Assembly (NCBI RefSeq): GCF_036711975.1
Contig: NC_091976.1
Location: 31,496,001-31,560,000 of the forward strand
Direction of reading: 5' to 3'
Length of the DNA: 64,000 nucleotides
Source: Onthophagus taurus
Taxonomy: Eukaryota > Arthropoda > Insecta > Coleoptera > Scarabaeidae
The position numbers and the translations under genes are program-made. Every line of letters starts with the position of its first letter. Position 1 is the first letter of the stretch. Below the pieces are notes generated by a model that was not told the origin of the DNA, did not search any database, and saw nothing but the letters and a program-made list of their open reading frames with translations. Of this stretch, positions 1 to 64,000 are shown in pieces.

Positions 1-100
1 AAAAATTATTAGATATAACACTTTTTACATTTTAAACGTAATTTTAAAATGTCAAAATACAAGGTGAAATTTAAAAAACGGAAAGGAAACTTTAAATAAA
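1..100. repeat. Partial copy of the 183-bp satellite
   Basis: The first ~95 bases match the monomer of the array at 2119-4557: the block ATTAGATATAACACTTTT, then AAAATGTCAAAATACAAGGT. The copy fades into unique AT-rich sequence by about 100. It lies 3' of gene 1, so that gene is bracketed by the same satellite on both sides. The array may continue to the left of the window. Positions 100-212 show nothing recognisable beyond the 3' flank of gene 1. Confidence 0.8.
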
Positions 101-212
101 AAAGAAAACTGAACAAAGATTGAAAATAAAACAGGAACTAAGCAAGAGATTAAAATTAGTTAATTTCCTTTTTAATTGCAAATAATTTTTTTTTAATCTT
201 TATTTAAAAACA

Positions 213-1581
213 TTAATATTGCTTAAGTAAATCAAAAACATAATTATACACCAAAGGAATTATATCAACCGCCCATAAAAAGTCGAGATGATTAAATTTC
301 TCAAAAGGAATTAAATATTTATACACCATATTTGGAAGTTCTATTGCCAACCTTTCCACATCAACAGTCGCTGCTAACCAATCATTTTTGCTATAAATCA
401 TAGCAACAGGAGCTGTAATTTTGTTTAAATTGTAAGATGGAGGCGAAACAGAACCATATTTGATTAAATTTTGAATTAAACCGTAATCGTATTTTCTAAA
501 TTCGCCTGAATTTATATCTTGGGCATAGTGAAGAAGTTGTTTCGTAGCAGCTCCCGCTGGGGTATTGGTCATAATAACTGGAATCATGGTTCTGTTTAAT
601 TGTTCAGAATCAAATCCTCCGATTAAAAAGATAACTCCGGCACAAACTTCTTGGAAAATCGCACCATCTTTACAAAAAACTTTTCCAATCGACCCTAAGA
701 ATTCAATGTCTGGTAAAAATTCGGCGATTCCGATTAATTGTGTGAGAAACTAAAATTGATTTAAAACAATCTTGATTAGATTAAATTAATTTAAACAAAC
801 CTCTAAAGGACCATCAAAAGCAGCTACAAATCTAAACAATGGATTCTCCATATGGTCCATATACGCAACCGGTGCTAAAGAGATCATAACACGAATTTTA
901 TTGTTATAAGCTGGTTTTTCTGAACACATTACGTAAAAGCTAGTTGTTCCTTGGGAGTGGCCTATATAGAATAGCTTTTCTTGTTTTGTGTAGCTTAAAA
1001 CGTAATCGATCATAGCTGGTAAATCATATTCTCCAATTTCATTCCAACTAAAAATAAGTAAAATTAATTTTTATCTTAAACAATTTCAAATATTATACGA
1101 AAAATCCCAAAAATCAGATTTATATTTATCAGGATCCAAAGAAATATGATTTCTTGAATATGTTGTTCCTCTAGCATTTCCCATCCAAACGTCATAACCC
1201 AAATCGGCTAAGAGAAATCCTAAACTTTTCTCTGGACCCATATTAACCCAATCTGCCGATGAACTCAAAAGACCGTGCATCACAAAAACGACAGGTTTAT
1301 TTTCAGCGGGCCCACTTTTCAATCCATAAGGAATTCTATGCATTTCTAAAAGATATCCATCATCGGTTTCGATGTTCCTGTGCCTTTCAATCGGATATTT
1401 ATATTTTTGGATCAACTCAATCTGAAGATAATCTTAAGAAGATAAATTTCCTCGATTTTTTTTGTGTTCTTACCACGCTCAATCCAACATCGGGATGAAG
1501 ATCGGCGAAAGGTTCAGAATTTATTGGTTGTGCAAAAACACAACTAATAGAAATAATTGTTAATAAAGTGATCGTGAACAT
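213..1581 (-). CDS. Gene 1: secreted acid lipase (404 aa)
   Basis: Predicted secreted acid lipase that hydrolyses ester bonds of neutral lipids. Exons on the minus strand: 1581-1474, 1421-1099, 1047-801 and 749-213, all with GT-AG introns and in frame. The start is the Met at 1581, not an in-frame ATG at 1614, because the hydrophobic signal peptide (about residues 1-17, cleavage after VFA) begins at 1581. The family block HPDVGLSV ends exon 1. Oxyanion motif MHGLLSSSADW; nucleophile Ser175 in GHSQGTT; Asp349 in SKNDW; His380 in FNHLDF. The end at LLKQY matches the family. Intron positions, exon lengths and most residues are shared with gene 4, so the two are recent duplicates now in opposite orientation. 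On the minus strand a TATAAAA box lies at 1618-1625 with GATA-like sites behind it. Product class is secure; substrate is not shown. Confidence 0.9.
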
Positions 1582-1617
1582 TTCTTTGGTACTTGAATCG
1601 TATCGCATTTGCAAACA

Positions 1618-1672
1618 TTTTTATACCCAACAAGGACGTTATCGAATATCTTTACATCTAAAGATAAAAGAA
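1618..1672 (-). promoter_or_regulatory. Promoter of gene 1
   Basis: Read on the minus strand: AAAGATA-type GATA sites, a CGATAACG block, then TATAAAAA at 1625-1618, about 40 bases before the chosen start codon. The same order of motifs precedes genes 4 and 6. Function is inferred from the motifs and their spacing only. Confidence 0.55.
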
Positions 1673-1681
1673 TCTTGAAAA

Positions 1682-2118
1682 TTTTCAAATAACAATTTAT
1701 TAATAGATCTTGTTTACAGTTTTATATTTCGGAGTTGAAATGGTTCGTTTAGAAAAGGTGTCAAACCGGAGGATTGGTCCAAATAAAATTAGGAGAGTTT
1801 TCTTTTTATTTGGTTAAGGTTTCACATTTCTATCTTGCTTTGTTAATTTCTTGATATGTCTAAAGTGCATAACTGCTTTACGAACAGATTGTATATAGAT
1901 TTGACTATGCTGAAGAAATAAGGGCAGCTCTGAGAAACTCAAAACTTTAAAAGTCTCTTGGATTCGGATGGATGTCTGAAAACCGATGGCTAAAAGGAAT
2001 TCTTGGATATGTACCTCAACATAGAAGAAGAGGAATAGAGAAAAATGTTGGAACTACAGGATTATATATATATTCCTGAAAATCATGGAGCTTTTCTTTC
2101 CCAAAAGGCCTTTTTTTA
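1682..2118. other. Unique intergenic DNA, no gene seen
   Basis: AT-rich sequence between the gene 1 promoter and the 183-bp satellite. The short open frame overlapping 2016-2237 lies partly in satellite and resembles no family I know. Nothing else is recognisable. Confidence 0.5.
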
Positions 2119-4557
2119 TTAGATATAACAGTTTCTCTTATTTTTAAGCTTAATTTCAAAATGTCAAAATACAAGGTGAAACTGAAAAAACTGTGGAAGG
2201 GTAAATTATGGAAATTAAGAAATGATTCTAGTAGCAAATTAAAGCTGAAACATTCCTCTTTAAAATGATGTATGAAACATGTTGGGTTGAATTATAAAAA
2301 TTATTAGATATAACACTTTTTACATTTTAAGCTTAATTTCAAAATGTCAAAATACAAGGTGAAACTTAAAAAACTGCGGAAGGGTTAATTATGGAAATTA
2401 AGAAATGATTTTGGTATCAAATTAAAGCTGAAACATTTCTCTTTAAAATGATGTATGAAACATGTAGGGTTGAATTATAAAAATTATTAGATATAACATT
2501 TTTTACATTTTAAGCTTAAATTCAAAATGTCAAAAAATAAGGTGAAACTTAAAAAACTGTGGAAGGGTTAATTATGGAAATTAAGAAATGATTTTGGTAT
2601 CAAATTAAAGCTGAAACATTTCTCTTTAAAATGATGTATGAAACATGTAGGGTTGAATTATAAAAATTATTAGATATAACACTTTTTACATTTTAAGCTT
2701 AATTTCAAAATGTCAAAATACAAGGTGAAACTGAAAAACTGTGGAAGGGTTAATTATGGAAATTAAGAAATGATTTTGATATCAAATTAAAGCTGAAACA
2801 TTTCTCTTTAAAATGATGTATGAAACATGTTGGGTTGAATTATAAAAATTATTAGATATAACACTTTTTACATTTTAAGCTTAATTTCAAAATATCAAAA
2901 TACAAGGTGAAACTTACAAAATTGCAGAAGGGTTAATTATAGAAATTAAGAAATGATCTTGGTATCAAATTAAAGCTGAAACATTTCTCTTTAAAATGAT
3001 GTATGAAACATGTTGGGTTGAATTATAAAAATTATTAGATATAGCATTTTTTACATTTTAAGTTTAATTTCAAAATATCACAATACAAGGTGAAACTTAA
3101 AAAATTGCGGAAGGGTTAATTATGGAAATTAAGAAATGATTTTGGTATCAAATTAAAGCTGAAACATTCCTCTTTAAAATGATGTATGAAACATGTTGGG
3201 TTGAATTATAAAAATTATTAGATATAGCATTTTTTACATTTTAAGCTTAATTTCAAAATGTCAAAATACAAGGTGAACCTTAAAAAATTGCGGAAGGGTT
3301 AATTATGGAAATTAAGAAATGATTTTGGTATCAAATTAAAGCTGAAACATTTCTCTTTAAAATGATGTATGAAACATGTAGGGTTGAATTATAAAAATTA
3401 TTAGATATAACATTTTTTACATTTTAAGTTTAATTTCAAAATATCACAATACAAGGTGAAACTTAATAAACTGTGGAAGGGTTAATTATGGAAATTAAGA
3501 AATGATTTTGGTATCAAATTAAAGCTGAAACATTTCTCTTTAAAATGATGTATGAAACATGTTGGGTTGAATTATAAAAATTATTAGATATAACACTTTT
3601 TACATTTTAAGCTTCATTTCAAAATGTCAAAATACAAGATGAAACTTAAAAAACTGTGGAAGGGTTAATTATGGAAATTAAGAAATGATTTTGGTATCAA
3701 ATTAAAGCTGAAACATTTCTCTTTAAAATGATGTATGAAACATGTTGGGTTGAATTATAAAAATTATTAGATTAACACTTTTTACATTTTAAGCTTAATT
3801 TCAAAATGTCAAAATACAAGGTGAAACTTAAAAAACTGTGGAATGGTTAATTATGGAAATTAAGAAATGATTTTGGTATCAAATTAAAGCTGAAACATTT
3901 CTCTTTAAAATGATATATGAAGCATGTTGAGTTGAATTATAAAAATTATTAGATATAACACTATTTACATTTTAAGCTTAATGTCAAAATGTCTAAATAC
4001 AAGGTGAAACTTAAAAAACTGTGGAAGGGTTAATTATGGAAATTAAGAAATGATTTTGGTATCAAATTAAAGCTGAAACATTTCTCTTTAAAATGATCTA
4101 TGAAACATGTAGGGTTGAATTATAAAAATTATTAGATATAACACTTTTTACATTTTAAGCTTAATTTCAAAATGTCAAAATACAAGGTGAAACTTAAAAA
4201 ACTGTGGAAGGGTTAATTATGGAAATTAAGAAATGATTTTGGTATCAAATTAAAGCTGAAACATTTCTCTTTAAAATGATGTATGAAACATGTAGGGTTG
4301 AATTATAAAAATTATTAGATATAACACTTTTTACATTTTAAGCTTAATTTCAAAATGTTACAATACAAGGTGAAACTTAAAAAACTGTGGAAGGGTTAAT
4401 TATGGAAATTAAGAAATGATTTTGGTACCAAATTAAAATTAAAACATTCCTCTTTAAAATGATGTATGAAGCATGTTGAGTTGAATTATAAAAATTATTA
4501 GATATAACACTTTTTACATTTTAAGCTTAATTTCAAAATGTCAAAATACAGGGTGAA
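2119..4557. repeat. 183-bp satellite array, about 13 copies
   Basis: The phrase GAATTATAAAAATTATTAG recurs at about 2289, 2472, 2655 and onward at ~183-base steps until about 4483, giving roughly 13 copies. Copies are mostly 90-98% alike by eye. The first copy is the most diverged and the last is cut short near 4557. Variation is mainly single bases (for example GTTGGGTT against GTAGGGTT). It has no coding capacity. It lies between genes 1 and 2, which are divergently transcribed. Confidence 0.95.
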
Positions 4558-4742
4558 AGGGTTTTCTCTCGAAGTAGATCATATATATATGTATATAAAT
4601 AATATATCTTAATAAAAATATATTTTGAAAACAACACGTGTGATTATTTTTAATAATAAAATTAAAAGTTATCTTAAATAATTCTCAGTTGCTAAATTTT
4701 ATGGTCTTATTTGTAAGTATTTAGTAACAAAATATAATATCA

Positions 4743-4800
4743 GATAAGATTCATAAACTATTTCGTAAAATTTGCACATTTCACTTTGTGGATATATAAA
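4743..4800 (+). promoter_or_regulatory. Promoter of gene 2 (GATAAG and TATA)
   Basis: AGATAAGA with GATAAG at 4743-4748, and a TATATAA box within 4791-4800, about 32 bases before the ATG. The GATA site fits insect gut GATA-factor control, but that is inference from the motif. Confidence 0.55.
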
Positions 4801-4831
4801 CTCGAGCTAACCCTGCATTTATTAGTTCAAA

Positions 4832-6163
4832 ATGATCGCAATAACTTTAATTATACTATTTGCACCACACATTCTTTCTTTAGAATCAGTATCTTATTCT
4901 GACCAAGAATTACCAAAAACGCAACATCCCGACGTTGGGTTAAATGTGGTAAGTATATTTTTTTGGTGTTAATTTTGAGTTAATCATTTCTTTTTAGCTC
5001 GAATTAATAGAAAAATATAATTATCCTGTTGAAAGACATAGAGATATCCAAACAGATGATGGATATCTTTTAGAAATCCACAGAATTCCTTATGGGTTAA
5101 AAAATGGTCCCGGAGAAAATAAACCTGTTATTTTTTTGATGCATGGTCTTTTAAGCTCATCGGCAGATTGGATTAATATGGGTCCAGAAAAAAGTTTAGG
5201 ATTTCTTTTAGCCGATATGGGGTACGACGTGTGGATGGGAAACGCAAGAGGCAACACTTGGTCGCGAAAACACGTCTCATTAAACCCTGATGGTTTTTTT
5301 GATCAAAGAAAGTTTTGGGCATTTTCGTAAATTTTTTTATTAATTTCTTTGCAATTTTATGAATATCTTTTTATTTAAGATGGAATGAAATTGGAATGTA
5401 TGATTTACCAGCAATGATAGATTATATTTTGGAAGTAACAAACCAAAATAGTTTATACTACATTGGTCATTCCCAAGGAACAACATCCTTTTTTGTTATG
5501 GGCTCCGAAAGACCTGAATACAACAAAAAAATTCGACTTATGGTAGCTTTAGCTCCCGTTGCGTACATGTCTCACGCCACAAATCCATTTTTGCAAGTTT
5601 TATCACCATTAGAGGGAGTTTTAGAGGTTCTAGCTGGTTTAATAGGAATCTATGAATTTATGCCGAGTCAGCAAGGTTTAGAAACAATAGGTTCAATTTT
5701 TTGCAGAGATGGTGCTATTTTTCAAGAGATGTGTGCTGGAATTATCTTCTTAATAGGAGGGTTTGATTCTCAACAATTAAACAGAACGCTTATTCCTGTT
5801 ATGATGAGCAACACTCCCGCGGGGGCTTCGGTTAAACAATTCGTTCACTACGCCCAAGGAGTTACAACTTTTCAATTTAGAAAATACGATTTTGGTTTGG
5901 TCGAAAATTTGGTTAAATATGGTTCAAGAAAACCTCCAAGTTATGGTCTCAATAATATCGAAGCACCTGTTGCGTTGTTTTATGGCAAAAACGACTGGTT
6001 AGCTAGCGTGGTTGATGTTGAAAAGCTGGCTAAAAAACTTCCTAATGTAGTAAAACAATATTTGGTGCCTTTTGATAAGTTTAATCATTTGGACTTTTTA
6101 TGGGCAATTGATGTTGTTCCATTATTATACGAGTCAGTATTTGATTTACTTGCACAATATTAA
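4832..6163 (+). CDS. Gene 2: secreted acid lipase (409 aa)
   Basis: Acid lipase of the same family. Exons 4832-4948, 4998-5326 and 5380-6163, with phase 0 and phase 2 GT-AG introns. Exon 1 encodes a signal peptide (about residues 1-16) and ends in the HPDVGLNV block. Oxyanion motif MHGLLSSSADW; nucleophile Ser180 in GHSQGTT; Asp354 in GKNDW; His385 in FNHLDF; C-terminus LLAQY. Unlike genes 1 and 4 it has no intron after the LEV segment, so the last exon is long and uninterrupted. An AATAAA signal lies at about 6201-6206. Gene 3 follows only ~210 bases after the stop, in the same direction. All three catalytic residues are present, so it is probably active. Confidence 0.92.
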
Positions 6164-6308
6164 TTTATTATAATGTTTATTTATTATATGTATTTAATTC
6201 AATAAAAAAATATCTTAGAACATAAATTACTTTTTATGAAAGATAAATAATTGGTATCTTGAGTAGATCTTATTCAAAAATACTACTCCTAAAAAAAGTA
6301 AGTATTCA

Positions 6309-6362
6309 GATAAGACTTTTTCGACTATAAATAAGCCACTTTAATTAATCGGGATCTTCAGT
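6309..6362 (+). promoter_or_regulatory. Promoter of gene 3
   Basis: GATAAG at 6309-6314, TATAAATA at 6326-6333 and an initiator-like TTCAGT at 6357-6362. The same three elements at the same spacing lie before gene 9 (33282, 33299, 33330), with nearly identical sequence between them. The module was therefore copied together with the gene. Confidence 0.65.
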
Positions 6363-6374
6363 CTCTTCGTAAAA

Positions 6375-7787
6375 ATGAAGATCGCAACTTTTTTGATTTT
6401 GGCCTTTTTGGCTCTATCCAATGCCAACGTAACGAAAGACATTCATCCAGCTGCTGGTTTAAGTTTTGTTGGTATCATTAATTTAACAAATTAATCAAAA
6501 GTAAACAATTATTCTATTCCTAGGTAGATATGGTCGAATTTTATGGTTACCCAATCGAAGTACATGAAGATATCCAAACTGAAGATGGTTATTTATTAAC
6601 AATGCATAGAATCCCACACGGAAAATCGAATGGCGATCAAAAAGATAAAAAAGTAGTTTTACTAATGCATTGCTTAATGTGTAGTGGAGCAGTTTATGCG
6701 GTTTATGGACCAGAGAATGGGCTTGCTTTTATTTTAGCCGATCAAGGATACGATGTTTGGATGCCGAGTGCCAGAGGAACACAATTTTCAAAGAAACACA
6801 TTACTTTAGACCCCGAAGATGATGCCGATCAATTTTGGAAATTTAGTTGGCATGAAATTGGTTATTACGACATTCCAGCTTTTATAGATTACATCCAAGA
6901 ACAAACCGGTGTTGAGAAAATGTCTTATCTTGGTTATTCTCAAGGAACAACTACTTTTTACGTTTTGGCATCATCACGACCAGAATATAATGATAAAATT
7001 AACGTTGCAATTTCATTAGCACCTATTGGTTATATGGGGAATATGACCGATTCATTCTTACGATATCTTTCGGAATATATAGACGCTTTAAATGAGTTAC
7101 TCGACATGATTGGTTGGCATGAATTTGTACCAAATTATGAATTAATGGGACCTTTAATGGAATGGTGCAAAGGAAGTGGACAACAACTTTGTGATAACAT
7201 TTTCTTTTTGATATTTGGACAAACTAGTGAAGATATGGATGATGTAAGTTATTTTGAAATAATAAATAAGATAATGTTGTATTATTTACGTAGAATTGGG
7301 GGCCAGTTTTTGCTACCCATTTACCTGCTGGCGCTTCTTCAAAACAATGGGTTCATTATGGTCAAGGAATCCAATCAGGTTTCGTTTTGAATCAAATTTA
7401 TTAAGTATTCTTGTTTTTTATGATTATATTTGTAGGATTTTTCCGTCGTTTTGATTTCGGATTAGTTGGCAATTTAGCTGAATATGGTTCTGTAACCCCT
7501 CCAAAATATGATTTGGGCCAAATCACTGCACCAACTGCTTTCTTATATGGAGATAAAGATAGCAACGCTAATGTTGTGGTAATTTTTAGTTTCTTTCAGT
7601 TTACTTTTAGATAATTTCAATTATTTTTTTTATTGACTTATAGGATGTTGAACAATTACTTAGAGAACTTCCCAATGTGGTTTTTGAAAAACTCGTCGAA
7701 GGATACGCCCATGGTGATTTTATTTTCGCTCAAGATGTTACAGAAAGAGTTAATGAGCATGTTGTAGAAATATTAAATAATTATTAA
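6375..7787 (+). CDS. Gene 3: secreted acid lipase (394 aa), five exons
   Basis: Acid lipase. Exons 6375-6467, 6524-7243, 7294-7378, 7436-7578 and 7644-7787; the frame holds across every junction. Signal peptide about residues 1-17 (ends SNA). Nucleophile Ser170 in GYSQGTT, Asp341 in GDKDS, His370 in YAHGDF. The usual HG before the oxyanion loop is HC (MHCLMCSG), a trait shared with genes 6, 7, 8 and 9. The intron 1 donor is a weak GTTGGT; gene 9 has GTTCGT at the same place. The 57-base intron 7379-7435 is missing from the close duplicate gene 9 but sits at the same codon and phase as an intron of gene 12. The FS/W intron of genes 1, 2, 4, 6 and 10 is absent. Probably active. Confidence 0.88.
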
Positions 7788-7794
7788 AGATAAT

Positions 7795-10700
7795 TTCATT
7801 CATAATTTTAGTTTAATTTGAAAACTTTTAATTATTAGGGTTAAGGTTGGTATTACTGATCGATGGATTAAAATTTCTTATTGGATAAGTTTTGTAGGCT
7901 AATTCTAAAGATTTTTTATATTAAACGTATTATTCCATAAGTTATAGTTATTGCGTTATAGAAGAAATTGTTGAAATAATTGAAAATTTTTAATTATTGG
8001 GGTTAAGGTTGGTTCTAGCGATCGATGGATTAAAACCGTTTATTGGATATGTTTTATAGGCTAATTCTAAAGCTTTTTTGTATGAAACGTTTTATTTCAT
8101 CAGTTATAATTATTGAATTATAGAAGATATTTGTTGAAATACTTGAAAATCTTAATTATTAGGGTTGAGGTTGGTACTACTGATCGATGGATTAAAACTG
8201 TTTGTTGGATATGTTATATAGGCTAATTCTAAAGCTTTTTTGTATGAAACGTTTTATTGCATCAGTTATAATTATTGAGTTATAGAAGAAATTTGTTGAA
8301 ATACTTGAAAATTTTAATTGTTAGGGTTGAGGTTGGTACTACTGATCGGTGGATTAAAATTGCTTATTGGATATGTTTTATAGGATAATTCTGCATCATT
8401 TTTGTATGAAACGTTTTATTCCATCAGTTATAATTATTGAGTTATTGAAGAAATTTTTGAAATACTTGAAAACTTTTAATTATCAAGGTTGAGGTTGGTA
8501 CAACTGATCGATGGATTGAAACTGTTTATTGGATATGATTTATAGGCTCATTCTAAAGCTTTTTTGTATGAAACGTTTTATTTCATCAGTTATAATTATT
8601 GAATTATAGAAGATATTTGTTGAAATACTTGAAAATCTTAATTATTAGGGTTGAGGTTGGTACTACTGATCGATGGATTAAAACTGTTTGTTGGATATGT
8701 TATATAGGCTAATTCTAAAGCTTTTTTGTATGAAACGTTTTATTGCATCAGTTATAATTATTGAGTTATAGAAGAAATTTGTTGAAATACTTGAAAATTT
8801 TAATTGTTAGGGTTGAGGTTGGTACTACTGATCGGTGGATTAAAATTGCTTATTGGATATGTTTTATAGGATAATTCTGCATCATTTTTGTATGAAACGT
8901 TTTATTCCATCAGTTATAATTATTGAGTTATTGAAGAAATTTTTGAAATACTTGAAAACTTTTAATTATCAAGGTTGAGGTTGGTACAACTGATCGATGG
9001 ATTGAAACTGTTTATTGGATATGATTTATAGGCTCATTCTAAAGCTTTTTTGTATGAAACGTTTTATTTCATCAGTTATAATTATTGAATTATAGAAGAT
9101 ATTTGTTGAAATACTTGAAAATCTTAATTATTAGGGTTGAGGTTGGTACTACTGATCGATGGATTAAAACTGTTTGTTGGATATGTTATATAGGCTAATT
9201 CTAAAGCTTTTTTGTATGAAACGTTTTATTGCATCAGTTATAATTATTGAGTTATAGAAGAAATTTGTTGAAATACTTGAAAATTTTAATTGTTAGGGTT
9301 GAGGTTGGTACTACTGATCGGTGGATTAAAATTGCTTATTGGATATGTTTTATAGGATAATTCTGCATCATTTTTGTATGAAACGTTTTATTCCATCAGT
9401 TATAATTATTGAGTTATTGAAGAAATTTTTGAAATACTTGAAAACTTTTAATTATCAAGGTTGAGGTTGGTACAACTGATCGATGGATTGAAACTGTTTA
9501 TTGGATATGATTTATAGGCTCATTCTAAAGCTTTTTTGTATGAAACGTTTTATTTCATCAGTTATAATTATTGAATTATAGAAGATATTTGTTGAAATAC
9601 TTGAAAATCTTAATTATTAGGGTTGAGGTTGGTACTACTGATCGATGGATTAAAACTGTTTGCTGGATATGTTATATAGGCTAATTCTAAAGCTTTTTTG
9701 TATGAAACGTTTTATTGCATCAGTTATAATTATTGAGTTATAGAAGAAATTTGTTGAAATACTTGAAAATTTTAATTGTTAGGGTTGAGGTTGGTACTAC
9801 TGATCGGTGGATTAAAATTGCTTATTGGATATGTTTTATAGGATAATTCTGCATCATTTTTGTATGAAACGTTTTATTCCATCAGTTATAATTATTGAGT
9901 TATAGAAGAAATTTGTTGAAATACTTGAAAATTTTAATTATTAGGGTTGAGGTTGGTACTACTGATCGATGGATTAAAACTGTTTGCTGGATATGTTACA
10001 TAGGCTAATTCTAAAGCTTTTTTGTATGAAACGTTTTATTCCATCAGTTATAATTATTGAGTTATAGAAGAAATTTGTTGAAATACTTGAAAACTTTTAA
10101 TTATCAAGTTTGAGGTTGGTACAACTGATCGATGGATTAAAACTGTTTGCTGGATATGTTATATAGGCGAATTCTAAAGCTTTTTTGTATGAAACGTTTT
10201 ATTGCATCAGTTATAATTATTGAGTTATAGAAGAAATTTGTTGAAATACTTGAAAACTTTTAATTATCAGGGTTGACGTTGGTGCAACTGATCGATGGAT
10301 TATAAGTGCTTGTTGGATATGTTATATAGACTAATTCTAAAGCTTTTTTGTATGAAACGTTTTGTTCCATCAGTTATAACTATAGAGTTATAGAAGAAGC
10401 TTATTGAAATACTTGAAAAATTTAATTATTATGGTTGAGGTTGGTACAACTGATCGATGGATTAAAACTGTTTGCTGGATATGTTATATAGGCTAATTCT
10501 AAAGCTTTTTTGTATGAAACGTTTTATTGCATCAGTTATAATTATTGAGTTATAGAAGAAATTTGTTGAAATACTTGAAAACTTTTAATTATCAAGTTTG
10601 AGGTTGGTACAACTGATCGATGGATTAAAACTGTTTGCTGGATATGTTATATAGGCTAATTCTAAAGCTTTTTTGTATGAAACGTTTTATTGCATCAGTT

Positions 10701-13700
10701 ATAATTATTGAGTTATAGAAGAAATTTGTTGAAATACTTGAAAATTTTAATTGTTAGGGTTGAGGTTGGTACTACTGATCGGTGGATTAAAATTGCTTAT
10801 TGGATATGTTTTATAGGATAATTCTGCATCATTTTTGTATGAAACGTTTTATTCCATCAGTTATAATTATTGAGTTATAGAAGAAATTTGTTGAAATACT
10901 TGAAAATTTTAATTATTAGGGTTGAGGTTGGTACTACTGATCGATGGATTAAAACTGTTTGCTGGATATGTTACATAGGCTAATTCTAAAGCTTTTTTGT
11001 ATGAAACGTTTTATTCCATCAGTTATAATTATTGAGTTATAGAAGAAATTTGTTGAAATAGTTGAAAACTTTTAATTATCAAGTTTGAGGTTGGTACAAC
11101 TGATCGATGGATTAAAACTGTTTGCTGGATATGTTATATAGGCGAATTCTAAAGCTTTTTTGTATGAAACGTTTTATTGCATCAGTTATAATTATTGAGT
11201 TATAGAAGAAATTTGTTGAAATACTTGAAAACTTTTAATTATCAGGGTTGACGTTGGTGCAACTGATCGATGGATTATAAGTGCTTGTTGGATATGTTAT
11301 ATAGACTAATTCTAAAGCTTTTTTGTATGAAACGTTTTGTTCCATCAGTTATAACTATAGAGTTATAGAAGAAGCTTATTGAAATACTTGAAAAATTTAA
11401 TTATTATGGTTGAGGTTGGTACAACTGATCGATGGATTAAAACTGTTTGTTGGATATGTTATATAGGCTAATTCTAAAGCTTTTTTTGTATGAAACGTTT
11501 TATTCCATCAGTTATAATTATTGAGTTATAGAAGAAATTTGTTGAAATACTTGAAAACTTTTAATTATTAGGGTTGATGTTGGTACAACTGATCGATGGA
11601 TTATAAGTGCTTGTTGGATATGTTATATAGACTAATTCTAAAGCTTTTTTGTATGAAACGTTTTGTTCCATCAGTTATAACTATAGAGTTATAGAAGAAA
11701 TTTGTTGAAATACTTGAAAATTTTTAATTATCACGGTTGAGGTTGGTACAACTGATCGATGGATTAAAACTGTTTGCTGGATATGTTACATAGGCTAATT
11801 CTAAAGCTTTTTTGTATGAAACGTTTTATTCCATCAGTTATAGTTATTGAGTTATAGAAGAAACTTATTGAAATACTTGAAAATTTTAATTATTAGGGTT
11901 GAGGTTGGTACAACTGATCGGTGGATTAAAATTGCTTGTTGGATGTGTTTTATACGATAATTCTGCATCACTTTTGTATGAAATGTTTTATTCCATCAGT
12001 TATAATTATTGAGTTATAGAAGAAATTTTTGAAATATTGAAAACTTTTAATTATCAGGGTTGAGGTTGGTACAACTGATCGATGGACTAAAACTGTTTGC
12101 TGGGTATTTTATATAGGCTAATTCTAAAGCTTTTTTGTATGAAACATTTTGTTCCATCAGTTATAATTATTGAGTTATAGAAGATATTTGTTGAAATACT
12201 TGAAAATTTTAATTATTAGGGTTGAGGTTGGTACTACTGATCGGTGGATTAAAATTGCATGTTGGATGTGTTTTATAGGATAATTCTGCATCATTTTTGT
12301 ACGAAATGTTTTATTCCATCAGTTATAATTATTGAGTTATAGAAGAAATTTTTGAAATACTGAAAACTTTTAATTATCAGGGTTGAGGTTGGTACAACTG
12401 ATCGATGGATTAACACTGTTTGCTGGATATGTTACATAGGCTAATTCTAAAACTTTTTTGTATGAAACGTTTTATTCCATCAGTTATAATTATTGAGTTA
12501 TAGCAGACATTTTTTGAAATACTTGTAATTTTTAATTATTCGGGTTGAGGTTGGTACTACTGATCGATGGATTAAAACTGTTTATTGGATATATTTTATA
12601 GGCTAATTCTAAACTCTTTTTGTATGAAACGTTTTGCTCCATCAGTTATAATTATTGAGTTATAGAAGAAACTTGTTGAAATACTTGAAAATTCTTAATT
12701 GTTGAGGTTGAGATTGGTACAACTGATCGGTGGATTAAAATTGCTTGTTGGATATGTTTTATAGGATAATTCTGCATCATTTTTGTAAGAAACGTTTTAT
12801 TCCATCAGTTATAATTATTGAGTTATAGAAGAAATTTGTTGAAATACTTGAAAACTTTTAATTATCAGGCTTGAGGTTGGTACAACTGATCAATGGATTA
12901 AAACTGTTTGCTGGATATGTTATATAGGCGAATTCTAAAGCTTTTTTGTAAGAAACGTTTTATTCCATCAGTTATAATTATTGAGTTATAGAAGAAATTT
13001 GATGAAACACTTGAAAATTTTAATTATTAGGGTTGAGGTTGGTATTACTGATCAGTGGATTAAAATTGCTTGTTGGATATATTTTATAGGATAATTCTGC
13101 ATTAGTTTTGTATGACAAGTTTTGTTACATCAGTTATAATTATTGAGTTATAGAAGAAATTTGTTGAAATACTTGAAAACTTTTAATTATCAGGCTTGAG
13201 GTTGGTACAACTGATCGATGGATTAAAACTGTTTGCTGGATATGTTATATAGGCGAATTCTAAAGCTTTTTTGTATGAAACATTTTATTCCATCAGTTAT
13301 AATTATTGAGTTATAGAAGAAATTTGTTGAAGTACTTGAACATTTTAATTATTAGGGGTGAGGTTGGTACTACTGATCGATGGATTAAAACTGTTTGCTG
13401 AGTATGTTATATAATCTAATTCTAAAGCTTTTTTGTACGAAACGTTTTATTCCATCAGTTATAATTATTGAGTTATAGAAGAAACTTGTTGAAATACTTG
13501 AAAATCCTTAATTGTTGGCGCTGAGATTGGTACAACTGATCGGTGGATTAAAATTGCTTGTTGGATATGTTACATAGGCTAATTCTAAAGCTTTTTTGTA
13601 TGAAACGTTTTATTCCATCAGTTATAATTATTGAGTTATAGCAGAAATTTGTTGTAATACTTGAAAACTTTTAATTATTAAGGCTGAGGTTGGTACAACT

Positions 13701-14095
13701 GATCGATGGATTAAAACTGTTTGCTGGATACGTTACATAGGCTAATTCTAAAGCTTTTTTGTATGAAACGTTTTATTCCATCAGTCATAATTATTGAGTT
13801 ATAGCAGAAATTTGTTGAAATACTTGAAAATTTTGAATTATTAGGGTTGAGGTTGGTACTACTGATCGATCGATTAAAACTGCTTATTGGATATATTTTA
13901 TAGGCTAATTCTAAATTATTTTTGTATAAAACGTTTTATTCCATCAGTTATAATTATTGAGTTATAGCAGAAATTTGTTAAAATACTTGAAAAGTAACTC
14001 ATCGATGAATTAAAATTGCTTATTGAATATGTTTTATAGGCTAATTCTAAATCAATTTTGTATGAAACATTTTATTCCATCAGTTATAATTAGCA
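7795..14095. repeat. 162-bp satellite array with higher-order repeats
   Basis: About 39 monomers of ~162 bases, each with the phrases GGTTGAGGTTGGTAC, TGATCGATGGATTAAAA and TTTTTGTATGAAACGTTTTA. Three-monomer blocks of 486 bases repeat nearly perfectly: AGGGTTGAGG recurs at 8161, 8647, 9133 and 9619. A six-monomer block of ~975 bases repeats at about 9781 and 10756. The edges, near 7800-8100 and after 13900, are more diverged, as expected when arrays are kept uniform from the centre. No gene lies inside. It separates gene 3 from gene 4. Confidence 0.95.
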
Positions 14096-14230
14096 ACATG
14101 AACAAATATAGATAAAGAGTCGAAATCAAACATAAAATGCATGATGTAAAATCATCATGGAAATTTATTAAAAACGTACAATAATAAACTGTTAATCTTA
14201 ATTCTTCTATCTTTAGATATGAAAGTATAC

Positions 14231-14257
14231 GATAACATCTTCGGTGAGGTATAAATA
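14231..14257 (+). promoter_or_regulatory. Promoter of gene 4
   Basis: CGATAAC near 14230-14236 and TATAAATA near 14250-14257. An in-frame ATG at 14257 overlaps the TATA box, so it should lie upstream of transcription; the real start is 14296. The block resembles those of genes 1 and 6. Confidence 0.55.
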
Positions 14258-14295
14258 TGTTTGCAAATCTGATACAATATGAGTATATCAAAAAA

Positions 14296-15673
14296 ATGCT
14301 TGCAGTCATTTTATTGCTAATTATATCTACGAGTTGTGCTTTCGCACAACCAATAGACCAGGATCTTTTCGATGATCTTCACCCTGATGTTGGGTTAAAC
14401 GTCGTAAGTATAAACAAATTTTTTTTGATTATTTTTTTATGTAGCCATTGTTAGGTTGAGTTGATCCAAAGATATAAATACCCCGTTGAAAGCCATGGTA
14501 ACATCAAAACCGAAGATGGTTACCTTTTAGAAATGCAAAGAATTCCTTACGGATTAAAATCAGGACCAGCTGAAAATAAACCTGTTGTGTTTTTGATGCA
14601 CGGCATCATTTGTAGCGCCGCTGATTGGGTTAACATGGGCCCAGAAAAAAGTTTAGCATTCTTATTAGCCGATTTGGGTTATGACGTTTGGATGGGTAAC
14701 GCTCGAGGAACAACTTGGTCGAGAAAACACATTTCTTTAGACCCTGTAGAAGACAAAGCTGATTTTTGGGAATTTTCGTACGATTTTATAAAAATCAATG
14801 CAAAAATTTAATTAATTAATCAATTTTTAGTTGGAACGAAATTGGGGAATATGATTTACCAGCGATGATCGATTACGTTTTGAGTTACACAAGACAAGAA
14901 AATCTTTATTATATAGGACACTCTCAAGGAACAACGAGTTTTTATGTAATGTGTTCGGAAAAGCCAGCTTATAACAACAAAATTCGCGTGATGGTCGCTT
15001 TAGCACCAATCGCTTATATGGAAAACATGGAAAATCCTTTATTAAGATTTTTGGCGGCTTTCGATGATACTTTAGAGGTTTGTAAAATATAAATACATTA
15101 AATTGGGGTTATTATATTTATATTAATTAATTTTAGTTTCTCGCAAAATTGATTGGGATCCACGAATTTTTACCAAACACCGAATTTTTGGGATCGATTG
15201 GAAAAGTTTTTTGTAAAGATGGTGCGATTTTCCAAGAAGTTTGTGCCGGAGTCATCTTTTTAATCGGCGGATTTGACTCAGAACAATTAAACCGAACCAT
15301 GATTCCGGTTATTATGACGAATACCCCAGCGGGAGCCGCAACGCGACAATTCCTTCATTATGCCCAAGAAATAAATTCTGGGGAATTTAGAAAATACGAT
15401 TTCGGTTTGATTCAAAATTTAATTAAATATGGTTCAGTTTCACCTCCATCTTATAACATAGATAAGATTACAGCGAAAGTTGCGTTGTTTTATGCCAAAA
15501 ATGATTGGTTAGCTGCTACTGTTGATGTTGATAAATTTGCAAAACAACTCCCCAATATGGTTTATCAATATTTGATTCCTTTCGACAAGTTTAATCATCT
15601 CGATTTCTTGTGGGCCATCGACGTGATTCCTTTGGCGTATAATTACGTTTTTGATTTATTGAGACAATATTAA
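14296..15673 (+). CDS. Gene 4: secreted acid lipase (404 aa)
   Basis: Acid lipase with four exons: 14296-14403, 14455-14777, 14831-15077 and 15137-15673. Exon lengths (108, 323, 247, 537) equal those of gene 1 exactly. Signal peptide MLAVILLLIISTSCAFA, then a pro-region ending in HPDVGLNV. Oxyanion motif MHGIICSAADW; nucleophile Ser175 (GHSQGTT); Asp349 (AKNDW); His380 (FNHLDF); end LLRQY. It is the nearest relative of gene 1, which points the other way ~13 kb upstream with genes 2 and 3 and two satellite arrays between. A possible AATAAA follows the stop at about 15680. Probably an active secreted lipase. Confidence 0.92.
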
Positions 15674-15901
15674 ACCGAAATAAATTTGTTTTTCAATCAA
15701 GATGTACTTGTATTAATTTCAGATTATATTTTATTATCTTAATTGAAACCAATTAACTTGACAAAGCGATAAATGGCTTTGTTTATTGATTTTTTGCAAA
15801 AATACTTTATCTTAAGTACCCAATTTTTTTTAGAATTATTAAGGTGATTATATCACTGTATAAATTGGAAATTCATATTGTTAAAATCACAAATTAGCAC
15901 C

Positions 15902-17271
15902 ATGTGGTACCTAATAATCGGTGTATTTTGCGCCTCCTTATCAGCAGGTTTTACTTTAGAGCTAGAAAGAGATGTTCACCCCGACACTGGATTAAGTGTG
16001 GTATGTTGATAACAAATAACTTAAAAAATAATTTATTATCGATTATGAAATTAAATAGATTGAGTTAATCGAGAAATATGGTTATCCAATTGAACAACAT
16101 CAAAATGTACAAACTGAAGACGGTTATCTTTTGGATGTACATAGAATTCCGCATGGAAAGAACAACGCAAACGAAACTAACAAACCCGTTGTGTTCCTCA
16201 TGCACGGTGTTTTGAGTAGCAGTGCAGATTGGGTTAATTTAGGTCCAGAAAGAAGTATTGCCTTCCTTTTAGCAGATGCGGGGTACGATATTTGGATGGG
16301 AAATGCGCGGGGAAATACTTGGTCAAGAAAACACGTCGATTATGACCCCGATTGGCAAAAAATGTCATTTTGGTCTTTTAGCTGGAATGAAATTGGAACT
16401 TACGATTTACCCGCAATGATCGATTACATCTTAGAAGTAACCGGTCAAGAAAAACTCTTCTACATCGGCCACTCCCAAGGAACCACATCCTTCTTCGTTA
16501 TGGCATCTGAAAGACCAGAATATAACGATAAAATCATTTTGAGTGTGCAATTAGGCCCAGCAGCTTTCATGGATAACGCTTACAACCCATACTTGAAGCT
16601 TTTAGCGCTTTATGAACCCTACCTTGAAGTAATGTATTTAATAAATTTAGATTTAGTTTTAATTGATAATTTTAGTGGTGGTCCTTTTATCTTGGGATGT
16701 ACGAATTCTCACCAAGTTCTGAACTTAACGGCTTAATTGGAGAAATTATGTGCCGAGAAACCGCTTTATGGGTTGAGATGTGCGCAAATGTGATCTTTTT
16801 GATTTCCGGATATGATAGTGACCAACTCGAACGGGATATGTTAACTGTTTTTATGACGAATGCCCCAGCTGGAGCTGCAACGAGACAATCACTACATTAC
16901 GCGCAATTAATTACAAGTGGAAAGTTTAGAAAATACGATTTTGGAATGGTGCAAAATTTAGTTCAATATGGATCGATTTTTCCTCCCGATTATGATTTAT
17001 CGCAGATAACATCCCCCGTTGCTTTGTTTTATGCTAAAAATGATTGGCTGGTTTCACCAATTGTAAGATGTTTATTATTTATGAAATTAATTTATTATTT
17101 ACCGATAATTTAATTTAGGATGTTGGAGAGTTGATTCCTCTTCTTCCCAATTTGGTTTATCAACACTTGATTCCGTACGACAAATTCTCCCATTTGGATT
17201 TCGTGTGGGCCAAAGATGTTAAAACGTTGCTTTATGATGATGTTTTGAAGCTAATGGAGAGCTACTTGTGA
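15902..17271 (+). CDS. Gene 5: secreted acid lipase (402 aa)
   Basis: Acid lipase. Exons 15902-16000, 16059-16628, 16676-17062 and 17119-17271, all in frame. Exon 1 encodes a signal peptide (MWYLIIGVFCASLSAG) and the HPDTGLSV block. Oxyanion motif MHGVLSSSADW; Ser172 in GHSQGTT; Asp346 in AKNDW; His377 in FSHLDF. The third exon opens with WWSFYLGMYEF, directly after Leu-Glu, where genes 1 and 4 also have an intron. The last intron (before DVGEL) is shared with genes 3, 8, 9 and 12; the FS/W intron is missing. A TATAAA box lies at about 15859-15864. A polyadenylation signal AATAAA is at about 17315. Only ~230 bases separate it from gene 4. The triad is complete. Confidence 0.9.
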
Positions 17272-17399
17272 ATGAAATGATAAGAAAAGGTGTACTTTGG
17301 TACTGAGTACATTGAATAAAGTCGATTTAAAATTATTTTTGCGTTTTTTTTAACGTATCTAAAAAAATATACAAATACTAGAAAATTCAATTTAAGCTT

Positions 17400-17447
17400 G
17401 ATAAGACTTTTTTTGTGGATCTTTATCAAGGCCTATTATACGATAAC
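17400..17447 (+). promoter_or_regulatory. Upstream region of gene 6 with clustered GATA sites
   Basis: TGATAAGA around 17399-17406, an inverted site (CTTTATCAAG) near 17421-17430 and CGATAAC near 17441, followed by a TATATA run near 17473. The start codon is at 17515. This is the densest GATA cluster in the window. Confidence 0.5.
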
Positions 17448-17514
17448 ATTCATTCTCCGTTGGGGGAGGTACATATATATTTCCATTCGCTAAACTATTC
17501 GGTGCATTGTCAAG

Positions 17515-18817
17515 ATGTATCGCTTTGCATTCGTTTTGTTGTGTGTAGCAGCTTCCTCAGCTGTTCCAACCACCAAGGATTTACATCCTGATACTGGATT
17601 AAATGTGGTATGTATTAAAAAATTTAACTTAAAATTTGATTCATTTGATTAAATCATTTTTCAGATTGAATTGGTTGAGAAATATGAATATCCAATTGAA
17701 ATTCACAGCGTTACAACTAAAGATGGTTACATCCTCGATTTACACAGAATTCCCCATGGTTTGAATAACGCCGAAGAAACCGACAAACCAGCAATTCTTT
17801 TGATGCACTGCTTGTTGTGCAGCTCTGGAATTTGGGTTGCTATGGGACCCGAAAATGGATTGGCTTTCATCTTAGCCGATTTAGGTTATGATGTTTGGAT
17901 GCCAAACGCAAGAGGAACCACTTATTCCAAAAAACACACCACCCTTGACCCCGATGAAGACAAAAAAGATTTCTGGGATTTCAGGTAAACTCTTTTAAAT
18001 CATTTTTTGAGATTAATTTATGATAAATTTAATTTTGTTTAGTTGGCACGAAATTGGTAGCATTGATGTAGCAACCTCCATCGATTACATCTTAGAAACA
18101 ACCGGTCAAGATAGTTTATACCATATTGGTCACTCCCAAGGAACCACGTCTTTCTATGTACTCGCCGCTGATAGGCCAGAATATAACGACAAGATTAGAT
18201 TGCATATTTCTTTGGCTCCAGTTGTTTACATGTCGCATTTGGATAATATTCTTTTGCAATGGTTGGCTCCATACGCCGATTCCATCGAAACCATCGCCCA
18301 TATTATTGGAATGTACGAATTCTTACCCAACATGGAGACCATTCTTGAAATTTTGGGCGACGTTTGTCACAACTCTTTATCCGAACAATGCAACAACATT
18401 TTCTTCCAAATCTTTGGTACATCCGAAAATATTGATGAATGGATGATGCCCGTTATTGCTACTCACCTCCCAGCCGGTGCTTCTCTTAAACAATTCGTCC
18501 ATTATGCCCAAGAAATCGAAACTGGTAAATTCAGCAAATTCGATTATGGATTAGTACAAAACTTGGTTGAATATGGTCACGTAAGCCCACCATCTTACGA
18601 TATTTCCAAAATTACCTGCCCAATCGCTTTGTTCTATGCAACTAGCGATAGCATGGCTGCAATTGAAGATGTCGACCAACTTTCTGGTGAATTACCCAAC
18701 TTGGTTTACAAATATTTGATGCCCGATGAAAGTTTCAACCACATCGATTTCTTATTCGCTGAAGGTCTTGTTGATAACATGTACAAACGTATCATCTCAT
18801 TGTTAAGCAAATATTAA
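17515..18817 (+). CDS. Gene 6: secreted acid lipase (395 aa)
   Basis: Acid lipase. Exons 17515-17607, 17665-17984 and 18043-18817. Signal peptide about residues 1-17 (ASSAVP at the cleavage zone). The oxyanion region reads MHCLLCSSG, with Cys instead of the usual Gly after His. Nucleophile Ser169 in GHSQGTT, Asp340 in ATSDS, His371 in FNHIDF. The second intron is phase 2 between FR/S and WHEIG, as in genes 1, 2, 4 and 10, but the split codon is AG|T rather than TC|N. The rest of the gene has no introns. Codon use looks less AT-biased than its neighbours, with many C-ending codons. An AATAAA signal lies near 18862. Complete triad; probably active. Confidence 0.92.
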
Positions 18818-18869
18818 AGAAAAAATGTAATTTTTATAGTATTGAATTAAAAATATTGCTTAATAAAAA

Positions 18870-19059
18870 AAAATTATAAATAAAAAGTTGTTTTTAACCT
18901 CCACAAATTGATTATAATTATAATGTAATCGAGATTGTATCGTTGCAGGTGGGTTCACTTAAAATTAAGTGCGACAATGACTTTGCAAATAAAATGTTAT
19001 CAAAAACAACTTTCATAAATTTTAATTTACGCATTTAGAATGCAAAAAATACTAAAATT
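18870..19059. other. Intergenic DNA after gene 6
   Basis: AT-rich DNA with no recognisable gene. The 5' edge of LINE-A lies somewhere between about 19040 and 19090 and cannot be placed exactly. Confidence 0.4.
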
Positions 19060-19189
19060 TGAGTATCTTAAAACTGTTACAACCTCTATATTCTGGAAGA
19101 GAAGTTGCCAGACTTTGGATTACCTCAGAATGTTGCAAATAAGTTATACAAAAATTGGCTTGTGTATATGAGATCCGGTTTAGAGATAA

Positions 19190-19194
19190 CAGGG
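19190..19194. repeat. Left target-site duplication of Transib-1 (CAGGG)
   Basis: The five bases CAGGG stand directly before the CACAGTG terminus and are repeated exactly at 21818-21822 after the other terminus. Five bases is the size expected for Transib insertion. Confidence 0.85.
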
Positions 19195-19865
19195 CACAGT
19201 GTTAGGAAGTTACGAATATGTGGCCAAAAATCTAATTACAACTAAATGAAGTTGAAAATGTTTACTACCTTTATAATATCTCCTCAATGGTTAGCTAGGA
19301 TTTATTTAATCTATATACAGTGCTTAAAACAAAATTTATGATGTTGAAACGAATATTTGAAAATAAAAGCGAAACAAAGGTTTTGCTGTGGTTTGGGTTG
19401 GATCTTTAAGCTAATATAATTCCGAAAACATGGTACATTTATTTATTCTTCCAGAAAAAAGGCTTGGACATCTATGTTATATTTTTTAACGCGCATTTTT
19501 CCAGATAAAATTGAAATGTAGGGGTGTCCCAAAATTGAGATACCATGCCTAAGTTGACATTTTAAAATAGGAACCCACATTTTTTTTGTTGCATTTATGG
19601 ATTATACGTAAATTTTGAGTGTTTTTCATGTAGCTGTCTTCGAAACAGTAGCAGTTAAAAAAGTACTCTTACTATTTTATTTGCAATAATAGAGTAAACT
19701 ATGCTATTCTTTGTTTCTGTGTTAATTTGTGACAAATGTTTAATAATGTAGTGATAACCATAAATTATGTTTTAACCCATAAACAAATTTAGTGTTTTAA
19801 CATACTGTTTTAACATTTCTTGTATACCTATATTTATTTTTCTTGTAGAAAAATAAATAGAAGAG

Positions 19866-19942
19866 ATTCTAGAACACAGTGAAGAGGAAGAAAACTAAAT
19901 ATTATTTTTCTTCTTCTTCACTGTGTTCTACAATTTCAATAT
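19866..19942. repeat. Short palindrome at the 3' end of the Transib-1 frame
   Basis: The plus-strand stretch with GAACACAGTGAAGAGGAAGA near 19870-19890 is an inverted copy of the last codons of the transposase frame (TTCTTCTTCACTGTGTTC near 19912-19930). About 20 AT-rich bases form the loop. It looks like a local inverted duplication made during replication. Confidence 0.7.
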
Positions 19943-20633
19943 TAGTTGTAATTGACGATAAAAAATCATTTCTTTCTTCATCATTTTCAAAGCAGAGAAG
20001 GCTTATAAGTTCTTGAGGAAAATCTGCATTATTTCTTGATTTTTTGCTATGAAATGATGTTATAATTGGGTCTGATGATATTAAAAGCCTGTTTAAAATG
20101 TCTCTATTATTATGTATTCTGGAAATTTTTCTTGAAAAGTTCTCTCTATACCTTCTAAGGTCTTTATTCCTAGTTTCTTGCGCTTCTTCTGAAAGCAGGC
20201 CAATCGGGATACTTAATGATTCTATTATTAAGTGGCCATGTACAAGAATTTTATGCACTGCCACAGGCATATAATACCAATTATATAATGTAAGTGTGTT
20301 GTTTGTAAAATTTTTAAATTCAGCAGTGTTAATATTTTCTCCACAAGAAATTGCTCTTAAAATTATAAAAAAATTGTATATAATTTCTTGGGAAGTGCCG
20401 GTTATTTCTGATGATACATCGGAATATTTAAAAAATTTTCTGGATCCTCTTCCTTGTTTGGGTACATCTACAATTAAACCTAATCTTTTTCTAAAATCTT
20501 CTTGGATAGTTTTCTTTCTCTGTTCGAATACTTTGCGTTCTTCTTTTCTGACTTGCCATTTCTTTAATTTTAATCTATACAAAATGTGCAATAGGCATTC
20601 AAACATTCGTATCCAACCGTGAAGAACTGACAT
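19902..20633 (-). pseudogene. Transib transposase, C-terminal part (243 aa open frame)
   Basis: RAG1/Transib-type DDE transposase, C-terminal region. The open frame contains WYYMPVAVHKILVHG around residue 119, then IGLLSEEAQETRNKDLRRYR at about 144-163. In RAG1 the matching segment is FHKTLAH...SEGNESGNK..RRFR. The two His that bind zinc (HxxxxH, here residues 127 and 132) and the acidic SEE..E stretch that carries the catalytic Glu are both present. The tail is very acidic (EHSEEEEK). The N-terminal half with the two catalytic Asp residues is absent, so it cannot be a working enzyme alone. The family match is from memory of the motif, not from a search. Confidence 0.75.
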
Positions 20634-21817
20634 CCCAAGTTGTAAACAGTTTTGTTTTTTGTGTTTGTGAATTTCATCCCTTTAGAGGTCGCTAGGTAAG
20701 CTTTAGGTATGCTTGAAAATAAGGTGTTAACCAGTAGTAAATACATACAAAATTTCAAATTCTTCGGTTTAATGATAGCCGAAATACAAAATAAAACGTA
20801 AATTTTTGGCGCAACTTTAATCGCTCATAGCTCGAAAACAAAACAGTTGCGACCTTATGTTTATATAAAAAACTTGTGTTATTTTGGCAAGTACTACATC
20901 TTAGTAAAGTTTTCCGATTAAAAACTGAACCACCCTGATTTTGAAGTATTATTGTTAACAATAATCAAGAAATGAACTTAAGTTTATTTCTTGATAATAA
21001 TTTTTGTGAAATAATCATCTGGTTTTGCGTTTTAACGCGTCATTGATTTTCTTTTTTATTACTGTGTGTTGGATAGGTATTTTTTAACTCAAAAAATACT
21101 TCGGACTTATTTGGGAAGAACATGATATCCGAATCGTGACTCTTTTTTAAAAACGCACGGTTAAGCCTGAAAGCTTCTAGTTATACATTTAGTACTAATA
21201 TTGATTCATAAAAATAGTTATTCTGAAAAATTGTACGCGATTAATAGTTTCGAAACTAACTTTCAGTATTCACTGTCGAATATCCGTAGACACCATCCTG
21301 TATATTAGCCATTTTATTGAAAATGCGCAAGTATGCGCAATTTATTTTTTTGGGAACGAAACGTATAGGCTTGAAACTACATAAAAAAACAAATTTCAAC
21401 CTGGGATCTTGTGGGACTTTTTTTATAGCTCAAATCAAAGTTTAACATTGCAAATAAAATCTGTTTATGAACAGTGTTGAGAAAAAGATAAATAAATCCT
21501 GTATTCAAGAAGCTATTACAGTGTTACATAAACAACACATACAGTATAAAATTATAGTGAAATTTCATAAGGGTACAACTTTTAATATGTTTACAATCGT
21601 TTCTCAAAATTAATCAAATGTTTTTGGAAATTGATATGCAAAATAAGTGTTAACTTTACATGTCATTTTTATCCAGAGTTGAAGTTAATAAAAAGTGGTT
21701 ATTGCGGAGTAGCGAGTATTACGATATAACCTAACGATCCCCATTTGCCAAAATATTAAAAAAGAAAATTAGCAAAATCATATTATGGCCAGTAATTTCA
21801 CATTTCCTAACACTGTG

Positions 21818-21822
21818 CAGGG
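21818..21822. repeat. Right target-site duplication of Transib-1 (CAGGG)
   Basis: Exact copy of 19190-19194. Removing the element and one copy rejoins a LINE-A reading frame through the reverse transcriptase, which supports the boundary to the base. Confidence 0.85.
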
Positions 21823-22359
21823 CCTAGAATTGCATTCGTGGGAATTCCGCAGAGATCAAGACTAAGCCCCACATTGTTCAACCTATATTTGAGAGATTTG
21901 CATGACCAGGTGAAGTCCCCATCAAATCCTCGCCCAAATTGTTAGGAACCTTAACAACTGGTTATTTGCAAGCAATTTAGAAATATCGCCAAGCAAAAGC
22001 ACTGTACTCTTTTTTACAAGACACAGACTACCGCATCAAGATCAATTAGTGCTGGATAACTTGAACTTTCTCTTGAGAACAAATCAAAAATATTTGGGGA
22101 TGGTCGTAGACAATAAGCTTAGGTGGACAGGGCATATCAACTTCTTGGTCCGCAAGTGCGAAACTTATTTGAATATTATGAGGTGTATTGGTAGAGTGTC
22201 TTGGGGAGCGGATGTATTGGTTCTGAAACGTTTTTGATGAAGCTTGCATAAGGTCGCAATTGGACTATGGTACTTTATGGCAATGCTAGTGCAATTGAGA
22301 TTAAAAGACTCGAGGTTATTCAAAACAAAGCTTTGAGGTTGTGTGTGAGAGCGATGTCG

Positions 22360-24556
22360 CACAGTGGTCCACAAGCGGTAAAATGTGAACGAAAATCAAA
22401 TTTTCGAAATTTTTTTTTCCGTTTTTTTTTACATGTTACATGTACTTTAGGTCCTAATAGACTGAGAGGTGAAAGGAATACGGTCTTATGTACTTTCTAG
22501 TGCCAACTGTACGCAATAAAACAGTACTACAATTCTTGTGTATTAAATATCATAAAATGCTACAACTTTAGATGAAGAAAATATATTGTGTTCCACTTTT
22601 TCAAGACAATGCGTTGTTGCTATCTTGAACAGTATAGAAATTTCTTCATTTGACACTTTTCTAATTTTTAAAATATTTTTGCAGAAATACGTAAGAAGTA
22701 CTTCTTTTAAAGCTAATTAACACCTACTTGAAGTTACAACCAAATGTTTTAAAAATTGAAAACACTTGAAATATCTACTTTTTTATAAGTACGAAGGTTT
22801 TCGCGGCCGGAGATAATTGAACTAAAATTAGAACTACAACTAGTACTAACTTAACTAATAAACTGGTTTAAAGTGTTTCTGAAGAAGGTTGCAACATGGC
22901 ATCCGAAACGTCAAATCTTTTCTTAAAAGACGCACGGCAAAACCCGAAAGTTTCTAATGTTAGTTGATGAACGGTAGAGCCAGAAGGTTTTAAGTTTGAT
23001 TTGTCTGTTCTCCATGCATACATTGGGTTTTTTGTGTGTCTGCTTCACATTTCATATAGATTAAAAATTAGAACTTGGAAGGTGACTGGTTCATACGTAC
23101 TTTTACTAAATTATCATCAGAGATTTCATTAAACAGTGGGTACAATATTAATTGCAATGAATTTGATAAATACTGTTTCAAAACTGCCGAAAAGTACGTC
23201 CATTTTATGGTTGGTACTATATGCCAACCAGCGTTCATAAAATGTTGATACATGGATCTGCAGTCATTAAAGAACCTCAACTACCTATTGGAGAGTTGTC
23301 GGAAGAAGCGCAAGAAGCTAATAACAAAAAAATCTGAAAATTTAGACAGAGCCACACAAGGAAATGTAGTAGACTGGATACGAATGAAGATCTATTTAAA
23401 AGACTGCTACTCAGCTCAGATCCATTTATAAGTAATTTTCAACAGCACATTTCTAGAAAACATAAAAATATGAGTATGGAGACTAAAAGATTACTTATAA
23501 TAGACAATGTAGAAGACCAGGAAGAAGAAAAAGATCGTTAAGAAGAAGATGAATATGACGAAGAACAAGAATCAGAACAAGAGCTATATAAGGCAGGATG
23601 CAACGAAGATGAAGATGACGAAGAATGGTCTGAAACAGAACAAGAAGAAACACACATTGTTAAGCAACGTAGATAGTTTATAGAGAATTAAATTCCCTTT
23701 CTGATAGGCTAAAAAAGCATGGTGCGTTCCATTTAAAATTTTCTACTTTCTCGCCATTTCTTTTTCAAAAATTATAAGCGATCGTGAAAATTTTTCCAAG
23801 TAAAAGTTATGTGAAATTATACTATCAACCCAACTGAAGAAAAAAAAATTATAGATTTAAAAAAACAGCGAAATTAGTACTCACATCCGGTATAACCGGA
23901 AGTACAAAAAGAATGATTTCATGTCGTAATAATCCGTTTTAGCGACCTAAGTATGCATTCCAAATGGTTTTCTTATATCACCAATAATAAAGAAAAATAT
24001 GGGGGTGAGCCACTTTTGAGGGACACCCGGTATATGTAATAAAACTATAGCATTCTATTTAAAATAACGAAGTTATGGTCTACTTCCGGTAGACCGGAAG
24101 TGGCAGCCATCTTGAAAATATTTTAGATTGAAAGTTCCGAATGAACAACCCATGCTACCAAAATTTCAAAATTGTACGAATAGTGGAACCTGAAAGAGTT
24201 CTAACGAACCTGTTACGTGAGACACTCTGTAGTTAAAGATTGATTTATAGAAACCTTACGTCGAAGTAAATTATATAACCAATTTAGTTTAAACAATTTT
24301 GTATTTAGCTATCTTCACTATTTAATAGCGTTGTATAAAATTTTGTATTTATCCAATTCTAAGGACCTAAATTATATGAAAAAAATAGAATGTGACCTCA
24401 AGTAAATTAGTACTTCCGGTTGCCATATTTGATCCAAAAGTTCAAAAGTCTTTAGCAGATAGTCCTATAGCCACATACCAAGTTTCAAAAAATTATCTCA
24501 ACCCAAACTGCGTTAAAATATTTTTGTTCGGGTTTTTTCGAATTTAGACCACTGTG
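22360..24556 (+). mobile_element. Transib-2: RAG1-like DNA transposon (2,197 bp), decayed
   Basis: The termini are CACAGTGGTC at 22360 and GACCACTGTG ending at 24556, perfect inverted copies over ten bases. They again start with the CACAGTG heptamer. The flanks are TGTCG (22355-22359) and TGTCT (24557-24561), a 5-bp duplication with one difference. Excising the element with one flank restores the LINE-A frame across RAMSTPVEAL. The element lies in the opposite orientation to Transib-1, and its inner TIR sequence differs, so it is a distinct family member. It contains a decayed transposase at about 23070-23670. Confidence 0.82.
23070..23670 (+). pseudogene. Decayed Transib transposase C-terminus
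   Basis: Translated in shifting plus-strand frames this reads WYYMPTSVHKMLIHG, IGELSEEAQEANNKK, RKCSR and TNEDLFKRLLLSSDPFIS, then an acidic tail. It runs parallel to the Transib-1 protein (WYYMPVAVHKILVHG, IGLLSEEAQETRNK, LLISSDP). The HxxxxH and SEEAQE motifs are preserved, but stop codons and frame changes interrupt the sequence. There is no good N-terminal half, so it is a dead copy. Confidence 0.75.
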
Positions 24557-25384
24557 TGTCTACACCAGTGGAAGCGTTGCGTGTTGAACCACCTTTACAA
24601 TTGCGACGAAGATTCATGATGTCCAAGTTTATATTAAAACTTGAGAGGACTAACAATTGCCTATTAAAAAACGTCAGAAGTTTGTGGGTTATAAATAAAA
24701 TTGATCGTGCAGGATATAAACGCTTTTCGCCGCTGTGCACGGGATATGAGTACCTGCAAAAGTACCTATCAGATATTACAGTGGTTGCAACACCAAATAA
24801 CTTCTCCATAGCGGAACAACCTGTATCAGTACGATTTCCAAGATATACAGGACATTGCGAAGTGGACAAACACATTTTCCTGGAAACCAAACTCATGGAG
24901 TCACTCTCTGTCATTTACCTTATATACACAGATGGCTAAAAGATAAAAGATGGTTGTTACTGCGCATACTGGGACGACCTACTCAAAATAAGTAAAAAGT
25001 ATAGGTTGAAAAAATGTGAAAAAGCATTGGAATACATAGAACAAAACCAAATTGTGAACGTGTGCATCATGAGTGAGTCTAAGAGTGGGTATCACGGTAT
25101 AAACATTATACAAGCCAACATTCTTCTGTGCAGAAAGTTTTGGAAACCGTTGATCGGTTAAGGCGACAAAACCATAGGATTCAATTTTGTTGGATTAAAC
25201 CTAAAGCCGAAAGAAATAGTGGATCGTCTAGTGAAGGATGCGTTAGTGAGTGGTATGCAGAACATAGGCAGAATATATGTGGAGGATCTAATTACCATGG
25301 TGAGACAAGAGATGTTAGAATGGACGAGTGACCAGATTTCTATACACCTCTATTGCGAGGATGAAATTTGGCCATGGTAAATTC

Positions 25385-27886
25385 CCTAGTCATCTTTATT
25401 TCTTGATTTCAATGTTTTTGAATATGCTGACAATTATAACTGCCCAAGAGCACTGAGTGTGCGAAACTTTATTGATTTTTTAAATTTGAATCAAATCAAC
25501 ACAATCCGAAATGCCTATGGTAGAATTCTTGATTTAATTTTCACTAACTTGGATAGTCAAATTTGTATTGAGAAGGAGCTCTATCCTTTCGTTTCTGAGG
25601 ATAAGCATCATCCGGCGTTGACGACTGCTCTATCAATTGAAATTACAAAATTTCCGACTGTTTTTCCAAACGCTGTTGTCTCTCGATTTAACTTTCGAAG
25701 AGCGAATTTTCCGACTTTATATGATGACATTGCTCTCATGGATTGGTCATTTTTAGAAGATGTAAACGACGTGGACGAAATGTTGGATTTGTTTTATACT
25801 TCTCTTCATAATTTAATAGAGAAATCGGTGCCTTGCACTCAACAGAAGCAAAACAATTATCCTCAGTGGTTCTCTAAGGAAATAATTAAAAACCTTAAAA
25901 CTAAAGAGTACTATAGACACAAGTACAGAACTACCAAACAAACGTTCTATCTCGATCACTTCATTAGAATGAGATCACTAGTAAAAGAACAAATCGACGC
26001 TGCTTACAATTCCTTTTGGTAACATGCCTCTGATAATTTAAAGCACGATCCTAGTGATTTCTGGAATTTCGTTCGACTAAAGCAAGGTACTAGCAGAATA
26101 CCGTCGATCGTTAGAGATGATGTAGATGAATATACTATTCCGATTGATATAGTCAATGCTTTCGATTCCTATTTTTCATCTGTTTATTCTGACAATTCCA
26201 TGGATTTTACTGACGCAGTTCCCACGTTGCCAATGTTTAATATCCATCAGGTTACCGAGGAGGAGATAATTGCTGTAATGAGGGGTTTTAGCTCCAAACT
26301 CACAGCGGGTGAAGACCAAATACCTAGTTTTCTGGTACGAGATGTACGATTTGCGTTAGCTAAACCGTTGATGTACATTATTAATCGCTCTATAACTGCT
26401 TCGATTTTCCCTCAGAGATGGAAGTCAGCTAGAATCACGCCCGTATTTAAGAAAGGTGACAAGTCCTTGGTAACCAATTGCTATTCTATCTAATTTTGCA
26501 AAGGTATATGAGCAGATAATTTTTAATACAATTTATCGTCACACACAATCATATGTATCGCCTCACCAACATGGTTTTGTGCCTAAACGCTCGACAATAA
26601 CTAATTTATGTTGTCTTACCCAGTACGTCGCAGAGGTAATGGATGTTGGTGGACAAGTCGACGTAGCTTATACCGATTTTGAGAAGGCCTTTGATCGCAT
26701 TGATCACAGTATGTTGCTACAGAAATTGAGCTATTTTGGTATGTCTTCTAATTCATTAAATTTGATGAAATCGTACCTTGCTGATAGAGTATGTTGTGTT
26801 TTTTACAATGGATTTTATTCCGACGGCTACTCGCCTACATCTGGTGTTCCTCAAGGATCCAATCTGGGACCGCTGCTATTTGTTCTATATATAAACGATT
26901 TATTAGACTCGCTTACCTGTCCAGTGCTTGCTTATGCTGATGATTTGAAAATTTTTGTGGAGGTCAGATCATTGGATGACTCTAGGATGCTGCAGAACAA
27001 CCTGGACATTATTCAGAAGTGGTGCAATTTCAATGCCCTTTCTTTAAGTATCAGTAAATGTACTTATATATCATTTACAAAGAAATTAAATAAAATCGAC
27101 ACAGTTTATATTGCGGCTTCCATACCTCTAACAAGGGTCTCTACGGTGACGGATCTGGGAGTGCTGTTTGACTCAGAACTTTCTTTCTTGCCCTATATTG
27201 AGGAGATGTGCTCTCAGGCTTGGAGAACTTTGGGTTTCATACTGAGGATCATGGGTCGACCCAACCCTGAAAACGCTATTTATGGCTCTGGTGATCTCTC
27301 GCCTCCAGTATGCCTCTGTAATATGGTACCCTATTTACACGTCGCAACAACTAATGGTTGAGAAAGTCCAGCGTCGATTTCTCAAATTTTTGTCATATCG
27401 TATGGATGGTCAATATCCGCCTAAAGGAGTGAACTACTTAGATCTACTGCATCGCCACAAGCTTCCTTCTCTGCAGGATAGAAGAATGGTCCAAAGTGCC
27501 TCGTTCTTGCAAAAGTTGATGTGTGGTGAGATCGACTGTGCGTGGTTGTTGTCGCGAGTGAATATAGTGGTGCCGCGCATAAATTCTCGGTCCCATTTGT
27601 ATTTTTATCCACCTTTATGCAGAACAAATGTCAAAAAAAGGGCGCCGATAACACATATGATCACGAACATGAACGATAGTTGTAGGCTAGAATAAACATT
27701 GCATTTTCTGTCTCTTTTCTTGCCTCTTTTATTTGATTGTATTATTATTTAGGTATGTATTATATGCATTTTAATTTCACTTGTAATTATATTGATGTAC
27801 AATTTGTAATAATTTTAATATTTTGCCCTTAATATGGTGCGCTGTTGGGCAATAAAGTTTATTATTATTATTATTATTATTTATAG
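25385..27886 (+). mobile_element. LINE-B: Jockey-superfamily-type LINE nested in LINE-A
   Basis: A 5'-truncated non-LTR retrotransposon on the plus strand. It opens in the C-terminal part of the endonuclease (DFNVFEYADNY; RILDLIFTN). A linker follows and then reverse transcriptase: AGEDQIPSFLV, YTDFEKAFDRIDH, SGVPQGSNLGPLLF and AYADDLKIF. The YADD active site is intact. Readable frames are 25459-26022, 26200-26493, 26579-27361 and 27282-27695, so there is at least one stop (26020s) and two frameshifts (~26490 and ~27340). The 3' end has AATAAAG followed by a (TTA)n tail to about 27886. LINE-A sequence resumes immediately after. It is younger than LINE-A, because it is far better preserved. 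Confidence 0.85.
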
Positions 27887-28222
27887 ACTGGGTATTGTAG
27901 ACTCTCCTGGATGTTCATGTGGTAATGAGGTAGATTGTTATTTAATTACAATAGATACCATAGCCAAAGAGAGATTTTTTTGCAAAATCTTCTGCTAAGT
28001 TTAAATAGAAAAGATATTCGCAACACTCAAAAACTGGAATTAGATTCTAATCCTGTTCCTCTTTGACTAATACAATCCATTGAACATTAGACTACATTGA
28101 GTTGAGAATTAACTCAATAAACATTATTTAAAGGGCTTGAAAAAATTTTATTTTGCGACTTTATCGAAAAAATCAAAAACACTTTTCGATTAATCAGATC
28201 TTCTCGTAAAGATAAAAATAAA

Positions 28223-28230
28223 TATAAAAG
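28223..28230 (+). promoter_or_regulatory. TATA box of gene 7
   Basis: TATAAAAG about 31-38 bases before the ATG at 28261, with AGATAA at about 28209 upstream. Motif evidence only. Confidence 0.5.
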
Positions 28231-28260
28231 CTGGAGTTTTTTCGTTAATCGTTAGTCAAA

Positions 28261-29566
28261 ATGAAGATCTTATTAGTTCTTATTGTCTTTGTGGGTTCTG
28301 GTGTTTGGGCCACACCAAATAATTCCACCAAAAATCTTCACCCAGCTACCGGTTTATCATTTGTAATATTTATCATAAAATAATTAATCTTTATTTTATT
28401 TGTTTATTATTTTTTAGGTTGATTTTGTGAAATATTTCGGATATCCAATTGAAGTATACGAAAACATCCAAACTGAAGATGGGTATTTATTAACGATGCA
28501 TAGAATCCCCCACGGGAAAAACAACGCAGATCAACCCAAAAAAGGAGTCGTCTTATTAGTTCATTGTTTAACATGCAGCGCTACTATTTATACAATGTAT
28601 GGTCCGGAGAAAGGTTTAGCTTTTATTTTAGCCGATCAAGGATATGATGTTTGGATGCCCAACGCAAGAGGTACTGAGTTTTCAAGAAAACACATTTCAA
28701 TGAATCCCGATGATAAGACAGGCGCTTTTTGGAGATTTAGTTGGCACGAAATCGCTTATTACGACCTCCCAGCTTCTATTGAAGTAGTTAAAGAGAATAC
28801 GGGGGTTGAAAAAATGATGTATGTTGGATTCTCACAAGGAACGACAACTTTCACTGTTTTAGCAGCAACTCGCCCAGAATACAACGATCTATTCAGTTTA
28901 TCCGTTTTATTAGCACCTGGAACGTATTTCGCTAACATAAAAAATTCATTTTTATTACTTTTAGCGAAACATCTCGACCCATTAATGGTTAGAATTAAAA
29001 TAAAACTCCAAACATTAATTTTAATACTTAATTTTTAGGAACTTGTAAAAGATATTATGTGGTTCGAATTTTTACCAAATTATCATCTTTTCGATGCATT
29101 GGCCGTATTTTGTAATGGATTCGGACAAGAATTTTGTACAGAATTTTTCCTTACCTTCCTAGGAGTTTCCCCAGATCAACTCGAACAAAGTTGGTTGCCA
29201 GTTTTTGCAACATTTATACCTTCTGGTTGTTCGGCTAATCAATTGATTCATTACGGACAGTTAATCGTTTCGAAGAAATTCCAACAATACGATTATGGCT
29301 TAGAAGAAAATTTAGCTGAATATGGTACACCAACACCTCCAGAATACGATGTAAGCAAAATCACCACACCCGTTGCTATTTTTTATGGTGCAAATGATGA
29401 AATTATTACTGATGATGTCGAAAATTTCGCTGCCGATTTACCAAATTTGATTCATTTACAATTAGTCGATGATCCAATGTTTAATCACATCGATTTTATA
29501 CTAAATGCTAACGTAATCGAATTGGTTTATAACGATGTTTTAGCACTCATGAGTAAATATGTATAA
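28261..29566 (+). CDS. Gene 7: secreted acid lipase (399 aa)
   Basis: Acid lipase in three exons: 28261-28362, 28418-28987 and 29039-29566. Signal peptide about residues 1-17 (SGVWA). The HPATGLSF block ends exon 1. Oxyanion region VHCLTCSA; Ser173 in GFSQGTT; Asp344 in GANDE; His374 in FNHIDF; end MSKYV. The intron after DPLM sits where genes 1, 4, 5, 8, 10 and 12 have theirs. An AATAAA signal at 29578-29583 follows the stop within 20 bases. Gene 8 starts ~190 bases downstream and is its closest relative. The triad is complete. The start is fixed by the signal peptide and the TATA box upstream. Confidence 0.9.
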
Positions 29567-29758
29567 TTTAGATGGATAATAAAGATTGTTTATGCCAATA
29601 ATTTGATTTATCAATGTTGTTTAAAATTATTTTACTTCATCATCACTTCAACTAAACACTTATTGTTTATTATCAAGACGATGTAAACGATTATAATGTT
29701 ACTCTGATACAGACATAAATATATAAACAGAAATTTTTTTAATGGGATTATAGTCAAA

Positions 29759-31114
29759 ATGAAACTCTTAGGGGTTATATTAACTTTATTGGGGATCTCT
29801 AGCGCTTTAAATGATACCTCAAAAAATTTACACACAGCTGCTGGATTACCATTGGTTTGTTTTTTCTATCACTTCTTTTAATTCCTTTTAACTCCTTTTA
29901 AAAATCATTATAGGTTGATTTAATAAAACATTTTGGATACCCAGTTGAAGTTTACGAAGACATCTTAACCGAAGATGGATATTTAATCACCATGCATAGA
30001 ATTCCTCGTGGTGTCACCGATGTTCCAAGAAAAGGAGTAGTTCTTTTAATGCATTGTTTAACTTGTTCCGCAGCTATTTTTGCAATGTACGGCCCAGATA
30101 AAGGTTTAGCCTACATTTTAGCCGATCAAGGTTACGATGTTTGGATGCCAAACGCGCGAGGAACCGATTTTTCAAGGAAACACGTTTCTTTGAATCCTGA
30201 TGATAACACGGGAGCTTTTTGGAGATTTAGTTTCCACGAAATCGGTTATTATGATATCCCAGCTGCGGTTAATGTAATTCGTGAAAATACTGGAGTTGAA
30301 AAAATGTTGTATGTTGGATATTCACAAGGAACAACTTCATTCACTGCTATGGCAGCTGCTCGTCCTGAATACAACGACGTTTTTAGTTTATCGGTTTTCT
30401 TAGCCCCAGGTACTTATTTCGCTAAAATGGAAAATGATTTTTTGCTTTTCTTAGCGAAATACATCGATCCTTTAACCGTAAGATTTTTTTGTTGCATAAA
30501 TTAATTAATTGAATGAAATTATTTTGTAGCAACTCGCCGATATGGTTCAATGGTACGAATTTTTACCTAATTACCACCTTTTAGAACCAATCGCTGAGTT
30601 CTGTAACGGAATAGGCCAAGAATTCTGCACAGATTTCTTTTTATGGCTTTTGGGTATTTCGCCCGACACAGTTGAACAAAGTTGGCTCCCCGTTTTTGCA
30701 ACAACATACCCAGGTGGTTGCTCTGCAAACCAAATCATTCATTACGGCCAACTTATTGCTTCAGCTAAATTCCGTCGCTTTGATTACGGTTTAGTTGGAA
30801 ATTTAGGCGAATATGGCTCCACAACCCCACCTGAATATGATGTTAGCAAAATCACGGCACCCATCGCGATATTTTATGGAGCTAAAGATGAAATTGCTAC
30901 TGCTGTAAGATTATTATTTGCTTTTATTTTGAAATAATTTGGAAACATAATTTATTTTTGGTTATAGGATGTAGAACAATTTGCAGCTGATTTACCAAAT
31001 TTGGCTCTTTTGAACCGGATTGAAACTTACAATCATTTCGATTTTGTTTTATCGAAGAATGTTGTTAGCGATGTTTATAATGATGTGATTGATATCATGA
31101 GTCAATATGCTTGA
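29759..31114 (+). CDS. Gene 8: secreted acid lipase (393 aa)
   Basis: Acid lipase. Exons 29759-29854, 29914-30477, 30530-30904 and 30968-31114; the frame is kept throughout. Signal peptide about residues 1-16 (LGISSA). Exon 1 ends HTAAGLPL, with Thr replacing the near-invariant Pro of the HP block. Oxyanion region MHCLTCSA; Ser169 in GYSQGTT; Asp340 in GAKDE; His368 in YNHFDF. It differs from gene 7 in having the extra intron before DVEQF. The short intergenic gap, similar sequence and shared HCLTC motif make genes 7 and 8 a tandem pair. Probably active. Confidence 0.9.
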
Positions 31115-31584
31115 GGATTTTTTTAATAAATCTTTAATGAAAAAAGTTTTTGATCGATTCTTCTTTCCACAACCTATAATCTCAATAGAAATTCAAGTTA
31201 TAGTACTCATCAAGTATAGAAACATCAAGAATACATGGCAAGCTCACTTTCAAGAACTTTTAATTCCAGAATGCGAGAGCTACAAATTGAGTACGCAAGA
31301 AACGAGGAAGACGTGGATGGAAGTGAAACTGATGAGGAGGCCACATCACCAAAAGTTACAAATGAAAGAGAAATCACTCCTGTTGAAATTTTCAAACATG
31401 GAGGCAAAGAGCTGTTTTCATCTACTAATCACGGAGATGTGTCAGCTTAAGTTTAGATCTTATCGAGACATATTACGTTCCGATGAAGTGCCACTTCTTG
31501 TTAACAAATTATCAATTTGTCTCTTTAAATTTAATCAGATTTTGATTTCATACATAAAGATAAACTTCTTGCCGATTAGTAAAC
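31115..31584. other. Intergenic DNA with one short open frame
   Basis: An open frame of 71 codons at 31235-31450 (+) begins MASSLSRTFNSRMRELQIEY and is rich in Glu, Asp and Lys. It resembles no family I recognise, has no obvious promoter and may be an exon fragment copied from elsewhere. The rest carries nothing visible except the decayed promoter of the pseudogene at 31585. Confidence 0.3.
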
Positions 31585-33200
31585 ATGAAGATTTTAGCAG
31601 TGTTTATAATTTTTGTGGCTTCCAGCGTTTTGGCCATATCAAAGAATTCCACTAAAAATCTCCATCTAACCGCTAGTTTATCATTTGTAAAGTTTATAAA
31701 ATTATTTCTCCAAATTATTCGGAAGGCGAAAAGGTGGTTATGTGGTTTTTAGTGTTAGTTCTACTTTTACACTAGCACTGTTGCTATGTAGAACTAACAC
31801 TATACCTAGAACTAGAACCATTTGTATTACCTTGGTACCATCAATAGAACCAACACAAGTCCTAGAACTAGAATCATTCGGGTTTAACCGTCTAGAGAGA
31901 GGTGCGGCTAAATCCGAATGTTTCTAGTTCTCGATTTAGTGTTAGTTCTAGTATTGCATTAGCACTATCCCTAGAACAAACACAAGACCTAGAGCTAGAA
32001 TCATTTGGGTTTAGCCGTCTTGATAGACGTGCGGCTAAACCCGAATGTTTCTAGTTCTAGGTCTAGTGGTAGTTCTAGTTTTACACTAGCATTGTTACTA
32101 TGTAGAACTAACACTATACCTAGAACTAGAATTATTTAGCTGCACGTCTCTAAAAACGTCTAAACCCGAATGATTCTAGTTTTAGGTATAGTGTTAGTTC
32201 TAGTTTTACACTTGCACTGTCACTAGAACTAACATTAGACCTAGAACTAGAAACATTCGGATTTAGCCGCACGTCTCTCAAGACGGCTAAACCCGAATGA
32301 TTCTAGTTTTAGGTCTTGTGTTGGTTCTATTGATAGTGCTAGTGCTATACTAGAATTAACACTAGACCGAGAACTAGAAGCATTCGGATTTAGCTGCAAG
32401 TCTCTCAAGACAGCTAAACCCAAATGATTCTAGTTCTCGGTCTAGTGTTTGTTCTAGTATTGCACTCGGATTTAGCTGCAAGTCTCTCAAGACAGCTAAA
32501 CCCAAATGATTCTAGTTCTCGGTCTAGTGTTAGTTCTAGTATTGCCCTAGCACTATCAATAGAACCAAATCAAGAACTAGAACTAGAATCATTCGGGTTT
32601 AGCCGTCTTAAGAGACGTGCGGATAAACCGAAATGATTCTAGTTCTAGGTCTAATGTTAGTTCTAGTGACGGTGCAAGTGTAAAACTAGAACTAACACTA
32701 TACCTAGAACTAGAATCATTCGGGTTTAGCCGTCTTGAGAGACGTGCGGCTAAACCCAAATGTTTCTAGTTCTAGATCTAATGTTAGTTCTAGTGACAGT
32801 GATAGGTAGCGCTAGTTAGCATAACATATCACTATGTTGCATATTTTTATTGCACTAAAACTAGAACTAACACTAGACCTAGAACCAGAACCGTCTTCAG
32901 ACGCACGGCTAAACCCGATGCTTTCTTGTTCTAGGTCTAGAGTTAGTTCTAGTTTTACACTAGTTTCTAGTTCTAAGACCAGTGTTGAAATTCCCGGTAT
33001 AATTTATGTTTTTCTTATTTTTGTACCAGCTAGATGTTCTTCCAAACAATTTATGGACAGTGTGTAGCTGCTGATAAATTCCAAAAATATGATTATTAAA
33101 CATTTAGGTATTTATGTAATTGCAAATCTTCCTGAATACCCAATAAACAAAATTACAACTCCTGTATTATCTATAGATATTGAACAATTCTTAAGTGTTT
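31585..33200 (+). pseudogene. Lipase pseudogene split by a foldback satellite
   Basis: Exon 1 (31585-31686) is an intact 34-codon match to gene 7 exon 1 (MKILAVF..., NSTKNLHLTASLSF) with a GTAAAG donor. HP has become HL. Exon 2, with the nucleophile Ser, is gone. From about 33010 to 33200 a broken C-terminal exon remains: FVPARCSSKQF, then DKFQKYDY, NLPEYPINKITTPV and DIEQF in different frames with stops. The satellite at ~31735-32990 occupies the middle. It is derived from the gene 7/8 branch and cannot make a lipase. Confidence 0.82.
31735..32990. repeat. Foldback satellite, array A
   Basis: About ten ~125-130 bp units, each close to a palindrome. The hairpin TTTAGCCGTCTTGAGAGACG with GTGCGGCTAAA alternates with paired phrases such as CTAGAACTAACACTA and TAGTGTTAGTTCTAG. 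The units are more diverged than in array B. A boundary block near 32800-32860 (GTAGCGCTAGTTAGCATAAC) is also found at the right end of array B. Confidence 0.9.
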
Positions 33201-33281
33201 TTTGTATTTTTAATTTCAATTCTTTTATGAAGAATCATCTCAAGTAGATCTATGCAAAAACGATATCTCCACAAGTATAAA

Positions 33282-33335
33282 GATAAGATTTTTTCACCTA
33301 TAAATAAGGCTCTTTAATTAATCGACATCTTCAGT
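33282..33335 (+). promoter_or_regulatory. Promoter of gene 9
   Basis: GATAAG at 33282-33287, TATAAATA at 33299-33306 and TTCAGT near 33330-33335. Sequence and spacing are almost the same as in gene 3. Confidence 0.65.
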
Positions 33336-33347
33336 CTCTTCTTAAAA

Positions 33348-34697
33348 ATGAAGCTCGCAATTTTCTCGATTTTGGCCTTTTTGGCTTTATCCAACGCCAA
33401 CGAAACAAAAGATATTCATCCAGCTGCTGGTTTAAGCTTTGTTCGTATTAAAATATACAAAATTTAACTATAATATGTATTTAATTTCTTCAGGTCGATT
33501 TTGTGGAGTTTTATGGTTACCCAATCGAAGTACACGAAGACATTCAAACTGAAGATGGTTATTTATTAACGATGCATAGAATCCCACATGGAAAAACCAA
33601 CGGCGATCAAAAAGACAAAAAAGTAGCTTTATTGATGCATTGTTTAATGTGTAATGGAGCTGTTTACGCAACATATGGTCCTGAGAATGGTTTAGCTTTT
33701 ATTTTAGCCGATCAAGGATACGATGTTTGGATGCCAAGTGCTAGAGGGACACAATTCTCAAAGAAACACATCACTTTAGACCCAGAAGATGATGCTGATG
33801 TATTTTGGAAATTCAGTTGGCACGAAATTGGTTATTACGATCTTCCAGCTTTTATAGATTACATCCAAGAACAAACTGGTGTTGAGAAAATGTCTTATCT
33901 TGGTTATTCCCAAGGAACAACCACCTTTTACGTTTTGGCATCTTCAAGACCCGAGTATAACGATAAATTTAACGTAGCTATTTCTTTAGCTCCTATCGCT
34001 TACATGTCTAATATGAGCAATACATTATTGCAATATCTTTCGGAATACGTTAACGCTTTAGATGAGTTACTCGACATGATTGGTTGGCATGAATTTGTGC
34101 CAAACTACGAATTAATGGGACCTTTGGTTGAATGGTGCAAAGGAAGTGGTCAACAAATTTGTGATAACATTTTCTTTTTGATATTTGGACAAACAAGTGA
34201 TGAGATGGATGATGTAAGTTTTTTGAGTTGTTTGTATTAAATAATAAATTTTGTGTGTTTAGAATTGGGGACCTGTTTTTGCCACCCATTTACCAGCTGG
34301 GGCATCATCAAAACAATGGGTTCATTACGGCCAAGAAATACAATCAGGATTTTTCCGCCGTTTTGATTTTGGATTAGTTGGAAATTTAGCTCAATACGGA
34401 TCTGTAACCCCTCCAAATTATGATTTGAGTAAGATTACGACTCCTACAGCTTTCTTGTATGGAGATGAAGATAGCAATGCTAATGTTGTGGTAAATTTTA
34501 ATTTCTTTTAGTTTGCATTTAGGCAGTTTTAATTAATTTTTAATAACTTATAGGATGTTGAACAGTTACTTAGAGAACTTCCAAATGTAGTTTTCGAAAA
34601 ATTAATCGAAGGATATGCCCATGTTGATTTTATTTTCGCTCAAGATGTTACAGAAAGAGTTAATGGAGATGTTGTGGAAATTTTAAATACTTATTAA
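33348..34697 (+). CDS. Gene 9: secreted acid lipase (394 aa)
   Basis: Acid lipase, the close duplicate of gene 3 with the same length. Exons 33348-33440, 33494-34213, 34263-34490 and 34554-34697. The third exon (228 bp) equals the sum of gene 3 exons 3 and 4 (85+143), because the 57-base intron is absent here. Signal peptide about residues 1-17. Oxyanion region MHCLMCNG; Ser170 in GYSQGTT; Asp341 in GDEDS; His370 in YAHVDF. Intron 1 has a weak GTTCGT donor. Its last exon and 3' flank are copied at about 39023-39139. Complete triad; probably active. Confidence 0.9.
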
Positions 34698-36570
34698 AAA
34701 CTTTATTTACAATGTGAAAATAATTACTTAATTTAATAATGATATAAAATCTTTTAAATTTATAATTAAAAACTGTTCGTTAAATAAATTCGTATTAAAT
34801 AATATTCGTATAAATTTATGATAGTTAATTTAACTATTTACTGAGGTGATATAACTAATTTTTAGAAAAAGAAACTACATCGTGGAAACCAGTTGATAAG
34901 TCTAATTGTTGAGTAGTTTAGTTACCTAAAGTATTTGGTATTTTGTCTATTTTGTTCTAGTCTGAATATCTATTGTGATAAAAATAACCATTTCATAGTT
35001 CATCGAGAAAAACATAACCATAAAATTTTGACAGAGAAATTTTTGTTGGTAAAAATCTTATTTAAAACCGTTTAGTTTGCTTCAAAAGGTATCAATTAAA
35101 TTAGTTCAGCTCCTAAAGCACATTTTTCATCCATCCTTTGATGTTTTAACGTTATTTTGAAGAGGAAATCGTTGATTTAAAATTGAATTTTTCTAACTTT
35201 ACTCATTGATGAAATTTGGCGTGTACTCCAATGTATATCTGAAAACAAGAAAAGACAACGATAAATACGAAGTTTTATTACGATTCATAAAGGAATAAGG
35301 GAGAAATCAACGAAAAAAGAATTTAATTTTGAAGGTTAGTTTCAAAAAAATCCGAGAGATGACGCTAGTTTCGATGGAAAAATTTTAAAATTTGAAAAAG
35401 GCGCGAATCTAAGAACCAATCAGAAACGAGGAAGAAACAGGAAGGGGCCAAGTATAAAAGGAAATCGCAAGCAAACAGAAGACAGTCGTCATCTGACCGG
35501 CAACGAATGCACGTCGGTTGACAGAAAAAAAAATCTCCGCGAGGTCAACGAGTCCATTTAAAACGTCAAAGTTAAAAAAGAAATAACCTCAAAATTATAA
35601 AATAATTGAATTAACCTCAAACCTTATCCGAGAACTCCTGAAACATCTTCGAAGTCATCCAAATCCGAAGGACAAGCAGTCCACTCATCCGTCAGAGGAA
35701 TCCTGTAGACAATCCCGAATAATCCGAAAGAGATCTGAAACTACGAGGAATCCAGAAAAACTAGTTCGAACTCCGAAACCAAGAAACAATCCATTATCCT
35801 GTTACCACATTGAATTCCAATCCTTTTTCTTCGCAGTGAGTCGGTTGATAATTTATTTTTTTTTATTTAACATAACCTATAAAAGAAAAATTAACCAATT
35901 AAACTCAAAAGACAACTCACTTCCCTTTATAATTCATTATTAATAATTACTTGTGAGTAAAGATTTTTCGGTTTTTCTTGTATAACTTTCATTTTCTTTT
36001 AACACTTTTTTCAACGAGTTTGATTTCAATTTAAAACGTTAGCCATTTTTTATTTCAAGGACGGATACAACGGGTTTTCTACCCTGTTCTGTCTCAAAAA
36101 GATAAAAAATAAACGTGTTCTCTCTCAGATCGATTTTTCAGTCGATAATTGTAGTTTTCTGTTTTTATTTAAAAGTTTTACCTCTCGTCGATAGAAATTT
36201 AATTTAAATTCAAAAGAAATTTACTTTTTGAACTGAACTTGCCCGAACCCTGAGTTTAACTAGAGTCTCATAGTTAAAACTGTTATTATTATTGTAATTA
36301 AATAAATTAAAGAAAAACCTATTTTTTGAAAAACCGAATATTGTAGTTTTACTTCAATTAATCAACAAAGTCACCACACACACAAGTGGGACACACACAG
36401 TAAAACATTACAGTATGTATTTATAAGATAGATTTTTCGATAATTTATCTATCTTAAATTATCGAAATAGAATTAGTTTTTATAACTAGTAGTAGTTAGC
36501 TAATTTTTGACTAAAAATTCTAGATAATAGACTAAATTTTAGGTAGTTTTCCCACATTATTTTTCTTAGT
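34698..36570. other. Long intergenic region without a recognised gene
   Basis: After the gene 9 3' flank (to ~34770) there is AT-rich DNA with no open frame that I recognise. At 35440-35530 there is a good promoter-like set: CCAAT, TATAAAAGG and an initiator-like CAGTCG, followed by a long non-coding stretch ending near 36410. The segment from about 35140 to 36410 starts TGTTTTAACG and ends CAGTAAAACA. It could be a solitary LTR fossil, but no flanking duplication was found and the call is weak. Confidence 0.3.
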
Positions 36571-39015
36571 GTGAGAGACGTGCGGTTAAATCCGAATGTT
36601 TCTAGTTCTCGATCTAGTGTTAGTTCTAGTATTGCACTAGCACTATAAATAGAACTAACACAAGACCTAGAACTAGAATCATTCGGGTTTAGCCGTCTTG
36701 AAAGACGTGCGGCTAAATCCGAATGTTTCTTGTTCTCGGTCTAGTGTTAGTTCTAGTATTGCACTAGCACTATCAATAGAATTAACACTAGAACTAGAAT
36801 CATTCGGGTTTAGCCGTCTTGAGAGACGTGCGGCTAAATCCGAATGTTTCTAGTTCTCGATCTAGTGTTAGTTCTAGTATTGCACTAGCACTATAAATAG
36901 AACTAACACAAGACCGAGAATTAGAATCATTCGGGTTTAGCCGTCTTGAAAGACGTGCGGCTAAATCCGAATGTTTCTGGTTCTCGATCTAGTGTTAGTT
37001 CTAGTATTGCACTAGCACTATCAATAGAATTAACACTAGAACTAGAATCATTCGGGTTTAGCCGTCTTGAAAGACGTGCGGCTAAATCCAAATGTTTCTA
37101 GTTCTCGATCTAGTGTTAGTTCTAGTATTGCACTAGTACTATAAATAGAACTAACACAAGACCTAGAACTAGAATCATTCGGGTTTAGCCGTCTTGAAAG
37201 ACGTGCGGCTAAATCCGAATGTTTCTTGTTCTCGGTCTAGTGTTAGTTCTAGTATTGCACTAGCACTATCAATAGAATTAACACTAGAACTAGAATCATT
37301 CGGGTTTAGCCGTCTTGAGAGACGTGCGGCTAAATCCGAATGTTTCTAGTTCTCGATCTAGTGTTAGTTCTAGTATTGCACTAGCACTATAAATAGAACT
37401 AACACAACACCTAGAACTAGAATCATTCGGGTTTAGCCGTCTTGAAAGACGTGCGGCTAAATCCGAATGTTTCTTGTTCTCGGTCTAGTGTTAGTTCTAG
37501 TATTGCACTAGCACTATCAATAGAATTAACACTAGACCTAGAACTAGAATCATTCAGGTTTAGCCGTCTTGAGAGACGTGCGGCTAAATCCGAATGATTC
37601 TTGTTCTAGGTCTAATGTTAGTTCTAGTGACAGTGCAAGTGTAAAACTAGAGCTAGAACTAGAGTCTTGAGAGAAGTGCGGCTAAATCCGAATGTTTCTA
37701 GTTCTCGGTCTAGTGTTAGTTCTAGTATTGCACTAGCACTATAAATAGAACTAACACAAGACCTAGAACTAGAATCATTCGGGTTTAGCCGTCTTGAAAG
37801 ACGTGTGGCTAAATCCGAATGTTTCTAGTTCTCGATTTAGTGTTAGTTCTAGTATTGCACTAGCACTATAAATAGAACTAACATAAGACCTAGAACTAGA
37901 ATCATTCGGGTTTAGCCGTCTTGAAAGACGTGCGGCTAAATCCGAATGTTTCTTGTTCTCGATCTAGTGTTAGTTCTAGTATTGCACTAGCACTATAAAT
38001 AGAACTAACACAAGAACTAGAATCATTCGGGTTTAGCCGTCTTGAGAGACGTGCGGCTAAATCCGAATGTTTCTAGTTCTCGATCTAGTGTTAGTTCTAG
38101 TATTGCACTAGCACTATAAATAGAACTAACACAAGACCGAGAATTAGAATCATTCGGGTTTAGTCGTCTTGAAAGACGTGCGACTAAATCCGAATGTTTC
38201 TTGTTCTCGGTCTAGTGTTAGTTCTAGTATTGCACTAGCACTATAAATAGAATTAACACAAGACCGAGAATTAGAATCATTCGGGTTTAGCCGTCTTGAA
38301 AGACGTGCGGCTAAATCCGAATGTTTCTAGTTCTCGATCTAGTGTTAGTTCTAGTATTGCACTAGCACTATAAATAGAACTAACACAAGACCGAGAATTA
38401 GAATCATTCGGGTTTAGCCGTCTTGAAAGACGTGCGGCTAAATCCGAATGTTTCTAGTTCTCGATCTAGTGTTAGTTCTAGTATTGCACTAGCACTATAA
38501 ATAGAACTAACACAAGACCTAGAACTAGAATCATTCGGGTTTAGCCGTCTTGAAAGACGTGCGGCTAAATCCGAATGTTTCTTGTTCTCGGTCTAGTGTT
38601 AGTTCTAGTATTGCACTAGCACTATAAATAGAACTAACACAAGACCTAGAACTAGAATCATTCGGGTTTAGCCGTCTTGAAAGACGTGCGGCTAAATCCG
38701 AATGATTCTTGTTCTAGGTCTAATGTTAGTTCTAGTGACAGTGCAAGTGTAAAACTAGAGCTAGAACTAGAGTCTTGAGAGAAGTGCGGCTAAATCCGAA
38801 TGTTTCTAGTTTTCGGTCTAGTGTTAATTCTAGTATTGCACTAGCACTATTAATAGAATTAACACTAGACCTAGAACTAGAATCATTCGGGTTTAGCCGT
38901 CTTGAGAGACGCGCGGCTAAACCCGAATATTTCTAGTTCTAGATCTAATGTTAGTTCTAGTGACAGTGATGGGTAGCGCTAGTTAGCATAACATATCACT
39001 AGGTTGCATATTTTT
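36570..39015. repeat. Foldback satellite, array B (2.4 kb)
   Basis: About 19 units of 115-133 bp, highly alike. Each has the hairpin GGGTTTAGCCGTCTTGAAAG / ACGTGCGGCTAAATCC and the paired arms CTAGTGTTAGTTCTAG and CTAGAACTAACACAAG. Length differences come from a short CACAAGACCTAGAACTAG motif that is present or absent. Two copies of a variant unit (near 37600-37680 and 38695-38780) suggest a higher-order block of ~1.1 kb. The right end (38940-39015) shares the GTAGCGCTAGTTAGCATAAC block with array A. Confidence 0.93.
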
Positions 39016-39022
39016 ACGGAAT

Positions 39023-39139
39023 TGTTACGGAAAGAGTTAATGGAGATGTTGTGGAAATTTTAAAATTTTATTTACAATGTGAAAATAATTAATTAATTTA
39101 ATAATGATATAAAATCTTTTAAATTTATAATTAATAACA
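39023..39139 (+). pseudogene. Copied 3' end of gene 9
   Basis: About 117 bases match the end of gene 9 and its 3' flank (34647-34763): the coding tail ACAGAAAGAGTTAATGGAG (one change), then the non-coding TTTACAATGTGAAAATAATT and beyond. Identity is about 90-95% by eye. It abuts array B directly and is a fragment without function. Confidence 0.85.
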
Positions 39140-39201
39140 AATCACGTGTTAATAACATTTTGTTTATTCATAAAACAAAAATTGAAAACATTTCTTTACA
39201 T

Positions 39202-40598
39202 TTACTCTTGATTTTTACGTAATTTCTTTAAAATTTTTTCATAAACGTTAGTTCTTGCATTCGAATTAAGAATCAAATCTAAGTTAGAATTGTAATCGTT
39301 AATCTTGATGTGTTCTTCGACTTTCGGCAATCGCTTCTCCAAAGTATCAACATCACGCTCATCAGCTAAAATGTCTTGTGGCACAGAAACCAAAACAACT
39401 GGGACGTTGATTTTGGTTAAATCGTATTCTTCGGAGTCTTCGTTTTTGTAATAAGGCTCGAATTTGTTGGTTTTGATTAATTGGGCGTAGTGAAGAAGTT
39501 CTTGGGTGGAAGTTTTGCTTGGGTAAGCTTGCGCAAATTTAGTAGCAATCGTCTAAAAATAAAAATTAATGAAATAAAATTCGTATTGATTTTTATATCT
39601 TACTCCTGGGTAATTACGAGCAAATCCATTCATGAGGAAATAAATGTTTCTACATAAATTTTCATCACCTTTTTTGTCTAAACATTTTTGTGTTATTTGT
39701 GAAACAAATTCATCGGATGGGATGAATTGGTGTGAACCCAACCATTTAGAAACCCACTAAAATTAAAAATTTAATAACCATAAATAATTTGCAAAAAAGA
39801 ACTTACAGCTGATGATTGATAATTTTCAGAAATAATTTGCATCATTGGATTCTTAGAATTTTCCATGTAAACAAGTGGGGCCAAAGCAACGATTTTTTCA
39901 ATTTTATTATTGTATTCGGGTTTTTGAGACAATAAAACGTAAACGGCCGAATTTGCTTGATTAAAACCGATGTAATACAATTTTTGTTGTCCGGAAACGC
40001 CAAGAACTTTATTGATTATTGATGGGAGATCTTTAACGCCCATATCATCAAAGCTATTTCGAAATAAATTATTATTTAAGATGTCTTAATTGTTTTAAAA
40101 CGTACCAATAATCCCAAAAAGCGCGATCTTTATGTCCATTCAATCGACTGTGGTGATCATCAGAATTACGAACACCTCTAAAGTTACCCAAAAAGACATC
40201 GAATCCTCTATCGGCCAAAAGATACGCGATGGAACTTTCAGAATTGATAACAAATTCGGAGGAATCCCCAAAAATACCGTGCATAAGCAAAACAACTGGT
40301 TTTTCGGTTTCAATTCTCCCAGATTGTTTTAATTGCTCTAAAACACTTTCTCTTTCATCTTTACTCCCCGCGATACGAGTTATTTCCAATTTGTAACCAT
40401 CTTGAGTTTCAACATATAAAGTTTGGGTTGGGTATCCTTCTTCTTTGGCTAATTTGGACTAAAAAATGAAGTATAAAAGTATATAATTAATATTAAAATT
40501 ATTTTTTTACTTACCGCATTGTAAGATCCCGATCCTAATGGGATGTGATGGGCGTTTACCGCCAAAACGAAAAGGGATAATGCTAAAAATGCTTTCAT
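39202..40598 (-). CDS. Gene 10: catalytically dead lipase-fold protein (395 aa)
   Basis: Secreted lipase homologue that probably lacks lipase activity. Exons on the minus strand: 40598-40515, 40458-40106, 40053-39807, 39756-39604 and 39552-39202, all GT-AG, all in frame, no internal stop. Exon 3 is 247 bp, as in genes 1 and 4. Signal peptide MKAFLALSLFVLAVNA. The fold motifs remain (LLMHGIFGDSSEF, LLADRGFDVFLGN, LHYAQLI). But the nucleophile elbow GHSQG is GFNQA, with Ser replaced by Asn177, and the catalytic His of FNHLDF is Asn369 (NSNLDL). Asp is kept (PQDIL). The mature end is basic (KILKKLRKNQE). A decayed gene would not keep five intact exons, so a non-enzymatic role such as binding or storage is likely (inference; compare fly yolk proteins). 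It shares the NR/TMIP intron position with genes 3, 9 and 12. Confidence 0.87.
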
Positions 40599-40599
40599 A

Positions 40600-41100
40600 T
40601 CGATCGATTGAACTGTGAAATAAATCAGTTGATGGGATTTAACGTTTTAGTCTCTTTTATACAAATTCGATTTTTGCAGATTTTGCATCTTGTTATAACA
40701 TTATCAGTTTTGACGTATTTAGAGATTCGCTGATGCTAAATTTGAAATCGTAGCGGTTTTAATATAAATGTACTTTGGACAATAATAAATACGTTTAGAA
40801 AATTGCAAACTATAAAAAAATATTTTTTTTAATAAGTTTCTCGTTATCAGCTTAAGTTTAGAGATTATTGTTTTTATTAATTTTTAAATAAAATAAAAAA
40901 CATATTTTTGTTAATTTTGAATACGTCGAACACATCCTACTTTGTCCTATTAATATCCTTTACTATTCTTCAACGCTGAAAAGGGTCGACTAAAATGTAC
41001 TCAGATTCACATTCTCGCAATCACTAATTGTGTCATCTTATCCATACCAATCTTTGATCTACCGCAATATAACCAACATTTAATGTATGCATCTTCAACA
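40600..41100. other. Upstream flank of gene 10
   Basis: AT-rich DNA carrying the gene 10 promoter zone (minus-strand AT-rich box near 40650-40670). From 40900 to 41100 nothing recognisable is seen. Confidence 0.35.
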
Positions 41101-41336
41101 GACAATTAGATAGAGATGGATTATTGGCAAAGATCAGAAATGATAATGGACAAAACAATAATAGAGGACACTCAACAAACACATCTAATCTGGCTAATTC
41201 TGGCATTGTCTCAAGGTGGCCAAAACTTGCTTTCCAGTGGGTACCAACAAAAAGGAAGCGAGGAAGATCAAAGTTTACCTGAATACGCAGCATACAGAGG
41301 GCAGTGTCGGAGAGAAACCTGATATCAGGAGGACTA
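41100..41336 (+). mobile_element. LINE C-terminal fragment
   Basis: The plus-strand frame reads PKLAFQWVPTKRKRGRSKFT, then IRSIQRAVSERNLISGGL. This matches the basic tail typical of many LINE ORF2 proteins (W.P..KRKRGRP..TW). Only this tail remains. The clade cannot be told. Confidence 0.5.
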
Positions 41337-41830
41337 TATACAGGATGTTTCATTAATAATGGGAAATATTTTAACTGGAGATACTACGTGTCAAAATACG
41401 TATTTATAAAATACAAGATTACGTACAAAATTTAAAAAACACTTAACAAATGTTCAATGTGACCACCATTAACCTCAATAAGTTTAGTAATTCTTTCGCT
41501 AAAGCATCTTCTAACTTTAAAAAATATGTTTGGTTGGTTGGCAACAAAATCAGCAGAATTGACTATTTGCTGCCATAGTTCCTGACGCTGCCAATCCTGA
41601 CGCTGCCAATCCAACGATGGGGAAATTACTGATCTAGATAGTTTCGTGCCATCAGAGGATAATGAGGAAGTGCTCCATCTTGCATGAACCACATATCTCT
41701 CCTTTGGTGAAGTGGAAGTTCTTCTAGGTCGTCGAAAAGTGAATTTTGCAGAAACTCCAAACACGAGTTACCATCCATATTTGCTGGCCATTCATAAAAA
41801 CTCAACAGACTATCTCCAAAAATACGGCAC
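41337..41830 (-). mobile_element. Tc1/mariner-type transposon fragment
   Basis: The plus-strand left end is TACAGGATGTTTCATTAAT near 41340. On the minus strand a broken transposase C-terminus reads FLQNSLFDDLEELPLHQRRD, MWFMQDGALPHYPLMARNYL, then, in another frame, FFKVRRCFSERITKLIEVNG and GHIEHLL. The DGA.PHY motif is that of the IS630-Tc1-mariner DDE family. The middle is disrupted and the N-terminal half is missing; array C begins at its edge. Confidence 0.65.
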
Positions 41831-42225
41831 AACTAGAATCATTCGGGTTTAGCCGTCTTGAAAGACGTGCGGCTAAATCCGAATGTTTCTACTTCTCGAT
41901 CTAGTGTTACTTCTAATATTGCACTATTACTAACAATAGAACTAACACAAGACCAAGAACTAGAATCATTCGGGTTTAGCCGTCTTAAGAGACGTGCGGC
42001 TAAATCCGAATGCTTCTAGTTCTCGGTCAAGTGTTAGTTCTAGTATTGCACTAGCAGTATTAATAGAACTAACACAAAACCTAGAACTAGAATCATTCGG
42101 GTCTAGCCGTCTTGAGAGACGCGCGGCTAAATCCGAATGTTTCTGATTCTCGCTCTAGTGTTAGTTCTAGTATTGCATTAGCACTACCCCTAAAACTATT
42201 ACAAGAGCTAGAACTAGAATCATTC
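41830..42225. repeat. Foldback satellite, array C
   Basis: Three to four units of the same palindromic repeat as arrays A and B, more diverged. The right end joins a 48-base copy of the transposon fragment (42226-42274 matches 41691-41738 with one difference). Confidence 0.9.
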
Positions 42226-42274
42226 ACATATCTCTCCTTTGGTTAAGTGGAAGTTCTTCTAGGTCGTCGAAAAA

Positions 42275-42685
42275 CATTCTCGTTTTTCTCGAAAAACAAG
42301 TATAACACGAAGTTTCTGCAAGACGACCTTATTTTTAGCATTTTAACTGGCCTATTAGGTGATGCTAATTTCGTGCTTGTAAATCGAGAAACAAAAAAGT
42401 TCTATTGGTGTTAACATAAGGGGATATTTTTTTCTCCTTGCTATAATTTTGCTGATTTCGGAGAATTCCACCATAAGAAGCATGTAATAATACTAAATGG
42501 CCATGCCAAATTTTATTTTCATCGTACAAGTAGATTAGCTTAAAGATGGAAAAAACGATTTTTTTTCTGGAACTTTAAAGACCTTAATCTCGAAAACGGT
42601 GCGATATTGAATAAGGTTATTTTTAGTCAATGGTCATTATTTGACACGAAGTATTTCCAGTTAATATATATATATATATAATGTC
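42275..42685. other. Intergenic DNA, no gene seen
   Basis: Non-repetitive AT-rich DNA with no open frame of note. It ends in a short TATATATA run at about 42665. Confidence 0.35.
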
Positions 42686-42839
42686 TAGTCCTTTTCCCAG
42701 GAGAATCTAATTTTTCATTGGCATTAATTTGTCCTCTTTTAGCAGTATCTAATATCTGCCTCATGTATCTAGTCTTCTACAAGCAATATTTAGTCTTCTA
42801 CAACTAGCGTTTCAAAAACGAAGAAGAAAAGTGATGGTT

Positions 42840-43640
42840 ACTGAACCAGAAGTAACGAAGAGAAAGCTAATACCTTTGCGGATCATCTGCGTAACGTCTT
42901 TCAACCTCACCCAAATTTACCCCAGCTTAGAGAACTAAATGAAATTTCACTGGGCTTTACATCCATTGCTTTCAAAAGTTTTCGAAAAGCTCTTATTGAA
43001 GAGACTTCAGAGCACCATAGTAAACAGAAAGTTAATTCCTAATCATCAAGTTGGGTTAGAAAACAGCATGATACTATGGAACAAGAGCACAGAGTAGTGA
43101 AATCAGCTAGAGATGCCCTAGAGGCCAAAAAATATTGTACAGCAGCTTTTTTAGATGTGTAGGAGGCTTTCGATAAAGTATGGCATGACGGTCTTATAGC
43201 CAAACTTAAAACCTATCTACCTTGTCCAATATGTAGACTATTGGAATCATATCTGATGGAGAGATACGTTTTCGTTAAGCAAAATAACGCATATTCGCCG
43301 CTGCTACCGATACATGCTGGAGTTACTCAAAATAGTATTTTGACGACACTGTAGTTATGGCTACTCATACATCTTCTGAAATGGTATCCCAAAATCTATA
43401 CTATCACTTATTGATGCTGGAAAAATGTTACATTAAATAATGCTCCATTACCTATTCAAAATGAAGTCAAATACCAGGGAATTTACCTGGATCATCACGA
43501 CCTAACGGCTTCAACTAGGACTGTTATACAGGAAAATGTAAGGAACAAGAACAGAACTGTTATACAGGAACAATAAGTTGCTACATCAAGACCTCAATAT
43601 GCTTACTGTAAAAGAAGTAATTGCCAAGTTCTAAGTACCT
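42840..43640 (+). mobile_element. Jockey-like LINE fragment, decayed
   Basis: Reverse transcriptase pieces on the plus strand: ADHLRNVFQPHP, DALEAKKYCTAAFLDV, EAFDKVWHDGLIAKLKTYLP, LLESYLMERYVFVKQNN and IHAGVTQNSIL. Further on is a remnant of the KYLGIYLDHHLT block (KYQGIYLDHHDL). Stops and frameshifts are frequent and the YADD motif is not found. It lies inside a zone of degenerate short repeats. Confidence 0.7.
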
Positions 43641-43739
43641 ACAAAAGCTGCAAATTCATCCAAACCGATTTGCAAAAAATCTGTTGCGCCGGGCAATTAT
43701 TAAAAGATTGAAGCGAAATTACCTCTCCATGTCGGAATA

Positions 43740-44700
43740 AAGAACGTACCTATCTTTTATTTATTATATTATATAAAAATGTTATAGTTTGTGATAACCA
43801 TGCGTTAATATGGTTTTCTGTTGGACCTACTATTGAGCAGATACCTACTGTGTTATTATTATATTCTTTCTTTTTTTGTATAACAACCATCTAGTCTTCT
43901 ATTGGTAGTATATTATCTTCTGCCAACGGTATTTATTTTCTGCCGGATGAATCCAGTCTTGAGCCAGCAGTATTCTGTTTTTAGCATCTAGCAGGTAGTC
44001 ATTTGGAAGCAATGCCTAGTGTTCTATTCGCAGTGTCTAGTCTTCTTTTAAGAGAATTTACTATTTTATTGGCACTAATTTCTCTTTTGCCAGCAGTATC
44101 TAATATTTGCCTGAAATATCTAGTTTTTTACAAGCAGTATTTAGTCTTCTATAAGTAGCAAGCAGTGTTCTGTCAGCAAATCATTCTGAAAACAGTATTT
44201 GGTCTCCTATAACAATCATCTAGTTTTCTATTGGTAGTACGTTGACTTCAGCCAGCAGTATCTATTTACAACCGGATGTATCTAGTCTTGATCAAGCAGT
44301 ACTCTGTCTTTAACATCTAGCAGGTAGTCTCTTGGAAGCAGTACTTAGTGTTCTATTCGCAGTATCTAATCTGCGAGTTATTTGCCAGCATCTTGTCTAC
44401 GTTTAGTAATAACTTATTTGCTAGTAGCAAAATCTAGTTTTTCATTCGGAATAACTAATCTTCTGCGAGTTGTATCTAATCTTCTGTTAGCAGTATTCAG
44501 TCTTCTAGCAGCAATTTGTTGTCTGATATTAGTCATTTTACTCTTGTATTGGTAGTTTTTGCCAGCAAAACTTAGATTGTCGCAGTATCTTATTTTCCAA
44601 AGCAGTGTACTCTCAGTACTCAATACTTTGCTATCTTCCAGCATTATTTAGTTATCCAACATATAGCTTTCTATAAGCAGTATCTAGACTTCTATACATT
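43740..44700. repeat. Degenerate short-repeat zone
   Basis: Phrases such as GCAGTATCTAGTCTTCTA and AGCAGTATTTAGTCTTCTA recur at irregular 20-45 base steps from about 42690 to 42830 and from 43880 to 44690. The LINE fragment at 42840-43640 separates the two parts. It is an old minisatellite-like tract. It shows no gene. Confidence 0.6.
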
Positions 44701-45059
44701 TTAGTTTCGGAATGTTTAATTAACATTAGGTATTTATAGATATCTTATATCTTTAGAAATCTCCTAATTTAAACAGTTTGATGTTTAGGTCTAATTAGAA
44801 ATGAGTGAATTAAAATAAAATTTCTAAAAGATTAGGATATAAATAATTAAACACGGAATTAAAAAGTTTTGTTTTTAATGTAAATTTTTGGAAAATAAAA
44901 ATAAATGTATTTTTATCAACATTATAAGTTAAACAATCTTTTTTAACATTAACCTTTATAACCACACTACGTCAAATATTAATCATCCGCTGAATTCGCA
45001 TTCGCTGAGTAAGGCTATTTTTAACAACACATTAGATAATTTCTTTATCTAATAAACAA

Positions 45060-48000
45060 TTATGAGTTCGACAATAAAAGTGCAGTAAGTGTTTTATAAA
45101 CATACGACGGCGCATCAATTCCAAAAATGAAATCTAAATGATTGAATTTAAGGTCTGGAACTAAAATGTAAGCTTGTGGATTAGCCAATTCGCTGTAAAG
45201 TGTCATGACGTCTTTGTACGATGATAACCAATCGTTCATGCTATGAAAAATGTAAACGGGAACTTTAACGTTTTTTAAATTGTAATTTGGAGGATTCCAC
45301 GATCGGTATCTTTTAATATTTCCGATAAATCCATAATCAAATTGTCTAAAATAACCGGATTTAATTTCTTGTGAAAAATGTAAAAGTTGTTTCGTTGAAG
45401 AACCAGCTGGGGTGTGACCTAATATCACCGGTAACATTGTTGTATTCATTTGGGCTTTATTAAAACCGCATAAAGCGAAAATTGTATTTGTACATATTTG
45501 TTGGGTGAAATCGCCATCTTTACACATAGTAATCCCAACGTTTGCCATAAATTCCGAATTTGGTAAAAACTCATTTACACCAACCAAAGAAAATATTTGT
45601 CCTAACCCCCAAGCTCCGTAAGACAACGTTTTAAGAAGAGGACTTTTCATATGACTCACATAAGCAATCGGCGCCATACTAAATTGTGATATAATTTTCG
45701 AATTATATTCAGGTCTTTCAGAACACATAACATAAAAAATCGTATTTCCTTGCGAATGACCGACATATTGAAGTTTTTCATGACCGGTCGTTTCAAGAAC
45801 GTAATCGATCATCGCCGGAAGATCATAAACGCCAAGTTCGTGCCAAGAAAAATCCCAAAATTCGGGAGAATCGGTTGCTAAATAGGTGTGATTTCTTGAA
45901 TAACGATTTCCTCTTGAGTTTCCCATCCAAACATCATAACCCATCTCAACTAATATGTAACCTAGATACAACAAAAATAGTTATTTATATTACAAGTGGG
46001 GTAGAAACTAAATTACTGTACGAGTGTGGAGAATTATGCACGAGTACTGTAATTATGCTCTAGCCCACGTGTGATATACAACATTTTATCTACGACTGCT
46101 AAAAATTACTTAAAAATCAATTTCTTTGAAAAGTTTTAATAATATGTTTAATAAATTAAGTTTATTCTGATTAGGCTAAAAATGCGTTACGTAATGAAAC
46201 CAGTGCGGTAATGAACTTCATTACGTAACTCGAATCACCTCAAATGAGTGTGGTAATGATGACTTATCCAAACAGTCGTAGATAATAGTTATTTATATTA
46301 CAAGTGCGCTAGAAACATAGTTACTGTATGTGTAATCACACGAGTACTGTAATTATGCTCTAGCCCACGTGTGATATACAGCATTTTATCTACGACTACT
46401 AAAAATTACTTAAAAATCAATTTCTTTGAAAAGTTTCAATAATATGTTTAATAAATTAAGTCTATTCTGATTGGGCTAAAAATCCGTTACATAATGAAAC
46501 CAGTGCGGTAATGAACTTCATTACGTAACTCGAATCACCTCAAATGAGTGTGGTAATGAGTTATCCAAGCAGTCGTAGATAATAGTTATTTATATTACAA
46601 GTGGGCTAGAAACATAATTAATGTATATGTAATCACACGAGTACTGTAATTATGCTCTAGCCCACGTGCGATATACAGCATTTTATCTACGACTGCTAAA
46701 AATTATTAAAAAATCAATTTCTTTGAAAAGTTTCAATAATATGTTTAATAAATTAAGTCTATTCTGATTGGGCTAAAAATCCGTTACGTAATGAAACCAG
46801 TGCGGTAATGAACTTCATTACGTAACTCGAATCACCTCAAATGAGTGTGGTAATGATGACTTATCCAAGCAGTCGTAGATAATAGTTATTTATATTACAA
46901 GTGGGGTAGAAACTAAATTACTGTACGAGTGTGGAGAATTGCACGATGAGTACTGTAATTATGCTCTAGCCCAAGTGTGATATACAACATTTTATCTACG
47001 ACTGCTAAAAATTACTTAAAAATCAATTTCTTTGAAAAGTTTCAATAATATGTTTAATAAATTAAGTCTATTCTGATTGGGCTAAAAATCCGTTACGTAA
47101 TGAAACCAGTGCGGTAATGAACTTCATTACGTAACTCGAATCACCTCAAATGAGTGTGGTAATGATGACTTATCCAAGCAGTCGTAGATAATAGTTGTTT
47201 ATATTACAAGTGGGCTAGAAACATAATTACTGTATGTGTAATCACACGAGTACTGTAATTATGCTCTAGCCCACGTGTGATATACAGCATTTTATCTACG
47301 ACTGCTAAAAATTACTTAAAAATCAATTTCTTTGAAAAGTTTCAATAATATGTTTAATAAATTAAGTCTATTCTGATTGGGCTAAAAATCCGTTACATAA
47401 TGAAACCAGTGCGGTAATGAACTTCATTACGTAACTCGAATCACCTCAAATGAGTGTGGTAATGATGACTTATCCAAGCAGTCGTAGATAATAGTTATTT
47501 ATATTACAAGTGGGCTAGAAACATAATTACTGTATGTGTAATCACACGAGTACTGTAATTATGCTCTAGCCCAAGTGTGATATACAACATTTTATCTACG
47601 ACCGCTAAAAATTACTTAAAAATCAATTTCTTTGAAAAGTTTCAATAATATGTTTAATAAATTAAGTCTATTCTGATTGGGCTAAAAATCCGTTACGTAA
47701 TGAAACCAGTGCGGTAATGAACTTCATTACGTAACTCGAATCACCTCAGATGAGTGTGGTAATGATGACTTATCCAAGCAGTCGTAGATAATAGTTATTT
47801 ATATTACAAGTGGGCTAGAAACATAATTACTGTATGTGTAATCACACGAGTACTGTAATTATGCTCTAGCCCACGTGCGATATACAGCATTTTATCTACG
47901 ACTGCTAAAAATTACTTAAAAATCAATTTCTTTGAAAAGTTTCAATAATATGTTTAATAAATTAAGTCTATTCTGATTGGGCTAAAAATCCGTTGCGTAA

Positions 48001-49876
48001 TGAAACCAGTGCGGTAATGAACTTCATTACGTAACTCGAATCACCTCAAATGAGTGTGGTAATGATGACTTATCCAAGCAGTCGTAGATAATAGTTATTT
48101 ATATTACAAGTGCGCTAGAAACATAATTACTGTATGTGTAATCACACGAGTACTGTAATTATGCTCTAGCCCACGTGTGATATACAACATTTTATCTACG
48201 ACTGCTAAAAATTACTTAAAAATCAATTTCTTTGAAAAGTTTCAATAATATGTTTAATAAATTAAGTCTATTCTGATTGGGCTAAAAATGCGTTACGTAA
48301 TGAAACCAGTGCGGTAATGAACTTCATTACGTAACTCAAATCATCTCAAATGAGTGTGGTAATGATGACTTATCCAAGCAGTCGTAGATAATAGTTATTT
48401 ATATTACAAGTGGGCTAGAAACATAATTACTGTATGTGTAATCACACGAGTAATGTAATTATGCTCTAGCCCACGTGCGATATACAGCATTTTATCTACG
48501 ACTGCTAAAAATTACTTAAAAATCAATTTCTTTGAAAAGTTTCAATAATATGTTTAATAAATTAAGTCTATTCTGATTGGGCTAAAAATCCGTTACGTAA
48601 TGAAACCAGTGCGGTAATGAACTTCATTACGTAACTCGAATCACCTCAAATGAGTGTGGTAATGGTGAGTTATCCAAGCAGTCGTAGATAATAGTTATTT
48701 ATATTACAAATGCGCTAGAAACATAATTACTGTATGTGTAATCACACGAGTACTGTAATTATGCTCTAGCCCACGTGTGATATACAGCATTTTATCTACG
48801 ACTGCTAAAAATTATTAAAAAATCAATTTCTTTGAAAAGTTTCAATAATATGTTTAATAAATTAAGTCTATTCTGATTGGGCTAAAAATCCGTTGCGTAA
48901 TGAAACCAGTGCGGTAATGAACTTCATTACGTAACTCGAATCACCTCAAATGAGTGTGGTAATGATGACTTATCCAAGCAGTCGTAGATAATAGTCATTT
49001 ATATTACAAGTGCGCTAGGAACATAATTACTGTATGTGTAATCACACGAGTACTGTAATTATGCTCTAGCCCACGTGGGATATACAGCATTTTATCTACG
49101 ACTGCTAAAAATTACTAAAAAATCAATTTCTTTAAAAAAGTCTATTTAACATTTATAAAAATATTTTGAAATGATTGTTGACAATTTTGAATTGTCAGTA
49201 TCAACAACATGTTTACTCATCTGGAATAAGTGTAAAAATATATAAATTAATGTTTATAATAAATAGTATTGTTTCTCTGTAAGTAGATAACACTTTTTCT
49301 TTTGTATTGTTGCTCGTTTCAATAAATTAAGTCTGTTCTGATTAGGCTAAAAATGCGTTACGTAATGAAACCAGTGCGGTAATGAACTTCATTACGTAAC
49401 TCGAATCACCTCAAATGAGTGTGGTAATGATGACTTATCCAAGCAGTCGTAGATAAAATTTATTTATAAAGTGAGATAAAAAATTACCTAATGCTTTATT
49501 TGGACCCATTAAAACCCAATCACCGGAAGATGCTAATATTCCATGTTGCATAAAAACAACAGGTTTTTTTATATTTTTATCATTTGTTTCATATTTTCCA
49601 TGAGCCATTCGATGTAAACTAAGAATATATCCATCTTGAGTAACCACATCATGAATTTCGCAAGGATATCCAGCTTTTTCAATTAATTCCGGCTTTAAAA
49701 ATTATTAAAGTTTAAATCTATAAAAAAGTAATTTAAAAAATACTAACCACGCTTAATAAAGCATCAACAGGAACTTTTCTATCTAGTTTTAAAGCACGAG
49801 ACCAACTTTCCGGTAAGATTCCCCCATATACGTTAAGAATCAAACAAGTTAATATTAAAACTTTTATAGTAGTCAT
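45060..49876 (-). CDS. Gene 11: secreted acid lipase (411 aa) with satellite-filled intron
   Basis: Acid lipase on the minus strand. Exons 49876-49748, 49692-49488 and 45961-45060. Signal peptide about residues 1-19 (ends VYGG). The second intron (49487-45962, 3,526 bp) holds the 300-bp satellite. The junction is phase 1: KAL, a split Gly, then YILVEMGYDVW. No other gene here has an intron at that place. Oxyanion motif MQHGILASSGDW; Ser181 in GHSQGNT; Asp355 in SMNDW; His386 in FNHLDF. The 902-bp last exon is uninterrupted. Splice sites are GT-AG and the total is in frame, so the gene looks functional despite the repeats. Without splicing across the array the gene would look like two fragments. 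Confidence 0.87.
45975..49455. repeat. 300-bp palindromic satellite inside the gene 11 intron
   Basis: About eleven copies at exactly 300-base steps (AATGATGACT at 47161, 47461, 47761, 48061, 48361 and so on). Each unit contains nested inverted repeats: AGCAGTCGTAGATAA with TTATCTACGACTGCT, inside it GGGCTAGAAACATAATTAC with GTAATTATGCTCTAGCCC, and a second hairpin TTACGTAATGAA with TTCATTACGTAA. Copies are about 95-99% alike. About 180 unrelated bases (49137-49316) break the last unit. Confidence 0.95.
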
Positions 49877-50228
49877 GTTTCCTCTAAGTTTAAGGAAAGA
49901 AATGATTCGAAAATCGGTTTATGTTGCTTTTTGTAGCTTTATTGTAGTGGGACACTTGATGAGATAGTCGCAATTTTCTAAATACTTATTGGTCAGTTCT
50001 TATCGTTTTGGTAAATGAATCATCGAAAACAAACAAAGAAATTGAAAAAAAAGATGGTCTTAAATCGATATTTTGATCAAATACAGTTATTAATATAATA
50101 ATATAACCTTGGCCTAAAAGAATATAAACAATTATTTCATAATTTCTAAAGATTTATTGGGAGATTAAAATGTTTATTTGATAAGAAGATGCCCCAATTC
50201 TGTTGCAATAAAAGATTGTTTAATTTTT
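49877..50228. other. Intergenic DNA between genes 11 and 12
   Basis: Contains the promoter zone of gene 11 (an AGATAG site near 49962 on the plus strand) and the 3' flank of gene 12. No other gene is seen. Confidence 0.4.
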
Positions 50229-53200
50229 TTAATATTGGCTAAACATCTCGATAATTTTATCGTTCACTAATACATCAGCATCATCGGCTGCAAGAAACGC
50301 AACATGATTCCACATATCTCTATCAATTTTGTAATCGAAAACACAATTTGGAAGTAATTTTATAAATTCTTGAACTCCCTACAAAAAAAAATTAAAGAAA
50401 TGTTTATGAAGACATAAAAAAAATTTTTACTTTAACATCAGCAAATGTATCATATTCGCTGTACATTACAGCAATGGGAGCTGTAACTTTACTAATATTG
50501 TACTCAGGTGGTTGTAAAGTACCGTAACGTTGTATATTTTCTTCGGGGCCGTAATCAAATTTTTGAAATCGCTCTAAATAAAATTTATTTGGCAGGTTAA
50601 AATGTTTCTTTTAAAAATGATTTGGTCGTTTACTTGAATTATATAATTGGGCATAATGTAATAATTGACGGAATGATAACCCTCCTGGTAAATTACTTAC
50701 TGCTACGTTGTAAATTCTCTAAAAATTAAAATTATAATTAAACATGAAAATATTTTAGTTAAAAAAAAGATAATTTTAGGAAATTAACATGGTATTTTCA
50801 GCATTCTAAAATCTAGTTAGTGTAATTCCAGAGTTTTTCTTCTAATCCAGAATCGAAGTGTATCAACCTTTAATTTATGTGCTATGATTTCAGATATTTT
50901 CTGGAATATTGATGCACTGTGATTAATTACTGATCATACTAAGTCAACCAGTGACAGAGAAAGATTGGTGGCGATTTGGTGAAGAAGTATCTGCCATGAT
51001 CTGCGTCAGGAAAGTATCCGATTTTGTAAAATTATGCTGTCCATACTGGAAGGCAATAGCAACTAAGTCTACAAGGTTGTAGATGAGCGATAACTTCGCC
51101 TTCCCCAGTTTTATGAAACACCAGACTCAAAGGGCAAAACTGTTTTAAGCTTTTTAATTGATTGAAAGGTAGTGTTTGACACAATGAACAGGCGGAAGCT
51201 GATAGAAAAGTCATAGAGCAGGAATTGATAGAGAGATATGCGAAGGGATTAGATATGTTCTTAGAATCTTAGCTTATTTGCACGATACACAGCGGATATT
51301 GAAAACAGATTACAGAAAGAGAGAAGTTTCTCACTGAGAGACAGGTTTTTTTGATCCGACAGACTAACTACAGATGTGCATCCTTTTTTGGATGGAATTC
51401 GTATCAAAATCAACCACTTTCCATTCACTTGGTTTTCCACAACGAGTTGGTTCCTTGAAAGTTGTTAAGCTTGCTCCAGCTACATTTTATTCGGTCTTCC
51501 TTTATTTACTTCCTTTACTAATTCAAGATGATTTAGCAATTTCCAACATTTCCATAATTTTTTTAATGAATTTAATGTTTGCCACATTGAAGTACTTCGT
51601 CAGTCAAGACAAACATCCACTCAAGGCTTGGTCTTCTCCGCATCCTATTGGATCATGACTTCCAATTAGCTTCCATTATTCGCTCCAAGTCTATCTTTGT
51701 CAAGTGTCAGTGAGTACAGTGAATTTTCTAAGCATGTTTTTTGCTCCCTCTATTTACTTCGCCGTCATCAGAACATACTCAGTTATAACCCATACTTAAA
51801 CGGTAGTCTTTATCATAATCCATCATCTAAAGAAAGCTCTTTTCAGGTATCATAGCCATCGAGTCTGCATACTTTCTATTGTTGTATCGGAGGTTGGCAG
51901 GAATGAATTTTTTGGATTTTCTCAATTCCAATAGTTATAAGTATTATTCGTATAAGTTTCTAAAAGTTTATAAGTATTATTATAAGTTATAATAAGTATT
52001 ATTCGTGATACTTGGGTTGGGAAAGAATCTCGGCTGACTTCTAAGACGTCGGCCGCCATAAATATTGCTCGTGATACTTGGACGTCTTCGAAGTCGGACG
52101 AGATTCTTTCCCAACCCAAGAAGTATCACGAACAATATTTATGGCAGGCAACTTCTTCGAAGTGGGTCGGCAGCCTAAATATTGTTCCTGATTCTTTCTC
52201 AACCCAAGTATTATGAACAATATGTATGGTGGCTAACATCTTCGAAGTGTATCGATATATCACGAACAATACTCAGAACAATAATATTCTGTTAATATAA
52301 GAAATATAAAAAATGCTTGAATGGTATAGAACGTATTTTGGCAAAGGTGGTTCTTTACAGCATTCTTCATTCTTGCAAAGGATAGATCTCGTACCGACGC
52401 AGGTAGATGGTTAAAGAATTTAATGCCCCAATAGTTGGCATTGTTTACGCAGTTCCTTTTTGTTTCTAGTGTGATAGTTATGTGAATCACAGTTTTTTGG
52501 CAGAAGGTATAATTTCTGGTGAACATTCTTTATACAGTTGAATATATATAATGCAGGTAAGGTAAGTATTTTATACCGAGCAAAATAACTTCTACAACTT
52601 TCTCTGCTTCCCAGGTTGAACAGTGCCCTTATCGCTCGTTTCTGAAGTGTAAATGCTCTTTCGGCTGCCGAAGAAGCTCCCCAGAATAGGATACCGTAGA
52701 TTCTTTCCCAACCCAAGTATCACGAACAATACTCTGAACAATAACATTCTGTTGATATAAGAAATAATCTCAGCCGAATAATCTCGTCGGCCGCCATAAA
52801 TATTGTTCGTGGTACTTGGGTTGGGAAATAATCTCAGCCGGTTTTGAAGATGTCCATAAGTATTGTTCGTGGTACTTGGGGCGGCCGACGTTTTCGAAGT
52901 CGTACTCTGAACAATAATATTCTGTTGATATCAAAAATAATCTCGAAGATGCCGGCCGCTATAACTATTGTTCGTGATACTTGGGTTGGGAAAGAATCTT
53001 AGCTGACTTCGAAGATGACGGGCGCCATAAATATTGTTCGTGATACTTGGGTTGGGAAAGAATCTCGGCCGACGTCTTCGGTGTGGGATATATCACGTAC
53101 AATACTCTGAACAATAATATTCTGTTAATATAAGAAATAGCCTCAGCCGACTTCGTAAATGTCGGCCGCAATAAATATTGTTCGTGATACTTTTGTTGGG

Positions 53201-56200
53201 AAAGAATCTCGGCCGACTTCGAAGACGTCGGCCGTCATAAGTATTATTCGTGATACTTGGGTTGAGCAATAATCTCGGCCAACTTTGAAGATGTCCATAA
53301 CTATTGTTCGTGGTACTTGGGGTGGTCGACGTTTTCGAAGTCGTACTCTGAACAATAATATTCTGTTGATATCAAAAATAATCTCGAAGATGCCGGCCGC
53401 TATAAATATTGTTCGTGATACTTGGGTTGAGAAAGAATCTCGGCCCATTTTGAAGATCATAAGTATTGTTCGTGGTATTTGGGGCGGCCGACGTCTTCGA
53501 AGTCGGCCGAGATTCTTTCCCAACCCAAGTATCATGAACAATATTTATGGCGGCGAATGTCTTCGGTGTGAGATATATCACGAACAATACTCTGAACAAT
53601 AATATTCTGTTAATATAAGAAATAGTCTCAGCCGACTTCGTAAATGTCGGCCGCTATAAATATTGTTCGTCATACTTGGGTTGGGAAAGAATCTCGGCCG
53701 ACTTCGAAGACGTCGGCCCCCATAAGTATTATTCATGATACTTGGGTTGAGCAATAATCTCGGCCGACTTTGAAGATGTCCATAACTATTGCTCGTGGTA
53801 CTTGGGGTGGTCGACGTTTTCGAAATCGTACTCTGAACAATAATATTCGGTTGATATCAAAAATAATCTCGAAGATGCCGGCCGTCATAAATATTGGTCG
53901 TGATACTTGGGATGAGAAAGAATCTCGACCCACTTTGAAGATCATAAGTATTGTTCGTGGTACTTGGGGCGGCCGACGTCTTGGAAGTCGGCCGAGATTC
54001 TTTCCCAACCGAAGTATCATGAACAATATTTATGGCGGCGAATGTCTTCGGTGTGGGATATATCACGAACAATACTCTGAACAATAATATTCTGTTAATA
54101 TAAGAAATAGCCTCAGCCGACTTCGTAAATGTCGGCCGCTATAAATATTGTTCGTCATACTTGGGTTGGGAAAGCATCTCGGCCGACTTCGAAGACGTCG
54201 GCCCCCATAAGTATTATTCATGATACTTGGGTTGAGCAATAATCTCGGCCGACTTTGAAGATGTCCATAACTATTGCTAGTGGTACTTGGGCCGGTCGAC
54301 GTCTTCGAAGTCGTACTCTGAACAATAATATTCTGTTGATATCAAAAATAATCTCGAAGATACCGGCCGCCATAAATATTGTTCGTGATACTTAGGTTGG
54401 GAAAGAATCTTGGCCGACTTCGAAGATCATAAGTATTGCTCGTGGTACTTGGGGCGGCCGACGTCTTCGAAGTCGGCCGAGATTCTTTCCCAACCCAAGT
54501 ATCATGAACAATATTTATGGCGGCGAATGTCTTCGGTGTGGGATATATCACGAACAATACTCTGAACAATAATATTCTGTTAATATAAGAAATAGCCTCA
54601 GCCGACTTCGTAAATGTCGGCTGCTATAAATATTGTTCGTCATACTTGGGTTGGGAAAGAATCTCGGCCGACTTCGAAGACGTCGGCCCCCATAAGTATT
54701 ATTCATGATACTTGGGTTGAGCAATAATCTCGGCCGACTTTGAAGATGTCCATAACTATTGCTCGTGGTACTTGGGGTGGTCGACGTTTTCGAAGTCGTA
54801 CTCTGAACAATAATATTCTGTTGATATCAAAAGTAATCTCGAAGATGCCGGCCGCTATAAATATTGTTCGTGATACTTAAGTTGGGAAAGAATCTCGGCC
54901 GACTTCGAAGATCATAAGTATTGCTCGTAGTACTTGGGGCGGCCGACGTCTTCGAAGTCGGCCGAGATTCTTTCCCAACCCAAGTATCATGAACAATATT
55001 TATGGCGGCGAATGTCTTCGGTGTGGGATATATCACGAACAATACTCTGAACAATAATATTCTGTTAATATAAGAAATAGCCTCAGCCGACTTCGTAAAT
55101 GTCGGCCGCTATAAATATTGTTCGTCATACTTGGGTTGGGAAAGAATCTCGGCCGACTTCGAAGACGTCGGCCGCCATAAGTATTATTCGTGATACTTGG
55201 GTTGAGCAATAATCTCGGCCGACTTTGAAGATGTCCATAACTATTGCTCGTGGTACTTGGGGTGGTCGACGTTTTCGAAATCGTACTCTGAACAATAATA
55301 TTCTGTTGATATCAAAAATAATCTCGAAGATACCGGCCGCCATAAATATTGTTCGTGATACTTAAGTTGGGAAAGAATCTCGGCCAACTTCGAAGATCAT
55401 AAGTATTGCTCGTGGTACTTGGGGCGGCCGACGTCTTCGAAGTCGGCCGAGAGTCTTTCCCAACCCAAGTATCATGAACAATATTAGAATATTCTGTTAA
55501 TATAAGAAATAGCCTCAGCCGACTTCGTAAATGTCGGCTGCTATAAATATTGTTCGTCATACTTGGGTTGGGAAAGAATCTCGGCCGACTTCGAAGACGT
55601 CGGCCCCCATAAGTATTATTCATGATACTTGGGTTGAGCAATAATCTCGGCCGACTTTGAAGATGTCCATAACTATTGCTCGTGGTACTTGGGGTGGTCG
55701 ACGTTTTCGAAGTCGTACTCTGAACAATAATATTCTGTTGATATCAAAAGTAATCTCGAAGATGCCGGCCGCTATAAATATTGTTCGTGATACTTAAGTT
55801 GGGAAAGAATCTCGGCCGACTTCGAAGATCATAAGTATTGCTCGTAGTACTTGGGGCGGCCGACGTCTTCGAAGTCGGCCGAGATTCTTTCCCAACCCAA
55901 GTATCATGAACAATATTTATGGCGGCGAATGTCTTCGGTGTGGGATATATCACGAACAATACTCTGAACAATAATATTCTGTTAATATAAGAAATAGCCT
56001 CAGCCGACTTCGTAAATGTCGGCCGCTATAAATATTGTTCGTCATACTTGGGTTGGGAAAGAATCTCGGCCGACTTCGAAGACGTCGGCCGCCATAAGTA
56101 TTATTCGTGATACTTGGGTTGAGCAATAATCTCGGCCGACTTTGAAGATGTCCATAACTATTGCTCGTGGTACTTGGGGTGGTCGACGTTTTCGAAATCG

Positions 56201-58917
56201 TACTCTGAACAATAATATTCTGTTGATATCAAAAATAATCTCGAAGATACCGGCCGCCATAAATATTGTTCGTGATACTTAAGTTGGGAAAGAATCTCGG
56301 CCAACTTCGAAGATCATAAGTATTGCTCGTGGTACTTGGGGCGGCCGACGTCTTCGAAGTCGGCCGAGAGTCTTTCCCAACCCAAGTATCATGAACAATA
56401 TTAGAATATTCTGTTAATATAAGAAATAGCCTCAGCCGACTTCGTAAATGTCGGCCGCTATAAATATTGTTCATCATACTTGGGTTGGGAAAGCATCTCG
56501 GCCGACTTCGAATACGTCGGCCCCCATAAGTATTATTCGTGATACTTGGGTTGAGCAATAATCTCGGCCGACTTTGAAGATGTCCATAACTATTGCTCGT
56601 GGTACTTGGGACGGTCGACGTCTTCGAAATCGTACTCTGAACAATAATATTCTGTTAATATCAAAAGTAATCTCGAAGATGCCGGCTGCCATAAATATTG
56701 TTCGTGATACTTAGGTTGGGAAAGAATCTCGGCCGACTTCGAAGATCATAAGTATTGCTCGTGGTACTTGGGGCGGTCGACGTCTTCGAAGTCGGCCGAG
56801 ATTCTTTCCCAACCCAAGTATCATGAACAATATTTGTGGCTGCCAACGTTTTCGAAGTGGGGTATATCACGAACAATACTCTGAACAATAATATTCTGAT
56901 CCGTACATTATTTCAGCGAGCAGCGAGACTATGTGAAGGAGAGAACTTGAAGAAGAAGCAACACTTTCTACGAGGCGTGCTGCAGAAGAATGGATACACT
57001 TCGAGGGACATCAACCAGGTCATCAAGCAGCGAAAGCAGAAAGAGGACACGGTAAGTACAAAACCACTTGGATTTATCTGTCTTCCCTATGTTTCGGGTG
57101 TAACGGAACGAATTGCTAGGCACCTCAAGAAGAACGACATCGTAGTGCGGTACGGCACGGTCAGCAAAATTCGGAACACACTCCCGATAGCCAAGGACAA
57201 ACTAATTCCATTAAAAGGAGCAGGAGTCTATCGACTATCGTGTAGTTGTGGGAAGGTTTATGTTGGCCAAACTGGACGCAACGTCGAGAGGGATGTAAGG
57301 CTGAAGAAGATCCAGCAGTCGGCGGTTGCGGAACATTGCCATGCAGAGGGGCACCGAATAGACTTCGAACAAACAAAGATGCTGGCTAGGGACAACAGAT
57401 ACTACCAAAGACTGACAAGAGAAGCCATAGAGATCCACCGACATAAAAATAATGTTGATATAAAATATAATCTCAGTCGACTTCGAAGATGCTGGCGGCC
57501 ATAAATATAATTTTCGTGATACTTGGGTTGGGAAAGAATCTCGGCTGACTTCGAAGTCGTCGACCGCCATAAGTATTATTCGTGATGCCTGGGTTGGGAA
57601 ATAATTTCGGCTGACTTTGAAGATGTCCATAGGTATTGCTCGTGGTACTTGAGGCGGCCGACGTCTTCGAAGTCGGCCGAGATTCCTTCCCAACCCAAGT
57701 ATCACATACTTAGACTTGATGGGTGAAGTACGCAGATTTTTGGAGTAAACTGAATTATGTCTTTGGTTTTCCCTTATTAATTTATTTATGATATTCACAT
57801 TGTGATATATTTTTGGGACTCGGATAACAATTTGTACACACTTAATCTCCAATGGATTTTGTTCTATTGGCAGAAGTCCCCAACTCATTAATATCATTGT
57901 TGCTGTTTCTGGATATTGTCAAAGAAATTTTATTGAAAAGAAAATTTGAAGATTTTTTTCGGCTTATAAAAAATACGTTTAACGATATTTCTTACCCTAT
58001 CGATTTGGATTGAATCATATCCCATTATTAAATTAAGAGATCCTTGACAAATAAAAGCGAAAATACTTCTGCATAAAGTTCTTAAAAAACTTCTAAGCGT
58101 AGCACCACTCGGTATTTCATAAATTTGCAAATAATCAAGAAGCCCCTAAAAAAACGTATTAAATTAAATTAATTAGTAATAATTTATAATTTAATTTGAT
58201 ACCCTTATAGCTTCAATATTCTCTGAAATAACCAAAATTAATGCGTTCCTATTAAATTTAGTAACCACAGCGGGTCCAATTAAAACGCCCAATCGAATTT
58301 TATCGTTCATTTCAGGTTTTTCCGTATTCATAGCTATGAAAGCAGATCCTCCTTGAGAATGTCCAATAAAAAAAACTTTTTTCTGCCCCGTAACTTCGAT
58401 AATATAATTGATTTCGGCCGAATAATCGTAAACGCCGATTTCTTCCCAGGTGAACATCCAAAATTGTCTCGAACGATTACTTAAATTTTGATGTCTTCGC
58501 GACCATCGAGTCCCTCTCGCGTTACCCACCCAAACATCATAACCACCCTCTACTAAAGCAAAAGCTAAACTTCGATGACCCATCATAAAAAATTCAACTG
58601 AACTTCCACCTGCGCCGTGAGCTATTACAACAGCGGGTCGGTTTAAACGATTCGTGCTATTAATTCCGTACGGAATTCGATGCATTTCGATTATGTAACC
58701 ATCTTCGGTGGTTATCCTATGACGTTCTATTGGATAATTGTATTTTTTCGCTAATTGAAACTTATTTAAAAAAGAGAATTGAATTAATGGTTAAGTAAAT
58801 GAGATTACTCACTGGTGTTAAGCCGCTATTTCCTGAAATATCTTTCACGGTTTCGTTATCTAATCCATTTGTGGATTTAGCTGTAAATAAAATCAGGAAA
58901 ATGTTTAGGAATAACAT
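50229..58917 (-). CDS. Gene 12: secreted acid lipase (396 aa) with a 7.3-kb intron
   Basis: Acid lipase on the minus strand in six exons: 58917-58813, 58760-58203, 58145-57996, 50718-50634, 50573-50431 and 50378-50229. All splice sites are GT-AG and the total is in frame. Signal peptide about residues 1-13. Oxyanion motif AHGAGGSSVEF; Ser170 in GHSQGGS; Asp341 in SEYDT; His372 in MWNHVAF. Intron 3 (57995-50719, 7,277 bp) joins IQIDR to RIYNVAVSNLPGG, exactly where family members read LNR/TMIPVIMTNTPAG, so the two halves belong to one gene. It keeps the largest set of the family's introns, including the phase-1 one otherwise found only in gene 3. The intron is filled with LINE debris, satellite and a Penelope-like remnant. 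The NHVAF form of the His motif is divergent. Confidence 0.82.
50765..51990. other. Part of gene 12 intron 3, unassigned
   Basis: Low-complexity and unique DNA with many stops. The region near 50940-51260 may be decayed LINE sequence, but I could not fix a motif. The open frame at 51374-51658 has no recognisable match. Confidence 0.3.
51990..56897. repeat. GC-rich satellite in gene 12 intron 3 with 917-bp higher-order unit
   Basis: Built from a ~50-70 base theme: GATACTTGGGTTGGGAAAG, AATCTCGGCCGACTTCGAAG, ACGTCGGCCGCCATAA and (T)ATTGTTCGTG, in both orientations. A ~485-base composite repeats at about 54050, 54535 and 55020. A 917-base block repeats with few differences (54603-55520 against 55520-56440). 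It is much richer in GC than the surroundings. Its many minus-strand open frames of 72-109 codons are translations of the repeat and are not genes. Confidence 0.92.
52320..52700 (-). mobile_element. LINE C-terminal fragment within the satellite
   Basis: Minus-strand frames read YGILFWGASSAAERAFTLQK, RAIRALFNLGSRESCRSYF, ILTLPALYIFNCI, YHTRNKKELRKQC and, after a frameshift, GIKFFNHLPASVRDLSF. This is the end of a LINE reverse transcriptase protein (the F..QKR.IR and YxTR...FN.LP blocks). Satellite lies on both sides, so it inserted there or was captured. Confidence 0.65.
56898..57452 (+). mobile_element. Penelope-like element fragment with GIY-YIG domain
   Basis: An open plus-strand frame begins within satellite and reads RTLFQRAARLCEGEN, YTSRDINQVIKQRK, then FICLPYVSGVTERIARHLKK and PLKGAGVYRLSCSCGKVYVG. 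The GVYRL..CGKVYVGQTGR block is the GIY-YIG endonuclease of Penelope-like elements. A short piece after VERDVRLK seems missing, but SAVAEHCHAEGHRIDFEQ follows. No reverse transcriptase domain is present, so only the C-terminal part remains. The satellite resumes at its 3' edge, still in the same reading frame. Confidence 0.8.
57453..57720. repeat. Last satellite units of gene 12 intron 3
   Basis: Four to five themes of the GC-rich satellite, directly after the Penelope-like fragment. From 57720 to 57995 the intron is plain AT-rich DNA. Confidence 0.85.
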
Positions 58918-59049
58918 TGTTACGATCGGAAAAGTTGGATGTAAATAAAAGATTGTATCAATTCAAATCGTTTATATCGAAGAAACTTAATTCCACGTAA
59001 TTGATATTATTAAATTGGAAAGCTTAATTTTCTGAATGATTGATGGAAA

Positions 59050-59850
59050 TTTTTTTTTACAACTTTACATTTGGGAGAGCTTTGGATAACTCTTCATTAT
59101 CCTAGAATAAAAATTAATTAATTAATTTATATTTAGTATAAATTAGTTTTGTAAAAACCTCTTGAGATGAAAAAGAATCCGTTTTTCCATAAAATATCGC
59201 AACAGGAGTAGTCAGCTTGCTTATATTGTATAAAGGTGGTTTTATCGAACCATATCGTTTAAGATTACCATCTGGGCCATAATCGTATTTCTGAAATCGC
59301 CCTAACAATGTGCTAATTGTCTAAAAGAAAGTCCTGCTGGAATATTACCCATCGCGGCCGGAAGTAATCTCTGAAATTAATCGAATCAACATCGCGTTAC
59401 CTATCCAAATATCATATCCAGCCTCAAAAGTTATACTTCTTTTCCCCATCAATAAGAATTCAACGGAACTTCCACCACTTCCGTGTCCAATAAGAATTGA
59501 TGGTCTAGTTGAGTTATTTTTGTTATTAAGACCATATGGAACTCGGTGGATTTCAATGATATATTCATCTTCTGTCATAAGTTGATGACGCTCTATTGGA
59601 TATCCATATTAATTCGCTATCTCAATCTAAAATAATATTAATGTTAAATAAAAGTTATAATTAATTATTAAATAAAAAAAAACTTACAGTGTTTAAATTT
59701 CTATGGGTTAATAGATCATGGTAAGTGTCATTATCAAGTTGATAAGTATTTCCGGTTAAAATTAATTGTAGAAAATTAATTAGTAAAAATAGAAACGATG
59801 CTGTAAATAGTATTATTAAATGAACAAATTTAGTTCAGATTAAACTCAAA
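59050..59850 (-). pseudogene. Lipase pseudogene related to gene 12
   Basis: The minus strand shows a signal-like exon (59810-59700) without a start Met. Next is an exon reading YGYPIERHQLMTEDEYIIEI with a stop in front (the codon before YGYPIE), then IGHGSGGSSVEFLLMG and AGYDIWIGNA. From there it jumps to RLLPAAMGNIPAGLSFRQLA, so the middle with the nucleophile Ser is deleted. A further exon reads RFQKYDYGPDGNLKRYGS, VAIFYGKTDSFSS; the last reads DNEELSKALPNVKL and stops before the His motif. Genes 12 and this copy share GGSSVEF. Dead duplicate. Confidence 0.8.
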
Positions 59851-60199
59851 GTCGAGCATAAAATGATTGTAAAGAAACTTGTATCTAATTGTAAGTAAGA
59901 TGCGTGAATAGTTACCGTTTATATTGGAAGGAACTTTGGTATTTAATTTTAGTTAATTGATTTAATTATGGCAGAATGCTTACATTGTAAAGCACCAAAT
60001 TATGTGGTTACTACAAACTTGCAAATTTATGAACACAAAATTAATGTAGTGTAATTAAAATCCACATTTATGACAGTAATTTCCCAGTCTGTTTTCAAAA
60101 ATATCGATTATATTTAATTTTTTAAACACAAGCATTGAAAATTTGTTAACCTTCAGAATTATTAAAAATAACAAAAATTTACATATCAAAAACTATATA
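59851..60199. other. Intergenic DNA, no gene seen
   Basis: AT-rich DNA between the pseudogene and the long-TIR transposon. Nothing recognisable. Confidence 0.4.
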
Positions 60200-62366
60200 C
60201 AGTGCTAGCGTAAAGTAACCCCCCCCTGTTTAACTTCCGAACAAATTGAGATATCACTATGAACAAGAAAACGTCAGTTTCTATATTTTATCAGCACAAA
60301 TATTTTCTTATGGAAAATTTTGCCATCACTTTTAGTTTTTCCGGAAAATAGATCAACTTTGTTTTTTTAAATGGAACACCCAGTATATTATGGTATCTTC
60401 CGAAAGATGAAAACAATACGAATCCAACGGTACCTCACAATCAAATATCGGTTTATTAGTTTTTCGCATAAAAATTAAACAAAATGCGGAATTTTGCCGG
60501 AAAAACCAACGTATCTTCGTCGACTACCTGTCGAAATGCAATCGGCCAGGTAAATGGTGGACGGTCGGTATACGCTCGAGCTAAGACGGATTTAAAATTG
60601 CAAGTTCAATTACTTATTTTTTTTAGAAATGAAATAAAAGTTTGAAAGTATATTAAATTTATGAATTAATCATATTTTATCAAAAAAATATTTATAAAGA
60701 AAAAAAGTCAATATAAGAAATGAAGTTTTCTTATTAAAGATTTTGCTAGTATAGGTAACGGTTGAAAAATTTGCTTAGTGTTGTTATTGAATAATAAAAG
60801 AATTTTTTATTTATTAAGAATCAAATATTAAGTAAATTGTTCGATATGATTACCTTGAACTTCTAGGCAGTGGTACCATCTTTGTAGTGTTTCCTCTCTC
60901 ACACGGCTTAACATGTGATCAATATTTTGGCAGACGTCAATAATTTTTTGTTTTAAATCCTCAATACTACCCAACGGAATTTCATATACCTTGGATTTTA
61001 AATAACCCCATAAAAAGAAATCTAAAGGTGTCAGATCTGGTGATCTTGTTGTCCATTAAAATTTTTATCAAGATAATTTCGTACCATTGGCGCATATTGT
61101 GGAGGTGCTCCGTCTTGATGAAACACTAGTTCCATTTCAAAATCGTCGGAATTCTGTTGTACAATTTGCAAAAGTCTTGAAAAAAAAACATTTACTTTCT
61201 AATGAAATTGAGTGATAACGTCACGATATTCATGTGGATTAACATCACGCCGATGCAATTTTCCACCCAAAAAGAAAGTACATTCATCACTGAAACAAAT
61301 ATGTTTCAAGTATAATCGATTTCGTTCAACCATATTTGTCATTAGCTCACAAAATTCTGTTCTTCTATATCAGGATCATCTTCTGTTAATTCATGAAGCA
61401 TTTTTATTTAAAATATTTATTCTTCTTTAAGTATTTCTACGTCTTCCAACAACGACGCGGAAATATTTAACACATCACACGTTGATGCGATAGCAGCAGA
61501 CGACATCATGGGCACATTAAATACTTCTGTTAATATCTGACGACCAGTTCTTTTGCGGTCTTCGACGCTTCCAGTTTCCAAAAACTTATTCACAAGCTCT
61601 CTTAAATATTTTCGACTAATTGGATGTTCAGGAAATCGTTCCTTAAATTGTCGCCCTGTTTCATGTAGATTTCTGTCAGCACGAGCGAATATTAAAATTG
61701 CTTCGATATTGTGCTCTAAACTCCTTCTAGCCATTTTGATCTCGCCTTTCTTTGGTTATACTTGGTCGGGTAGAATTCAAAGATAGAAATGAAGGAAAAT
61801 ATTTGCATGCTGCCTTAAATACAAAATTTCAAAGTACCTACAAACTTTAAAATTGTTGTTATGACAATTTTTTCTTAGAAGTTTTAAAAAGAACTTTCTT
61901 TTTATCCTTTTCTTGTATTGATTGTTTCATAAAAACATTCTAAAAGAATTGCTGATTTTAACCCTGCTTAATCCGAGCGTAGACCGACCTTTAACTGACC
62001 GTCCACCATTTATCTGGCCCATTGTATCTCGACAGGTAGTCAACGAAGATATGTTGGTTTTTCCGGCGAAATTCCGCATTTTGTTTAATTTTTATGTAAA
62101 AAACTAATAAACCGATATTTGATTGTGAGGTATCGTTGAATTCGTATTGCTTTATTCTTTCGAAAGATACCATAATATACTGGGTGTTCCATTTAAAAAA
62201 ACAAAGCTGTTCCATTTTCCGGAAAAACTAAAAGTGATACCAAAATTTTCCATAAGAAAATATTTGTGCTGATAAAATATAGAAACTGACGTTTTTTTGT
62301 TCATATTGATATCTCAATCTGTTCAGAAGTTAAACAGGGGGGGGGGGTTACTTTACGCTAGCACTG
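60200..62366 (-). mobile_element. Tc1/mariner-type element with ~390-bp inverted repeats
   Basis: Starts CAGTGCTAGCGTAAAGTAAC at 60200 and ends with the reverse complement at 62366. The flanking dinucleotide is TA on both sides. The inverted repeats run about 390 bases (60200-~60590 against ~61975-62366). On the minus strand a transposase starts at 61734 with a helix-turn-helix region (FKERFPEHPISRKYLRELV, ETGSVEDRKRTGR). Further pieces to about 60840 show DGAPPQYAPMVRNYLD and FLFMGLFK in shifted frames. The protein is broken, so the copy is not autonomous. It resembles the fragment at 41337-41830 in the transposase but not in the ends. Confidence 0.8.
61417..61734 (-). pseudogene. Transposase N-terminus of the long-TIR element
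   Basis: A 105-codon frame beginning MARRSLEHNIEAILIFARAD. It has an N-terminal helix-turn-helix DNA-binding domain as in IS630-Tc1-mariner transposases. The frame ends early; the catalytic domain continues in other frames down to ~60840. Confidence 0.7.
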
Positions 62367-62459
62367 TATATATATTAGTGGTGGAACGGAAAGTATTCCA
62401 CCATTCACAGGAATTAGTATCTCTTTTAGGTGTTGGACATTGCAAATAATGTAAATAAC

Positions 62460-64000
62460 TTTTTTCAATGAATACAACTTTATTTATATCACATTTGTCA
62501 TTAGCAACCTCAATTTATCCAGTTCTTGAAATATGAGTATGAACATTTCCCAAAGTGTTAATGAAAGTGTCTTCTTTCCAATGAATCAAGTCGTTTTGAA
62601 AAATCGCTTTTAGTTTTTGAGAAATAAATTTTTGAAATAATCAACAATTTTTTCGAATTTTGCAATTTTCGCCGATTAAGTTTTTAAAATTCGTATCTAA
62701 TCCATTTCTTGGAATATGAGTATGAAAATTTCCCAAAGTGTTAATAAAAGTGTCCTCTTCCCAACGAACCAACACGTTTTGAAAAATAACTTTTAGTTTT
62801 TGAGAAAACAATATTTGAAGTTTTGATAAAATTTTCGATGTTGCAATTTTCATCAATAATTTTCAAAATTCGCTATAAAATTAATTTTTTGAAGGATCCT
62901 TGTGGAAATATCACCAATTAATAATTAAAGTCTTCTCTTTTTAATGCAACAAGCCGTTTTGAAAAATCTCTTTTAGTTTTTGAAAAATAAATTTTTGAAA
63001 TAATCAACAATTTTTTCGAATTTTGCAATTTTCGCCGATTAAGTTTTAAAAATTCGTATCTAATCCATTTCTTGGAATATGAGTATGAAAATTTCCCAAA
63101 GTGTTAATAAAAGTGTCCTCTTCCCAACGAACCAACACGTTTTGAAAAATAACTTTTAGTTTTTGAGAAAACAATATTTGAAGTTTTGATAAAATTTTCG
63201 ATGTTGCAATTTTCATCAATAATTTTCAAAATTCGCTATAACATTAATTTCTTAAAGGATTGTTGTGGAAATATCACCAATTATTAATTAAAGTATCCTC
63301 TTTTTAATGTAACAAACCGTTTTGAAAAATCGCTTTTAGTTTTTGAAAAAAAAATTTTTGAAATGATCGACACTTTTTCGAATTTTGCAATTTTCACTGA
63401 TTAAGTTTTGAAAATTCGCCATAAAATTAATTTCTTGAAGGATCCTTTTGGAAATATCACCAATTATTAATTAAAGTATCTTCTTTTTAATGCAAAAAGC
63501 CGTTTTGAAAAATCACTTTCAGTTTTCGAGAAATAAATTTTTGAAATAATCGAGCATTTTTTCGAATTTTGCAATTTTCGCCGATTAAACTTTTAATAAT
63601 TCGTATAAAATCGATTTCTTGGAATATGAGTATGAAAACTTCCCAAAATGTTAATAAAAGTGTCCTCGTTCCAATGAACCAACACATTTTGAAAAATAAC
63701 TTTTAGTTTTTGAGAAAATAATATTTGAAGTTTTGATAAAATTTTCAATGTTGCAATTTTCATCGATAACATTCAAAATTCGCTATAAAATTAATTTCTT
63801 GAAGGATCCTTTTGGAAATATCACCAATTATTAATTAAAGTATGCTCTTTTTAATGCAACAAGCCGTTTTGAAAAATTACTTTGAGTACTAGAGAAATAA
63901 ATTTTTGAAATAATCGACAATTTTTCGAATTTCGCTGATAAAATTTTAATAATTCGTATAAAATCGATTTCTTGGAATATGAGTATGAAACTTTTCCAAA
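62460..64000. repeat. 182-bp satellite with dimeric order, running off the window
   Basis: Themes CGTTTTGAAAAATCGCTTTT, AGTTTTTGAGAAATAAATTT and TTGCAATTTTCGCCGATTAA recur at ~182-base steps. The phrase TCTTGGAATATGAGTATGAA recurs at about 62703, 63068, 63617 and 63970, giving a ~365-base dimer with one step of ~549 (three units). Copies are moderately diverged. Its short open frames are not genes. Confidence 0.9.

Follow-up and report, generated by a model that had tools for sequence, protein, structure and literature searches.

A predicted secreted pseudo-lipase with asparagine at two catalytic sites in a tandem acid lipase array of the beetle Onthophagus taurus

Non-catalytic lipases are reported as a regular part of insect genomes, and the passages available from these reports show few functions for them. 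Among the neutral and acid lipases of insects, 10% on average have lost the catalytic motif (PMC7240578, citing Horne et al. 2009), and the same source describes 11 of 58 lipases without the motif in Pteromalus puparum; in fig wasps, an incomplete triad is present in 5 of 182 acid lipases (PMC9143690). Lepidoptera use non-catalytic acid lipases as yolk proteins, and the yolk proteins of cyclorrhaphan flies are likewise lipase-derived and non-catalytic (PMC7240578). The available portions of PMC1462989 and PMC3011924 contain nothing on inactive acid lipases, and those of the latter, a review, do not mention a lipase descent of yolk proteins.

The window described here, by which we mean the whole 64,000-nucleotide stretch analysed (C11:31496001-31560000), belongs to a genome of 290.8 Mb in 33 contigs, whose vitellogenin, acid lipase array and short introns are in keeping with an insect. 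Gene 10 lies on the minus strand at 40598-39202, these and all further positions being those of the window unless a contig is named. Splice-aware alignment upholds the structure proposed in the initial annotation, with five exons, four introns that are all GT-AG, and an intact 395-codon frame closed by a TAA stop. The features of the gene are as follows.

40654-40661, minus strand: TATA box TATAAAAG, about 31 nt upstream of the initiator-like site, read by eye
40627-40632, minus strand: initiator-like TCAACT, read by eye
40515-40598, minus strand: exon 1, with the start codon and the signal-peptide-like MKAFLALSLFVLAVNA-HH, the signal peptide being judged by eye
40106-40458, minus strand: exon 2, with the Abhydro_lipase region and the oxyanion-side HG motif (MHGIFGDSS)
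39807-40053, minus strand: exon 3, with the nucleophile elbow and the beginning of the cap domain
39960-39962, minus strand: codon AAT of N177 (GFNQA), the catalytic Ser position by alignment
39604-39756, minus strand: exon 4, cap and lid, carrying the conserved Cys253-Cys263 pair
39202-39552, minus strand: exon 5, with the cap end, the Asp and His segments and the TAA stop
39373-39375, minus strand: codon GAC of D339, the catalytic Asp by alignment, kept
39283-39285, minus strand: codon AAC of N369 (NSNLDL), the catalytic His position by alignment
39163-39168, minus strand: polyadenylation signal AATAAA, starting 34 nt past the stop, read by eye

Comparison by hand shows that introns 2 and 3 match intron positions of the paralogue g31497418 and that intron 4 matches one of g31502527. 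Because introns 2-4 sit where paralogue introns sit, we rule out an origin of gene 10 as a retrocopy. There is no near-identical second copy in the genome, the other places being 28-45% identical, and a search for orthologues in non-insect collections, with a reach limited to close relatives, returned one pattern match in viral contigs and 16 in genome contigs, none of them confirmed.

Tandem arrays of a 127-base unit flank gene 10 at 36572-38968 and 41831-42225; the unit contains a palindrome-like stretch, TTCGGGTTTAGCCGTCTTGA..., and a related array is found at 31840-32801. A 162-base unit is present in 38 copies at 7818-13993, and a strong GC skew (0.39) at 8-12 kb falls inside this array. 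Two neighbouring lipase genes are modelled with long introns that hold arrays of their own: the acid lipase gene g31545689 (45075-49689, minus strand) has an intron of about 3.5 kb (45962-49487) with a 300-base tandem array at 45976-49138, and g31554757 has one of about 7 kb (50719-57995) with 485/432-base arrays at 53074-56834. Within the latter intron, the open frame at 56827-57504 resembles, on inspection by eye, a Penelope-like GIY-YIG endonuclease, with no Pfam match at E ≤ 0.001. Open frames of non-LTR retrotransposon type lie at 25390-27695, with the reverse transcriptase domain RVT_1 in 26474-27358 (E = 3.9e-30), and a DUF4817 helix-turn-helix open frame (E = 9.5e-9), a type common in transposon-related proteins, lies at 61420-61755 on the minus strand. 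An Rfam search of the window gave nothing that reaches the gathering score.

By its sequence, gene 10 is a member of the acid (gastric/lysosomal-type) lipase family. It exceeds the Pfam cut-offs for both PF04083 (57.5 bits against 27) and PF00561 (52.2 against 25.8), and human lysosomal acid lipase (LAL; 6v7n), which together with the gastric lipases of solved structure served as the homology reference, aligns over residues 26-394 with E = 4.3e-44. The neutral (pancreatic-type) lipase family is absent among the six Pfam matches of gene 10 at E ≤ 1, and an NCBIfam search gave no match at E ≤ 0.1.

Gene 10 sits in a tandem array of such genes, PF04083 being found at no fewer than 28 places genome-wide, 25 of them within C11:31.463-31.601 Mb. 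Our comparison set consists of gene 10, 23 further near-full-length genes of the cluster and one partial homologue on C7, giving 25 aligned rows; all were modelled with a splice-aware aligner, and the models begin at the conserved ELxxKYGYP block and not at each Met. The triad counts leave out four rows, namely the partial model g31541980, which is a duplicate, the relic g31555623 with its single exon, and two partial models at C11:20.77-20.79 Mb that are weak. The relic lies beside g31554757 at 59393-59623 on the minus strand (C11:31555393-31555623) and has an in-frame TAA inside its PF04083 match, its alignment covering query residues 6-82 only. Among the 24 near-full-length genes Ser is kept in 22, His in 23 and Asp in all 24, so that the residue loss in gene 10 is not a matter of chance; the partial C7 homologue also has Ser. 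The triad is complete in 22 genes and two lack the Ser. Two of the intact-triad paralogues (C11:31463278-31464488 and C11:31577062-31575735) have HPG or TPG on the oxyanion side where most others have HG or HC.

Aligned with the 22 near-full-length paralogues that retain an intact triad, the triad sites of gene 10 are N177 (in GFNQA), D339 and N369 (in NSNLDL), and alignment with human LAL assigns identical positions; the proposal that Ser and His are both replaced by Asn thus holds in two separate comparisons. The Ser-Asp-His triad of a competent acid lipase is therefore incomplete, with Asp alone remaining. In all 23 Ser-bearing homologues compared, the Ser codon is TCN, from any of which the AAT of gene 10 is at least two changes away, so the substitution probably took two or more steps unless the ancestor used AGY. 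At the His position the other 23 genes with sequence there all have CAY, and the AAC of gene 10 is reachable from it in one step. The Gly two residues past the Ser site is Ala in gene 10, and the closest His to N369 is H360, nine residues upstream, whose aligned counterpart in human LAL is a non-catalytic His. Other parts of the family architecture are retained. Gln178 and the oxyanion-side HG are present, as are P241 and G272, which align with the lid hinges of LAL (hinge positions from PMC7397744), and Cys253 and Cys263 correspond to the cap disulfide Cys-227/Cys-236 of the human enzyme (PMC7397744), both columns being Cys in 25 of 25 rows. Gene 10 also has about 12 additional residues as an insert at 66-77, and at the cap end it lacks about 10 of those that form the conserved FDYG..N..YG..PP stretch.

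The second Ser-less acid lipase, g31478026, lies outside the window at C11:31478026-31479287, to which a first exon is added. It reads GHGQG at the nucleophile elbow (Ser to Gly), has His and Asp, and shows MHQ for MHG on the oxyanion side; it too is intact, and it has a stop and a first exon of its own that resembles a signal peptide. Gene 10 is the most diverged of the 24 near-full-length cluster genes, with the longest terminal branch in the protein tree (1.49), followed by g31463278, which has an intact triad (1.16), and g31478026 (0.92). The position of gene 10 in the tree has low support (36%), and all five constrained topologies, four of which concern gene 10, survive the AU test (p 0.18-0.55), including one with a single Ser loss shared by gene 10 and g31478026 (p 0.50).

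We examined selection by fitting a codon branch model to 347 codons, using the maximum likelihood tree and four topologies that constrain gene 10. Against a background omega of 0.10, omega on the gene 10 branch peaks at 0.2-0.3 on the five topologies, and a value of 1 is rejected on each (2dlnL 13.7, 13.7, 12.2, 8.1 and 17.3); the lowest of these, 8.1, comes from the topology that scores best of the five by codon likelihood, which places gene 10 beside g31545689. These foreground values were read from likelihood grids, whose maximum is -22545.60 compared with -22545.74 for the free fit, and they are rough because dS is saturated on the branch (3.4-5.1); on the maximum likelihood topology the profile stays within 2 log units across 0.02-0.5. 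The difference from the background is not significant (2dlnL 1.1). When seven branches are compared, gene 10 rejects omega = 1 least, with 13.4 against 24.2-54.4 in the other six.

Purifying selection has thus acted on the gene 10 branch as a whole. This branch spans time both before and after catalysis was lost, and its values do not separate constraint in the two periods; we infer that selection continued after the loss from these values together with a calculation of unconstrained decay. For the latter we took 11 neutral distances, assumed a kappa of 2 and let three paralogues with an intact triad represent the ancestor. The probability that both residues would be lost with no stop arising does not exceed 7.6e-4 per gene and falls to 2.2e-4 if frameshifting indels are assumed to make up 5% of changes; over 24 genes the figures come to about 0.018 and, with indels, 0.005. 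The claim of the initial annotation, a non-enzymatic secreted protein kept by selection, is therefore supported, though indirectly and without being proved: the rejection of omega = 1, the improbability of decay without a stop, and the intact promoter-like elements, splice sites and polyadenylation signal speak for it, and the inclusion of pre-loss time in the branch speaks against reading it as settled.

Gene 10 has also changed besides its triad. Of the positions that 19 or more of 21 intact paralogues conserve, with equal thresholds for Ser-less and other genes, it keeps 0.63 compared with 0.83 predicted from its overall divergence (z -7.3); the corresponding values for g31478026 are 66% and 90% (z -8.9), and the most diverged intact paralogue, g31463278, has a z of -2.3, these figures including the contribution of the triad sites themselves. 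Expressed as a sequence average, with limits drawn from the human LAL cap (184-308; PMC7397744) and by eye, the GRAVY value of the cap (208-322) is -0.77, where the 23 paralogues average -0.04 (z -4.5), and that of the lid (236-275) is -0.50 against 0.36 (z -3.3), each the lowest of 24; gene 10 thus lacks the hydrophobic cap and lid of its paralogues. The C-terminal core (323-395) is shifted in the same direction (-0.58 against 0.07, z -3.7), and the N-terminal core (30-207) is ordinary (z -0.8). The shift is not a product of AT bias at silent sites, because GC3 (0.31) is ordinary for the cluster. The frequency of A at second codon positions, 0.42, is the highest of 25, as the content of Lys, Glu, Asp and Asn requires, the protein being rich in Lys and Glu. 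The hydrophilic cap and lid are the most distinctive feature of gene 10; since the C-terminal core has shifted too, what has happened may be a general change of surface or composition rather than the rebuilding of a lid.

Taken as a whole class, a non-catalytic, secreted and soluble protein kept by selection is the probable identity of the gene 10 product. We infer its secretion, its inactivity and its action as a soluble protein from features of the sequence. It would be a secreted pseudo-lipase in which the cap disulfide pair and the alpha/beta-hydrolase domains of an acid lipase survive but which, lacking both nucleophile and base, could not hydrolyse esters by the mechanism of the family; its gene would persist as a protein-coding gene under purifying selection. 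Such a protein would no longer sit on lipid surfaces, and action in solution seems the likeliest because cap, lid and C-terminal core have lost their hydrophobic character. It could be a binding partner, decoy or regulator that recognizes the targets of the active paralogues, or a bulk secreted protein of gut, egg or seminal fluid. The choice of a soluble binder or regulator over a bulk storage protein is less likely than not to be right, the more so because the hydrophilic shift extends past the cap and lid.

The initial annotation had offered a lipid carrier among its suggestions, a non-hydrolysing protein whose old acyl pocket would bind fatty acids, glycerides or hydrocarbons for gut, haemolymph or egg. 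The retained oxyanion-side HG, Asp, cap disulfide pair and hinge-aligned P241 and G272 are compatible with this, and non-catalytic insect lipases have been discussed as lipid binders (PMC7240578), but the most hydrophilic cap and lid of the 24 genes, together with the shifted C-terminal core, argue against it, as does the missing stretch at the cap end. A carrier is thus not supported: a protein acting in solution as a binder or regulator, or as a store, fits better, and a carrier is in our judgement improbable for gene 10; the role would better suit g31478026, whose lid is hydrophobic (GRAVY 0.30). A storage or structural protein of the egg, by analogy with the lepidopteran non-catalytic acid lipases, is rather unlikely, though it is a sub-case of the soluble secreted class and shares in the confidence given to that class. 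The signal-peptide-like start, the TATA box, the hydrophilic product rich in Lys and Glu and the precedent within the acid lipase family (PMC7240578) would fit such a yolk role, which is possible, but replacement of the usual yolk protein would be needless because the genome encodes vitellogenin: at C8:7.81 Mb an open frame has Vitellogenin_N and Vit_open_b-sht, and the next open frame on the same strand has VWD. We have therefore dropped yolk-protein replacement as an expectation.

That gene 10 was inactivated recently and is heading towards a pseudogene, its frame intact for lack of time, seems to us no more probable than the carrier. A short unconstrained final phase would be compatible with the branch-wide omega, and the branch is both the longest in the tree and the one with the weakest rejection of omega = 1 among the seven; set against this are the low probability, no higher than 7.6e-4 per gene, that both residues go before a stop arises, the two or more changes needed from TCN to reach Asn, and the intact TATA box, splice sites and polyadenylation signal. 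It is very improbable that the protein is still an enzyme acting through a shifted nucleophile or a different chemistry. Although Asp339, Gln178 and the oxyanion-side HG are present, H360 aligns with a His that is non-catalytic in LAL, Ala replaces the Gly two past the Ser site, and the cap and lid are altered.

The two Ser-less genes may also represent two routes to a non-enzyme. On one, g31478026 would have kept its greasy lid and could still bind lipid; on the other, gene 10 would have turned its cap, lid and C-terminal core into a soluble surface and come to act on its active neighbours as a secreted decoy or regulator. In the two genes Ser has given way to Asn and to Gly, residues that can fit the strained geometry of the nucleophile elbow, and such replacements would be expected if the stability of the fold, rather than decay, shaped this site. 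We regard this scenario as speculative, somewhat less likely than the binder or regulator role proposed for gene 10.

Compared with described systems, gene 10 most resembles the insect acid lipases (PF04083 and PF00561, the family of human LIPA and gastric lipase), with which it shares the domains, the cap disulfide, the Asp and a signal-peptide-like start, and inside a tandem array of which it is placed. It differs from them in the replacement of Ser and His by Asn, in the hydrophilic cap, lid and C-terminal core, in the insert at 66-77, and in the residues gone from the cap end. With the non-catalytic insect lipases it shares an incomplete triad, and its frame is intact; among the substitutions named in the available portions of PMC7240578 and PMC9143690, none is Asn at both the Ser and the His of an acid lipase. 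The family of the cyclorrhaphan yolk proteins is that of the neutral (pancreatic-type) lipases, for which gene 10 has no match at E ≤ 1, and the likeness to insect yolk proteins drawn in the initial annotation is therefore loose: descent from lipases and absence of catalysis are shared, but the fly proteins are neutral lipases and gene 10 is an acid lipase. The non-catalytic acid lipases that serve as yolk proteins in Lepidoptera, as described in the available text of PMC7240578, are a nearer analogue, with the difference that the genome carrying gene 10 has vitellogenin. Gene 10 thus belongs to an already known kind, the non-catalytic insect lipases, since two of 24 in the cluster agrees with the shares reported for such proteins. 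With 22 complete triads beside two Ser-less members, one with a hydrophilic and one with a hydrophobic lid, the cluster offers a compact set for the study of the roles that a lipase fold can take after catalysis.
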